Shown here piece after piece: positions 1-51,628 of a DNA stretch of 51,628 bases (the stretch's first letter is position 1; every line of letters starts with the position of its first letter). The position numbers and the translations under genes are program-made. Origin of the DNA: Candidatus Uhrbacteria bacterium (GTDB lineage: Bacteria > Patescibacteriota > Patescibacteriia > UBA9934 > GWF2-40-263). The DNA lies in NCBI GenBank assembly GCA_016188495.1, contig JACPHU010000005.1, forward strand, positions 1 through 51,628, written 5' to 3'. Below the pieces are notes generated by a model, which ran no database searches, was not told where the DNA came from, and worked only from the letters and a program-made list of their open reading frames with translations.

Positions 1-1
1 C

Positions 2-517
2 AAGGGAGTTCGTTGCCCCTTCTCAGGTTGTGACGGTCTGATCCTGCAGCCCAAGCAGGAGAAGTCCTTCCAGTCCTGGGTCACTCTGCAGGAGCGTGCT
101 CCGGCGGTGACTCATTATCGGGACGGGCATCTTCCTCTGCCTGAGCGCAACGACATCATCCTGAAGGAAGCCGGACAGGGACTCTACGAGATCAGCAGCC
201 TGGTTCGTCAGGCTCTGGAACAGGAAGATCTCACGACAGAGGAAGGGGAGATCGACGTCGCTCACTTCCTCATGTATCTGGCCCATGATCCTTCCGTCGC
301 TTCCCGTTTCCGAGGCAAGGACGAGGTGCTCGTATCATTGGGTAGGCCGAGTATGTTCGGAGCCTATGATCTGACCTCGGTTCGCGCCGAAGTGAGGAAG
401 CTACCCAAACTGTTCCGGTGGAAAGGAAACCGGAATCTAAAGCTCCCGTTGATAATGGTAAACCCACTCTGTTCGTTCTCTGTGCACCCAAAGATAAGGA
501 TGAACTTGAAGAACTGA
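2..517 (+). CDS. Unknown protein, 5'-truncated; possibly frameshifted into the TIR gene
   Basis: This reading frame is open from the window edge to a stop at 517, so its start lies upstream. The visible part begins with a CPFSGC motif (two Cys, possibly half of a metal site), followed by a hydrophilic, probably helical region. I do not recognise the family. The last ~33 codons (from about 418) lie out of frame over the start of the TIR gene and read like a shadow of it, so the true product probably ends or shifts frame near 370-420. Codon choice is GC-richer than in nearby core genes, hinting at accessory origin. It could be the N-terminal half of one TIR protein split by a 1-nt indel. Confidence 0.45.
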   Translation, partial: KGVRCPFSGCDGLILQPKQEKSFQSWVTLQERAPAVTHYRDGHLPLPERNDIILKEAGQGLYEISSLVRQALEQEDLTTEEGEIDVAHFLMYLAHDPSVASRFRGKDEVLVSLGRPSMFGAYDLTSVRAEVRKLPKLFRWKGNRNLKLPLIMVNPLCSFSVHPKIRMNLKN

Positions 518-849
518 GGATTCAGTTGGCGCGTCGTGCCAACATTCTCAGTGATGATAGTGTCCCGCCAGGCGGAGATTTTGAGGAGGAGCGTCGGATT
601 CTTATTGACCAATCTGACGGTATCATCCTCATGCTCAGCGCGTCCTCTGCCGCCAAAGGACTGGACGAGGAAGCGGTTCGTTTGGCGAAATCGGGTAAAC
701 GGTGTGCACCGATGCTTGTGTCCGCCTACGATTATCCGTCGAGTGCGGTTGGACGTATACAGTGCATGAATCGTATGAAGCCGGTCAAGACTGAAGATGA
801 CTGGCTGACGGTTAATAAAGAGATCCGTAAGGTTTTCAACATCCCTTAA
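418..849 (+). CDS. TIR-domain protein
   Basis: A 143-residue product from a GTG start. Residues ~17-140 have the TIR layout: a first strand (TLFVLCAPKDKDE), a BB-loop-like stretch (DDSVPPGGDFEEE, 46-58), a hydrophobic strand (GIILMLS), then a helix with Glu84/Glu85, where NAD-cleaving TIRs place the catalytic glutamate. TIR proteins in bacteria often act as NADase effectors in antiphage defence; that role is inferred here. No SD sits at usable distance before GTG 418 (AGGA is ~20 nt away) and no ATG occurs near, so the domain may normally be the C-terminus of a longer protein whose N-terminal part is the overlapping upstream frame. A strong terminator follows. Confidence 0.7.
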   Translation: MERKPESKAPVDNGKPTLFVLCAPKDKDELEELRIQLARRANILSDDSVPPGGDFEEERRILIDQSDGIILMLSASSAAKGLDEEAVRLAKSGKRCAPMLVSAYDYPSSAVGRIQCMNRMKPVKTEDDWLTVNKEIRKVFNIP

Positions 850-860
850 AGTATTTCTTA

Positions 861-900
861 CCCCTGATCGAGTTTCAGCTCAATCAGGGGTTTTTATTTT
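861..900 (+). terminator. Rho-independent terminator after TIR gene
   Basis: An inverted repeat with arms CCCCTGAT and ATCAGGGG, extended by GAG/CTC, is followed by a T-rich run (TTTTTATTTTT). It ends the TIR transcript. Confidence 0.85.
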
Positions 901-960
901 TGTTTAAAATTTAGTTGCTTTTTTTTATCGAGTTTTGTATCATCCCATCGTCAATTGAAT

Positions 961-1090
961 GAGATTGTTTCAGAATTTGATGAGATTGCCTTGAACGGGC
1001 TGGCAGCCCCGGAAGACGTACCCAAACGTACGTCTTCCGGGGTGCCTGGGCGCCCGTGAAAGGCAAGATCGCAAATTCTGAAACAATCTC
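961..1090 (-). repeat. Palindromic repeat element, copy 1
   Basis: A long imperfect palindrome with outer arms GAGATTGTTTCAGAATTTG (961-979) and its exact complement (1072-1090). Inside them lie the family core TTGCCTTGAACGGGC and its partner GCCCGTGAAAGGCAA, then a GC-rich tip built on CCCCGGAAGACGTAC and its complement. It has the orientation opposite to copies 2, 4 and 5. It sits 5 nt upstream of tRNA-Leu. The asymmetric internal loops (CGATC opposite TCTCAT, TC opposite TC) match the other four copies although the outer arm sequence is different. Confidence 0.85.
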
Positions 1091-1095
1091 CATGA

Positions 1096-1182
1096 GCGCG
1101 GATGGTGGAATTGGTATACACGCCAGCTTGAGGGGCTGGTGCCAGCAATGGCTTGGAGGTTCGAGTCCTCTTCCGCGCACCA
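1096..1182 (+). tRNA. tRNA-Leu (anticodon GAG)
   Basis: The acceptor arms GCGCGGA and TCCGCGC pair perfectly. The anticodon loop CTTGAGG gives anticodon GAG. A long variable arm typical of leucine tRNA is present (GTGCCAGCAATGGCTT region), and the T arm GGAGG-TTCGAGT-CCTCT is intact. The 3' CCA is encoded. 87 nt. Confidence 0.95.
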
Positions 1183-1215
1183 CAAAACACACTTCTAATA
1201 AGAAGTGTGTTTTGT
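1182..1215 (+). terminator. Terminator after tRNA-Leu
   Basis: The 15-nt arms ACAAAACACACTTCT and AGAAGTGTGTTTTGT pair perfectly around an AATA loop and begin on the last base of the encoded CCA. The U-rich side forms part of the stem, as in compact tRNA terminators. Confidence 0.8.
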
Positions 1216-1225
1216 ATTGTGCTGA

Positions 1226-1353
1226 AGATCTCTACAAAACTCGCGATCTTACCTTTCACGGGCGCCTGTTGACCACACTCTCCCTATTCTAAATAGGGTT
1301 CGTATGGCTCAACAGCCCGTTCAAGGCAATCTCATCGAGTTTTGTAGAGATCT
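1226..1353 (+). repeat. Palindromic repeat element, copy 2
   Basis: Outer arms AGATCTCTACAAAACTCG (1226-1243) and its exact complement (1336-1353) enclose the family core (CGATC, then TACCTTTCACGGGC, against GCCCGTTCAAGGCAA and TCTCAT). The tip carries CTCTCCCTATT and AATAGGG, nearly the same tip as copy 4. It lies between the two tRNA genes. Together with copy 1, the tRNAs and the terminators, this fills the gene-free stretch 850-1546. Confidence 0.85.
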
Positions 1354-1409
1354 CTCTGGTATTGATTTATCTTTTTGGATCAAGTATTCTTTTAATCGTT
1401 AATATTTTA

Positions 1410-1486
1410 GGGCGTTTAGCTCAGCTGGTTAGAGCGCTTCGTTTACACCGAATAGGTCGGGGGTTCGAATCCCTCAACGCCCACCA
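1410..1486 (+). tRNA. tRNA-Val (anticodon UAC)
   Basis: The acceptor arms GGGCGTT and AACGCCC pair, the D arm is GCTCAGCTGGTTAGAGC, the anticodon loop TTTACAC gives anticodon TAC, and the T arm GGGGG-TTCGAAT-CCCTC is canonical. CCA is encoded. One oddity is an unpaired C-T at the base of the anticodon stem (CTTCG against CGAAT), where most valine tRNAs have a pair. 77 nt. Confidence 0.95.
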
Positions 1487-1522
1487 CAAAAAACATCGAC
1501 TAAAGGTCGATGTTTTTTGTGG
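1484..1522 (+). terminator. Terminator fused to the CCA end of tRNA-Val
   Basis: A perfect 17-bp stem (1484-1500 with 1506-1522) includes the encoded CCA itself in its left arm, with loop TAAAG and a run of six T in the right arm. The precursor must be trimmed inside this stem. Confidence 0.85.
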
Positions 1523-1529
1523 TGTCTTT

Positions 1530-1538
1530 TGTTATACT
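1530..1538 (+). promoter_or_regulatory. Extended -10 promoter for the 1547 gene
   Basis: TGT plus TATACT forms an extended -10; no TTGACA-like -35 is visible at 17 nt. The hexamer ends 8 nt before ATG 1547, which puts the expected +1 at or next to the start codon, and no SD is present: a leaderless mRNA is likely. Confidence 0.6.
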
Positions 1539-1546
1539 GAAGATCT

Positions 1547-1807
1547 ATGTCACCATGGATTCGTATTCCGCTAGGATTATTTATTATTGCTGTTGGTTTT
1601 TTGATGGTACAAAAAACGGACGTTTTTCTTTCTTGGTTTGGACGGATTCCATTTGCCGAGGATAAATTTGGTCCGGGCGGATCTCGTTTTTTTTATAAAC
1701 TATTAGGAATTGCGGTGGTATTCATAGGAATTTCTACGGCAACGAACGTTATCTCGGGTGTCTTAGAAGATCTCGCCGGACTTTTGACCCATACGAGTTC
1801 TTCCTAA
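1547..1807 (+). CDS. Small membrane protein, two TM helices
   Basis: An 86-residue protein of unknown function. Hydrophobic segments lie at about residues 5-22 (IRIPLGLFIIAVGFLMV) and 52-70 (LLGIAVVFIGISTATNV), separated by a polar loop with a Gly-Pro-Gly-Gly turn. It starts 8 nt after an extended -10 without an SD, so it is probably read from a leaderless mRNA. The next gene, also a membrane protein, follows after ~20 nt and is probably co-transcribed. Confidence 0.65.
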   Translation: MSPWIRIPLGLFIIAVGFLMVQKTDVFLSWFGRIPFAEDKFGPGGSRFFYKLLGIAVVFIGISTATNVISGVLEDLAGLLTHTSSS

Positions 1808-1828
1808 GCTTGATCAGTTGGAGGGGTT

Positions 1829-2281
1829 TTGTTAATCTCTGATTACTATCAACCTCATATGCTTTCATTTTTTCGGCCAACGTACTGGTTCACCATGGAT
1901 CCTCCTCAAGTAGGAGGTCTTTTAGGAAATGCCGTTTTTGTCCTTTTTGTTCTGTGTGTGGTTTTAGGGGTTATTGGACATATTGTGACAGATCGTCACA
2001 AAAAGGACCGATACGTTCGCCAAATAGGGAAACGTGTTTCGACTCTTTTGGTCACAATGGGAATGTTGGGAGTCGCCTTATATTTTTTCAGTTTTGAGGA
2101 AATTCAGCTATTTGGAGCAAGGTTTTGGTATCCGGTTTGGATCATTGCGGTGATGGTTTGGACATTGCTGATTATACGGTTTGTCAGAATAGAGATTCCT
2201 CGGTCACAACAACAAACACAAACACGGCAAGCTATCGCTAAATATCTTCCTCGTAAAAAAGCCAAGAAGCATCATCGCTAA
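1829..2281 (+). CDS. Membrane protein, three TM helices
   Basis: A 150-residue protein of unknown family. Hydrophobic helices occur at about 30-52 (LLGNAVFVLFVLCVVLGVI), 72-90 (LLVTMGMLGVALYFF) and 102-120 (WIIAVMVWTLLIIRFV), and the tail is strongly basic (KYLPRKKAKKHHR), likely cytoplasmic. The start is uncertain. TTG 1829 is only 2 nt behind a GGAGGGG run, which is too close for a normal SD; ATG 1859 (residue 11) is the alternative and keeps all three helices. It lies between another small membrane protein and yraN, 8 nt before the latter. Confidence 0.6.
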   Translation: MLISDYYQPHMLSFFRPTYWFTMDPPQVGGLLGNAVFVLFVLCVVLGVIGHIVTDRHKKDRYVRQIGKRVSTLLVTMGMLGVALYFFSFEEIQLFGARFWYPVWIIAVMVWTLLIIRFVRIEIPRSQQQTQTRQAIAKYLPRKKAKKHHR

Positions 2282-2289
2282 GTTTGAGT

Positions 2290-2658
2290 ATGGACGAACG
2301 CAGACGCTTTGGTAATCAGGGAGAAGCGCTAGCGGCTGAATATCTGGAATCAAAAGGTTTTCGGATTTTGGAACGTCAATATACGCGACCTTACGGAGAA
2401 ATCGACCTTATTTGTCTGGATGGCGAAGAGGTCGTTTTTGTTGAGGTGAAGTCGCGACGAACAAATCAGTATGGGTACCCCGAAGATTCCGTGACTCCTA
2501 AAAAGATCAGGCACCTGCTTCGTGTCATTGAGGAGTATCTCGTCTCTTCGCGTTTTTTTGAAACACCTTGGAGGATCGATGTTGTCGCTATCGAGTTTTA
2601 TTGCCAGCCTCCGCAGGTGACGCATATCAAAGCTATTGACGTTCCTGAGAATTATTGA
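2290..2658 (+). CDS. yraN: YraN/UPF0102 family nuclease-fold protein
   Basis: A 122-residue product matching the UPF0102 (YraN) family in length and motifs: an N-terminal GNQGEALAAEYLESKGF helix, then RPYGEIDLICLDGEEVVFVEVKSR. This is the family's E-I-D ... V-E-V-K core, resembling a restriction-endonuclease-fold active site. The family's biological role is poorly defined. ATG 2290 is preferred over TTG 2284. It belongs to the run membrane protein-yraN-nusA-yidC. Confidence 0.85.
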   Translation: MDERRRFGNQGEALAAEYLESKGFRILERQYTRPYGEIDLICLDGEEVVFVEVKSRRTNQYGYPEDSVTPKKIRHLLRVIEEYLVSSRFFETPWRIDVVAIEFYCQPPQVTHIKAIDVPENY

Positions 2659-2673
2659 TATATTTTTTTTATC

Positions 2674-2704
2674 AGAAACCTGTCGGATCGACGGGTTTCT
2701 TTGT
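2674..2704 (+). terminator. Possible terminator before nusA
   Basis: The arms AGAAACC and GGGTTTCT enclose a second pairing (GTCG with CGAC); only a short T-rich run follows (TTTGTT). It may act as a weak terminator or attenuator ahead of nusA. Confidence 0.5.
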
Positions 2705-2729
2705 TAATTGTCGTATTTGAACTATTTCT

Positions 2730-3983
2730 ATGTCCTCACCTATTGAACAAGCGATTCGTCAGATTTGTGAAGAGAAAGGTCTTGCGTTTGAATCCGTGAT
2801 CGACGCTATCCAATCAGCGTTAGCGGCGGCCTATCGTAAAGATTTCGGTGATAAAAACAGTAACATCGAAGTTGAATTTGATCCTGCAACAGCTCAGTCG
2901 CGCGTTTTTGATATAAAGACCGTTGTAGAAGACGTGGACGTGGAAGAGCTCGAACGACTTGAGGAAGAGCGTAGACAATATGCAGAAAAGTTAGCGTTTC
3001 AAATCGAAGATGCACGCAGACGCGGAAGAGATATCCCTTCAATTTCTATTGAAGATGAATTAGGTCCTCGTTTTAATCCCAAAACAGACATCATGGTTTC
3101 CGAGGCCCAAGTATTAAAGATGGGTGCAAAAATCGGGGATGTGATTCGTACAGAAATGCCTACTCCAGGCGAGTTTGGTCGTATGGCCGCAATGACCGCC
3201 AAACAAGTCATCACACAAAAGCTTCGCGAGGCTGAACGAGAAGTGATCTTTAGCGAATTTAAGGAACATGAAGGTCAGATCATGAATGGAACTGTTCAAC
3301 GTCGTGAAGGCCGTGTAGTCCTAGTAGATTTGGGCCGCATTACAGGTGTCATGCGCCAGGAAGATCAGATTCCTTCGGAACGCTATAACACAGGGGATCG
3401 TATCAAGGTATTTGTTCGTCAAGTGAGCTTGACGACGAAGGGTCCGGAAATTCTCGTTTCACGTACTTCAGAGGAGATGGTTCGAACCCTTTTTGAATTT
3501 GAAATTCCAGAAGTCGCTGAAGGTTCGGTTCAAATTAAAGCCATTGCTCGAGAAGCAGGTTCCCGTTCGAAAGTGGCTGTTACCACATCCGATCAAAACA
3601 TCGATCCGATCGGGGCATGTATCGGTCAGCGGGGAACGCGTATCCAAACCATTATTGCTGAACTAGGTGGTGAAAAAATCGATATTGTCGAATGGAGCGA
3701 AAATCCTGCAGCATTTATTAGCAATGCATTGTCTCCTGCTAAAATTACAAAGTTAGAACTTCATAACAGTGAGAAAGCTGTTTTTGTAAAAGTCCAAGAA
3801 GATCAACTGTCACTTGCTATTGGAAAAGGCGGACAAAATGTTCGTCTAGCAGCTCATCTCACAGGTTGGAAAATTAACATTTCTGGAGACGAGGGGGTCG
3901 CACCTGAAGAAACTCCTGCACCAGAAGAGGCCGCTTCTCTCCCAGAGGATTCCGCTAAACAAGAATCAGAATCTCACGCCTAG
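2730..3983 (+). CDS. nusA: Transcription termination/antitermination factor NusA
   Basis: A 417-residue NusA. The order is an N-terminal RNA-polymerase-binding domain (1-~175), an S1 domain (~181-228, GTVQRREGRVVLVDLGRITGV), KH1 with IGQRGTRI (~250-315) and KH2 with IGKGGQNVRLA (~350-385). An acidic Glu/Pro-rich tail follows instead of the acidic repeats of enterobacterial NusA. The N-terminal domain carries a charged, coiled-coil-like insertion around residues 70-105 (EELERLEEERRQYAEK). It binds RNA polymerase and nascent RNA, modulating pausing, termination and rRNA antitermination. In many bacteria nusA is followed by infB; here yidC follows 6 nt later. Confidence 0.95.
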   Translation: MSSPIEQAIRQICEEKGLAFESVIDAIQSALAAAYRKDFGDKNSNIEVEFDPATAQSRVFDIKTVVEDVDVEELERLEEERRQYAEKLAFQIEDARRRGRDIPSISIEDELGPRFNPKTDIMVSEAQVLKMGAKIGDVIRTEMPTPGEFGRMAAMTAKQVITQKLREAEREVIFSEFKEHEGQIMNGTVQRREGRVVLVDLGRITGVMRQEDQIPSERYNTGDRIKVFVRQVSLTTKGPEILVSRTSEEMVRTLFEFEIPEVAEGSVQIKAIAREAGSRSKVAVTTSDQNIDPIGACIGQRGTRIQTIIAELGGEKIDIVEWSENPAAFISNALSPAKITKLELHNSEKAVFVKVQEDQLSLAIGKGGQNVRLAAHLTGWKINISGDEGVAPEETPAPEEAASLPEDSAKQESESHA

Positions 3984-3989
3984 AGACAT

Positions 3990-4742
3990 ATGGGGACACT
4001 TTTTCACAACGTTCTTTACGTACCTATTTTTAACCTTCTCGTTTTTCTCTACGAAATTCTTCCAGGAGCAGATGTTGGGTTTGCCATCATTGCCTTAACG
4101 ATCGTCATTAAGCTTCTTTTGTGGCCGCTCATGAACCAGTCTTTGCGTTCACAAAAAGCGCTTCAAACGCTTCAGCCAAAGATTGATGAATTAAAAACAC
4201 GTTTTGGAGACGATCGAGAAGGGCTATCCAAGGCCATGATGGAGCTTTACCAAACAGAAAAAGTAAATCCGCTTGCTTCTTGTTTACCCTTGCTTATTCA
4301 GTTGCCTGTTTTAATTGCTCTCTATCAAGTCCTTCTCGGGGGATTTGGAGCAGAAACACTCACGCAGCTTTACAGTTTTGTTTCTCATCCGGGTGAAATT
4401 AATCATGTTTTTCTAGGAATCGTTGACCTTTCCGTGGCCAGTGTTTACATGGCCGTTTTAGCTGGAATCTTCCAATTTGTTCAGACCCGCATGATGATGA
4501 TGCGCCGTCCACCCAAAGAAGTTCGTGGTTCTAAGGGGGCCATTGATGAAACGATGCTTGCGAGCATGAACAAGTCTATGCTGTATTTTATGCCTGTCAT
4601 GACCGTTGTGATTGGTGCAAGCTTGCCCGCCGGTCTCACTCTTTATTGGGTAACGGTTAATATCGTTTCTATTATCCAGCAACACATTATTTTTTCAAAA
4701 AACAATCCATCTGAGAAAGAAACAAAAATCGACTCTAAATAA
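3990..4742 (+). CDS. yidC: Membrane protein insertase YidC/Oxa1
   Basis: A 250-residue short-form YidC without the large periplasmic domain of Gram-negative YidC. It has the family core: a first helix with TIVIKLLLWPL followed by SLRSQKALQTLQPK, a cytoplasmic hairpin, LASCLPLLIQLPVLIALYQVLL, and a last pair ending in LPAGLTLYWVTVNIVSIIQQ. Basic residues K41 and R53 fall near where the conserved groove arginine is expected. It inserts proteins into the cytoplasmic membrane, alone or with Sec. It is co-transcribed with nusA; its stop codon is embedded in the terminator hairpin. Confidence 0.93.
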   Translation: MGTLFHNVLYVPIFNLLVFLYEILPGADVGFAIIALTIVIKLLLWPLMNQSLRSQKALQTLQPKIDELKTRFGDDREGLSKAMMELYQTEKVNPLASCLPLLIQLPVLIALYQVLLGGFGAETLTQLYSFVSHPGEINHVFLGIVDLSVASVYMAVLAGIFQFVQTRMMMMRRPPKEVRGSKGAIDETMLASMNKSMLYFMPVMTVVIGASLPAGLTLYWVTVNIVSIIQQHIIFSKNNPSEKETKIDSK

Positions 4743-4756
4743 AGAGTCGATTTTTG
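4724..4756 (+). terminator. Terminator at the yidC stop
   Basis: The arms AAAAATCGACTCT and AGAGTCGATTTTT form a 13-bp perfect stem that overlaps the last yidC codons. Confidence 0.85.
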
Positions 4757-4761
4757 TTTAT

Positions 4762-4918
4762 GAGACCTCTACAAAACTCGATGAGATTGCCTTGAACGGG
4801 GTAACCCGTCCGAACGAACATAAGGCCGGGCGGGTCGACGACAGAGCCGTACTCACCGTACGGTGACGAGTCGATGGGGCCCCGTGAAAGGCAAGATCGC
4901 GAGTTTTGTAGAGGTCTC
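4762..4918 (-). repeat. Palindromic repeat element, copy 3
   Basis: The longest copy (157 bp). Outer arms GAGACCTCTACAAAACTCG (4762-4780) and the exact complement (4900-4918) enclose the family core TTGCCTTGAACGGGG against CCCCGTGAAAGGCAA, where both sides change from ACGGGC/GCCCGT to keep pairing. The tip is larger and unrelated to the other copies. It has the same orientation as copy 1. Confidence 0.85.
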
Positions 4919-4920
4919 TG

Positions 4921-4929
4921 TGCTAAGAT
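4921..4929 (+). promoter_or_regulatory. Extended -10 promoter for the 4938 gene
   Basis: TGC plus TAAGAT ends 8 nt before ATG 4938; there is no SD. This is the same spacing as at 1547 and 10242, suggesting a leaderless mRNA. Confidence 0.55.
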
Positions 4930-4937
4930 GCAAAGAT

Positions 4938-5864
4938 ATGGGTCACCAGACCGATTTAGAACAATCAGTCATGAGAACCATTCTTTGGTTTTCGTTGTTT
5001 TCTTATCCACTGACGGCTTTTGAATTGTGGAAATGGTTATTGAAGCCTCAGCGTCCTTACGATTTAATCGAAGTCTACTCTATCCTTGAAAAAAGCGACT
5101 GGCTTAAACAAATGCTTGAGACGTCTGAGGGTTTTTATGCCCTTAAAGGGAAACAGATTAATGAAATGGTTCGAGATCGTCAGATGCGATTTTTGGATGC
5201 GGAACGTAAGTATAAAATGTTGCGTCGCATTGCGAAGTTTTTTTATCTTCTTCCTTCTGTTCGTGCGGTTGGTGTAGTCAATACCATGGCGTGGTGGTCG
5301 ACAACCTCTCAGAGTGATATTGATCTGTATGTGGTGACAAAACCAGGATCTATCTGGTCTTCTCGTTTTTGGTTAGTGCTGCCGTTTTTTCTCACAGGAC
5401 AAAGACCCATGCACCACCAGCAACTCAGACAAGGAAAGGATCCGTTTTGTTTTAGCTTTTTTTCCACGACAGAACATCTTCAGATGGAACATCTGTGTTT
5501 TCCCAGGGATTATTACATGGCTTTTTGGGTAAAATCTTTAGTTCCTATTTTGGATCGCGATGGGAATTTTTCCGTTTTTCATCAGGAGAATCGTTGGGCC
5601 ACGCGCTTGTTGCCCAATGCCCATCCTCGCACGCATCACCGGTCTCACGTACCATGGACGATGCCGAGTCTGTTTTTTCCAGGTACATTTTTTGAGTCTT
5701 TTTTTCGGACTCTCCAACAAAAACGACTTCCACTTCAGCTTCGAACACTAGCCAATATTGATTCAAGGGTCATTGTCACAGATGAAGTGTTGAAGTTTCA
5801 TGAAAATGATCGACGCCTCCAATTTCGTGATGCGTTTGAATCTCTTCTTGAACGTTATTTATGA
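4938..5864 (+). CDS. Nucleotidyltransferase-fold protein with N-terminal helical/winged-helix-like part
   Basis: 308 residues. Around residue 126 it has TTSQSDIDLYVVTK, the D-x-D metal-binding signature of the polymerase-beta-like nucleotidyltransferase fold, preceded by VRAVGVVNTMAWW where the family's Gly-Ser strand is expected; the canonical GS is not clear, so activity is uncertain. The first ~90 residues (FSYPLTAFELWKWL, RPYDLIEVYSILEKSDWLKQM) look like a winged-helix-like helical domain. The substrate is unknown. ATG 4938 is chosen because upstream codons belong to the palindromic repeat. The stop overlaps the next start by 4 nt (ATGA), so it is translationally coupled to the ligase-like protein; surface-polysaccharide work is a reasonable guess. 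Confidence 0.65.
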   Translation: MGHQTDLEQSVMRTILWFSLFSYPLTAFELWKWLLKPQRPYDLIEVYSILEKSDWLKQMLETSEGFYALKGKQINEMVRDRQMRFLDAERKYKMLRRIAKFFYLLPSVRAVGVVNTMAWWSTTSQSDIDLYVVTKPGSIWSSRFWLVLPFFLTGQRPMHHQQLRQGKDPFCFSFFSTTEHLQMEHLCFPRDYYMAFWVKSLVPILDRDGNFSVFHQENRWATRLLPNAHPRTHHRSHVPWTMPSLFFPGTFFESFFRTLQQKRLPLQLRTLANIDSRVIVTDEVLKFHENDRRLQFRDAFESLLERYL

Positions 5865-7126
5865 TTGCCTCTTTTGCCAATCTTCTGTTTCTTTGTTCCA
5901 TCTTTTTTTTGTCTTGGCAAACGCAATGGATCATCGGAAGCGTTTCGATTTCAGGGCAAGCGTCTTCCTATGGCGTTTTTTCTGTCTATGTTGTCGAAGT
6001 ATTTATTCTTTTTGCCTTTTTGCTCCGTCTCCGACAGCAAACGTCCCCGATGGTTCTTCACTCTTGGAAGACGTTGTCTTTTTTTCTCGCCATGGTTTTT
6101 TTCTCATTGAGTTTCAGTCACTTTACGCAGATAGGATGGTTCCAGGCGATCCATGTCGTTTCCGCTTCAATGTTGTATTTTTTAATCACAGACCAGCGCA
6201 CAAATATTAAGCAGGTTCTTTCGCTTTTTTTATTGGGTCTCATGGTTCCTGTAGCGCTGGGATGGTTCCAAGTGATTCGTGGCTCAAGTCCAGATTCCAC
6301 AACGCTTGGCATTGCGGCAAAAGACGTGTTTACCCCTGGTGTGGCGGTTGTTGAAACACTTGCAGGCCGTCTGATGCGGGCATACGGAACGTTTCCGCAC
6401 CCAAATATTTTTGGCGGTTATCTTGCTTTCGCGGTGATTGCTCTGGGGTATTTGAGTTTGCGATTAAAAAAACATGAGTGGGTGATGGGACTGGTGGGAG
6501 CTGCTGTTTTTGGAGCAACCTTGGTCACCACTTTTTCGCGTTCGGCATGGTTGGGACTTTTCATCGGATGTCTTGTTCTCATTGCTTTGATGTTTTGGCA
6601 AAAAAAAATACCTCCGCGACGAGCTCTTCCTATTTTGATGATTGGATTGGCGTCTGTGCTTTCAACACTGATATTGTTTCATAACCAAGTCTTTTCAAGA
6701 GTGTATCCAACTGGCCGTATCGAAGTGATTTCCATAGAAGAACGCGCTTCCCAATATCAAACGGTTGATGACGTTTTTTTGTCCGCCCCTTTTTTTGGCG
6801 TGGGTCCCAATGCTTACACGTTTGTTCTTTCGCAACGTGATCCGGGCCATCCCGCATGGTCGTACCAACCGGTTCATAACACGTTTTTGTTGATTCTCGC
6901 CGAGCTTGGATTAGTCGGAATACTTTTTTTTGGTTATTTTATTTTTTCGGTAAATCCCATCGCACATGCATCTGTACGGAAACCAGATGGAATGTTTGCT
7001 GTTATGATTGGTGTCACTTTTTTTGTGATCGCCCTATTTGATCATTATCTCTGGTCGTTGTGGTCAGGACTGGCATTGAGTGCCTTGGCCTGCGCAGTGA
7101 TGGTGCGATGGGAAAGAGATAAGTGA
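5861..7126 (+). CDS. O-antigen ligase/polymerase (WaaL/Wzy-like) membrane protein
   Basis: 421 residues with about ten TM helices. Family hallmarks are TFPHPNIFGGYLAF in the middle, FSRSAWLGLFIG, and the large extracytoplasmic loop ending in QPVHNTFLLILAELGLVG, where the conserved His-Asn of the O-antigen ligase/polymerase family sits. Such proteins transfer or polymerise undecaprenyl-linked glycans on the outer face of the cytoplasmic membrane; the exact glycan is unknown. It overlaps the upstream nucleotidyltransferase-fold gene by 4 nt, so the two form an operon. Confidence 0.85.
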   Translation: MIASFANLLFLCSIFFLSWQTQWIIGSVSISGQASSYGVFSVYVVEVFILFAFLLRLRQQTSPMVLHSWKTLSFFLAMVFFSLSFSHFTQIGWFQAIHVVSASMLYFLITDQRTNIKQVLSLFLLGLMVPVALGWFQVIRGSSPDSTTLGIAAKDVFTPGVAVVETLAGRLMRAYGTFPHPNIFGGYLAFAVIALGYLSLRLKKHEWVMGLVGAAVFGATLVTTFSRSAWLGLFIGCLVLIALMFWQKKIPPRRALPILMIGLASVLSTLILFHNQVFSRVYPTGRIEVISIEERASQYQTVDDVFLSAPFFGVGPNAYTFVLSQRDPGHPAWSYQPVHNTFLLILAELGLVGILFFGYFIFSVNPIAHASVRKPDGMFAVMIGVTFFVIALFDHYLWSLWSGLALSALACAVMVRWERDK

Positions 7127-7148
7127 ATATGGGATTTGTTTAAAATCA

Positions 7149-7177
7149 TTGACAAAATGTTGATTTTGTGGTTTAAT
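7149..7177 (+). promoter_or_regulatory. Strong promoter of the 7344 gene
   Basis: A perfect -35 TTGACA (7149-7154), a 17-nt spacer and TTTAAT (7172-7177). The implied start near 7184 leaves a leader of about 160 nt before ATG 7344. Confidence 0.8.
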
Positions 7178-7183
7178 AGCAGG

Positions 7184-7343
7184 TCTTTTTTCTATCTACT
7201 CTAGCAAAAAGATGCTCTAAAAAGGGCGGTTTCTTGCCATAGTTGATTTATAGGACAATCTCTTCTCGTGAGAGAGGAACATTTCATAACTCCGGGTCTA
7301 CCAAGTTCGGAAAGAAAACGGCTATCAACCGGAAGGAGTTCGT
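7184..7343 (+). promoter_or_regulatory. Long 5' leader, SD possibly sequestered
   Basis: The leader contains an inverted repeat CTCTTCTCGTGAGAGAG near 7259-7276 and ends in a strong SD (AAGGAG, 7333-7338). AACTCC at 7288-7293 can pair with GGAGTT (7335-7340), which covers the SD. A ligand- or temperature-dependent switch is possible but unproven; no known riboswitch class was recognised. Confidence 0.4.
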
Positions 7344-7910
7344 ATGTTCAAGTATGGTAAATGGCTTGAGACGATCGTTAACCGATTCCGAGGCAAATCT
7401 GTCGTTTCCAAACCCGCCAAGCGCTGGCGGGAAGTCGATGGAGTGATCTATCTCACCGTCGTTTCCGACGGAACGAGCGGAGAAGCGTGCACATGTTTGG
7501 AGCAAAACAATGTTCGCTTAAGTGCAGATACAAAAAGTGTTTTGCATTCTTCTGGGGATTTTAAGCATACGAATGGTATACTCTACGAGATTGCCATTCT
7601 GAAGGGGGATCGTTTTTTAGGTATGACTCGGGATTTTTACCGGAAGGCGGGTGAGATGGAATTTACGATTCCGAACGCGGAAGTCGTCTGTCTCATCCGT
7701 AAGAATTTTACGGACAAAGAAATCGCGCACATGGGATTGGGTTATATTGTGGTGATGCGTCAGTTCGGGGATTTTGATGGTAAATCGAAGTTCCTTGCGG
7801 TTGGTCGAGGTGGTAGTTTGTTTACGTGCGAGGTTTATCCTTGTCACAATGACGTATGGCCCTGTGGAGGCGGGTTCGCGTTCCTCGCTCCATCCCAAAG
7901 GGATGTTTGA
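7344..7910 (+). CDS. CPR conserved protein with DGR-target-like C-terminus
   Basis: 188 residues, no signal peptide. After a basic start, residues ~32-95 form one conserved part (DGVIYLTVVSDGTSGE, then SGDFKHTNGILYEIAILKG). The last ~90 residues (PNAEVVCLIRKNFTDKEI, GLGYIVVMRQ, DFDGKSKFLAVGRGG, then a Cys/Gly-rich stretch, W-x5-FAF) align with the C-terminus of the protein encoded at 10242-12455. I know this arrangement as a recurrent hypothetical family in CPR genomes. The region after VGRG resembles the variable region of DGR targets (C-type-lectin-like ends). Function is unknown; binding of a variable ligand is an inference. It has its own strong promoter, long leader, strong SD and terminator. 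Confidence 0.75.
   Translation: MFKYGKWLETIVNRFRGKSVVSKPAKRWREVDGVIYLTVVSDGTSGEACTCLEQNNVRLSADTKSVLHSSGDFKHTNGILYEIAILKGDRFLGMTRDFYRKAGEMEFTIPNAEVVCLIRKNFTDKEIAHMGLGYIVVMRQFGDFDGKSKFLAVGRGGSLFTCEVYPCHNDVWPCGGGFAFLAPSQRDV
7798..7885 (+). other. Candidate hypervariable region of the 7344 gene
   Basis: This codes for VGRGG through W-x5-FAF, the segment expected to vary if this is a DGR target. There is no template repeat for comparison in the window, so this rests on position and pattern. Confidence 0.4.
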
Positions 7911-7918
7911 TTTTTCTG

Positions 7919-7962
7919 CGCCGTACTCCTGCTGACTTTCAACAGGAGTACGGCGTTTTTTT
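7919..7962 (+). terminator. Terminator after the 7344 gene
   Basis: The arms CGCCGTACTCCTG and CAGGAGTACGGCG (13 bp) are followed by a run of seven T. Confidence 0.92.
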
Positions 7963-7980
7963 GTTTTGAATTTTGATCCC

Positions 7981-8009
7981 TTGACAACAACCCTCGCTTT
8001 GAACACAAT
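7981..8009 (+). promoter_or_regulatory. groESL promoter
   Basis: TTGACA at 7981-7986, a 17-nt spacer and CACAAT at 8004-8009. The -10 is weak by consensus but lies directly before the CIRCE operator. Confidence 0.6.
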
Positions 8010-8016
8010 GAAACCG

Positions 8017-8043
8017 TTAGCACTCTTGGTATGAGACTGCTAG
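8017..8043 (+). promoter_or_regulatory. CIRCE operator (HrcA binding site)
   Basis: TTAGCACTC, 9 nt, then GACTGCTAG. The left arm is the perfect CIRCE consensus and the right arm matches GAGTGCTAA at 7 of 9 positions. It overlaps the expected transcription start, so the HrcA repressor would block groESL until heat stress. No hrcA gene lies in the window. Confidence 0.85.
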
Positions 8044-8088
8044 CGTCTTTTTTCTCATAACATTATCTAAATTTTTAACTTTTTACTT

Positions 8089-10021
<1,933 letters not shown>

Positions 10022-10022
<1 letters not shown>

Positions 10023-10149
10023 AACCATTGCAAAACTTGCGATCTTGCGGTTTACGGGCGCCCGCTGACTCCACTCTCCCTATTGTGAATAGGGTTCGTG
10101 CAGCTCAGCAGCCCGTGCACCGCAATCTCATCAAGTTTAGCAAAGGTTT
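10022..10149 (+). repeat. Palindromic repeat element, copy 4
   Basis: Outer arms AAACCATTGCAAAACTTG and CAAGTTTAGCAAAGGTTT pair with two mismatches. The core is TTGCGGTTTACGGGC against GCCCGTGCACCGCAA: relative to the other copies CTT/AAG has become GGT/ACC, a compensating change, and the 2x2 loop TC/TC has become TT/GC. The tip CTCTCCCTATT...AATAGGG matches copy 2. It starts on the last base of the groL stop. Confidence 0.85.
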
Positions 10150-10170
10150 AACAAAATTGTTTTTAAGCAA

Positions 10171-10199
10171 AACGAGAGGGTTCATCCTCTCGTTTTTGT
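10171..10199 (+). terminator. groESL terminator
   Basis: The arms AACGAGAGG and CCTCTCGTT are followed by a T run. The same arm sequence recurs in the terminator at 12584. Confidence 0.88.
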
Positions 10200-10224
10200 A
10201 TATCTAGTGAATTTTGAGAGTTTT

Positions 10225-10233
10225 TGATACCAT
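10225..10233 (+). promoter_or_regulatory. Extended -10 promoter for the 10242 gene
   Basis: TGA plus TACCAT ends 8 nt before ATG 10242, with no SD and no clear -35. Probably leaderless. Confidence 0.55.
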
Positions 10234-10241
10234 TCCCGCAT

Positions 10242-12455
10242 ATGAAAGAAGGATCGAACCCGGAGTTTCTCAGGCAAAAATATCAATTTGAAAAAACTGA
10301 CGAAGCAGATCGCGCCGTGAAGAAAAAGGAGCGGCGCGGCGAACGTGTCCGTAACATACCGTCCGAGCGTATCCAGGCGTATCTTGAGCGCTTGGATATC
10401 GTTATGAATCCGCCCAAGCTCGAAGGTCACGAGAGTTTTGATCGCAAAGCCCGCAATATTTCGATGATGAAACGCTTCATGCACGAAACTCTTATTGTGA
10501 AGCCAGACGTCGCTACCGATGAATATTTGGTGCACCAACAAAAACAAGAACGTGCTATGGGATATGGTGACGTTGATATTTCTGCAGATATCCGTGATCA
10601 GATCACGCATGCGGTAGAGGCTATCGCCAAAGGATCCGACATCCACCAAGAGCTTCAGGGTCTTGAGAACGAAAAAAAGCAGATGGCGGAAGAGATCGTC
10701 GCCAAGATTGAGGACCAAAAACGTTCTCTTGATAAATGGATCGATTATCTTGCAACTGATGATGCTGCAACCGCTTACCCCGACTGGTTCAGGTATTGGG
10801 CGATGCGCAGCGTTACCGGACTCTCAAGTTTTGATAAAGATACCAAGGCCTTTCCGTCCAGGGACGAAGAGACCATGAACCCGTTTCCGGAATTGGACCA
10901 AGCTGTTCTTGGAAAGGTTCGTGATCACGTTGAGCATGATCGTGCTTACAAGGAGCGTCTCGCGGCTTCTTTAGAGGAGTTGGAACGAGCAGAAAGAAGA
11001 CATAACCAGAAACGTCAAGATGCGGTCGCCCGATATCTTCAAGAGAACCATGTTGATCTACCCAAAGGAAAGGAGAATAAGGACAGACGTGCGGATATCA
11101 TGGGAAAAATATCCGAAGCCATCAATATAGCCCCATTTGATCCGTCGACGTTTGAAATTGAAACGCCTGTCGACGACCGCAATCTCGAACCAGAAGTTCA
11201 ATCAGCCTTGGATACCAAGGATTTTGCAAGGCTCTATGCCCTTGAATTTGCCAAGCTCATTCCGACCAGCGAAACGCTTCTTCATAACATTGTCGGACAA
11301 TGGGTGAAGTACAAACAGGGATCCGAACCCGCCAAGCTCGTGCAATCCATCGAACGCCACAAGACTGGTTGGTGTACCGCAGGCGAAGAAGTCGCTCGTT
11401 CCCAGCTCTCCCGCGGTGATTTTTACGTCTACTATTCGCAAGATGAATCCGGTACAAACAGCATTCCCCGCGCCGCCATTCGCATGGAAGACGATAAGAT
11501 CGCTGAAGTTCGAGGCATTGCGCCGGATCAGAATCTTGATCCGCATATCGCACCCGTCGTCGGAGAAAAAATGAAAGAATTTCCAGATGGCACGGCTTAC
11601 GAAAAGAAGGCCGCAGATATGAGACTCTTAACCCTCATCGAACAAAAAACCGTCGCTGGGAATCCGCTTACAAAACAAGAACTCTTTTTTCTCTACGAAA
11701 TCAACGTTTCCATTGAAGGTTTTGGTTACGATAAAGATCCTCGCGTCGTCGAGTTGCGCAAAGAGCGCAATACCGAAGAAGATATGTTCGTCGTTTTCGA
11801 GTGCGATGAAAGCCAGATCGCCCATTCGGTTGACCAGATTAACGAATCGACCAAGGCCTACGTTGGCAAGCTTGAGCCAGGCATCTTTGATCGCCTACCG
11901 AAAGATGTTGAGCATGTGTATACCAAATTCCCTGATGGATGCATTCGTCGCCAAAGCATTGAAATTGGAGGCAAGGATGAACGCGAGCTCAAGGAGCTTC
12001 TTGAGGGAAATTGGTATGAGATCTATTCGTATACCAAATCAATGATGGAACATGAGGATTTCAAACGCTCGCTTCGCGAGGCAGATCCGAAGCAACCAGA
12101 TTGGAAAAAGTGGAAGCTTAAATCATTGGAAGAGGCAAAGCTTGTCCGTTTACGAGTTGAAGATCTGGGATTTTCAAGCGGAGCGACAACGGATCAGATT
12201 TATGCGCGAGCGGAAGAACTAGGCCTTGAACTCTGTCCACCGGAAGTTGGTCCGCAGTTCCGTTTGCAGTACGTCAATCAGCCAATGAACGAATACGTTT
12301 ACGTTGGTATGAAACAAATCTCCGATTCCGACGGCAGCAGACGCGTCTTCAGCGTGGGACGCGGTGACGGCGGGTCGTGGCTCAACGGCAATTGGGCGCT
12401 GCCGACGGACCGGTGGGCTGCGAACAATCAGTTTGTCTTCCGTCTTCGCAAGTAA
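10242..12455 (+). CDS. Large cytoplasmic CPR protein: PcfJ-like segment plus DGR-target-like C-terminus
   Basis: 737 residues, no signal peptide or TM. Residues ~1-300 are charged and largely helical with coiled-coil stretches (EELERAERRHNQKRQDAVARYL). A central segment at ~365-450 has TGWCTAGEEVA, then GDFYVYYSQDE, IPRAAIRMEDDKIAEVRGIAPDQNLDP, an arrangement that resembles PcfJ-domain proteins of mobile elements; this is pattern recognition only. The last ~85 residues (PPEVGPQFRLQY, YVYVGMKQ, DSDGSRRVFSVGRGDGG, W-x5-FVFRLRK) match the C-terminus of the 7344 product and look like a DGR variable domain. ATG 10242 is preferred over TTG 10224 because of the promoter spacing. Function unknown. 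Confidence 0.7.
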   Translation: MKEGSNPEFLRQKYQFEKTDEADRAVKKKERRGERVRNIPSERIQAYLERLDIVMNPPKLEGHESFDRKARNISMMKRFMHETLIVKPDVATDEYLVHQQKQERAMGYGDVDISADIRDQITHAVEAIAKGSDIHQELQGLENEKKQMAEEIVAKIEDQKRSLDKWIDYLATDDAATAYPDWFRYWAMRSVTGLSSFDKDTKAFPSRDEETMNPFPELDQAVLGKVRDHVEHDRAYKERLAASLEELERAERRHNQKRQDAVARYLQENHVDLPKGKENKDRRADIMGKISEAINIAPFDPSTFEIETPVDDRNLEPEVQSALDTKDFARLYALEFAKLIPTSETLLHNIVGQWVKYKQGSEPAKLVQSIERHKTGWCTAGEEVARSQLSRGDFYVYYSQDESGTNSIPRAAIRMEDDKIAEVRGIAPDQNLDPHIAPVVGEKMKEFPDGTAYEKKAADMRLLTLIEQKTVAGNPLTKQELFFLYEINVSIEGFGYDKDPRVVELRKERNTEEDMFVVFECDESQIAHSVDQINESTKAYVGKLEPGIFDRLPKDVEHVYTKFPDGCIRRQSIEIGGKDERELKELLEGNWYEIYSYTKSMMEHEDFKRSLREADPKQPDWKKWKLKSLEEAKLVRLRVEDLGFSSGATTDQIYARAEELGLELCPPEVGPQFRLQYVNQPMNEYVYVGMKQISDSDGSRRVFSVGRGDGGSWLNGNWALPTDRWAANNQFVFRLRK
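12351..12452 (+). other. Candidate hypervariable region of the 10242 gene
   Basis: The last ~34 codons (SVGRGDGG to FVFRLRK) are markedly GC-richer than the rest of the gene and end in the NNQFVF pattern typical of DGR variable regions. No template repeat is in the window. Confidence 0.45.
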
Positions 12456-12583
12456 CCCTTGAAGTCTTAGTCGCTTCTTGAAACTTTGTTTCTTTGATCC
12501 TTTGATATTTTTTATCGTTTACCTGCGACAGGCAGGTCTCGTCGATTTTAGGAAAATCTTACCGTAAATTATTTTTTTTCAAA

Positions 12584-12614
12584 AAAACGAGAGGAGAGAT
12601 CCTCTCGTTTTGCT
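12584..12614 (+). terminator. Terminator after the 10242 gene
   Basis: The arms ACGAGAGG and CCTCTCGT are followed by TTTTGC. Upstream in the same gap (12523-12539) is a small hairpin ACCTGC-GACA-GGCAGGT. Nothing else was seen between 12456 and 12633. Confidence 0.8.
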
Positions 12615-12633
12615 TTAGGGAATCCCTCTAATC

Positions 12634-12642
12634 TGTTACCAT
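12634..12642 (+). promoter_or_regulatory. Extended -10 promoter for the 12664 gene
   Basis: TGT plus TACCAT, 21 nt before ATG 12664. Leader AT-rich without SD. Confidence 0.45.
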
Positions 12643-12663
12643 GGTTTTAAACAAAATAAATAT

Positions 12664-13014
12664 ATGACTGACAAAACACCAGAAACTGAATATATTCCTC
12701 CTCAATCTTCCCTTTCTTCCGATGAACGTTTTTTTGCCGCGATCGGTTATTTGGGTATTTTGTGCCTTGTTCCGCTTCTTTTAAAGAAGCATAGTTCTTT
12801 TGCCCAGCATCATGGCAAACAAGGTCTTGTCATTTTAGTCGCCTGGCTTGGATTATGGGTGGGAATGATCGTTCCTATTTTAGGGCAGATTGTCTGGTCC
12901 CTTGGGTCACTCGCATTAATGATTTTGATCATTTTAGGAATGATTAATGCGTTTCAAGGAAAAATGTGGGATATGCCGATCCTGGGCAAGTACGCAAAAA
13001 ATTTAAAGCTCTAA
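12664..13014 (+). CDS. DUF4870/Tic20-like small membrane protein
   Basis: 116 residues. A polar N-terminus is followed by DERFFAAIGYLGILCLVPLLLKK, then SSFAQHHGKQGLVILVAWLGLWVG and a third hydrophobic stretch (LALMILIILGMINAF). The S-x-F-x-x-x-H-x-K-Q-G pattern between helices 1 and 2 is characteristic of DUF4870-like proteins. The molecular role is unknown. prfB starts 4 nt downstream, suggesting co-transcription. Confidence 0.75.
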   Translation: MTDKTPETEYIPPQSSLSSDERFFAAIGYLGILCLVPLLLKKHSSFAQHHGKQGLVILVAWLGLWVGMIVPILGQIVWSLGSLALMILIILGMINAFQGKMWDMPILGKYAKNLKL

Positions 13015-13018
13015 ACAT

Positions 13019-14135
13019 ATGATTGAGCTTCTTAAACACATTCAAGTCCTCCGGGTAAAGACAGAAAAGACCTGGAGGTTACTTTGACCTTGATACCGTT
13101 CAAACCCAACTCAAAACGCTTGAGGTTCAAATGTCATCCCCTGATTTTTGGCAACATCAAGAGCAGGCTCAGCGAGTAAGTAAAGAAGCGGCTGAGTTGC
13201 GTGAAGAACTACTTACATGGGAAGGGTTTTTAAAAGAGGTTTCTGATTTGGAAGAACTTGCTTCTCTTGGAGACGAAACATTGCATGATGAAATCGCCAT
13301 AAAGTTAACTGATCTTGAAGCGCGTTTTGTTAAGATGGAATTTGCGACCCTCTTTGCGGGTTCCTACGATAAGGATACGGCCATTGTCGCCATCCATGCG
13401 GGTTCTGGTGGAACAGAAGCTCAAGATTGGACACAAATGCTGACGCGTATGTATCTGCGTTTTGCTGAATCCAAACACTGGCAAGTGACGGTATTGAGTG
13501 AATCGCGCGCTGAGGACGTTGGTCTTAAAAGTATTACTTTGCGTGTACAGGGCCGTTGGGCCTATGGGTATCTGAAATCGGAAGCTGGCGTTCATCGTCT
13601 GGTGAGGATTTCTCCTTTTGATGCAGAGAAAATGCGTCATACTACCTTTGCTCTTGTGGAAGTGATTCCGGAACTGGAGGACGTTGCAGAGATAGAGATT
13701 GATCCAAAAGATCTTCGTGTTGATACGTTTTTAAGTGGTGGAAAGGGAGGACAAAGCGTGAACACGACCTATTCTGCGGTCAGAATTGTTCACCTTCCCA
13801 CCAATATTGCCGTCGTGTGTCAAAATGAACGTTCCCAGTTGCAGAACAAAGAAACGGCCATGAGGATCCTCAAATCCAAACTGCATCAAATTCAATTAAA
13901 GGAACAGGAGCAAAAGAAAGCGCAGTTGCGTGGAGAATATCAATCAGCACAATGGGGGAGTCAGATTCGTTCCTATATTCTTCATCCCTACAAGCTCGTA
14001 AAGGATCATCGAACCGATTACGAAACCACCGATGCAGAAGGGGTGCTAGAAGGCGCATTGGAACCTTTTATGGAACATTATCTTCGTTATGAACTCGAAC
14101 GTTCATCACGTTTCGAAGAGGCAAATAAGAATTAA
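13019..14135 (+). CDS. prfB: Peptide chain release factor 2 (programmed +1 frameshift)
   Basis: The gene starts at ATG 13019 (MIELLKHIQVLRVKTEKTW), reaches an in-frame TGA at codon 23 (13085-13087) and continues in the +1 frame as DLDTVQTQLKTLEVQM, giving about 371 residues, the normal RF2 length. RF2 signatures are the stop-codon-reading tripeptide SPF (HRLVRISPFD) and the catalytic GGQ loop (SGGKGGQSVNTT). It releases peptides at UGA and UAA on the ribosome. The in-frame UGA makes synthesis self-regulating. It heads prfB-epimerase-tsaC-rsmA, with 3 nt to the next gene. Confidence 0.96.
13074..13088 (+). promoter_or_regulatory. prfB +1 frameshift site
   Basis: GGAGG (SD-like), TTA, CTT, TGA, C: the spacing between the internal SD and the slippery CTT-TGA-C is the same as in the classic bacterial prfB site. 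The ribosome skips T13085 and reads GAC from 13086. Confidence 0.95.
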
Positions 14136-14138
14136 TGT

Positions 14139-15071
14139 ATGGCAAAAAAATTTCAAACAGCTTTAGTGACCGGCGGTGCCGGATTTATCGGGTCTCATAT
14201 TGTAGACGCGTTGATTCGTCGGCATATCAAGGTTTATGTGGCGGATGACTTTTCAACCGGTCAGAAAGCAAACGTAAATCCCAATGCCGATGTCACACGC
14301 TTGTCGATCTTACATCCTTCCTTTATTCCGTTGTTGAAAAAAATCAAACCCGATGTGGTTTTTCATTTAGCCGCACAAATCAATTTACGCGATTCTCTTC
14401 AAGATCCTTTGAATGATGCAAAGATTAATATTTTGGGAACTCTGACATTGATTCACGAGTGTGCCAAACTGGGTGTAAAAAAAATAATCTATTCTTCCAC
14501 CGGCGGTCCCATGTACCCGGAAGAGGCAAGAATGCCTTGGTCTGAAAAGATCCATCCGCAACCCATTTCTCCTTACGGGATTTCTAAACGCTCGGCGGAG
14601 ATGTATTTCCATTATGCCTTTCAAGTGCATGGAATGCCCTATGTCGCGTTGCGTTATGCCAACGTGTACGGACCAAGACAAAATGCCAAGGGAGAAGCCG
14701 GGGTGATTTCCATTTTTGCAGATCATTTTATGAAAGGGAAACCTATGATTATCCATGGATCAGGCGAGCAAACTCGTGATTTCGTTTTTGTAGAGGATGT
14801 GGTTCGCGCCAATATGAGCGCGATGGATCGTTCAGCAGTAGGAGTGTTTAATATAGGCACAGGAAAGCAAACAAGCATTAATACGATTTTTCGAAAATTA
14901 AAAAAGATCACTCAGTCATCATTGCCCGAACGTCATGACGCTCCGGTCATTGGGGAAGTCGTGCATTCAGCTCTTTCTTCTCGCGAAGCTTTTATTCATC
15001 TTGGATGGCGGCCAAGCGTTAAACTGGATCAAGGACTTGAAAAAACCGTTGCATGGATGCGCAAACGTTAA
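14139..15071 (+). CDS. NAD-dependent epimerase/dehydratase (UDP-glucose 4-epimerase-like)
   Basis: 310 residues, extended short-chain dehydrogenase type. The N-terminal TGGAGFIGSHIVDALI is the dinucleotide-binding glycine motif; VVFHLAAQ follows, then the catalytic IIYSST and YGISKRSAE (Tyr-x-x-x-Lys) and the C-terminal DFVFVEDVV and FNIGTG signatures. Members epimerise or dehydrate nucleotide sugars; the substrate cannot be told from sequence alone. It would supply surface glycans, fitting the ligase-like protein at 5861, but it sits in the prfB operon and overlaps tsaC by 19 nt. Confidence 0.88.
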   Translation: MAKKFQTALVTGGAGFIGSHIVDALIRRHIKVYVADDFSTGQKANVNPNADVTRLSILHPSFIPLLKKIKPDVVFHLAAQINLRDSLQDPLNDAKINILGTLTLIHECAKLGVKKIIYSSTGGPMYPEEARMPWSEKIHPQPISPYGISKRSAEMYFHYAFQVHGMPYVALRYANVYGPRQNAKGEAGVISIFADHFMKGKPMIIHGSGEQTRDFVFVEDVVRANMSAMDRSAVGVFNIGTGKQTSINTIFRKLKKITQSSLPERHDAPVIGEVVHSALSSREAFIHLGWRPSVKLDQGLEKTVAWMRKR

Positions 15072-15652
15072 ATGATCAAACCATACAGCAGGCTATTGCG
15101 GTTCTCAAAAACGGCGGAGTGGTTGTATTTCCCACGGAGACCGCATACGGCCTTGCTGCAGATGCGGCAAACACGGAATCTGTCGATCGAGTTTCCCTTA
15201 TCAAAGGTCGTACAGAAGACAAATCTTTGCCGCTTATTGCCGCAGATACCGCCATGGTTGAAGTCATTGCCGGAATTCCAAGAGGACTCAGAAGCCTTGC
15301 GGATCGCTATTGGCCGGGTCCTTTGACCCTCGTTCTTCCTGTCATGGGTGACCAGTTAGCAGCATCTGTCATCAGACAAGGAACGATTGCTATCCGTGTT
15401 TCGTCCCACCCTGTCGCGCAAGCTCTTGCTCGCGGTCTTGGCAGACCCATCGTTTCCACTTCAGCAAATCGAAGCGGAGAGCCCACCTGTTATTCGCTCG
15501 AGTGCGTGAAAAAGCAATTTGAACATCAACCCATAAAACCAGATTATTATCTAGATGCAGGAGTGCTTCTTCCAGAACCTACGTCTACGATTGTTGGGTT
15601 GGACGATTACGGAATTCCCGAAGTCCTTCGTCAGGGATCTATTGAAATATGA
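15053..15652 (+). CDS. tsaC: Threonylcarbamoyl-AMP synthase (Sua5/YrdC/TsaC)
   Basis: 199 residues, single YrdC domain without the Sua5 C-terminal extension. Signatures: GGVVVFPTETAYGLAADA (substrate entry), KGRTEDKSLPLI, YWPGPLTLVLP, GTIAIRVSSHPVA and PIVSTSANRSGEP. It makes threonylcarbamoyl-AMP from threonine, bicarbonate and ATP, the first step of tRNA t6A37 modification. It starts inside the epimerase gene (19 nt overlap) and overlaps rsmA by 4 nt, so translation is probably coupled. Confidence 0.93.
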   Translation: MDAQTLNDQTIQQAIAVLKNGGVVVFPTETAYGLAADAANTESVDRVSLIKGRTEDKSLPLIAADTAMVEVIAGIPRGLRSLADRYWPGPLTLVLPVMGDQLAASVIRQGTIAIRVSSHPVAQALARGLGRPIVSTSANRSGEPTCYSLECVKKQFEHQPIKPDYYLDAGVLLPEPTSTIVGLDDYGIPEVLRQGSIEI

Positions 15653-16461
15653 CGCTGTCTCCTCGAGCAAAAAAAAGTTACGGCCAAAATTGGCTGGTGG
15701 ACGAGACGGTCGTAAAAAAGATCATTCAAGCCGCTGAAATTAGGAGCGGCGAACCTGTTCTTGAGATCGGTCCAGGAACCGGTGTTCTGACTCAAGCGTT
15801 GGTGGATGCTGGCGCACAAGTGATAGCGATAGAGGCGGATCCCTACTTGATCGAGCCTTTGAAAGAGAGGTTCGGTGATCGTATCTACTTGATTCAAGGG
15901 GACGCGCTCACCTTTCCACTCCCACCTCCGCTCTCCGAGCTACGGTGGGCAGGCCATCACTTTTCCTACAAACTGATCGCCAATATTCCTTATAATATTA
16001 CTTCAGATTTGCTGAGACGATTTTTGACACAGGATCCTAAACCCAGCCGAATGGTGTTGATGGTTCAAAAAGAGGTGGCGGACCGTATTACGGCTAAGCC
16101 TCCACAGATGAGCTTATTATCTGTCGTTTGTCAGCTTTATGCCACTTGTGCACGTGTGAGTGTTGTCCCTAGAGGGGCATTCCGACCTATACCAAACGTA
16201 GATTCAGCGATCGTACAGTTTGATCTTGAAGATCCTCAATCACGATGGGGAATAGATCCGGAATCTGTTATTGAGTTGGCAAAGCTGGGATTTTCTTCGC
16301 GTCGTAAGCAACTGCACGGGAATATGGCAGGCGCATCCATACACGTGACCTCCTCGCAGGTAAAAGAAGCCCTTTCGTTTTTGGGTTTAGACCCAAGATC
16401 CAGAGCCGAAGTCCTCACGGTAGATCAATGGGTCCAACTTACCCACACATTGAATGAATAA
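15649..16461 (+). CDS. rsmA: 16S rRNA dimethyladenosine transferase RsmA/KsgA
   Basis: 270 residues. It begins with SYGQNWLVDETVV (usually GQNFL), followed by the SAM-binding LEIGPGTGVLTQAL, IAIEADPYLIEPL and the catalytic LIANIPYNITSDLLRRFL. The C-terminal part has the usual GAFRPIPNVDSAIV and FSSRRKQLHGNM. It dimethylates two adjacent adenines in helix 45 of 16S rRNA during small-subunit maturation. A 4-nt ATGA overlap joins it to tsaC; the operon ends at the terminator just downstream. Confidence 0.95.
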   Translation: MTLSPRAKKSYGQNWLVDETVVKKIIQAAEIRSGEPVLEIGPGTGVLTQALVDAGAQVIAIEADPYLIEPLKERFGDRIYLIQGDALTFPLPPPLSELRWAGHHFSYKLIANIPYNITSDLLRRFLTQDPKPSRMVLMVQKEVADRITAKPPQMSLLSVVCQLYATCARVSVVPRGAFRPIPNVDSAIVQFDLEDPQSRWGIDPESVIELAKLGFSSRRKQLHGNMAGASIHVTSSQVKEALSFLGLDPRSRAEVLTVDQWVQLTHTLNE

Positions 16462-16466
16462 TGCAA

Positions 16467-16497
16467 AAAACGTCTAGGTAAGACCTAGACGTTTTGT
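16467..16497 (+). terminator. Terminator of the prfB-rsmA operon
   Basis: The arms AAAACGTCTAGGT and ACCTAGACGTTTT form a 13-bp perfect stem. Its T run merges with the next gene's extended -10. Confidence 0.88.
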
Positions 16498-16503
16498 TAT
16501 AAT
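16495..16503 (+). promoter_or_regulatory. Extended -10 promoter for the 16522 gene
   Basis: TGT plus perfect TATAAT, touching the preceding terminator. ATG 16522 is 18 nt downstream with a weak SD (AGAGG). Confidence 0.7.
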
Positions 16504-16521
16504 TAAGCGGAAGAGGTCTCT

Positions 16522-17214
16522 ATGGCTACGCAACGGATCCGTCTTAAACCAATTTCACCTGTACGTATCGAACAAAAGGTCGCTTTCGGTCTTTTGATGT
16601 TTTTGGGTTTAGGAGGAGTTGTGTTTGGATTCCAATCTTTTGGAGCCAGCATGCAACGACCTATTCAAAAACAAATAAAGGAATCTTATACAGGCGAACA
16701 ATATTTAACGCAGGATCAACGCGATGAACAGGAACGCGAAGCTTCCAAGACCAAGGATACAGATGCCGACGGACTCGTCGATTATGATGAGTTATACGTT
16801 TATAAGACGAGCCCTTACATTGTCGATTCTGATTCTGACGGATATGACGATAAGACAGAAATTTTTTCTGGAAACAATCCCAACTGTCCTGTTGGCAAAA
16901 CGTGCGGATTTATTGTCGCCTCTGATGAAGAAGCAACAGCGTCCAACAATATTGCCGACGCCTTTGTCCAGAGCCTTGGGGCAGGAGCGCTGATCGAAGC
17001 AGGGAGTGTTCAGTTCAATTCGGCAGCTGACGTTGAAGCGTTTTTTAAACAAGCAACCATGGATCAGATTCGCGCCGCCCTCATCGAATCGGGCATGAGC
17101 CAGGAAGAACTTGATGCTATCGACGATGAGACTTTGAGAGCTTTTTTTAACGGAGCATTGGATGAGGCATCGGTTTCCGGAAATCTCGATCAATATGTCG
17201 CTCCCACTGAATAG
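16522..17214 (+). CDS. Membrane-anchored protein with Ca-binding (TSP3-like) repeats
   Basis: 230 residues. A basic start and one TM segment (VAFGLLMFLGLGGVVFGF, ~21-38) anchor it, and the rest should face outside. Residues ~76-115 hold two acidic DxDxDG loops (DTDADGLVDYDELYVYKTS and DSDSDGYDDKTEI), the pattern of thrombospondin-type-3 calcium repeats, ending in a Cys pair (CPVGKTC). The acidic C-terminal third is helical and unrecognised (FFKQATMDQIRAALIESGM). It precedes the giant surface protein by 5 nt, so the two are probably co-expressed, perhaps as anchor and scaffold. The exact role is unknown. Confidence 0.7.
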   Translation: MATQRIRLKPISPVRIEQKVAFGLLMFLGLGGVVFGFQSFGASMQRPIQKQIKESYTGEQYLTQDQRDEQEREASKTKDTDADGLVDYDELYVYKTSPYIVDSDSDGYDDKTEIFSGNNPNCPVGKTCGFIVASDEEATASNNIADAFVQSLGAGALIEAGSVQFNSAADVEAFFKQATMDQIRAALIESGMSQEELDAIDDETLRAFFNGALDEASVSGNLDQYVAPTE

Positions 17215-17219
17215 TTTTT

Positions 17220-20200
17220 ATGATGCAGATTTTACGTAAAACCAAACGATATTTGAGTGCAGGCCTTACGACTGTTTTTGTTCTGAGTTTGATAATGTTT
17301 GGATTTTTTATTCCTCAAAAATCAGTGTTTGCTGTTGATGCTGAAGGAATTCTCAGTAGTAATAGAGCTTCTGCTGCAGCGGCAAGAGCTGCTTGTTTAA
17401 AAACTGGAGCTGTTCCTTCAACGTGTCCTCCAGAAGGAATTGAAAATAGTTTACAGGTGGTTGGAGATAAAATCATCTCTCCGGCCTTTCGTATCGCTCT
17501 TATTCAGGCGCTGTTGAATCTTTCCCAATTTGTCTTGAACCGTCTGGCGTATGAAGCGGCTGTGGCGATCGCCTCCGGCGGTCCAGGAGAAGAGTCTTTG
17601 TTTTACCAACAGACTCCTGTTGAAGCGTTCAAGCAATTAGGGCTTGAAGCGGCAGGAGAGGCGATTGGAACCATTTCAGAACTTTCGTCTACGAAGCTGG
17701 GAATTGAATTTAATCTGTGCCAGCCGAACAATTCGCCTTTACAACTTGCCCTTGCTGTCGGTATTAAACAGAAATATAAACCCACGAAACCTAAGTGTGA
17801 CATTTTAGAAATAGGGAAAAATTGGAGTGGATTGTTTACGAATTTTTATCAGACTATTAGCGATCCGGATGCCTTGCAAAAAGCGGTCTTAACGAAGTTT
17901 GCGGAATCTCTCAAGCCTGGAAAAAATGAATTAAGCGCAACCCTTCGCGTGAATATTGCCATTGACCAAAAGGTGCATGAACAAAAGTTGCTCCAATTTT
18001 TGCAACAAAATCAAAATCAGTATAAGTCCGTTACCGATTTTATTACGGGAAATGTCAAAACTCCTTCACAGACGCTGCAGGGAGAATTTGAATCAAAACT
18101 CAAGGAAGTCAACGGAGACCAATCCAAGATTAAAGTCGGCGAACTGGTGAATTCCGGCGAATTGATCGGAGGATTGGCTCTTTCTACGGCTTCCACATTC
18201 ACCAATACCCTTTTGTCCCAACTCATGAATCGTATTTATACAGGGTTGTTTGAATCAGAGCCTATTCCTGATCCTTTTGATGTTGAAGGTGTAGGAGGAA
18301 GTGACAGAGAGTCTGCTCAGGAACGTTTTGCTTCCATTATTGCCACCCATCCTATTGCCACAGCGGAATATAATGCTCTTTCCGAATTCGTTGTCTGTAC
18401 TGCCGAAGGGGTGACCAATCGAGGTCTCTACAACTGCGTCATGGATGTGAATTTTTTGGCTGCTGTCAGTCGCGGAAACAGTGGATCGGCTTTGACGGTC
18501 CAAGAAGCCATTGACGAAGGGCTTTTGGATGGAAATAAACCGCTTATTTCTCCGGAAAACGAACCGGCAAACCAAGATCCTTACTGCTATACCTACGGAT
18601 ATTGTTACGGAAACTTGGTAAAGCTTCGAAAGGCCCGAGTGCTTCCTATCGGTTGGGAACTGGCCGCATTGCGCAATAGCGAAACCACTCCCGCAACCCT
18701 TCAAGAAGTCATTGACGGGTTTAATCATTGTACGGAAGACGGAACGATCGGACCTTCCAATTCAGTCAATAGTGATACGAAATGGTGTCACTTGATTGAT
18801 CCCAATTGGGTTTTGAAATATCCGGAAACGCAATGCCGCGCTATTGTTAGCGGTGAAATTCGCCTTTCTACCCTGAGCCCGGGACGCTCCAGTGTCTGTG
18901 TAGACGCTCCAAGCTGTATCGGTGAAAATAACGAAGGTGTCTGTACGGACGGATACGGCTATTGCGTTCAGGAAAAAAACGTCTGGCGTTTTCGCGGAGA
19001 TGAATGTCCGGCTGAATATGCCAGCTGCTTGTCTTTTCAAAATACCCAGACGGGTGATCCGGGTGATTTTCTTGTGAATACCGTGGACTACAGCGTGTGT
19101 GATCAGAATAATGCCGGATGTCAGTGGTATCGAACCAATAAGTATCTGGATGACGCGGGGACCTCGGACGATACATCAGATGATACCTACGTCTGGCTTC
19201 CAGAGGGGGAGGCGTATATTACGATGGACGTTGATAGTACAACGTCTGACCACGATGACGATTTAAACTATCAAACAACTTCCGGAGGTTCTGTTAGTCC
19301 GGCAACCTACACGTATACGTCAGATTCCGGAAACACCTACACGTACACCAGTTACACCTATCAAGATCGTCTCTACTTAACCCACAACGCCCAAACATGT
19401 GCAGACAGCGATGCAGGTTGTACGAAACTATTTGAATTTGACGAGGATCTCGTACTCAATGCTGTTCAAAATCCAAGTTTTGAAGATGATACAGACGAGG
19501 ATGGTTTTCCTGATTATTGGGTGAAAACAGTCACCGGAGGTTCTTCAGAAAAAAGAGTCGAAGATGGAGCGGCGGTCGGTTCTTCCCTGTTCCAAACCGA
19601 CAGCAGTAGTTTTTATCAGTATGTCCCTTTGCAAGCGAACAATTTTTACACGTTGAGTTTTTACGCCAAGACCGTCAGTACAAGCGCCGGTTCTACGACG
19701 CTGTCTCTTTCTTTGGAAGATAAAAACGGATCCGTGGTTTCTATTGCCGGCACGTCCTATCAAGGGGATTGTTCTCCTGTCAGCAATACCTATTCGATTG
19801 TTTTGAATCCAGCAAGCACTTCTCAATTCACCTCGGGTGAATGGTCCAGATTCGATTGTACCTTTACGGCCCCTTCGAATACGGTTCAAGCCAATATTTC
19901 TGTTGATAGCGATGCCTTGTTTCTTGACGGTATTCAGCTTGAATTAGGCGAGGATGTTCATTCTTTCGCAGAAGGGTATAGCTCGACGCCTGTTGCCGCT
20001 TATTACAAAATGGCACCGGATTATTTGGGATGTTCCGGTTCCTCAAATGATCCGTCTGAGTGCGACAATTATACTCAAGCGTGTCAGGCACAAGACGTGG
20101 GTTGTAATTTGTATACTCCCGAAGATGGCGACCCTTCTATTCCAGCGATTATTTCTGAGCTGGACCAATGTCCAAGCGAGTGTGTCGGGTATACCACTTA

Positions 20201-23200
20201 CAAACAGGAGGCGACGGATTACGAAAGCGAATCGTTCCCTCTCTATTTTATTGCTTCAAGCGCCAGCAGCTGTTCGCAGCAGTACGTTGGCTGTGATTCA
20301 TTTACGAATTTAAATGCCGTCAGTGCCGGAGGCGAGGGGATCGAGTACTACACCTCTCTTCGTTCCTGCTTGAGTTCCTCTATTGCGGACGGTTCCAACT
20401 CGCAAAAGACTCCCGCGACATTTTTTACCTGGGAAGGCTCGGATAACGAAGGATACCAATTGCAAACATGGGTCTTGCTCGAATCTAACCTGAGTGCCAC
20501 CACAGGTGTGTTTACCCAGGATCCGTTTACGTCCGAATCATCTCCTGATCTTGCTCCTTGTACTCACATTCAGATGTTGGGTGAAAACGAGGTGACCTGC
20601 GATGATGGCAGTACGAATATGGCAGCAGACGTTTGGGGGAATGCGCAGTGCGATGAGCATGCCGATATTTTCGAAAATCCAGATTGCCGAGAGTTTTTCG
20701 ATACGCAAGGAAACATGCATTATCGTGAGTATACGCAGACGGTTTCCGTTTCTGACGACTGCAGTCCTTATCGAAAAGATGAAGGAAATGAGCTTGATTG
20801 CGGAGCTTCAGGCGGATACTGGACAGACCAAGGTTTTTGTCGCTACTACGCTCTGCCTGCAGAAAGTACGACCTGCCCAGCCGAACAAAATGGCTGTCGG
20901 GAATATACAGGTGGAACAGGCCGCAATGCGACCACGATCTTAGATGAAACGTTTGAAGGGGGAACGTATGAAGATTTTGTCATTGCTCAAACGGGAGATA
21001 TCCCAGAGGTTTCTATCAGCAATGAATCCGTTGCCACAGAAGGACATTCCTTGCGTGTGGAAGTGGCAACAGGAGACACAGCCGGAATCGATACGGTGCA
21101 AGTGTATTTGGGACCATCTAACACCAGTACGTACGACGAAGATGTCAGCACGACCTGTACCGGAGTGGTTGGTGAAACAGGTTGTGAAATTGAATACGAT
21201 GTGGACGGTGACGGATCTGCGGATGAAGCGTGTATCGTTTCAGACGGTGAAGAAAGCTGTGGAACGCTGACAAGCAGCCTTGTTTCCGGCAAAACGTTCG
21301 TTTTAGATTTTTGGGCGAAAGGCAATGGCAATCTCTTCGTGACCTTGGAAGAAGAAGGGGGCGACGGACAGACACGAGATTTTTCAAATCCGACAAAAAC
21401 CATTTCTAGCCCGAGCGATCTCACCCCTGTTGCGCTTGACGGGGCCTGGACACTTTATAGTTTAGGTCCTTTGGATACGAGTAGCTTTGAACAGTTTGAT
21501 GAAAATGCGGTCTTGCGCTTTAGCAGCACGGCTTCTTCTACGACCAGCGAGTTCTATATCGACAACATCACACTCAAGCAAGTTGAGGAAAATATCACTC
21601 TGATTAAAGATTCTTGGGTTGTTCCTTCTACATGCGATCAAACCCCTAGCGGAGCGGATTCTCCTCAATATTATTTAGGATGCGAAGCGTATACGGATCA
21701 GCACGGAACAGAGGCAACACTCTATCAATTTTCTGATATTTGTTCTGAAGAGGTTGTCGGATGTGAGGGATTCTTTGATACGGCAAATTCCGAGTCAACT
21801 TATCAGCAGATGTATAACGTCCGTTGCGTCTATTCTACGGATACAGATCTGATAGATAGCGAGACAGTGGCTTCTAATACCGCATGTAAAGTCAATGATA
21901 AAGAATACTGCACGATTTCAGCGGGTCTGGGCTACTGCACCTTTGATGCCACAGAAGTGTTTGAACAACCACTGCCGTTGGATAATCCTTCTTCCGGTTT
22001 GTATTTTGGAATCGTATACGGACCAGAAACCGTTGTGATTGAAGGCGATACGCCCGTGTATCTCGTCACAGACAGCCAGTTTGCCTGCACGTCTGAGGCG
22101 ATGGGATGCGAAGAAGTGGGGCTGCCTACCTATAATCAAGACCATTCAGCCGTTGAATCGTTTGAATCCAGTTATTACATCAATCTTCCAAGCGATTATG
22201 GAAACATTCTTTGCGATCACGAAGCGCTCTTTTGCGAAGAATGGTCCTCTACCAACAACGGAAATTTTTATTTCAAAGATCCTCAGGATAAAACCTGTGA
22301 GTATAAAACAACCGTGAGCATTGAAAACCGAAGTTATTTCGGATGGTTCAGAACGGGAACATCCGAGCCTTGCTATTGGGAAGATAAGGATGATTCCGGT
22401 GATTTCAATATTGATACGGATGAATCGTATCTGATTGCCGGCGAACAGTTCGGTATCTGGCGCAATGGGGATGAAGACGACGGGGACGACGATCTTTGGG
22501 ATTATTACGACGGCTGGGTTGCCGGCTGCGAGAGCAAGTATGATCTGTGTACGGAATTTATTGATGTCGTAGATACAGAGAGCGGAAGCAGTGCTTCCGG
22601 CGAATCGTATTATTTTACCAATGACGAACTCCTTGATGAGAGCAATCTCACCGACAGCCAGCGCTGCAACGGACAGATCAGCCAGAAGTTCGGATGCGCG
22701 CTGTTTAATAACTCCACCATCTCGGAATTAAGCTACAACGCGGGAGCCAGTTACGTTTCTTCTATCCATGCGGACATTTTGTACGGCCAAGAACAAAATA
22801 CCTTAGTAGACCCTATCAGCTGTGCACTGGAAGATGGGGGAGTGTTCACAATTTCTTCATCTGATGCTGAAATACTCGGCTTGGCGGTTGGGGACGTTGA
22901 GGTTGATTTGTGCGCGCGCCGCTGTGCGTATCAGGTCGATAGCGGAGATTCTATTGCCACCGGTTCTTCCGAGCTTGGAACGACAAGCACCACGTATTAT
23001 GAACGTTCCTGTTTGGCGGATTCGGATTGTCCTGTGTTAACCACTGTGTTGGGAGAAAGTGCGACAGGATCTTGCGGGGATGTCGCGAGCGATTACGCTC
23101 TTCAAGATGATTCGAATGAAATTTTGAAAGTCAACCGAGACCGTACCTGTTCCGCATGGCTGGCGTGCGAGAGTTCGCGTACGAGTTGGAATACCAGTAC

Positions 23201-26200
23201 GAACAAATACGATTTAGTGTGCGATTCGGTAAATTTGTGTACGGAAGGGTCCGTTCAAGGGGACCGTTCGGTGTGTACGCAATGGGATCAAAATGATCCC
23301 GCTATTTTATCCGCCTATACATATTCGACTCGCGATGTGAATTGGACAGGTTTCGAGTATTCTGGAAATGCGATTCCAAATCAGCTTCCGATTGAAATCT
23401 ACGACCAGTTTAATATTTCGCCTCAAGCGGTATGTGTTGATGCAAGCGGAAACAAGCAGACAAATGAAAACGATTTGCCGATAAGTTGCCGTACCTTTGA
23501 GGATTGCCCTCTTACTTCTGTAAGTTGTAATACAGATGCGGATTGCACATCTGCCAATTACGGCGCCTGCGATCAGGATACGAACACGTGTTATTTTACA
23601 TGCCAAACTTCCAGTGAAACGGATTATCGATTGGTCTATAATGCCGGTCCTTGCGATGCTCGCGAGTCAGGGTCTGGAAACGGAGGGCTCTGTTATGTGG
23701 GGCATTGTTCTGAAACGGGAGCCGCCTGCGCCACATCTGGAGATTGTGAGGACACGGAAGAGTGCGTGGTCGGATACTGTCAGGCAACCGCAGATACGAA
23801 TTGCGTGAATGAAAATTGTTCCTGCAATCCTGAACAGAACGAAACGGACGGAACCAATGCCGATTGCGCTGGTTCTACAGCAGGAACGTCTTCCGCTGCG
23901 GTGAGCACCCCTTTCTGCGATCCCGTCCAATTTATCTGCGTGAGCGAATTGACATCCGACGAAGCCAACCGCGATGCATGTCTGACAACGGCCCAATGCG
24001 GCACAAGCTCGACCCGATCCAGCTACGACTGCATTCCGTCTGATGCGTCCACCACAGGTTCCTGCTTCAACGACCGTTGTCTTTCAGACATTGTGGATGA
24101 AAACGGGGACCGTAAAGCGGACCGTCTTGTTGTTTCTGATGCCCGCGAAGAATCCTGCCGAGCCTATCCGGAAATCGATTCGCCATTTCCTTCCAGTGTG
24201 GTCAGTTCTTGGTTGCGTTATGACGGCCTGGATATTGAAGACGATGAAAAATCACCCACGTCCGTTTCTTCTCAGCCGGAATCATCGCCGAGCGTTCAAC
24301 GTTCATTCCCCTATAGTTATGTGAACGGATTTCAAGATTCGAATGTGTGCGGATTGGACGAGGATGGGAACGTGGTTGACTGCTTGTGCAGTTATGAGAA
24401 AGCAGAGTACGGAGAAGGATCCGGATATCGTTACTATGAGACTGGTACAGGCATCGAATCTGATGATATTCCCGACGGCATTTGTTCCGGAGGTCTTGTC
24501 GCAGGCATTCCTTGCAAGAATGATGCAGATTGTACGTCCGAAGATAAAATTGGTTCATGTTCGTATCTTTCCCGTCTGGATACATTTTATGGATGGGCGG
24601 GATATTGTATCGAACGAGACACATCCATACAGACGTTGGGATCTTCCGCACAGGAAGATCAGGCCTGCTTAAGCTGGCTTCCTGTGGATCAGTTGACCGG
24701 CGCAACGGATTTGTACGCAAAATATACCTCTGCCGGATATTCTCCCCAAAACACCTATTACTGCGCTGAAGTTAATTTGACGTATGATATTAGGACAACA
24801 GGCATCGGTTGCGCAGAAGTGCAAGACAATAATTGTAATAACGATGGAACGTGGGGTGCGTTTAAAGACGAGGCTGATAACAGCGATAGCGGACAAGACG
24901 ACTGCGTCGCCGCCGTCTGGTGTCCGGACGGATATTTTGCGGTCATGACCGGTTGCGGAGATCAGAGCTTTGATGAAATGTGCTTAGAAACTTGGGGAGA
25001 CAATGACTGTCCGTTTTTCTGCGTGCCAAAATATTCATATAAATCATCGGGAGAACCCTGTCTTGCCCCGACTATTTATAGTTATCATCTTCAAATCGAT
25101 GACGTTGGAGATCATTGGTCTAGTCCAAAACCGGATACCTATGTGTATGTGTTACAACCGAACGATTTCGGAACAGCGAAAGATTTTTACCTGGATTGTG
25201 CGGTAAAAGGAGTTGTGGATGGTAGCGGAGGACATATCGCTGAATATTACACGCCACGAGATAATTTTGGCGCGGTCCTGCCTACCGACGGTGGCAGCAC
25301 GAATGGATATCGGGATCTGGGATTCAACTATCAGCCTTATGCCGCATGTACTTCCGTTGTGCAAGTTTCCACTAAAACGTTAGAAGAAGGAAACGATACG
25401 AACCTTCCGTTTGATACGTATAATGCGGCTTGGACAAATCGCTTATGGAAAGATAATCCCACGTTTGAACCGTTACCCGATCCTTTCGCAGACCAGACCC
25501 ACTTCGGGTATCAGTATCCGACATTACTGTCTCCGTACGGAGCCGCTTTGGATTATCTGCAAAAAAGATTGGATCTTGACCCGTATCCGCATCCGCTTGT
25601 GATGTGCGAATCTGATAGGTTGGATCAGACGGTTCCCGCCGTTGATCTTTCCTGTCCTGCCGGTTACGACTCTGTGACGAGTGATCTGGGAGAGGAAGCT
25701 CGCGCGTACCAAACGGTTGCTGTGACCAACACGACCGAAAATACGTCAATTTACTGCGTGAATGACGATTGTTCGTGTAGCGGAGGAGACAGTGCATTAT
25801 GCAATTACGATGCGTCTATCGGAGCCACGATTTCTTGCGGCAATGCCGCCTGCGCGTACGGAAGCTGTTCAAAAGGCGGAGCCATCTGTTATTTCCAAGA
25901 CACAAACAGCGACGGATATGATGATGTGTGCGGAAAAGATGACGGTCCTTGTAATCGTGTGGCTTGTTATTTTCAGGACACCGATGAAAACGGAGCCGAT
26001 GACATTTGCGGGCCTTCGTCACTAGGGTCTTGCATCGGCTGGTGTATCGGAGGTCCCTATAACGGGCAGCAATGCGGAACAAGCACAGGAGCTGTGTGTG
26101 AACCTAACTATTGCAAGGGAACAACCAAGCAGCATGGGCGCGGCAATAGCAGTACGTCATACGAATGCACACCTAATAGTCAGGCAACAACGTATGCTTT

Positions 26201-27191
26201 TTCTGCAACGAACACGGTCGCTGATGTGGTCGCTCGATTAGGCGGGGTTTTTGGACGCATGTACAAGCTTATTCTGTATGATGATGGATACGCGGGCATT
26301 TCAGATGTCCAGTCTAATGATCTGAATTTTAATCAAACATTTGGCAGCTTTGACGATACACTTTCTCTGGCCGATCTTGAGACATACGGATTGGGCGATT
26401 GGATATGGGATCGTCGAGGAGATAGGGAAGATCCTGAAACGTATGTTCCAAAGATTTTTTCCGTTGGCGAGTGCGAAGGATCAGAATGTTATGAATCCAC
26501 AGAAGGAGCGTTTACGGTTAACGAAGTCGACAGCGGTATCATTCAGGGCGAAGGTTCCAAACGCACGACCGTGAATTTTTTCGCTTCCGCAGACTCCGAA
26601 CAAATGCCTATCCGTCGAGTCGTGGTCGATTGGGGGGATGATTTCGCTGGTATTACAGGGGATATGCCTTGGCCAACAGGCAGTTATAGCGGATCGATTG
26701 CCCGGGATAACTTCTATAAGAATCATCGCGGATTAAACCCGATTTCCAATACGGAGGAATGTTCAGCAACAGCCACTGAATTCGGCGATAGTCCAGAAGC
26801 GTGCAGTTCCAGCTATTTTTCCTTTACCCATGACTACACCTGCACCGCAGGTCGTTTGCAGGATCTCCAATCCGCTTCCGATCGCGAATGTTCGTTTGAT
26901 GAAAACGGTCGTCTCTTGAATTCTCCTTGCTACGACGGAAACTACTGCGTCTTCCAACCCCGCGTCCACGTGATGGACAACTGGGGATGGTGCACCGGAT
27001 TCTGCGATTCCGGCGCTGATGAGACAGAGGGATGTTTTACGGGAGAGTTACCAAATGGTTCAACCCAAGACGAATGCGACATCGAATCCTGTCCTTCTGG
27101 TGGAGATTCAGAGAGTTGTGAAGATTCTTTTGGTGGCACAACCAATCCTTGGGTTAACTTTGATGGTTCTGTTTATATCCTTGCGGAATAA
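17220..27191 (+). CDS. Giant Cys-rich surface protein (3,323 aa)
   Basis: The N-terminus has a basic stretch and a hydrophobic signal (TVFVLSLIMFGFFIP) with a probable cleavage near VFAVDAEG. Residues ~40-450 are helical. From ~500 the protein is acidic, Thr/Ser-rich and full of Cys: a C-x4-6-GC motif recurs at about 621, 724, 950, 1018, 1216, 1484-1500, 1619 and 1814. Two carbohydrate-binding-like beta modules begin at ~748 (NPSFEDDTDEDGFPDYW) and ~1241 (DETFEGGTYEDF). EGF/knottin-like Cys clusters (CNTDADC, CKNDADC, CSCNPEQN) lie at ~2100-2450, and a PKD-like domain (RRVVVDWGDDF ... YSCT-type close, HVMDNWGW) at ~3117-3290. No sortase signal or C-terminal TM was seen. Likely exported and disulfide-rich; adhesion or host contact is inferred. 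A second in-frame ATG lies at 17223. Confidence 0.8.
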   Translation: MMQILRKTKRYLSAGLTTVFVLSLIMFGFFIPQKSVFAVDAEGILSSNRASAAAARAACLKTGAVPSTCPPEGIENSLQVVGDKIISPAFRIALIQALLNLSQFVLNRLAYEAAVAIASGGPGEESLFYQQTPVEAFKQLGLEAAGEAIGTISELSSTKLGIEFNLCQPNNSPLQLALAVGIKQKYKPTKPKCDILEIGKNWSGLFTNFYQTISDPDALQKAVLTKFAESLKPGKNELSATLRVNIAIDQKVHEQKLLQFLQQNQNQYKSVTDFITGNVKTPSQTLQGEFESKLKEVNGDQSKIKVGELVNSGELIGGLALSTASTFTNTLLSQLMNRIYTGLFESEPIPDPFDVEGVGGSDRESAQERFASIIATHPIATAEYNALSEFVVCTAEGVTNRGLYNCVMDVNFLAAVSRGNSGSALTVQEAIDEGLLDGNKPLISPENEPANQDPYCYTYGYCYGNLVKLRKARVLPIGWELAALRNSETTPATLQEVIDGFNHCTEDGTIGPSNSVNSDTKWCHLIDPNWVLKYPETQCRAIVSGEIRLSTLSPGRSSVCVDAPSCIGENNEGVCTDGYGYCVQEKNVWRFRGDECPAEYASCLSFQNTQTGDPGDFLVNTVDYSVCDQNNAGCQWYRTNKYLDDAGTSDDTSDDTYVWLPEGEAYITMDVDSTTSDHDDDLNYQTTSGGSVSPATYTYTSDSGNTYTYTSYTYQDRLYLTHNAQTCADSDAGCTKLFEFDEDLVLNAVQNPSFEDDTDEDGFPDYWVKTVTGGSSEKRVEDGAAVGSSLFQTDSSSFYQYVPLQANNFYTLSFYAKTVSTSAGSTTLSLSLEDKNGSVVSIAGTSYQGDCSPVSNTYSIVLNPASTSQFTSGEWSRFDCTFTAPSNTVQANISVDSDALFLDGIQLELGEDVHSFAEGYSSTPVAAYYKMAPDYLGCSGSSNDPSECDNYTQACQAQDVGCNLYTPEDGDPSIPAIISELDQCPSECVGYTTYKQEATDYESESFPLYFIASSASSCSQQYVGCDSFTNLNAVSAGGEGIEYYTSLRSCLSSSIADGSNSQKTPATFFTWEGSDNEGYQLQTWVLLESNLSATTGVFTQDPFTSESSPDLAPCTHIQMLGENEVTCDDGSTNMAADVWGNAQCDEHADIFENPDCREFFDTQGNMHYREYTQTVSVSDDCSPYRKDEGNELDCGASGGYWTDQGFCRYYALPAESTTCPAEQNGCREYTGGTGRNATTILDETFEGGTYEDFVIAQTGDIPEVSISNESVATEGHSLRVEVATGDTAGIDTVQVYLGPSNTSTYDEDVSTTCTGVVGETGCEIEYDVDGDGSADEACIVSDGEESCGTLTSSLVSGKTFVLDFWAKGNGNLFVTLEEEGGDGQTRDFSNPTKTISSPSDLTPVALDGAWTLYSLGPLDTSSFEQFDENAVLRFSSTASSTTSEFYIDNITLKQVEENITLIKDSWVVPSTCDQTPSGADSPQYYLGCEAYTDQHGTEATLYQFSDICSEEVVGCEGFFDTANSESTYQQMYNVRCVYSTDTDLIDSETVASNTACKVNDKEYCTISAGLGYCTFDATEVFEQPLPLDNPSSGLYFGIVYGPETVVIEGDTPVYLVTDSQFACTSEAMGCEEVGLPTYNQDHSAVESFESSYYINLPSDYGNILCDHEALFCEEWSSTNNGNFYFKDPQDKTCEYKTTVSIENRSYFGWFRTGTSEPCYWEDKDDSGDFNIDTDESYLIAGEQFGIWRNGDEDDGDDDLWDYYDGWVAGCESKYDLCTEFIDVVDTESGSSASGESYYFTNDELLDESNLTDSQRCNGQISQKFGCALFNNSTISELSYNAGASYVSSIHADILYGQEQNTLVDPISCALEDGGVFTISSSDAEILGLAVGDVEVDLCARRCAYQVDSGDSIATGSSELGTTSTTYYERSCLADSDCPVLTTVLGESATGSCGDVASDYALQDDSNEILKVNRDRTCSAWLACESSRTSWNTSTNKYDLVCDSVNLCTEGSVQGDRSVCTQWDQNDPAILSAYTYSTRDVNWTGFEYSGNAIPNQLPIEIYDQFNISPQAVCVDASGNKQTNENDLPISCRTFEDCPLTSVSCNTDADCTSANYGACDQDTNTCYFTCQTSSETDYRLVYNAGPCDARESGSGNGGLCYVGHCSETGAACATSGDCEDTEECVVGYCQATADTNCVNENCSCNPEQNETDGTNADCAGSTAGTSSAAVSTPFCDPVQFICVSELTSDEANRDACLTTAQCGTSSTRSSYDCIPSDASTTGSCFNDRCLSDIVDENGDRKADRLVVSDAREESCRAYPEIDSPFPSSVVSSWLRYDGLDIEDDEKSPTSVSSQPESSPSVQRSFPYSYVNGFQDSNVCGLDEDGNVVDCLCSYEKAEYGEGSGYRYYETGTGIESDDIPDGICSGGLVAGIPCKNDADCTSEDKIGSCSYLSRLDTFYGWAGYCIERDTSIQTLGSSAQEDQACLSWLPVDQLTGATDLYAKYTSAGYSPQNTYYCAEVNLTYDIRTTGIGCAEVQDNNCNNDGTWGAFKDEADNSDSGQDDCVAAVWCPDGYFAVMTGCGDQSFDEMCLETWGDNDCPFFCVPKYSYKSSGEPCLAPTIYSYHLQIDDVGDHWSSPKPDTYVYVLQPNDFGTAKDFYLDCAVKGVVDGSGGHIAEYYTPRDNFGAVLPTDGGSTNGYRDLGFNYQPYAACTSVVQVSTKTLEEGNDTNLPFDTYNAAWTNRLWKDNPTFEPLPDPFADQTHFGYQYPTLLSPYGAALDYLQKRLDLDPYPHPLVMCESDRLDQTVPAVDLSCPAGYDSVTSDLGEEARAYQTVAVTNTTENTSIYCVNDDCSCSGGDSALCNYDASIGATISCGNAACAYGSCSKGGAICYFQDTNSDGYDDVCGKDDGPCNRVACYFQDTDENGADDICGPSSLGSCIGWCIGGPYNGQQCGTSTGAVCEPNYCKGTTKQHGRGNSSTSYECTPNSQATTYAFSATNTVADVVARLGGVFGRMYKLILYDDGYAGISDVQSNDLNFNQTFGSFDDTLSLADLETYGLGDWIWDRRGDREDPETYVPKIFSVGECEGSECYESTEGAFTVNEVDSGIIQGEGSKRTTVNFFASADSEQMPIRRVVVDWGDDFAGITGDMPWPTGSYSGSIARDNFYKNHRGLNPISNTEECSATATEFGDSPEACSSSYFSFTHDYTCTAGRLQDLQSASDRECSFDENGRLLNSPCYDGNYCVFQPRVHVMDNWGWCTGFCDSGADETEGCFTGELPNGSTQDECDIESCPSGGDSESCEDSFGGTTNPWVNFDGSVYILAE

Positions 27192-27217
27192 GTTACGATA
27201 TTCAGATGTTATTATTT

Positions 27218-27252
27218 AAAACAGACGATCTAATCTAGATCGTCTGTTTTTT
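27218..27252 (+). terminator. Terminator after the giant protein gene
   Basis: The arms AACAGACGATCTA and TAGATCGTCTGTT are followed by TTTTTATT. Confidence 0.92.
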
Positions 27253-27262
27253 ATTCAAACTA

Positions 27263-27298
27263 ATATTTCCTGAGCGAAGCGACCATCGGGAGCGGAGT
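27263..27298. repeat. Short GAGCGAAGC / GAGCGGAGTCGAAGG repeat
   Basis: CCTGAGCGAAGCGACC and GGGAGCGGAGTCGAAGG lie side by side and resemble the short TGAGCGAAGTCGAAGG repeat dispersed in many bacterial genomes. Only this one copy was seen here. Confidence 0.4.
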
Positions 27299-27332
27299 CG
27301 AAGGATTATTTTTGTGCGTTTAGTTCCGGTAT

Positions 27333-27358
27333 TAAAAAACCGACTTGTAAAAGTCGGT
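27333..27358 (-). terminator. Terminator of the minus-strand lipoprotein gene
   Basis: Read on the minus strand, CCGACTT and AAGTCGG are followed by six T. It lies just past the stop at 27372. Confidence 0.85.
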
Positions 27359-27371
27359 ATCGTCGTTTCAT

Positions 27372-28010
27372 TTATAGAAGTTTGATTGTAGCTTCCCACT
27401 CATTACCGCTTTCGTAAGCGACAAGGTGGTACCAGATTTCGGATAGATCGGCAGAAACTGTGCCTTCCAATTTTCCATCCGAAGTCTCGTTATAGAATTT
27501 GTCTCCAGTCACTATACCGTCGACTGGAAAACCCAGATCGATTACAACCTGATCACTAACCAGGTCTGTATGGACATTGTTGCCACTGTAATCCCCCTCA
27601 GGAGCAAGTCCACACTGTCCTTCCTCTAGCCATTCATCCTTAAGCTCAACGATCTGGCCATTGTTGGTCTGGCCGATGGTGGTGAACTGGTTCACACACA
27701 GAAACGTCTCGCCGGTAATGGCGACCTGGAGCGTTCCTTCCTTTTCCAGATTAACGACGCACTCGTTGACCTCTTCGCAGTTGGGATCGCTCGGCCGTCC
27801 GTCGTATGGGAACGCGTAGAAAGTTCCCATCCACGAGTAGGGGGCAACGATCTTGAGTTGTGCGGAAAACGGAGCAGGTGTAGGTGTGGCGACAACTGCG
27901 TCATCATCCCCAGACGCGCATTCCCCGGTCAGGCATTCCGTTTCGGGACACCCTGTCAGGGCGAAAGCGATACCAAGAAGAAAAAGACCTGAAGACCGGT
28001 TCAGATGCAT
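27372..28010 (-). CDS. Secreted lipoprotein, unknown function
   Basis: 212 residues. A signal peptide (LFLLGIAFALTGC) ends in a lipobox LTGC, so the Cys would be lipidated. A short acidic/Pro linker (ASGDDDAVVATPTPAP) is followed by a beta-rich domain of ~165 residues with several Cys (CEEVNECVV, CVNQF, GQCGLAPEGDYSG). I recognise no family. ATG 28010 is chosen over 28025 because GAGGAG lies exactly 7 nt upstream. It is divergent from the exported protein-kinase operon, with which it shares a ~200-bp control region, strong SD use and TTGACA promoters. Confidence 0.75.
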   Translation of the reverse strand: MHLNRSSGLFLLGIAFALTGCPETECLTGECASGDDDAVVATPTPAPFSAQLKIVAPYSWMGTFYAFPYDGRPSDPNCEEVNECVVNLEKEGTLQVAITGETFLCVNQFTTIGQTNNGQIVELKDEWLEEGQCGLAPEGDYSGNNVHTDLVSDQVVIDLGFPVDGIVTGDKFYNETSDGKLEGTVSADLSEIWYHLVAYESGNEWEATIKLL

Positions 28011-28069
28011 GAGCGATCTCCTCATCGAGGGTGGTGGTTGAATGAACGTAAAGCTCTCTCTGTGAGAGT

Positions 28070-28098
28070 ATTTGAACCTATTTTAGTGATTTTGTCAA
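28070..28098 (-). promoter_or_regulatory. Promoter of the minus-strand lipoprotein gene
   Basis: On the minus strand: TTGACA, a 17-nt spacer, TCAAAT. A small inverted repeat (CTCTC...GAGAG, 28055-28068) overlaps the expected start and could be an operator. Confidence 0.6.
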
Positions 28099-28107
28099 TC
28101 ATTCACC

Positions 28108-28136
28108 TTGACGAAAACGCTTAAGAGTGATAAAAA
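28108..28136 (+). promoter_or_regulatory. Promoter of the exported protein-kinase operon
   Basis: TTGACG, a 17-nt spacer, TAAAAA; leader ~70 nt to ATG 28212. Divergent from and partly next to the minus-strand promoter. Confidence 0.5.
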
Positions 28137-28211
28137 AAGCCGTCGTTCTTTACAAAAATGACTCTGTTTTCACATTGGGAACAAAGGCTATTCTAAGTGG
28201 CAGGAGGTTGT

Positions 28212-29129
28212 ATGTATCAGAAAGCGTTCATACTTTTGGCTTTTTTTCTTTTTCTTCCGCGACCCGCTTTTGCTGTGTGTGACGAACCCACCTCCGTGGT
28301 CCAGCTGATTCAGGCCAGTCGCCTGGCAGAGGAAGCATTTGCGAACCTTGACGCCGATGCACTGCTTACCCAGTCGAGTCTTGCCCGCAGCCAGATCTTA
28401 CCCTGCGTGCAGGAGATCATCAGCAAACGTAATGCTGCCGCGTTTCATCGCCTGATGGCGTTGGAGGCGTTTATCAATGGCAATGAATCGCGTGTGGTGA
28501 GCGAACTTCACGCCGCCCTCATCCTTGAGCCTGGCTATCTGTTTCCAGAAAAGGTCGCCGGTGCAGGACATCCTCTTCTGGCTCTTTACAAGAGAGCGGA
28601 AACGTTAGACGACGGCGTGGCTGAACGAACATATCCTCCGGCAAACGGCTATATGATGGTGGGAGGGGTTCGCAATGCGGCACGCTCTTCCAAGATTCCT
28701 GTCATCATCCAGGCGTTTGGTCCTCATGGGGAACTTTTGGAAACGCGCTATGTCCAACCAGGAGAAGCTTCTCCCAACTGGAGTGGTAACGTGTTTGGTC
28801 TCACGGCGGAAGATTTAGGAATCAAACATCCATTGCTGGATGCCCGTCCTTGGTATGTGGCGGGGGCTGTGACTCTGCTGGCTTCCGGCGTGCTCTACGG
28901 CATCGCCTTAAACCAGAAGCATCAGTATCTGGACCCAGCTACGTCTGACGATCAGCGTCCCGGACTTGAAAGTCGCGCGAACGGTTTTGGAACCGCATCC
29001 GCCATCACAGGAGCTTCGGGGATTCTTTTTAGCGGTTTTGGTATCGGATTCCAATTCAAGTTCGGACTTCGTGATACGAACAGTAGCAAGAAACTTTTTT
29101 CTCCTCAGAAGGAGTCTGACCATGAATGA
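28212..29129 (+). CDS. Exported protein with two C-terminal hydrophobic segments
   Basis: 305 residues. A clear signal peptide (KAFILLAFFLFLPRPAFA, cut before VCDEP) is followed by a helical, TPR-like region (ASRLAEEAFANLDADALL ... HAALILEPGYLFPEK, ~25-125), a beta stretch (NGYMMVGGVRNAARSSKIP), and two hydrophobic segments near 217-238 and 265-285. AGGAGG lies 4 nt before ATG 28212, which decides the start. It overlaps the kinase gene by 8 nt, so the two are translationally coupled; a sensor or partner role outside the membrane is inferred. No family recognised. Confidence 0.7.
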   Translation: MYQKAFILLAFFLFLPRPAFAVCDEPTSVVQLIQASRLAEEAFANLDADALLTQSSLARSQILPCVQEIISKRNAAAFHRLMALEAFINGNESRVVSELHAALILEPGYLFPEKVAGAGHPLLALYKRAETLDDGVAERTYPPANGYMMVGGVRNAARSSKIPVIIQAFGPHGELLETRYVQPGEASPNWSGNVFGLTAEDLGIKHPLLDARPWYVAGAVTLLASGVLYGIALNQKHQYLDPATSDDQRPGLESRANGFGTASAITGASGILFSGFGIGFQFKFGLRDTNSSKKLFSPQKESDHE

Positions 29130-30888
29130 CGCGGATGCGGCAATTCTCCTGCGCGTGCGAAAGATACTGGCGCCTCTGAAACTGTATACCGTGGAAGAGG
29201 TTCTGGGATCAGGGATGATGGGCTCTGTCGTTTTAGTGAACCACAAGGTCTTTGGCAAGCGGGCGATCAAGCTCGTGTCTCAAGGGTTCTCGAGTTCTCC
29301 TACGCTGAGGATTCGCTTTGAAAACGAAGCGAAAATCATGAACCAACTCAATAACCCCCATGTGGTAAACGTGTACGACATGGGTGAAGTTGGCGAGTTT
29401 CCTGATGATCACCCTTATATCATCATGGAGTATATGCCCGGCGGTTGCCTTGCGGATCATCTGGATGAATTCGGTGCGATGCCTTGTCGCCAAGCCGTAC
29501 ATGTGACGATCGCGATCTTGAAGGGGCTTCAAGCCGCGCACGACCAAGGGATTGTTCATCGGGACGTCAAGCCGCAGAACATCCTCTTTGATCTCAATGG
29601 GAATGTGAAGGTGGCCGACTTTGGGATCGCAAGGGTTGGCGCAGATCTTAAGCGACTAACCAACGACGGAAACGCCATCGGCACCATGTCGTATATGTCC
29701 TTTGAACAATTGGACGGGGCACCAGACATTGACGGTCGTGCGGATCAGTATGCAGTTGGCGTGACACTGTTTCAGATGGTCGCGAATATGGATTTGGAGT
29801 TCGAACCTTTTTTTTCGCAGGTCGCCCGAAAACCGCATTGGTGGGATCCTGTTCCAGACGTTCTGAAAGCCATTATCAAAAAAGCGACCTCTATCGCTCC
29901 TGAACAACGCTTTGAGTCCGCAAACGTCATGGTTCAAGCCTTGGAGGCGTGTCTTACACAACTCCCCGAGGATTCGATCGTCACTCAAGCATTGGGAAGC
30001 GCTCCTGCTCACAGGAAGATGTTGAAAAAACTTCCCCCTGATTTTGACGGGACTCTCAGTTACGATGGAGAACCTGTTTTCGGATGGGACGATCCTTATA
30101 TCTTTCCTGGGGATGATCAGAATCTTGCTCGAGAACTCGACTCGGATTCGCTCCCTTTCGCAGAGGAGGTTTGGGAGTATCATCCTCCCAACGATAGTCC
30201 TCACACTGAGAATGAATTCTTACAACCGATCGTTGAAGAAATGGTTGAAGAGGTTCAGGTCCCGCAACCGGTTATTGAAACCCTGTCATCCGTGACGAGG
30301 AAGCATCGTTTGGTCTGGATTGTCTCCATCATCTTGGTTTGCACCATTCTGATTACCATCGCAAGCCTTTGGTTTGGAAGGCGTTCTGAACATGAAAGCA
30401 TTTCTGCTGGTTCAGCGGTTTCTAAGCCGAATGTTCCGTTGACAGGGGAGGAGGCAGCAGACACGACCGTTCCCATCCCTAACGAAATTCCGGTCGTGAT
30501 CGCGCCGTCTGTTTCTCAAACCACCCCGATCCCTTCTTTGGTGAAGAAACCTAAACCAACGAAGACAAGAGAGAGTGGTCACACAGCCGCAGAATCTGCG
30601 GCCGTGCAGATGGTTCCCGAAATTCCTCAACCAGAAGTGGTCCTTCCTGAGTCTCAGGTACGAGTCATCCTCAAACCTGACACCACTACGGCCAAGGTCA
30701 CGCTTTCGGGCGAGAAAGGAACGTTTGTCGTCACCGGTGGCATTCTCAATCTTCCGCAGGGAACGTATCAGGTGACGGTTGAGCTCCCAGAACGCTCAGA
30801 ACCCCAAACAGGATCTCTGGTCGTGGGTTCGGGTACGACAACCATCACCTGCGACGCAAGATTCAAAATGTGTAAAGGGTTGAAGTGA
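29122..30888 (+). CDS. Transmembrane Hanks-type Ser/Thr protein kinase with PEGA-like domain
   Basis: 588 residues from ATG 29122, chosen for the AAGGAG SD 8-9 nt upstream. Kinase domain ~21-285: glycine loop GSGMMGSV (29-36), AIK with Lys50, Glu69, HRDVKPQN (146-153) and DFG (166-168), so catalytically complete. The activation-segment end is GTMSYMSFEQ, where most bacterial kinases have PEQ; the Pro is replaced by Phe. An acidic linker, one TM (~396-416), a Pro/Thr-rich stalk and a C-terminal beta domain (~512-588, VRVILKPDTTTAKVTL ... LPQGTYQVTVELP) resembling PEGA repeats, placed outside, follow. Probably senses an envelope signal with the exported neighbour. Confidence 0.9.
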   Translation: MNDADAAILLRVRKILAPLKLYTVEEVLGSGMMGSVVLVNHKVFGKRAIKLVSQGFSSSPTLRIRFENEAKIMNQLNNPHVVNVYDMGEVGEFPDDHPYIIMEYMPGGCLADHLDEFGAMPCRQAVHVTIAILKGLQAAHDQGIVHRDVKPQNILFDLNGNVKVADFGIARVGADLKRLTNDGNAIGTMSYMSFEQLDGAPDIDGRADQYAVGVTLFQMVANMDLEFEPFFSQVARKPHWWDPVPDVLKAIIKKATSIAPEQRFESANVMVQALEACLTQLPEDSIVTQALGSAPAHRKMLKKLPPDFDGTLSYDGEPVFGWDDPYIFPGDDQNLARELDSDSLPFAEEVWEYHPPNDSPHTENEFLQPIVEEMVEEVQVPQPVIETLSSVTRKHRLVWIVSIILVCTILITIASLWFGRRSEHESISAGSAVSKPNVPLTGEEAADTTVPIPNEIPVVIAPSVSQTTPIPSLVKKPKPTKTRESGHTAAESAAVQMVPEIPQPEVVLPESQVRVILKPDTTTAKVTLSGEKGTFVVTGGILNLPQGTYQVTVELPERSEPQTGSLVVGSGTTTITCDARFKMCKGLK

Positions 30889-30899
30889 TTTGCTCTTAC

Positions 30900-30927
30900 G
30901 AACGAGGTTTAACAGCCTCGTTTTTTG
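30900..30927 (+). terminator. Terminator of the kinase operon
   Basis: The arms AACGAGG and CCTCGTT are followed by TTTTG. Confidence 0.85.
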
Positions 30928-30947
30928 TTTTCCTCCCTTTTTCCTTA

Positions 30948-30956
30948 TGCTACCAT
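30948..30956 (+). promoter_or_regulatory. Extended -10 promoter for the 30986 gene
   Basis: TGC plus TACCAT, directly followed by TCCC as at 10225. ATG 30986 is 29 nt downstream, without SD. Confidence 0.5.
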
Positions 30957-30985
30957 TCCCCCATATTCTTCCCTCTGTTTTCTCT

Positions 30986-32143
30986 ATGCCTACCTCCACC
31001 CTGTGCACTAACCTGCGTACCTCCCTTGAGACCATCCGTGCTCTCAAAACGGACTTTGACGCAGCCTATGAAGCAGCAATCTCTTCCGGTACCCCTGCTG
31101 AGATACAAAAAGCTCAAGATCTCAAACAAGCTCTTGAAACACGTACCCGAGAACTTCAACAAGAAGTGAATGTTCTCGAAACAGAGCGCGTCTATGACCT
31201 AAGAGCCCAGTATGAGAGCCAAGTGACGTTACTCAAGCGTACAGGACTGATTGAAACAAGAATCTTTATAGAGACTGGGGAAGAAACAGAGGAGTTTTTC
31301 ATGAGAGATCTTCACGAGCATGATTACCCAGTTCCATCTTACGAAACGATCGTAGAGCATCTGGTAGAACGGAAGGAATTCCTTGCAAGCAAAGCCGACC
31401 AAGGGTTCACGAAGTTCCTTCTGGTTCCCTTTGGGATGAGTCTGGACCAGATGATTCAGAGATTCAGAGCGTTTCTGTTGGACTATAAGAAAGACCATCC
31501 AGAGTTTGGTCGTCATGACCCTGCAAAAAGAGATGATTCAGACAAGCCGGACTGGGATCCTATATGGGTGTGGGAGGGGTATGATAACGCAGATGTAAAA
31601 GGCACTTTGGTGTATGATCCTCAGTCTTTTGACGAGGAAGATCATAATGGTCTCACCAAGACAGAGATTCTTGAAAGGCAGAAGACCGATCAAGACCCAA
31701 TGTTTGGATGGCGTTTCTTGTTCTTGCAAGCAGGCAGGGATGGGAACGGATTCAAGGTGATTCCAAGAAATGGTCAAGGTGAGACCCAAGGTGAACAAGT
31801 TCCGCGTGGAGATTTAGAAGCAGGAAAGAGTTCAAAGGAGTACTTGGCAGACCAGCTTCGCACCTCCCAAGACCCCACCTCCCCTTATTATGGTGAGTCT
31901 GGGATGGCTCCTGAGGAGTGGATGGTGATGTTTATGAGCTATCTACAGGAAACAGGGAGACCTTTGGATAACTACCAAAACGATACAGATTCTATTGTTT
32001 TCCTCACAGGGACTTATTTTATTGCTTCTGGCAATGTCCCGTACGCGTGCTGGTACCGTGGCATTCGGCAGGTCGACTTGGGCGGGAACGGTCCGGGCGA
32101 TGTTAGCGAGTACACCAGTGCGCGTGGTGCGGTGAGGGGATAG
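30986..32143 (+). CDS. Hypervariable-tail protein A (DGR-target-like)
   Basis: 385 residues, no signal peptide. Residues ~1-90 are a helical coiled coil (LETIRALKTDFDAAYEAA, ALETRTRELQQEVNVLE). The middle carries DQGFTKFLLVPFGMSLDQMIQRF and DPMFGWRFLFLQAG, then SGMAPEEWMVMFMSYLQETGR. The last ~35 residues (VPYACWYRGIRQVDLGG ... AVRG) look like a DGR variable region. It is a close paralogue of the minus-strand gene at 37249-38403, with the tails far more different than the bodies. ATG 30986 is chosen because the paralogue begins with the same MPTSTLCTNL. Function unknown; the tail probably binds a variable ligand. Confidence 0.8.
   Translation: MPTSTLCTNLRTSLETIRALKTDFDAAYEAAISSGTPAEIQKAQDLKQALETRTRELQQEVNVLETERVYDLRAQYESQVTLLKRTGLIETRIFIETGEETEEFFMRDLHEHDYPVPSYETIVEHLVERKEFLASKADQGFTKFLLVPFGMSLDQMIQRFRAFLLDYKKDHPEFGRHDPAKRDDSDKPDWDPIWVWEGYDNADVKGTLVYDPQSFDEEDHNGLTKTEILERQKTDQDPMFGWRFLFLQAGRDGNGFKVIPRNGQGETQGEQVPRGDLEAGKSSKEYLADQLRTSQDPTSPYYGESGMAPEEWMVMFMSYLQETGRPLDNYQNDTDSIVFLTGTYFIASGNVPYACWYRGIRQVDLGGNGPGDVSEYTSARGAVRG
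32036..32140 (+). other. Candidate DGR variable region A
   Basis: From GTC-CCG to the stop. Compared with copy B (37252-37356), 22 of the 28 codons after GTC-CCG differ, 13 of these only in the first two bases, while TGG, CAG-GTC, TTG, GGG and CGT are constant. The region is very GC-rich, as expected when template adenines are replaced. Confidence 0.65.
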
Positions 32144-32177
32144 TCTTGGTTTTTATCTTTTTATTTCCTACTTTGTT

Positions 32178-34850
32178 ATGAAAAAGTCTCCAGAAGGATT
32201 TGTACCACCTATTGAAACCACAGACGTTCATGATGTACCTCGTGCAACAAGCGTTGTTGAGCGTTCTCATGAAGCTGCTCTTTTGGGTGAAAGCTTTGAG
32301 GATGCGTCTGCGGCGCTTGAACAAGTGGAAAGAGTGATCGATGTGCGCAAACAATTGCACGCACGCAGATTTCCAACTTTTTACCAGGTATTTGAGGACA
32401 TCGACGCGATTCATCGCTCGCCATTTTCTCAATCGGAAAAGGAGGAGGAGATGGTTCGCCTCCTTGATGCCGCGCAGGAAAGAACCAGTAAATTTTCTCC
32501 CCGCGTGGCTGATTTATATTCAGCCGTTCTTTGCGATTTGCGGGGCCAAACCTACCAGCCGATCTTTGAAGAGAACGAAAAGAAACTTATTGATTTGAAA
32601 GAATCGGGAGATTTGGATGTTCTGACTTCATCAACACAACCGTGGGAAGTGAAACTCAATCGGCTCGATACGCGCCTTGAAGGATATCTTGCTGGACGTC
32701 GCGCTTTGGACAAACGGGAGGGTAATCTGATGGATGACGATACGAGGGCTATGCGTCAGGAAAAGTTGAAGAACGCTTCCAATCGTGTTCCTGGCCGAAG
32801 AAATGAAAGCAAACCAGGAATGGATGAGATGGAACGCCTTAAGGAAGGTGAACGCGCTCCTGCTCTTTGGAGTATTTTTCCTGCCTATGGAGGATACTAT
32901 CGCGAACAATCGTTATCTGTATGGGATGCCAGCCGCAATACCTGGGTAGAACCTTCCTATGAATACAGCAACGTGACGTTTGTTCCGATTTGTAAAGAAG
33001 AAGACCCAAAAAAAGGACTTATAAATTTTACGATGCGTCCTTCCATGGAGGCAAACCAGTGGGTCAGTATCCCAGTGCCGTACACTCACGGTCTTTCAGG
33101 GATCGAATGCAAACAGCCATATATCGTACAACAAGATCAAAACGGTGACGTCGTGCTTTTTGTGGAAGGTGAAGGGAAGGTTGATGTAGTCATAAAACTT
33201 TCGCCTGTCTCAGATAAAGCCTATGGACCTTTTGATCGAAAGTCGGTTGAAGTGCCAAGCATGCCTGCCGAGTTTTCTCAAGAGACCCTGCAGGAGATTG
33301 AACGCGTAAGGGCAAGTAAAAAAAGCCCTCTTGCGAAAGCAAAGATGCTTGCCTCCTATACAAAGCGACATTTACAATATTCAAATAACAGCTCGTTTAA
33401 CACGATTTACGATTCCGATCCAAAAGGATATTTTCACGCTATTGATACGCACAAAAAAGCCGATTGCGACGTGGCCAATACCTATTTTGCCGCGTTATGC
33501 GCGCAGCTTGATATTCCTGTGCGCCATGTGGTGGGCCACAGCGTCAAAGGAAAAAATGAGAAAGGCGTTTCGCAGATTACTTCTGGAACAGGCCATGCCT
33601 GGAGCGAAGTTTGGGATAAAACAGCAGGCCGATGGGTGAAAATTCTGTGGGAACGTGTGGATGCAACTCCTGCGGGCGATCCCAATCTTGAAGAGGGGCA
33701 GCAGAAAAGTCCGAGTCAACAAGTCCCTGGCGACTACGGCACACAAGAGGCGCAAAGCATTACCGACGAGCAGCTGGAGGCGCTGCGAAAAAAATTAACC
33801 CAACGCAAAGAACAGTTGAGTTATACCAAGGAAGAGCGTCAGCTGGCCGAAGCCTCGGGAGTAGAACTCAAAGAAGCCCGTCAAATCGTGAAGGAGATTG
33901 CTGCGGCTGAAGACACTCGTCTTCCAAATGGGAAGCGGGTCGTCGATGTTCTTTCTCGTTTGTTCAATGCTATTGTGGAATCTCGCAAGATGGCTGTTGA
34001 AGCGTATGACGGCCCTGTACGTAAGAGCGAGGGCGGCGAAGGGATTCAAGACATCGTTCGTCATAAAATCGGCGTTGTATCTGGTGACAGCGATCCAGCT
34101 TCAAGGGAAAAAATCCAGATGGATGAAGCAATCGAAATCAGTTTTGGAGGAATGGATGTCATTTTTATCGGAGATAAATCGGGCAGTATGAGTTCAACAG
34201 CCAATGAAGAAGTGTTGTGGGCGATGCAACGACGAGCGCAGTACCTCCTGTTTTCTGCTCTGCATCGTTTTGATCGAGCGCTCCAGCAGGCTGGAATTCC
34301 AAGCGATGAATCATTGTCTGTCAGAACCCAAGGACTTTCTTTCCGAGGCTCGCAAGAGGGCGAGCTTGATGAAGATAAGCCGCTTTCCGGAATATTTTCA
34401 CCTAAAGATAAGGTAAAGCTCTGGCACAGCATGGGAAATCAGGGTTCTGGAAATGGAGACGTTGAAGCTCTTAAGCATATTTACCAACAGATCAAAGAAG
34501 AACAGGTATTAGAAGACAAACAAACAAAGAGCAAAAAACGATTACGCCTTATTGTCGCGTGTTCAGATGGGGGACCAGACGATCCAGTACAAGTGCAGCA
34601 ATATGCCGAAGCACTTGGGCAACTTGGTGCGGTTGTGGTTGGAGTTGGGCTTACAGATAAAGCTCTTGCCGTGCCTGAAATTTATAACACGTCTTATAGC
34701 CGGGGAGATATTGCCCGCGACATTAATGATCTACCTGCGATCGTTGCCAAGCATCTGGTCGCTGAGGCCATTCGTCTTTTTCCTGATCGTGCAAGAGAAA
34801 GTGCGAGAGCACTCATCGAGAGTGTGATTGCTGAATTCAAACGTGTTTGA
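32178..34850 (+). CDS. Transglutaminase-like/VWA fusion protein
   Basis: 890 residues, no signal or TM. The N-terminal ~200 residues are helical; a beta region (~220-370) follows. Then comes a transglutaminase-like domain with Cys430 in KADCDVANTYFAALC, His473 in GTGHAWSEVW and an Asp downstream (D479 or D495), the Cys-His-Asp order of the family (protease or transglutaminase). After a charged linker, a von Willebrand A domain begins at ~660 with the MIDAS motif DKSGSMS (Asp666) and ends in VACSDGGPDD (~796). VWA proteins paired with MoxR ATPases serve as metal-dependent adaptors in chaperone-like assemblies. The MoxR-like gene follows after 27 nt. Fusion of both domains in one chain is unusual. 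Confidence 0.82.
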   Translation: MKKSPEGFVPPIETTDVHDVPRATSVVERSHEAALLGESFEDASAALEQVERVIDVRKQLHARRFPTFYQVFEDIDAIHRSPFSQSEKEEEMVRLLDAAQERTSKFSPRVADLYSAVLCDLRGQTYQPIFEENEKKLIDLKESGDLDVLTSSTQPWEVKLNRLDTRLEGYLAGRRALDKREGNLMDDDTRAMRQEKLKNASNRVPGRRNESKPGMDEMERLKEGERAPALWSIFPAYGGYYREQSLSVWDASRNTWVEPSYEYSNVTFVPICKEEDPKKGLINFTMRPSMEANQWVSIPVPYTHGLSGIECKQPYIVQQDQNGDVVLFVEGEGKVDVVIKLSPVSDKAYGPFDRKSVEVPSMPAEFSQETLQEIERVRASKKSPLAKAKMLASYTKRHLQYSNNSSFNTIYDSDPKGYFHAIDTHKKADCDVANTYFAALCAQLDIPVRHVVGHSVKGKNEKGVSQITSGTGHAWSEVWDKTAGRWVKILWERVDATPAGDPNLEEGQQKSPSQQVPGDYGTQEAQSITDEQLEALRKKLTQRKEQLSYTKEERQLAEASGVELKEARQIVKEIAAAEDTRLPNGKRVVDVLSRLFNAIVESRKMAVEAYDGPVRKSEGGEGIQDIVRHKIGVVSGDSDPASREKIQMDEAIEISFGGMDVIFIGDKSGSMSSTANEEVLWAMQRRAQYLLFSALHRFDRALQQAGIPSDESLSVRTQGLSFRGSQEGELDEDKPLSGIFSPKDKVKLWHSMGNQGSGNGDVEALKHIYQQIKEEQVLEDKQTKSKKRLRLIVACSDGGPDDPVQVQQYAEALGQLGAVVVGVGLTDKALAVPEIYNTSYSRGDIARDINDLPAIVAKHLVAEAIRLFPDRARESARALIESVIAEFKRV

Positions 34851-34877
34851 TATCGTTTAAGTGAATAAAAACATCAT

Positions 34878-37175
34878 ATGTTGAAGGAAAGATTTCAAAA
34901 TAATGAGTCAAGTGCAGAAACGGAAAAAAGAGCCTCGGGTATTTTGAGGTACGTTGAAAAAACAATTCTTGGTAGCGAAAATCTTCAAACGGATAGGGAA
35001 TTAGAAGAAGAGATTCGGGCCGATTATCACTCACGTACCCCTCGAGAAAAAGCTGATATTTTGTATGAAAAAGTGATGGCCTACGTCACAGACAAAAAAA
35101 CGCACGCTGCCGAGCTTCGAAAGGGGAAAGGAGAGAATCAACCGTTTGTCCTAAGTGATGATTTGAAAGCGGAAATAAAAGTGCTTCTTGAAGATCAGTC
35201 CACGAGAGACCTTTTTTCAAAAACGTATGCGCAGGCCAGGGTGGATGCAAAATCATACCGTCTGTCTGATTTGGGACAAACATGGAACCACCTGAATGAG
35301 CAAATCGAGAAGCTAGAGAATGAATTTCAACAGACGGAACAAGCGCTCTTTTTGAAAACGATTGAAGGGAAATCTAATGTTTCTTCTGCAAGGTCAAAAG
35401 CGGAGCGGTTGGCTAAACGTTTGCTTACTCTTAAAGGACAACGCGAAGATTTAAAGATGGTGAATTTGGAAAATGTGTTTCACACTCCTGAAAATACGGA
35501 TGTGGCTGCAATGTTTCAATTTGAAACCGTCACCGAGTATGCGGATCAATTGAAAAATGGATTTGTCTGGCTGCCAAGCAGGGAAAGAATCCATACAGAT
35601 ACCGTAGCGGCTTTGCAAAATGGACGTTGGCCAGTATTGGTCGGAGAAGCAGGAACAGGAAAGTCTGACCAGGCTGATGCGGCTGCTTTAGAACTAACAG
35701 GTAGCCTTCCAACGGAAGTGGAATGTGAGGCGACCACTGGTGAAAAGCAATTGGTGATGGATGTCGCGATCGATAGCCAAACAGGCGGAAGCTACCAGGA
35801 GTATGGACCACTCATGAAGGCCTTTACCGGATTTGACGATTCGCGCCAGACCAAACCTTCTTCCTCAAAAGGAAGAATTGCGCGGTTTGATGAATCCGGA
35901 CGTCTGGGCTCAAAGGCCTACAGTGTCATTAAAAAGGCTCGACAAAAAGGGTCGGGAGACGATTTTTATGGCCGTCCTGTTTTGCCAGGTGCAGCCGCTA
36001 TTTGGACGACAAATCCAACGGGAACGCGTTATCCTGATCGCCATCCGGTAGATCCTGCCATGCGCCGCGAAATCGCTGAGATCTATGTTGATTATCCAGA
36101 ACAATCAGCAGAAAATCCTGAACAATATGAGTTTATGCTCGGTGCTCTTTTGGATGAGAATCGTCATATTCCAGGCGTGGCAGAAACAGAATTGGCTCCG
36201 GCTTATACAAAACAGGAATTTGCAGAAGATCAAAAGTACAAGCTTCCTGACGGCCGTACGGTGGTCGCAAAAGATGTATTGATTGAAGACGCGTCAGACA
36301 AGAAACACGGGACGCTTTGGCGTTTGGCCAACGCCGTAAAGGCACTGCAGAATAGTTTTATTTATGGAAACCATTTTCCTGAAAAAATTCCCTCCGATGC
36401 TTTGTTTATCGATGATGATAATAGTGAAATTAAAACTGACGGTACTGGTAGTTTATTAATCTTATCTACCTCTACCATTACGCTTGGTGAAGTGAAAAGT
36501 TGGATGCAAGGATTCAGGGACCGACTACAAAAACAAAACGAGGCGTTTCAAGTTGAAACGTTTTCAGAATGGATTAAGTTAAAGATCGACATCTATCTCA
36601 AACAGGTAGATCAAGCGGATCGGGCGAAGATTAAGGCGATTTTTGAGCACTTCCACCTTTTGGACGCTCCGCCGGACGTGGAGCGTGAAAAACCTCTTAC
36701 TCCAAAACAAATCGGTTATCTCTCACCTCGCGTACCACGACCTCTTCATGTCGAAGCGCCAGTAGCTGAAGTAAAACCACCAGATGAACCAAAAGAGGGC
36801 GAAAAAAAACCAGAACTTTATACGACCGTCGAGGTAGCGCTTGAGGATGGTAGCAATATCCGTATTCGTAAAGGGGATACGGCTTTTGATACGAAGGTTA
36901 CCAAGGGGTTGGGTGTTGTAGCCCGTAAGGCGAACTCTTTTGTTCCTGGGAGCGGGCACGCCCCCTCCAAACAAACGCGGTTTCTTGTCAACGGCCGTGA
37001 GTATGTGTTTTCCGGAATGCTTGAAGATGGCAGCAAGCCGGTCGGTTCTCTTTTTGAAGAGCCCGATCTCCATACGATTTTTACCCCAGAGGAAGTCGAA
37101 CAAGGAATCATTCAGTATTCCTTTCAAAAATTAGAAAAAGACGTGGAAGCATTTTGTACAATGACAAGCACCTAA
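34878..37175 (+). CDS. MoxR-like AAA+ ATPase
   Basis: 765 residues. The N-terminal ~190 residues are helical and charged. The AAA+ module has Walker A GEAGTGKS (~256-263), a Walker-B-like ARFDES (~335; shorter than the usual hydrophobic run before DE), sensor 1 in AAIWTTNPTG and a probable arginine finger in VDPAMRREIAEIYVDYP. This order is typical of the MoxR branch. A C-terminal beta domain (~650-750, VEVALEDGSNIRIRKGD ... RFLVNGREYVFSGML) is not recognised. It works by inference with the VWA partner encoded upstream, remodelling or loading metal into a client; the flanking DGR-like proteins are candidate clients. Confidence 0.82.
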   Translation: MLKERFQNNESSAETEKRASGILRYVEKTILGSENLQTDRELEEEIRADYHSRTPREKADILYEKVMAYVTDKKTHAAELRKGKGENQPFVLSDDLKAEIKVLLEDQSTRDLFSKTYAQARVDAKSYRLSDLGQTWNHLNEQIEKLENEFQQTEQALFLKTIEGKSNVSSARSKAERLAKRLLTLKGQREDLKMVNLENVFHTPENTDVAAMFQFETVTEYADQLKNGFVWLPSRERIHTDTVAALQNGRWPVLVGEAGTGKSDQADAAALELTGSLPTEVECEATTGEKQLVMDVAIDSQTGGSYQEYGPLMKAFTGFDDSRQTKPSSSKGRIARFDESGRLGSKAYSVIKKARQKGSGDDFYGRPVLPGAAAIWTTNPTGTRYPDRHPVDPAMRREIAEIYVDYPEQSAENPEQYEFMLGALLDENRHIPGVAETELAPAYTKQEFAEDQKYKLPDGRTVVAKDVLIEDASDKKHGTLWRLANAVKALQNSFIYGNHFPEKIPSDALFIDDDNSEIKTDGTGSLLILSTSTITLGEVKSWMQGFRDRLQKQNEAFQVETFSEWIKLKIDIYLKQVDQADRAKIKAIFEHFHLLDAPPDVEREKPLTPKQIGYLSPRVPRPLHVEAPVAEVKPPDEPKEGEKKPELYTTVEVALEDGSNIRIRKGDTAFDTKVTKGLGVVARKANSFVPGSGHAPSKQTRFLVNGREYVFSGMLEDGSKPVGSLFEEPDLHTIFTPEEVEQGIIQYSFQKLEKDVEAFCTMTST

Positions 37176-37178
37176 TAA

Positions 37179-37223
37179 GAAAACAAAAAGAACTGTGAAA
37201 TTTTCACAGTTCTTTTTGTTTTC
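37179..37223. terminator. Bidirectional terminator (perfect 22-bp palindrome)
   Basis: Positions 37179-37200 pair perfectly with 37202-37223 around a single T. Both strands carry T-rich outer arms, so it can end the plus-strand ATPase gene and the minus-strand gene whose stop is at 37249. Confidence 0.9.
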
Positions 37224-37248
37224 TGTCCCAATCGATCAAAACCCAACC

Positions 37249-38403
37249 CTAACCCCTCACCACTACACGGAGACCCATGATCTTATCTTCAACGAAGGGA
37301 ACGAGCCCGTTCAAGGCGACCTGCGAAAAGAACTGATCCCATCCACTGGACGGGACGCTACTATAAGATTTTAAATAAACCCCTGTGAGGGAAGCAACGG
37401 ATTCTGTATTCTTTCGGAAATTATCCATGGGTCTTCCTGTTTCCTGTAAATGACTCATGAACATCACCATCCACTCCTCTGGAGTCATTCCAGACTCACC
37501 GTAGTAGGCAGAGGTGGGGTCTTGGGAGGTGCGAAGCTGGTCTTCCAAGTATTTTTTTGGACTCTTGCCCGTTTCTAGATCTGTACGTGGGAGCTGTTCG
37601 CCTTGGATCTCTCCCTTGCCTTGCCTTGGAATCTCCTTGAATCCTGTCCCGTCCTTGCCTGCTTGCAGGAACAAGAGACGCCATCCAAGTGTTGGGTCTT
37701 GGTCGGTCTTCTGCCTTTTAAGAATCTGTGTCTTGGTGACTCCACCATGGTTTGCGTCAAAAGATTTTGGGTCATAGATCAGAGTCCCATTCACGTCCGT
37801 TCCTATATATACATTATTCAACATCGACAGAGGATCCCAGGATGATTGGTCTGACATTGTTAGAGAATCAACACGATCGAACTCTGGATGATCTTTCTTG
37901 TAATCTAAAAGAAAGACTCTAAATCTCTGAATCATCTGGCCCAGACTCATTCCAAAGGGAACCAGAAGAAACTTGCCGAAGCCTTGGTCGGCTTTGGTGA
38001 AGAGAAATTCTTTTTGTTCTGCCAGACGCTCTACGATCGTTTCGTAGGATGGAACAGGGCATTCATTACCATGGATATCCTTCATGAAGGAGACTTCTGT
38101 TTCCTTTCCCATCTCATCTAATTCTATCTTTGTTTCAATCAGTCCTGTGCGCTTGAGTGACATCACTTGGCTCTCATACTGAGCTCTTAGATCATAGAGA
38201 TGCTCTGCTTCGAGAACATTCACTTCTTGCTGAAGCTTTTGGGCACGTGTTTCAAGAGCGTGTTTGAGATCTTGGGCTTTTTGTATCTCAGCAGGAGTAC
38301 CGGAAGACATGGCTGTTTCATAGGCTGCGTCAAAGTCCGTTTTGAGAGCACGAATGGTCTCAAGGGAAGATTTAAGGTTGGTGCACAGGGTGGAGGTGGG
38401 CAT
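37249..38403 (-). CDS. Hypervariable-tail protein B (DGR-target-like)
   Basis: 384 residues, inverted paralogue of protein A. The coiled-coil start (MPTSTLCTNLKSSLETIRALK), the KADQGFGKFLLVPFGMSL core and the SGMTPEEWMVMFMSHLQETGR block are conserved. The region ~175-205 and the last ~35 residues (VPSSGWDQFFSQVALNG ... VVVRG) diverge. The ending SQVALNG...GLRVVVRG fits the common ending of CPR DGR targets. ATG 38403 is chosen by alignment with A. It is divergent from serS with 42 nt between starts and converges on the MoxR-like gene through a shared palindromic terminator. Function unknown. Confidence 0.8.
   Translation of the reverse strand: MPTSTLCTNLKSSLETIRALKTDFDAAYETAMSSGTPAEIQKAQDLKHALETRAQKLQQEVNVLEAEHLYDLRAQYESQVMSLKRTGLIETKIELDEMGKETEVSFMKDIHGNECPVPSYETIVERLAEQKEFLFTKADQGFGKFLLVPFGMSLGQMIQRFRVFLLDYKKDHPEFDRVDSLTMSDQSSWDPLSMLNNVYIGTDVNGTLIYDPKSFDANHGGVTKTQILKRQKTDQDPTLGWRLLFLQAGKDGTGFKEIPRQGKGEIQGEQLPRTDLETGKSPKKYLEDQLRTSQDPTSAYYGESGMTPEEWMVMFMSHLQETGRPMDNFRKNTESVASLTGVYLKSYSSVPSSGWDQFFSQVALNGLVPFVEDKIMGLRVVVRG
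37252..37356 (-). other. Candidate DGR variable region B
   Basis: The counterpart of 32036-32140. Constant codons (TGG, CAG-GTC, TTG, GGG, CGT, final GTG-AGG) frame variable ones; third bases are kept in most differing codons, as expected if both derive from a template rich in AAC/AAT/AAG. Confidence 0.65.
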
Positions 38404-38445
38404 AATCTTCCCAATTTTAACACAATCGTGCATGATAGGGCTTAT

Positions 38446-39720
38446 ATGATTGACATCAAACGTCTCCTTGAGGAGCCAGAACGTGTAGCTGCGAACAATG
38501 AACATCGTGGCAAAACCATTAATATTCAAGTTGCTCTTTCTTTAAATCAGCGCCGTTTAGTCCTTATTGAAGAAGTCCAATCGTTTCGCACCCGCGGAAA
38601 CGAAATTGCTTCCCGCATCCCATCCGTGACGTCACAAGATGAGCGAAAAGCATTGGTTGAGGAAGGCAAAATAATCAAAGAACAGGTCAAAGAAAAAGAA
38701 ACGGAACTCGCTCAGGTTGAAACCGAGCTTGCGCAAGAAATTCGTCGTTATCCAAATATCATGCGGGAGGATGTGCCGGTGGGAAAGGATGAATCGGCAA
38801 ATGAAGTTGTCCGCGTGTTTGGAGAACCGACTCAATTTTCTTTTGAACCGAAAGACCATTTGGATTTAGGTCAGGCGTTGGACATCATCGATATGGATGC
38901 CGCAGCCAATGTGTCTGGTGCTCGTTTTGTTTATTTGAAAGGAGACGGAGTCTTATTAGAGCTGGCGCTTTTGCAATACGCTCTTCAAGAAACCATGAAA
39001 GAGGGGTTTGTCCCTGTATTTCCTCCGCATCTGATTTCCACTGCGGCCATGGGAGCGATGGGGTATTTAGAACATGGGGGAGAGGACGAGATTTATCACT
39101 TGAAAAATGACGATCTGGTGCTGATCGGAACCTCTGAGCAGGCGATCGGTCCTATGCTCATGAATACGATTATCGACGAGGAAAAGCTTCCGGTTCGATA
39201 TGTTGGATTTTCCCCTTGTTATCGACGCGAGGCCGGAAGTTACGGCAAAGACACCAAAGGAATTTTGCGGGTCCATCAGTTTGATAAGATTGAAATGTTC
39301 AGTTTTACCTCGCCTGAGGTGTCAGATCAGGAACACGAGCTCATCCTTTCTCTTCAGGAGCGTTTAATGCAAGGATTAAAGCTCCCTCATCGCGTAATGA
39401 AATTGTGTACAGGGGACACCGGAGCTCCTTCTGCCCGCACCTATGACGTTGAAACCTGGATGCCGGCGCAGCATACCTATCGCGAGACTCATTCCACCTC
39501 CAACACGACCGATTTCCAAACGCGCCGTTTGAATACGCGTGTGCGTACCGAAGGGAAGAATGTGCTAGCGCATGCTCTCAATGGAACCGCCTTTGCGGTT
39601 GGACGAATTATTATTGCGATCATGGAAAATTATCAGCAGGAAGATGGATCCATCATTGTTCCAGAGGTCTTGCGTCCGTGGGTTGGAAAAGATCGACTGG
39701 TGAAGAAAGGAAAAAAATAA
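38446..39720 (+). CDS. serS: Seryl-tRNA synthetase
   Basis: 424 residues, usual length. It has the N-terminal tRNA-binding coiled coil (~30-100, SLNQRRLVLIEEVQSFRTRG), then the class II catalytic domain with motif 2 YRREAGSYGKDTKGILRVHQFDKIEMF (split as YRREAG ... HQFDKIEMF) and motif 3 NGTAFAVGRIIIAIMENYQ. It charges tRNA-Ser with serine using ATP. ATG 38446 (MIDIKRLLEEPE, the family's normal start) is used, although the frame stays open far upstream over the paralogue B gene. No SD. Confidence 0.96.
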   Translation: MIDIKRLLEEPERVAANNEHRGKTINIQVALSLNQRRLVLIEEVQSFRTRGNEIASRIPSVTSQDERKALVEEGKIIKEQVKEKETELAQVETELAQEIRRYPNIMREDVPVGKDESANEVVRVFGEPTQFSFEPKDHLDLGQALDIIDMDAAANVSGARFVYLKGDGVLLELALLQYALQETMKEGFVPVFPPHLISTAAMGAMGYLEHGGEDEIYHLKNDDLVLIGTSEQAIGPMLMNTIIDEEKLPVRYVGFSPCYRREAGSYGKDTKGILRVHQFDKIEMFSFTSPEVSDQEHELILSLQERLMQGLKLPHRVMKLCTGDTGAPSARTYDVETWMPAQHTYRETHSTSNTTDFQTRRLNTRVRTEGKNVLAHALNGTAFAVGRIIIAIMENYQQEDGSIIVPEVLRPWVGKDRLVKKGKK

Positions 39721-39723
39721 GGT

Positions 39724-39792
39724 TGTTCACATTGTGCATGTTTCATGAACATGAACACATAATACCGTTTTTTGTTCACACAATGATGTTCA
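39724..39792. promoter_or_regulatory. Cluster of five TGTTCA/TGAACA boxes
   Basis: TGTTCA at 39724, 39773 and 39787; TGAACA at 39746 and 39752 (tandem TGAACATGAACA). The cluster lies between the converging ends of serS and the minus-strand ORF, where an operator is unexpected. The protein it might bind is unknown. Confidence 0.35.
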
Positions 39793-39843
39793 GTGATTGA
39801 GAGATGTAAGAAAAAGGTTAACAAAAAAAGTTCTCAATTTAGC

Positions 39844-39874
39844 AAAAAACCGTTTGACGCTCAAACGGTTTTTT
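39844..39874. terminator. Bidirectional terminator
   Basis: The arms AAAAAACCGTTTGA and TCAAACGGTTTTTT pair perfectly around CGC. It serves serS on the plus strand and the 92-residue ORF on the minus strand, whose stop lies inside the stem. Confidence 0.88.
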
Positions 39875-40139
39875 GATTTCCTAACACTAGATCTACATCG
39901 ATCACTCTCTCGTTTGCAGGAGGAAACGTAAGAGGTCTCTCAACAACCTTCGGGTTTTCCAGAGGTCTCAACCGGAACGATAAAACGTTTCCAAATGCGT
40001 CGACGGGGTGAACGGTGGTGATGATCGTGAGCCGTTTTTCTGAAATAGGGGGCAGAAGAACGGGTCGACCCACACGGGCCGGTGCGCAAGATCTGGTGCG
40101 CCGCCCGGGAAGGTTGACCATTTTGGTACACCAACTCAT
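39861..40139 (-). CDS. Small hypothetical protein (92 aa)
   Basis: 92 residues, unknown. The first ~30 residues are Arg/Cys-rich and look less natural; the rest (ISEKRLTIITTVHPVDAFGNVL, then PLTFPPANERVIDVDLVLG) reads like a real beta-rich domain. AAAGG lies 5 nt before the ATG, and the stop falls in a bidirectional terminator, both supporting a gene. An overlapping minus-strand frame from about 40157 (MSKGVHELVYQNGQ) gives a more natural N-terminus, so a frameshift around 40060 is possible. Divergent from the lipoprotein gene 29 nt away. Confidence 0.45.
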   Translation of the reverse strand: MSWCTKMVNLPGRRTRSCAPARVGRPVLLPPISEKRLTIITTVHPVDAFGNVLSFRLRPLENPKVVERPLTFPPANERVIDVDLVLGNQKTV

Positions 40140-40168
40140 GGACGCCTTTGCTCATGGGAGAGACCATC

Positions 40169-42115
40169 ATGCATTTTCATTGTTTGGAAACACTGGTTTT
40201 TCTTCTTGTCTCTTTTTTGTCCGCGGGTTTTATGGGCTGTACATCGCAGACTGTTACAGAAGATCAGATGTCAGATGAACAGGGTGGAAGCGACTTGCTG
40301 ATTCAGCTCCCTGTGTCCGCAGGAAAAGAGTTGTTGTGTACTCAAGGAGCCTTTGGTTCCTATAGCCACACTAGCGTCTCAACGCAATATGACATCGATC
40401 TGGATACGGATAATGCCAGCAGCGAGGAAGTTTTTGCTCCGGTAAGCGGTACGGTTTTTGTTCATACACAATCCGCAACATCCGGTTTTGGCTACCATAT
40501 CAATATCGATGTAGGAAATGAGAGCTATGTGGTGATCGCTCATTTGTCAGAGATTTTTTTAACCAACGGTCAGGAAGTGGCGTCCGGTCAGCTCATCGGT
40601 TATGAAGGCTGTACAGGTAATTGCAGCGGCGATCATATTCATATTGGCTTACACGAAGGAGACGCTGCGCAAGCGGCCCAATATGGAGTGTCTGTTCCCG
40701 CGTCTTATTGGGCAGCCAATGCCAGTGAACGTACAGGTTTTGAAGAGATTGTTTCTGAAGAATTCGTCTGCGGAGTCCAAACAGACAGCAGTTCTCATGA
40801 TGGGGATTTTTATGAGTCAGATTTACCCGTCACGCTGTGGCATCCAAATGGCGTTCTGGTAAAAACGCCAGACAATGCCCGTGTGTATGTGTTAGAAGAC
40901 GGGCGGCTTCGCTGGATGGAAAACGAGGATATTTTCTGGAGTTTCCATTATGACTTTGAAGATCTCCTTCTTATTTCCCATCAGGAGTTTGAGTGTTTGG
41001 GAGAAGGGGAGCAGATCGATGACCCGGGATATATCAATGCGTTCTTTGATACTCAGCAACAGCTTTGGCTGATCGTTGGGTCAAGTACGGATCCCAATCG
41101 TTATCGCGCTCGCGTTGATACCAAAGGATGGGAAAGCGTGATGGCTTCTTGGGGCCTTGCCTATGACTCAACTAATCCGCCTGAGACCTATGGTCAAACG
41201 AGTGGATATATTACCGATTGGCCTGTCAGTTCCCAGGTCGCTGGATTGCGGGACGGAACATTCGTGAAAGAGGAAGACGCTTCTGACGTGTATGTGATTT
41301 CAGATGGTCTAGCTCTTCCTGTGCAGAGTTGGGATGTGTACGTGCTCATGAACGCCTTTGCCCATTCTCTTTTAACGGTTGAAGATGGGTTGGTTGGGGA
41401 GCTGCATTCCGTGGGGAGTTGCGCAACAGACAACGGGTGTCTTGATCGCGTGGCCATCACGACCTGCGGCGGGGGAATGGATATCAGCGGTGGGGAGTCC
41501 GGGGGTTCTCCTCCTTCTGAAACTCCTTCTGAACAATCCACACCCGAGGATTCACCACAACCCCAACCAACACAGACCCCGGTCATTTCAGAACAAACAC
41601 CAGAACCCTCTCCTGATGATCCTATGGAAGACATTCCTGGGGCATTGGAGGACCTGTGTGAGGGGCAAGAAGCCTGTCTTGTTGATCAAAATAACGACGG
41701 ACTCGCAGAAACGCTCTTTATGGCACAAGACCTATGGCTTGCCAGTTCCATCGAGGGAATTCCTAGCTACGTCTACGGCAATGGCGGGTGTTTTGATGGG
41801 GTATTGACCTCTCAAGATCTTGTCCTTGCCAACGATTCCGGATATTACGAGATTGATTTTTCTCCTGTTTCACGTTCCTGTTCGGTTCAACTCACATTGA
41901 TTTCAAGTGAAGGTACCGATGAAAAGGATCCTGCCGCTGATATGAGTAATTGGTATTGGTGGCAGAACGCAAGCTTGTGTTCCATGGGTTCAAGTTTGTG
42001 TGAGCTTATGGATAACGGGACTGTCTGGGAAGAATGGCTCATCGCGGTTTCGTGGAATCTTGAAGCGGGACTGACAGCCAATGGAAATGGATTCACAGAC
42101 AATAGCCAATTCTAG
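40169..42115 (+). CDS. M23-family peptidase lipoprotein
   Basis: 648 residues. ATG 40169 has a GGGAG SD. The signal (FLLVSFLSAGFMGC) ends in a lipobox-like FMGC. Residues ~35-180 form an M23/LytM-type domain: SHTSVSTQYDIDL (metal-binding His...Asp), EEVFAPVSGTVFVH, VVIAHLSEIFL, and GDHIHIGLHEG (the His-x-His pair). It should cut peptide cross-links in peptidoglycan. Two ~100-residue repeats with W/Y-rich, DUF-like beta pattern (VYVLEDGRLRWMENEDIF, VYVISDGLALPVQSWDVY) follow, then a Pro/Ser/Glu linker (~450-500) and a Cys-rich C-terminal domain. Just upstream of the type IV cluster, it may open the wall for that machine. Confidence 0.85.
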   Translation: MHFHCLETLVFLLVSFLSAGFMGCTSQTVTEDQMSDEQGGSDLLIQLPVSAGKELLCTQGAFGSYSHTSVSTQYDIDLDTDNASSEEVFAPVSGTVFVHTQSATSGFGYHINIDVGNESYVVIAHLSEIFLTNGQEVASGQLIGYEGCTGNCSGDHIHIGLHEGDAAQAAQYGVSVPASYWAANASERTGFEEIVSEEFVCGVQTDSSSHDGDFYESDLPVTLWHPNGVLVKTPDNARVYVLEDGRLRWMENEDIFWSFHYDFEDLLLISHQEFECLGEGEQIDDPGYINAFFDTQQQLWLIVGSSTDPNRYRARVDTKGWESVMASWGLAYDSTNPPETYGQTSGYITDWPVSSQVAGLRDGTFVKEEDASDVYVISDGLALPVQSWDVYVLMNAFAHSLLTVEDGLVGELHSVGSCATDNGCLDRVAITTCGGGMDISGGESGGSPPSETPSEQSTPEDSPQPQPTQTPVISEQTPEPSPDDPMEDIPGALEDLCEGQEACLVDQNNDGLAETLFMAQDLWLASSIEGIPSYVYGNGGCFDGVLTSQDLVLANDSGYYEIDFSPVSRSCSVQLTLISSEGTDEKDPAADMSNWYWWQNASLCSMGSSLCELMDNGTVWEEWLIAVSWNLEAGLTANGNGFTDNSQF

Positions 42116-42210
42116 AAAGGAGGTGGAAGGGAGCGTAAAGAAAGCGTAACTTGTTTTTAAAATCAAAATGAAAAGGTGATGGTATGGGTGGTTAACCTTA
42201 CTCACAACGC

Positions 42211-42237
42211 AACCGGACATACGTATGTCCGGTTTTT
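42211..42237 (+). terminator. Terminator before the type IV cluster
   Basis: The arms ACCGGACATACG and CGTATGTCCGGT are followed by TTTTC. It separates the M23 gene from the VirB6-like gene. Confidence 0.88.
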
Positions 42238-42279
42238 CTTTCATTATCCCCATTGCGATGTCGGCGAAGATCTTTTTCG

Positions 42280-42288
42280 TGCTATACT
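42280..42288 (+). promoter_or_regulatory. Extended -10 promoter of the type IV cluster
   Basis: TGC plus TATACT, 11 nt before ATG 42300; no SD, very short leader. Confidence 0.6.
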
Positions 42289-42299
42289 TTTACTAGTTT

Positions 42300-45089
42300 A
42301 TGTCATGGGTTCTGTCCAAAATAAAGAAAATCCTTCACCAGAAATTACGAGCTGGACTCTTTTTTATTTCTTCTGTTCTTTTGTTTTTTGTCGGTTTGCC
42401 AGCTCATGCGGCAACTCTAAACGTGGATACCATCCTCCAGATGTTTGCCGAATTTGCGTTTGATATTGCCTCCGTCCTGACAAAAGCAATCGTGTTGCTC
42501 ATTGACGTCATGGTTCCAGTGATGACGTACAATAATTTCACAGGAAATCCTGTGGTGACGGCAGGTTGGGCCATTGTGCGCGATACCGTCAACATGTTTT
42601 TTGTGGTCGTTCTGATTATTATCGCGTTTGGAACGATTTTTGGACATTCTAAATTCAAATGGCAGCAACAGGTTCCCCGTTTATTGATTTTTGCCATCGT
42701 TATTAACTTCTCAAAGACATTGTGCGGAATCATGATCGATTTCGGGCAGGTGATCATGCTCACTTTTGCCAACGCACTTCGTGAAATCGCTGCCGGAAAT
42801 TTCATTCAGCTTTTGGGACTTAACCAAATTTATTCCGTAAGCCAGAGTTCTTCGGTCATTACCACCATTAAAGGCGAAGGCGGTTCCGGGGCTGGAAATT
42901 CTTTTGATTTTTTTGCCGCTGGTGTGATGTCCGTCATCCTCACGCTTTGGGTGTTAGGAACATTGATTATTCTTGTTGCTGTGCTGTTGTTTCGGATCAT
43001 CATGTTGTGGGTGTTGATTGTGATGGCACCTCTTGCCTGGTTTGTAGGTGGGGCCGGTGACATTATTAAGTCTGATGCCTATCAGGACTGGTGGAAGGAG
43101 TTTAAATGCATGGTGGCCGTAGGTCCTGTTCTCGCGTTCTTTTTATGGCTGACTCTTGCTGTTGCCGGAGCGGGAAACATTGCCGCAAACTCTGGATTTA
43201 ATGTGGGAACGAATTCAAACAATGCAGATTTCACCTCATCGTTGCTTGAATTAAATAATTTTCTCAGTTTCTTGATCGGCATGGCCCTGTTGTTTTCTGG
43301 ACTCAAAGCGGCTACGCAATTTTGTTCAGGCATGGCTGGCTCCATGATTAGTTCAGGCATCAATAAATATGCAAAACGCATTCCGCAAATCACCGCAGGT
43401 GTCTTAGGGGCGGGTGCGGCCACAGGTATTGGTCTTGGGTTAAAGGGGGGAAGCCTTGCCACGCGCGGAGTAGCTAAAGCTGCATATGCAACACCAGCAG
43501 TGCTTGCCGCTGCAGGACGATATGCCCCAGGTTCTGCCAAAGTTTCTCGTGCCATTAGTTCTGCAAAGGAAGGAGTAAAAACAGGAACTTACGGAGTATT
43601 AGAGAAATTTGGAAAGAAAACCGGTATTTCTCCGATTGAACGCATGGCCGCCAGAAGAAAAGGAACTGCTTCTGACACGGCTGGATTGGAGCGTGTGGCG
43701 GAAGTCAAGAAACAAAAAGAAGGTCTTAAAGGAATGTCACGTGATACGATTGCCGCTTTAGGAAGCAAATACGCAAATAATCCTTCTAGTACCAAAGTAG
43801 GAGAGGCAGAAGCCATGGCAATTATGGATCAAGCCATGGGAGATTCACGCTTGCAGAAGCAGTTGCGCGAATCAGGGGATCTTCAGAAGCTTTGGAAACA
43901 GCATGGAGAGAAATTTCAAAATGATTTTAAACATGATGCCGCAAAGACGGCTTCGATTAAGGATTTTAAGAAAGCAAATGCCGACTTTACCGGCAGTGCC
44001 GGCTTATTAAAGAATTGGGACGATGTGAAAGGTTTGCAAGACGATGCGTTGAAAGACGTGGATGTTCAAAAACATTTGAAACAGATGCAGTCCGGTTTTG
44101 TCACCAAGGACGGTCAGGCGATTTCTTCCTATGACGCGATTTTACAAGGTCGCGCAGATGCCAAGAAAGCCTCTCTTCTAGGAGGAATCGATGTTAAAAA
44201 TACAAACGTCGCTGAATTAAAAGCCGAGACGGAACTAGAAGGTCAGCTCGTACGGGCCTTAAATCACAATGACGTTTCGAGCGCGCAAAAAGTCATTACA
44301 GAAGTTGAGAAACGATATAATGATCCGGCAACATCCGATCAGGATCGATCCAGAATGGCTGTGTCTATGGATCGTATGCGTGCAAGTATTGCCAGAACTA
44401 AATCGCAGACGGCAATGGATACGCTGGCCGTATTTGATACCAAACGCTCGGCTATGGAAACCGCTTCCGGTTTAGGAGCTGTTCCTTTGATTGAGCGTGG
44501 AGACAGTCCTGAGTCGTATGTCACAGGACAATTTGGCGGAGCGACTCAGGGCCGCATCCAAAGGGCTATTGATCAATTTTCAACACAGGAATCTACGACC
44601 AGCGCGCAAGCGTCTCAATTGGAATCTCAGCGAGATGCATTGATTGGAACGCGCGCGGGTGTGTTGAAGCAGCGTATGGATCAAAAACAACAACAATTGG
44701 AAGCTGTACGCAGAAGAGTAGGAGCAGAGACTGAACAAGAAGTCACAAGGGCGATGCAAGATGTGCAGGCCGCTGAAGCCTTGCTTGCGGAAGCGCAAAA
44801 ATCAGGAGATGCCGCTGAAGTAGGTGCTGCGGAGAAAATGGTTCAGGATGCTCGCAATGTTCATGTTCAAAAGAAAATTCAAGCAGAAGATGCTGTAAAA
44901 GGTAATTTGGAATTGAATACGATTCAGTCAGAACTTGATAAAATGACTGATGCGGTGACCCAATTAAATCCAGAAGAGGTGGAGGGGGTAAAGGAAGCCA
45001 ATCGCCGAATCGCCGATCTTCACACACAGGCCGAAAAATTGAAAAAAGTACGTGAGCGTTTAGAGCAGCAAAAGGCAAAAAATGTTTAA
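42300..45089 (+). CDS. VirB6/TrbL-like type IV secretion membrane protein with long cytoplasmic tail
   Basis: 929 residues. A signal/TM (LFFISSVLLFFVGLPAHA) precedes a polytopic region to ~residue 370: VLTKAIVLLIDVMVP, VNMFFVVVLIIIAFGTIF, LIFAIVINFSKTLCG, LGTLIILVAVLLFRIIMLWVLIVMAPLAWF, then two more helices. The W-(V/L)-x-x-x-x-A-P-x-A-W-F-x type motif is shared by VirB6/TrbL-like channel proteins. After a Gly/Ala-rich stretch the last ~500 residues are hydrophilic, largely helical and coiled-coil (QMRVGAETEQEV-like, QSELDKMTDAVTQL). It would form the inner-membrane platform of the transfer apparatus. First gene after its own promoter; followed by a strong palindrome. Confidence 0.85.
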   Translation: MSWVLSKIKKILHQKLRAGLFFISSVLLFFVGLPAHAATLNVDTILQMFAEFAFDIASVLTKAIVLLIDVMVPVMTYNNFTGNPVVTAGWAIVRDTVNMFFVVVLIIIAFGTIFGHSKFKWQQQVPRLLIFAIVINFSKTLCGIMIDFGQVIMLTFANALREIAAGNFIQLLGLNQIYSVSQSSSVITTIKGEGGSGAGNSFDFFAAGVMSVILTLWVLGTLIILVAVLLFRIIMLWVLIVMAPLAWFVGGAGDIIKSDAYQDWWKEFKCMVAVGPVLAFFLWLTLAVAGAGNIAANSGFNVGTNSNNADFTSSLLELNNFLSFLIGMALLFSGLKAATQFCSGMAGSMISSGINKYAKRIPQITAGVLGAGAATGIGLGLKGGSLATRGVAKAAYATPAVLAAAGRYAPGSAKVSRAISSAKEGVKTGTYGVLEKFGKKTGISPIERMAARRKGTASDTAGLERVAEVKKQKEGLKGMSRDTIAALGSKYANNPSSTKVGEAEAMAIMDQAMGDSRLQKQLRESGDLQKLWKQHGEKFQNDFKHDAAKTASIKDFKKANADFTGSAGLLKNWDDVKGLQDDALKDVDVQKHLKQMQSGFVTKDGQAISSYDAILQGRADAKKASLLGGIDVKNTNVAELKAETELEGQLVRALNHNDVSSAQKVITEVEKRYNDPATSDQDRSRMAVSMDRMRASIARTKSQTAMDTLAVFDTKRSAMETASGLGAVPLIERGDSPESYVTGQFGGATQGRIQRAIDQFSTQESTTSAQASQLESQRDALIGTRAGVLKQRMDQKQQQLEAVRRRVGAETEQEVTRAMQDVQAAEALLAEAQKSGDAAEVGAAEKMVQDARNVHVQKKIQAEDAVKGNLELNTIQSELDKMTDAVTQLNPEEVEGVKEANRRIADLHTQAEKLKKVRERLEQQKAKNV

Positions 45090-45091
45090 AA

Positions 45092-45115
45092 GAGACCTCT
45101 GCAATGCAGAGGTCT
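45092..45115 (+). repeat. Perfect hairpin between VirB6-like and next gene
   Basis: AGACCTCTGCA and TGCAGAGGTCT pair perfectly around one A. It lacks a T run on the plus strand and covers the AGAGG that could serve as SD for the next gene, so it may attenuate translation. The arm resembles the outer arm of palindrome copy 3 (GAGACCTCTACA). Confidence 0.55.
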
Positions 45116-45120
45116 AAAAA

Positions 45121-46764
45121 GTGTTTATGGTTGAGGAGGTTTCAACAACACAATCATCGCAAACAATAGACGAGAGAGTCGTTTCTGTTTTGCGTAGCGC
45201 TTCAACGTTCCAGTCATACGAAAAATTGTTGAAAGGGGTTGGGGTGCAAGATCCCAATCCCGCCTTTTTGGGCTTGGAAGTGTTTCGTCTTGTTCAAGGG
45301 AAAAAAAATGCCTCGTCGTTTATTCAGGTGCTGAAAGACGAATTAAGCCTTTCCGATGTCCAAGCGCGAACACTCGCTATTTCCATAGGTGCAGACCTTT
45401 TGCTTCCTTTAAATTCTTTTCTCTCCATCCCCGTGGGAACTCTCATGAAGGAATGGGGATCAAGTAGTGATGCATCACAGGAACTTTCACCAGAAACTTC
45501 TGTCACGGCGTACGTATCTTCCTTGCCTGGGGTTGAGGATGAACGTATGCGCCACCGATTTATCTCCATTCTCGTTCATTACGCGAAAGAGGATCGTTCC
45601 AGAGAAGAAACGAAGCTTCGTTTAATGGAGCCCATCTCGTTTAATGGACTTGGGTTTGATGAAGCGTTGGCGGAACAAGTTTTATCTGATTTTGATAAGA
45701 GCCATCAAGAAAAACGGCTTCAAAAAAAGCAGCAGATTACTGAGGTTTCTCAAGCTCCCGTGATCGAGACATTTACTCAAGAGGATGCAACAGAACTGGC
45801 TCAGGTCCAAACGCGCACATCAGATATTTTGAATGAAAAAGGTCCCGCGGATATTCCTTCTATGGTGAATGATATTTGCAAAGACCCCTCGTTTCATTTT
45901 GAAGAGCCAGTTTTACAGGATCGTTGTCGAACACTTATCGAATCCCGCGTGCGCGAGGTAAGGGATGCTGTCCAGGTCCGTTCGCAGCTTGAACGATCTA
46001 TCGATAAGGGCGGTCTAGGAGTTTCTGGTCGGCGCTTGGCAGATCTTTTAGAGAGGTTAGAGCATCACGTGGAGGTCTATCAGAGTCTTTTAGCTAAAGA
46101 ACAAAAGCAAGAGCAAACACAGGAACAGGAAGCAGTACAAATGAAAAAAGAAGAGAAAGCCCAAGCTCTTGAGCAGCACGCTCAAAAAGAAGAGCAGGTG
46201 TTATCCAAGCGTTACATTAGCCTTACAGGAAAAATGCCTACAGAACGGGTTTTGCCTGTGGCTCCTCCCATGAGCCGCACAAGTGCCGCTATTTCTGCGC
46301 AACACGAACTTTTGCAACATGAAGGCAAAATTGATGTGGCAAAGGTTCGGGCCGTTGTGGAGCAGGCAAGAGATCAACGTCCAGTTGCCTCTCAACCTAT
46401 CGGACGGCCAACCATGCAGGAGGTGACGTTCATCAAACGTCTTTCCGGGCCGCTGGATGAGTTGCGTGCATTAACGCTGGTTGATTTTCGGCGTCTTTCT
46501 CGCGATCCGATTCAATCGGCAATGAAAGTCAAAGATAAAGTTGATTTGATGGAAGAACAAGGATACGACAAGAAGGTTGAGGCGGTTGCCGCCTGGCGTT
46601 CTTCGCCAGTGAACCAGCTGTACGTCCAATTAACACGAGAGGCCGTCTTAAAAGGAATTTCTGTGAAAGATCTTCTCTTCCAAAAACGCGAACAAAAACA
46701 GGAGACATTTTCTGATGAGGAGTTGAATGCTCTCATGCAGCTGAACGCCGATCTTAGATTCTGA
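45121..46764 (+). CDS. Unknown cytoplasmic protein of the type IV cluster
   Basis: 547 residues from GTG 45121 (ATG 45127 is the alternative). No signal or TM. Almost entirely helical: ~20-130 resembles short helical repeats (SVLRSASTFQSYEKLLKGVGV; SDVQARTLAISIGADLLLPL), ~195-235 and ~330-370 are Gln/Glu/Lys coiled coils (KEQKQEQTQEQEAVQMKKEE), and the end is a conserved-looking helical block (ALTLVDFRRLSRDPIQSAM ... SPVNQLYVQLTREAVLKG). I recognise no family. Its place between VirB6-like and PrgI genes suggests a cytoplasmic accessory factor of the same machine. Confidence 0.65.
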   Translation: MFMVEEVSTTQSSQTIDERVVSVLRSASTFQSYEKLLKGVGVQDPNPAFLGLEVFRLVQGKKNASSFIQVLKDELSLSDVQARTLAISIGADLLLPLNSFLSIPVGTLMKEWGSSSDASQELSPETSVTAYVSSLPGVEDERMRHRFISILVHYAKEDRSREETKLRLMEPISFNGLGFDEALAEQVLSDFDKSHQEKRLQKKQQITEVSQAPVIETFTQEDATELAQVQTRTSDILNEKGPADIPSMVNDICKDPSFHFEEPVLQDRCRTLIESRVREVRDAVQVRSQLERSIDKGGLGVSGRRLADLLERLEHHVEVYQSLLAKEQKQEQTQEQEAVQMKKEEKAQALEQHAQKEEQVLSKRYISLTGKMPTERVLPVAPPMSRTSAAISAQHELLQHEGKIDVAKVRAVVEQARDQRPVASQPIGRPTMQEVTFIKRLSGPLDELRALTLVDFRRLSRDPIQSAMKVKDKVDLMEEQGYDKKVEAVAAWRSSPVNQLYVQLTREAVLKGISVKDLLFQKREQKQETFSDEELNALMQLNADLRF

Positions 46765-46767
46765 TAG

Positions 46768-46897
46768 GAGATCTTTTAAAAACTCGCGATCTTGCCTTTC
46801 ACGGGCGCCCACCGACCCCGCTCAACGTACGTTTTGGTACGTTGAGCGGGGTGCGGAGCCCGTTCAAGACAATCTCATCGAGTTTTTAAAAGATCTC
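46768..46897 (+). repeat. Palindromic repeat element, copy 5
   Basis: Outer arms GAGATCTTTTAAAAACTCG and the exact complement (46879-46897), then the core CGATC, TTGCCTTTCACGGGC against GCCCGTTCAAGACAA and TCTCAT. The tip CCCCGCTCAACGTACG...CGTTGAGCGGGG is different from the other copies but equally well paired. It splits the type IV cluster between the 45121 gene and prgI. Confidence 0.85.
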
Positions 46898-46906
46898 TGA
46901 TAAAAT
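46898..46906 (+). promoter_or_regulatory. Extended -10 promoter for the PrgI gene
   Basis: TGA plus TAAAAT, 6 nt before ATG 46913, and no SD: leaderless. The TGA part abuts the end of palindrome copy 5. Confidence 0.6.
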
Positions 46907-46912
46907 ACGTAC

Positions 46913-47344
46913 ATGCCAGAACAGTATGTGATTCCACAATTTATCGATGCAGAAGACAAAATCTTTGGGCCAATCACCGCAAGACAGTTTATTATTCTCA
47001 TCGTGGTTTTTTTAATCGATTTCATTCTGTTCCGTCTCCTGTCCTTTACCACCTTTTTACTTATCGGTATTCCGTTGATTGCTATAGGAGGAATTGTCGC
47101 TTTTGTGAGGATTAACGGGGCACCATTTCATTATTTTTTATTGAATATTATTCAAACGCTCAAAAAACCCCGATTGCGGGTTTGGAGCCGAGAATATACA
47201 GACAGCGAACTTCGTGAACTTATTAAGATCGAACCTCCAGTCCCTTCTATTCGTGTGAGACGCAAAGCCTTTACCGCCACATCCCGTTTGCAAGAAATTA
47301 CCTTGGTTGTGAATACGGGCGGTATCTACAAACCGGAGGAATAA
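46913..47344 (+). CDS. PrgI-family type IV secretion protein
   Basis: 143 residues. The start MPEQYVIPQFIDAEDKIFGPITARQFI is the typical PrgI beginning (VIPQFI ... D-K-I-F-G-P-x-T). Two adjacent TM helices lie at ~26-46 and ~48-70, and a basic/beta C-terminal part follows (KKPRLRVWSREY). PrgI proteins take the VirB3-like place next to VirB4 in Gram-positive-type conjugation and CPR systems. Next gene starts 3 nt after the stop. Confidence 0.88.
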   Translation: MPEQYVIPQFIDAEDKIFGPITARQFIILIVVFLIDFILFRLLSFTTFLLIGIPLIAIGGIVAFVRINGAPFHYFLLNIIQTLKKPRLRVWSREYTDSELRELIKIEPPVPSIRVRRKAFTATSRLQEITLVVNTGGIYKPEE

Positions 47345-47347
47345 CGT

Positions 47348-48046
47348 ATGCAATCAAAAAAACTTGCCAAACCAAAACCAGGACCTTCGACAGAACGCTT
47401 TCTTGATATCGCTGAAATTCGGGATGATATGGTTTTGTTAAAAGACGGAACTGTACGAGCGGTTTTGCTGGTTTCAAGCATTAACTTCGCCCTGAAGTCT
47501 GTCGAAGAACAGGAAGCCATCATTCAGGCGTACATGACATTTTTAAACTCGTTGGAATATCCTCTTCAGATTGTCATCCAGTCCAGGCGCATGAACATCG
47601 ATGCGTACATGAACAGACTGATTGAACAGGAACGAATCATGACTAACGATCTTCTGCGTGGGCAAATTGCCGAATATCGAAGTTTTATTACGGAGCTTGT
47701 GGAACTTGGGCAGATCATGCAGAAAATGTTTTATCTGGTCGTGCCTTATGATCCGTTGACCAATAAGAAGAAAAATTTTTGGACGCGTTTTTCTGAGGCA
47801 CTTTCTCCAGCCTCTTCAGCCAAATTAAATAAAGAACAGCTTGCAGACCGGATTGAACAGCTGATGCGTCGGGTTGAGCTCGTGGGAGGACAGCTCAATA
47901 GTATGGGCCTGTCTTCTGCCAGGCTCGATACCCAGAGTTTGATCGAGCTTTATTATGATGTGTATAACCCGGATTTGTTTGAAACAGAGCGATTTGCCGA
48001 TGTAAATCAAATTCAGGTTGAAGAAACCAGTCATCTACAGACGTAA
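47348..48046 (+). CDS. VirB4/TraC N-terminal-domain protein
   Basis: 232 residues. It begins STERFLDIAEIRDDMVLLKDGTVRAVLLVSSINFAL, the usual opening of VirB4/TraC ATPases, and continues with SLEYPLQIVIQSRRMNID and MQKMFYLVVPYDP, but has no Walker motifs. In most bacteria this region is part of one long VirB4; here it is a separate gene 6 nt before the ATPase gene, a split often seen in CPR. It should form the membrane-proximal part of the ATPase complex. Confidence 0.8.
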   Translation: MQSKKLAKPKPGPSTERFLDIAEIRDDMVLLKDGTVRAVLLVSSINFALKSVEEQEAIIQAYMTFLNSLEYPLQIVIQSRRMNIDAYMNRLIEQERIMTNDLLRGQIAEYRSFITELVELGQIMQKMFYLVVPYDPLTNKKKNFWTRFSEALSPASSAKLNKEQLADRIEQLMRRVELVGGQLNSMGLSSARLDTQSLIELYYDVYNPDLFETERFADVNQIQVEETSHLQT

Positions 48047-48052
48047 CGCGCT

Positions 48053-50197
48053 ATGGCCATTGAAATTCAAAAAATTAAACAGTCCATCCCTGTTTCTGGA
48101 CCTCAGAAACCTAAAAAAGTGAAAAAAGAGGTGTTGAAGGCGGTTGAGGAAAAGGGGATTCTTGAGGAAGAGCGCATTTATCGCAGGGGAGTCATCACGA
48201 TTAAGGACATTATCGCCCCCGCTTCTTTTGAGGTTCGTCCTACGTATTTGCTTTTATCCGGCCTGTACGTCCGCACACTTTTTGTCATTACCTATCCTCG
48301 CCATATCGGATTAGGCTGGTCTTCTCCGCTGATTAACCTCAACAAGACGTTTGATGTCGCGATGTTCTTTTATCCATTAAAGGCGAATATTATTTTAAAA
48401 CAGCTCCAAAAGAAGGTGGGAATTTTTGAAGCCAAGATTTTGGCCGATGCAGAAAAAGGGGCGCCACGCGACCCGATCGCGGAAACGGCGCTGCGAGATA
48501 TCGAATCATTGCGAGACGCGCTGACTCAAGGTATAGAACATTTTTTCCAATTTTCTTTTTATATCACTATTTACGCCAAGAGCGATGCAGAATTAGACAA
48601 GTATTCTGAGCAAGTGGAGTCGCTGTTTGGAAGCAAACTCATCTATACGAAATCCGGTTTTTATCAGGCGGAGCAGGGATTCAATTCAACCGTTCCCCTT
48701 GGAAACGATGAGCTGATGATCAGCTATAACATGAATACGAGTCCGATCGCGGCTTCATTTCCTTTCATTAGTTCAGATTTGACCTCCGATAACGGAATTT
48801 TATACGGGGTCAATCGGCACAACAACTCTCTTATTTTGTTTGATCGTTTCAGTCTTCAAAACGCCAATTCTGTTGTCTTTGCTACCTCTGGTGCAGGAAA
48901 ATCCTATGCCATCAAGCTAGAGATTTTACGCTCCCTCATGATGGGAACAGACGTGATCGTGATCGATCCAGAATATGAGTATAAGGATCTGTCCGACGCG
49001 GTAGGAGGAACCTTTATCAATGTTTCTCTTGCCTCCGATGCCAAAGTGAATCCTTTCGACCTGCCCCGTGCGATCGGAGAGGGAACAAAGGTTGATGACA
49101 TCATTCGAAGCGCTGTTATTACCCTCAAAGGTCTTTTGCGCATCATGATTGGACAGCCTATTGGGGAGGGTGGAAAGTTGGGATTTACCCCTGAGGAGGA
49201 TTCGTTGCTTGACCGTGCGCTTATTGAAACCTACGCCAAGAAAGATATTACTCCGGATATTTTGAGTTTAGCGGATGTGGAAATTCCTACGCTGACCGAT
49301 TTTCAGGATGTGCTGGAAGGCATGGAAGGGTCATCCAACTTAGTGGCGCGTTTGGAAAAATATACCGACGGAACGTTTTCGGGATTATTGAATTCCCCGA
49401 CAAACGTAGAAATGAAAAATCAGCTCGTGGTTTTTTCCGTCCGTGATTTGGAAGACGAATTGCGTCCCGTGGCTATCTACACCATCATTAACTATATCTG
49501 GAACGTTACTCGTTCTGAACGCAAAAAGCGTATTCTCGTGGTTGATGAGGCTTGGTGGCTCATGCAAAACGAGGATTCAGCCAAATTTATTTTTGCACTG
49601 GTGAAGCGGGCTCGTAAATATTACTTGGGAGTCACCACCATCACTCAGGACGTGAATGACTTTTTGCGCTCCGCCTACGGACAAGCCATTGTGACCAACT
49701 CGGCCATGCAGATTTTATTGAAGCAGTCTCCTTCTTCGGCTGACGCGATTCAAACGACGTTCCACTTAACCGATGGCGAAAAATACCTTCTTCTTGAATC
49801 AGGGGTGGGGGAGGGAATTTTCTTTGCCGGATCAAAGCATGCCGCCATTAAAATCGTTGCCTCTTACACAGAAGATCAAATTGTCACCACTAACCCTCAA
49901 CAACTCTTAGAGATGGAAGCGATGAAGAAAGAATTTGCGCAAAAACAAAGACAAGCAGAACAGTCCGCGGCGACCGTGCCATCTTCCGATACGGTTCCCA
50001 CGTCATCCTCTGCTCCAGGGGGAGCACCCGCTCAAATGCAAGAGTTGGAGCCGTTTGATATGGAAGCAGATGCTCGCGAGATTCAAGCGAAGGAACGGGA
50101 AGAACAAGCGATGCAAGAGGCGGCCGCAGCCCTGTTGGCCCAAGAATCGCAAGGAAAATTAGAGGCTGATAAAATACGCGATTCACTTTCTCTATGA
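48053..50197 (+). CDS. VirB4-like type IV secretion ATPase
   Basis: 714 residues. An N-terminal part (ITIKDIIAPASFEVRPTYL, ~45-230) is followed by the ATPase domain: YGVNRHNNSLILFDRF, Walker A ATSGAGKS (~277-284), VIVIDPEYEY, and Walker B RILVVDEAWWLM (~493-504) with the downstream TITQDVNDFL motif. It powers assembly or substrate transfer by hydrolysing ATP at the cytoplasmic membrane. The C-terminal ~90 residues are a Gln/Glu/Ala/Pro-rich low-complexity tail. It overlaps the next gene by 4 nt (ATGA). Confidence 0.92.
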   Translation: MAIEIQKIKQSIPVSGPQKPKKVKKEVLKAVEEKGILEEERIYRRGVITIKDIIAPASFEVRPTYLLLSGLYVRTLFVITYPRHIGLGWSSPLINLNKTFDVAMFFYPLKANIILKQLQKKVGIFEAKILADAEKGAPRDPIAETALRDIESLRDALTQGIEHFFQFSFYITIYAKSDAELDKYSEQVESLFGSKLIYTKSGFYQAEQGFNSTVPLGNDELMISYNMNTSPIAASFPFISSDLTSDNGILYGVNRHNNSLILFDRFSLQNANSVVFATSGAGKSYAIKLEILRSLMMGTDVIVIDPEYEYKDLSDAVGGTFINVSLASDAKVNPFDLPRAIGEGTKVDDIIRSAVITLKGLLRIMIGQPIGEGGKLGFTPEEDSLLDRALIETYAKKDITPDILSLADVEIPTLTDFQDVLEGMEGSSNLVARLEKYTDGTFSGLLNSPTNVEMKNQLVVFSVRDLEDELRPVAIYTIINYIWNVTRSERKKRILVVDEAWWLMQNEDSAKFIFALVKRARKYYLGVTTITQDVNDFLRSAYGQAIVTNSAMQILLKQSPSSADAIQTTFHLTDGEKYLLLESGVGEGIFFAGSKHAAIKIVASYTEDQIVTTNPQQLLEMEAMKKEFAQKQRQAEQSAATVPSSDTVPTSSSAPGGAPAQMQELEPFDMEADAREIQAKEREEQAMQEAAAALLAQESQGKLEADKIRDSLSL

Positions 50198-50778
50198 TGA
50201 CTCGAAGAAAACGTTTACTCATTGTACTTTTAGTTCTGTTGATTTTATTGCTTCTGCTGATTTGGCTTCTGTTTGTTTTGTTTTCCAAACCTTCTTCCGT
50301 GGAATCTCCGGTCGTGACCCCTGCTCCTGTTGTTGAAGAACAGAAAGTCTTAACGCCTCGTCCGACCATCTCGGATCAGGAACTTGAAACGGAACGGGAA
50401 GCAAGAACCGTCTCTGCAGACGTGGTTTCTCTTTCAAAAACGTTTATTACCCGTTACGGCAGTTATTCAAACGAAGCTCATTTTGCCAACCTCACGGATG
50501 TTCTTCCTTTAATGAGCGCTCAGTTCGCTCAACAAACGAGAGAATTTATCCAAACCGCGGAGGTTCCTGAAACCTATTACGGCGTAAGCACGACCGTTAT
50601 TACGGTAAAAGTCGATGCCAAAGATGAAGAAGCCGGATCTGCTAACGCCACCATTACCACTCAGCGTGAAGAGGCGATCGGTTCGCCTCAAAATACCAGC
50701 GTGAAATTTCAAGACGTGATTGTCACTTTTGTGATGGAAGAAGGATCATGGAAAGTCGATTCGGCCATTTGGCAATAG
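50194..50778 (+). CDS. Membrane-anchored VirB8/NTF2-like protein
   Basis: 194 residues. A basic start and one very hydrophobic TM (~8-32, LLIVLLVLLILLLLLIWLL), a Pro/Thr/Val linker, then ~115 residues resembling an NTF2-like fold: helices (SADVVSLSKTFITRYGSYSN, LPLMSAQFAQQTREFI) followed by beta strands (GVSTTVITVKVDAKD, DVIVTFVMEEGSWKVDSAIW). This topology is that of VirB8-like assembly factors, although sequence similarity is not obvious. The gene overlaps VirB4 by 4 nt and comF by 31 nt. Confidence 0.65.
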   Translation: MMTRRKRLLIVLLVLLILLLLLIWLLFVLFSKPSSVESPVVTPAPVVEEQKVLTPRPTISDQELETEREARTVSADVVSLSKTFITRYGSYSNEAHFANLTDVLPLMSAQFAQQTREFIQTAEVPETYYGVSTTVITVKVDAKDEEAGSANATITTQREEAIGSPQNTSVKFQDVIVTFVMEEGSWKVDSAIWQ

Positions 50779-51443
50779 AAGCGTTATTTCCCCGTTTCTG
50801 CGTTTCTTGCAAACGTGAAGGATTTTTGATGTGTCAAACCTGTTTAGATTATTGGACGCCTGTGTCTCCACAGGCGTCTTGTGCTTTTTGTGGAGAGAGG
50901 GGATCGTCTTGGACCTGTGACACATGTCGAAAGGATGTCTATTTAGATGGGTTAACTCCGTTTGTGTCTTACGGAAATCCTTTGTTTCGTGAGCTTCTTT
51001 TTTCGTGGAAGTATCATGCTGATTCATCGGTCCAAGAGATTTTTTTACGCTCTTTACGAAGAGCGCTTCCGTCTTTTTCTTTTCCCGTCTCATTTTCTTG
51101 TGCAACGTATGTCCCGCTACATCGTTCTCGGGAACGGTTCAGAGGTTTTGATCAAGCATTCAAGGTTGCCCAGTGGGCTGGGGAATTATTTGATCTTCCT
51201 GTTGAAACGCTTGCTTACCGGACGCAGAGGACGGTTGCGCAAGCAAGAACCAAACAAGAAGAACGGCACGTAGGAGAGATGGATCATGTGTTTAGGCTTA
51301 TTGATGGAATACACGTTCCTGAACAGATTCTTTTATGCGATGACGTGTTTACTAGCGGTTCCACCATGGATGCGGTAGCCCGTCTGTTGAAGCAGCAGGG
51401 AGCAAAAACCGTGTGGGGATTCGTGTTGGCAAAAGGAGGGTAA
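50748..51443 (+). CDS. comF: ComF-family phosphoribosyltransferase-like protein
   Basis: 231 residues. The N-terminus has four CxxC pairs (CVSC, CQTC, CAFC, CDTC), a zinc-finger-like module, then the PRT fold with YVPLHRSRERFRGFDQA and the PRPP-loop ILLCDDVFTSGSTM (~194-207). ComF-type proteins are needed for natural transformation, where they act with the ComFA helicase in the cytoplasm on incoming DNA. It overlaps the VirB8-like gene by 31 nt, so it is part of the type IV operon; this supports DNA transfer as the machine's role. Confidence 0.9.
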   Translation: MESRFGHLAIEALFPRFCVSCKREGFLMCQTCLDYWTPVSPQASCAFCGERGSSWTCDTCRKDVYLDGLTPFVSYGNPLFRELLFSWKYHADSSVQEIFLRSLRRALPSFSFPVSFSCATYVPLHRSRERFRGFDQAFKVAQWAGELFDLPVETLAYRTQRTVAQARTKQEERHVGEMDHVFRLIDGIHVPEQILLCDDVFTSGSTMDAVARLLKQQGAKTVWGFVLAKGG

Positions 51444-51500
51444 GACAGATATGAATGGAGAAATATGAAGAAACGACCATGGTTCTTCGTGTCTACTGAT

Positions 51501-51628
51501 TTAATAATCTAACCCATGAGGGTATCGTTGTTGGATGTAATAATCTAACCGTGAGGTTTGGATTTCTTCCGTGAGGCAGCGATCTGTTTTTTAATGATGG
51601 TGAGTTTCCTAAGAATGGTTCGTCTGAG
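51501..51628 (-). CDS. 3' end of a reverse-strand gene, apparently with a 1-nt deletion
   Basis: On the minus strand the frame entering from the edge reads RTILRKLTIIKKQIAASRKK, then KPHG and a stop (51545-51547). A 19-20 nt near-duplicate follows: CCTCACGG-TTAGATTATTA and CCTCATGGGTTAGATTATTA. If the first copy had GGG like the second, the frame would run on as GLDYYIQQRYPHGLDY to a stop at 51501. So either the gene has lost one G or the tail was duplicated after an earlier stop. Family unknown; nothing else recognised between 51444 and 51500. Confidence 0.35.

Follow-up and report, generated by a model that had tools for sequence, protein, structure and literature searches.

Inverted paralogues of a Candidatus Uhrbacteria genome are probable DGR targets whose cassette is lost or unassembled

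The genes studied here lie in the window, by which we mean the whole stretch of 51,628 nucleotides that was analyzed (Candidatus Uhrbacteria bacterium, contig JACPHU010000005.1, positions 1 to 51,628). Two paralogues, A and B, stand there in opposite orientations, and the operon between them comprises a transglutaminase/VWA-like gene and a MoxR-like AAA gene. The features of this locus, in coordinates of the window, are as follows.

28966-30888, plus strand: Ser/Thr protein kinase upstream of A, a neighbor by position
30985-31259, plus strand: outer arm of the inverted repeat formed by A and B (89% to its mate at 38130-38404)
30986-32143, plus strand: A, an A-family DGR-type target protein of 385 aa with long helices at the N terminus and the variable region at the C terminus
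32033-32140, plus strand: variable region of A, aligned without gaps to the template repeat (TR) of an Uhrbacteria relative
32178-34850, plus strand: protein with a transglutaminase core (Pfam PF01841, 1.5e-12) and, toward its C terminus, a DxSGSM/VWA-like sequence recognized by motif only
34878-37175, plus strand: MoxR/dynein-type AAA ATPase (AAA_5, 1.7e-6), its place in the order kept in relatives G051 and G180
37249-38403, minus strand: B, the paralogue of A in inverted orientation, 384 aa
37252-37356, minus strand: variable region of B
38130-38404, minus strand: mate of the repeat arm at 30985-31259

The original prediction had described A and B as similar paralogues in inverted orientation, and the placement and lengths listed above bear this out. 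The proteins are 69% identical overall and about 75% identical across the first 320 residues. A third paralogue, C (G000:C21:41546-42703), is encoded on another contig of the same genome. In all three proteins, the variable region is the C-terminal end (the last ~35 codons), and tails of this type are confined to A, B, and C within the genome. Pfam, PHROGs, NCBIfam, and PADLOC provided no family assignment for A or B. The structure models are confident (pLDDT of 94.7 and 91.7); they have no match in the PDB or among the viral structures of BFVD at E ≤ 0.05, and the C-type lectin fold, a known DGR scaffold, was not recovered from them. The suggestion that constant codons of the tails form the frame of a lectin fold was thus not confirmed, Pfam likewise giving no match. 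In the protein encoded at 32178-34850, a DKSGSM motif is visible and Pfam VWA gave no match; the Pfam scan of the A/B locus detected no VMAP family. The gap after A, from its stop at 32143 to the next gene start at 32178, carries no reverse transcriptase (RT); this slot is the RT position in G180.

The differences between A and B are distributed over codon positions in one way in the tails and in another in the gene bodies. At positions 1, 2, and 3, they number 14, 18, and 11 in the last 33 codons, versus 53, 45, and 101 in the 337 codons of the body. Positions 1 and 2 together differ at 32/66 sites of the tail versus 98/674 of the body (Fisher p = 9.7e-10). The pattern is imperfect, as the third position differs at 11 of the last 33 codons, which is the body rate (101/337; p = 0.69). 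Among all segments of 34 codons, the tail ranks first for the sum of differences at positions 1 and 2 minus those at position 3 (23, versus 11 for the best segment that lies wholly earlier). Differing codons had earlier been counted as 22 of 28, with the third base kept in 13; our recount over codons 358-385 of A gives 21 of 28 and 13 of 21, respectively. Over the tail, the third base is kept in 14/25 differing codons, compared to 49/150 in the body (p = 0.023). The codon pattern is therefore genuine. The tail of C has drifted further, and even codons described as constant are altered in it (TGG to TCG, GTC to ATT, and GGG to CAA).

A DGR RT makes errors at adenines as it copies the template RNA, and the 3' end of the target is replaced. 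The DGR reading of the tails came with a test named beforehand, namely, a template that matches both tails together with a DGR RT, lack of the template counting against the reading, and both are absent from the genome's own assembly, all of which was scanned (1.19 Mb, 29 contigs, 96% complete). RVT_1 is missing from it, tblastn with the RTs of 29 relatives yielded no credible match to a DGR RT, and the best tblastn match to Avd had an E value of 0.12. In masked scans of the window and the assembly for a template, only A and B themselves reach the full score, followed by C (38/56) and then by background at 33/56 and lower; a pattern search and a tail profile also revealed no template in the window or the genome. 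The tail profile produced a 16.8-bit match, located in transposase-like sequence where contig C27 (L109) ends, which we attribute to chance. Given the relatives and the incomplete assembly, the missing template and RT can be explained as a loss or a gap, and at 96% completeness in 29 contigs these two look alike.

The part of the DGR reading that stands comes from the relatives, in which homologous tails differ from an adjacent template at adenines only. A-family proteins occur in 8 of the 145 genomes searched (including the genome studied here) and RVT_1 occurs in 72 of the 145. Candidatus Uhrbacteria bacterium GW2011_GWE2_46_68 (G017; LCMS01..., a 1.1-Mb genome) has about 45 A-family targets per one template (loci L064-L073 and L175-L206). 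The template (L064:14507-14621) adjoins the RT, and an Avd-like reading frame lies on the opposite strand. Four A-family tails of this genome show no mismatch to the template among its 77 non-adenines but 13 to 17 among its 25 adenines (16 and 17 in two of these closest tails). Some 40 more paralogues form a ladder of rising non-adenine divergence from the template, from fresh to old, which we take as the trace of earlier rounds of rewriting. On contig C15 of G291, an RT in two frames, a bAvd gene (Pfam, 7.7e-11), and a TR all lie between two inverted A-family tails, and mismatches between tails and TR fall exclusively at adenines (22/22 and 19/19). The A-B differences favor the adenine columns of these templates, although the effect is modest: 16/25 versus 28/77 elsewhere for the Uhrbacteria TR (p = 0.014) and 18/30 versus 28/78 elsewhere for the G291 TR (p = 0.020). 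We infer from these relatives that change in the tails of A and B was directed to adenines.

Inverted pairs of targets recur in other relatives. Contig C31 of G180 has, in order, a tail, an RT (RVT_1, 6e-18), a transglutaminase/VWA-like gene, an AAA gene, and an inverted tail, which is the order of the window plus the RT; the homologues are 46% (transglutaminase) and 32% (AAA) identical to those of the window. Despite the RT, self-comparison of this contig revealed no TR. In G051, whose genome lacks an RT, an operon homologous to that of the window (74% and 69%) lies between inverted tails, and in G112 the inverted pair encloses a different large gene. G002, of the same genus, retains the operon beside a remnant of A (L276:8062-8712, 217 aa) that covers the N-terminal region only. 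It is conceivable that recombination between the enclosing targets inverts the operon. Contigs at L079, L275, and L289 start and finish inside an inverted target pair, which indicates that such pairs break assemblies.

The age of the tails can be judged from their third positions. Over 37 to 38 codons, the differences within inverted pairs at positions 1/2/3 are 4/11/1 in G180, 8/5/1 in G291, 9/11/1 in G112, and 8/9/2 in G051, compared to 15/20/13 for A and B. The third-base rule is thus nearly pure in the relatives and blurred by ordinary drift in A and B. Rates above that of the body at the first and second positions suggest that at least one of the two tails was rewritten after the duplication, and the body rate at the third position suggests no recent rewriting of both from a shared template. 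As the third positions have drifted like the gene bodies, rewriting of the tails would be old.

The window contains a second DGR-type target that is unrelated to the A family.

10224-12455, plus strand: second DGR-type target protein, 743 aa
12321-12452, plus strand: variable region of the 743-aa protein, compared to the template of relative G054

Mismatches between this variable region and the G054 template fall at 18/37 adenines and at 8/95 other bases, and the genome itself contains no template for this target. With A, B, and C, the genome therefore has DGR targets of two or more kinds and no visible machine.

We conclude, with a probability of roughly 0.88, that A, B, and C are DGR targets whose cassette is lost or unassembled, that the rewriting is old and the tails are now fixed, and that the proteins are probably variable sensors. 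The lack of an RT, Avd, and template, combined with the drifted third bases, points to targets by descent that are either stranded or served by an unassembled cassette. In the relatives, as read from the comparison of templates with targets, a template repeat is reverse transcribed with adenine errors and then copied into the 3' ends of A-family genes, and such errors alter the first two bases of AAY-type codons. Inverted target pairs of relatives enclose this operon, the RT cassette, or the two together; here, the cassette would be lost or unassembled and the tails of A and B fixed. The A-type variable tail may bind a ligand and signal via the transglutaminase/VWA-like protein and the AAA ATPase, and we infer that A-type proteins probably act as variable sensors with this AAA/VWA-like pair, in line with the proposal made for MoxR-vWA ternary systems with DGR sensors (PMC7159879, PMC10907252).

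A lesser but real possibility is that an intact, working DGR lies in the unassembled part of the genome and that A and B have simply not been rewritten recently. The assembly is 96% complete in its 29 contigs, assemblies break at inverted pairs (the G051, G291, and G180 contigs end within them), and RTs occur in half of the relatives. The few non-adenine departures of the second variable region from the G054 template (8/95) also suggest fairly recent activity. However, the A-B locus is fully assembled and its G180-type RT slot is empty, and the third positions of the A and B tails have drifted as in the bodies. It is improbable that no DGR was involved and that positive selection or relaxed constraint acted on a binding surface while third positions followed the neutral clock. 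Diversifying selection would likewise yield the observed nonsynonymous excess over background third positions, in a genome that has no template or RT, but the same rule holds in the homologous tails of relatives, two of which have templates with adenine-only mismatches, and the A-B differences lean toward the adenine columns of those templates. Although paralogues are available for gene conversion or domain shuffling without a template (A, B, and C here and about 45 in the Uhrbacteria relative), this origin is very improbable, as swapped blocks should differ at every codon position, whereas the 37- to 38-codon tails of relatives differ at 13 to 20 first and second positions and just 1 to 2 third positions, and no donor block for the A and B tails was found in the genome.

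DGR targets by descent thus remain our preferred reading of A, B, and C, and it can be set against known systems. CPR genomes are rich in DGRs, the targets of which have no recognized domains (Roux et al. 2021, PMC8144416). Our system resembles the cellular Patescibacteria/CPR DGRs (clade 2, PMC8144416) in the C-terminal variable regions, in targets that lack recognized domains, and in that close relatives have an RT, an Avd, and a template with adenine-specific mismatches. It differs in that the genome itself lacks an RT, TR, and Avd, in that an inverted target pair encloses the transglutaminase/VWA-like and AAA operon, in the ~45 targets per template of one relative, and in an RT clade with slippery tracts, considered below. 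MoxR-vWA ternary conflict systems with DGR-diversified sensors have been proposed (Kaur et al. 2020, PMC7159879; Dore et al. 2024, PMC10907252), with a transglutaminase-like peptidase as a rare VMAP option (PMC7159879), and the 2024 study found the CPR DGRs of clade 5F to be free of conflict-system domains (PMC10907252). As in those systems, DGR targets here adjoin a MoxR-like AAA ATPase and a protein with a VWA-like motif. In contrast to them, there is no VMAP match, the variable region is on a separate small protein without vWA fusion, and the host is a CPR bacterium. Because VMAP was not found and VWA is recognized by motif only, we do not class the A/B locus as a VMAP/MoxR-vWA system. In the literature found, DGR targets arranged as an inverted pair around a transglutaminase/VWA-like and MoxR operon are a context not tied to the DGRs of small-genome Patescibacteria. 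More generally, the raw codon pattern can expose DGR targets even when the machinery is missing, and third-position drift provides a measure of the time since a target was rewritten. The DGR reading of the original prediction appears to be right for the descent of the tails.

The RTs of relatives have a further feature. In several of them, the RVT_1 match is split into two frames at one shared place, where either poly-G or a GA/CT repeat directly precedes motif 4 (G-x-PIGN-x-TSQ).

L064 (about 15490-15510), L082, L155-L159, L161-L163, and L237-L262: RT loci of relatives with tracts

Pattern scans at motif 4 detected at least eight G in 8/381 genomes and (GA)5 in 12/381, compared to 0 for a reversed-pattern control. 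The frame is broken at 15 of these 20 tract loci and kept at the other 5. Split or broken RVT_1 matches without a tract (in G039, G061, and G057) were ascribed to ordinary damage and excluded from these loci. In an independent sample chosen by motif 4 only, 25 tract-free RTs are open through motif 4 (24 by the automatic rule; the remaining one, L304, has 281 open codons upstream), and 4/5 tract-bearing RTs are broken. Tracts of this kind are rare at least in the genome studied here, which contains neither a G or C run of nine or longer nor any (GA/TC)5. In a tree built from the C-terminal halves of the RTs, almost all of those with tracts belong to a single PIGN clade, in which the two tract types are intermixed. 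The RTs of the A family (Uhrbacteria, G180, and G291) form their own deep branch on that tree, and it likewise includes both types.

Targets of the templates beside out-of-frame RTs depart from those templates exclusively, or almost exclusively, at adenines, and hence the RT acted recently even though it is off in the assembled consensus. Such recent activity is explained by reversible slippage; programmed frameshifting is a possible alternative for poly-G and less so for dinucleotide repeats. Both in-frame and out-of-frame tract RTs occur among homologues, the state of affairs looked for in a phase-variable gene. We therefore consider it fairly likely that the DGRs that diversify the A family are phase variable, such that tract slippage in replication would switch hypermutation on and off and a lineage could hold on to useful tails and resume mutagenesis later. 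Phase-variable contingency loci of Campylobacter and Neisseria (PMC8437040, PMC5320596) are similar in that the tracts are inside coding sequence and mostly out of frame, and in that the tract type is interchangeable, as it is in these RTs; the difference is that the tract here sits in a DGR reverse transcriptase. We found no earlier report of a tract in a DGR RT in the open-access literature searched. If the tracts are real contingency loci, targeted hypermutation can itself be switched, and this would explain how a good receptor could be kept by a cell.

Two other proteins of the window were noted in passing. By visual comparison, the C terminus (FLAVGRGGSLFTCEVYPCHNDVWPCGGGFAFLAPSQ) of a 188-aa protein (7344-7910) is similar to the tail of the second, 743-aa target, and this may be a further variable protein. 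A 3323-aa protein, encoded at 17220-27191 in this genome of 1.2 Mb, has a signal-like hydrophobic start and is rich in Cys, Asp, and Ser.
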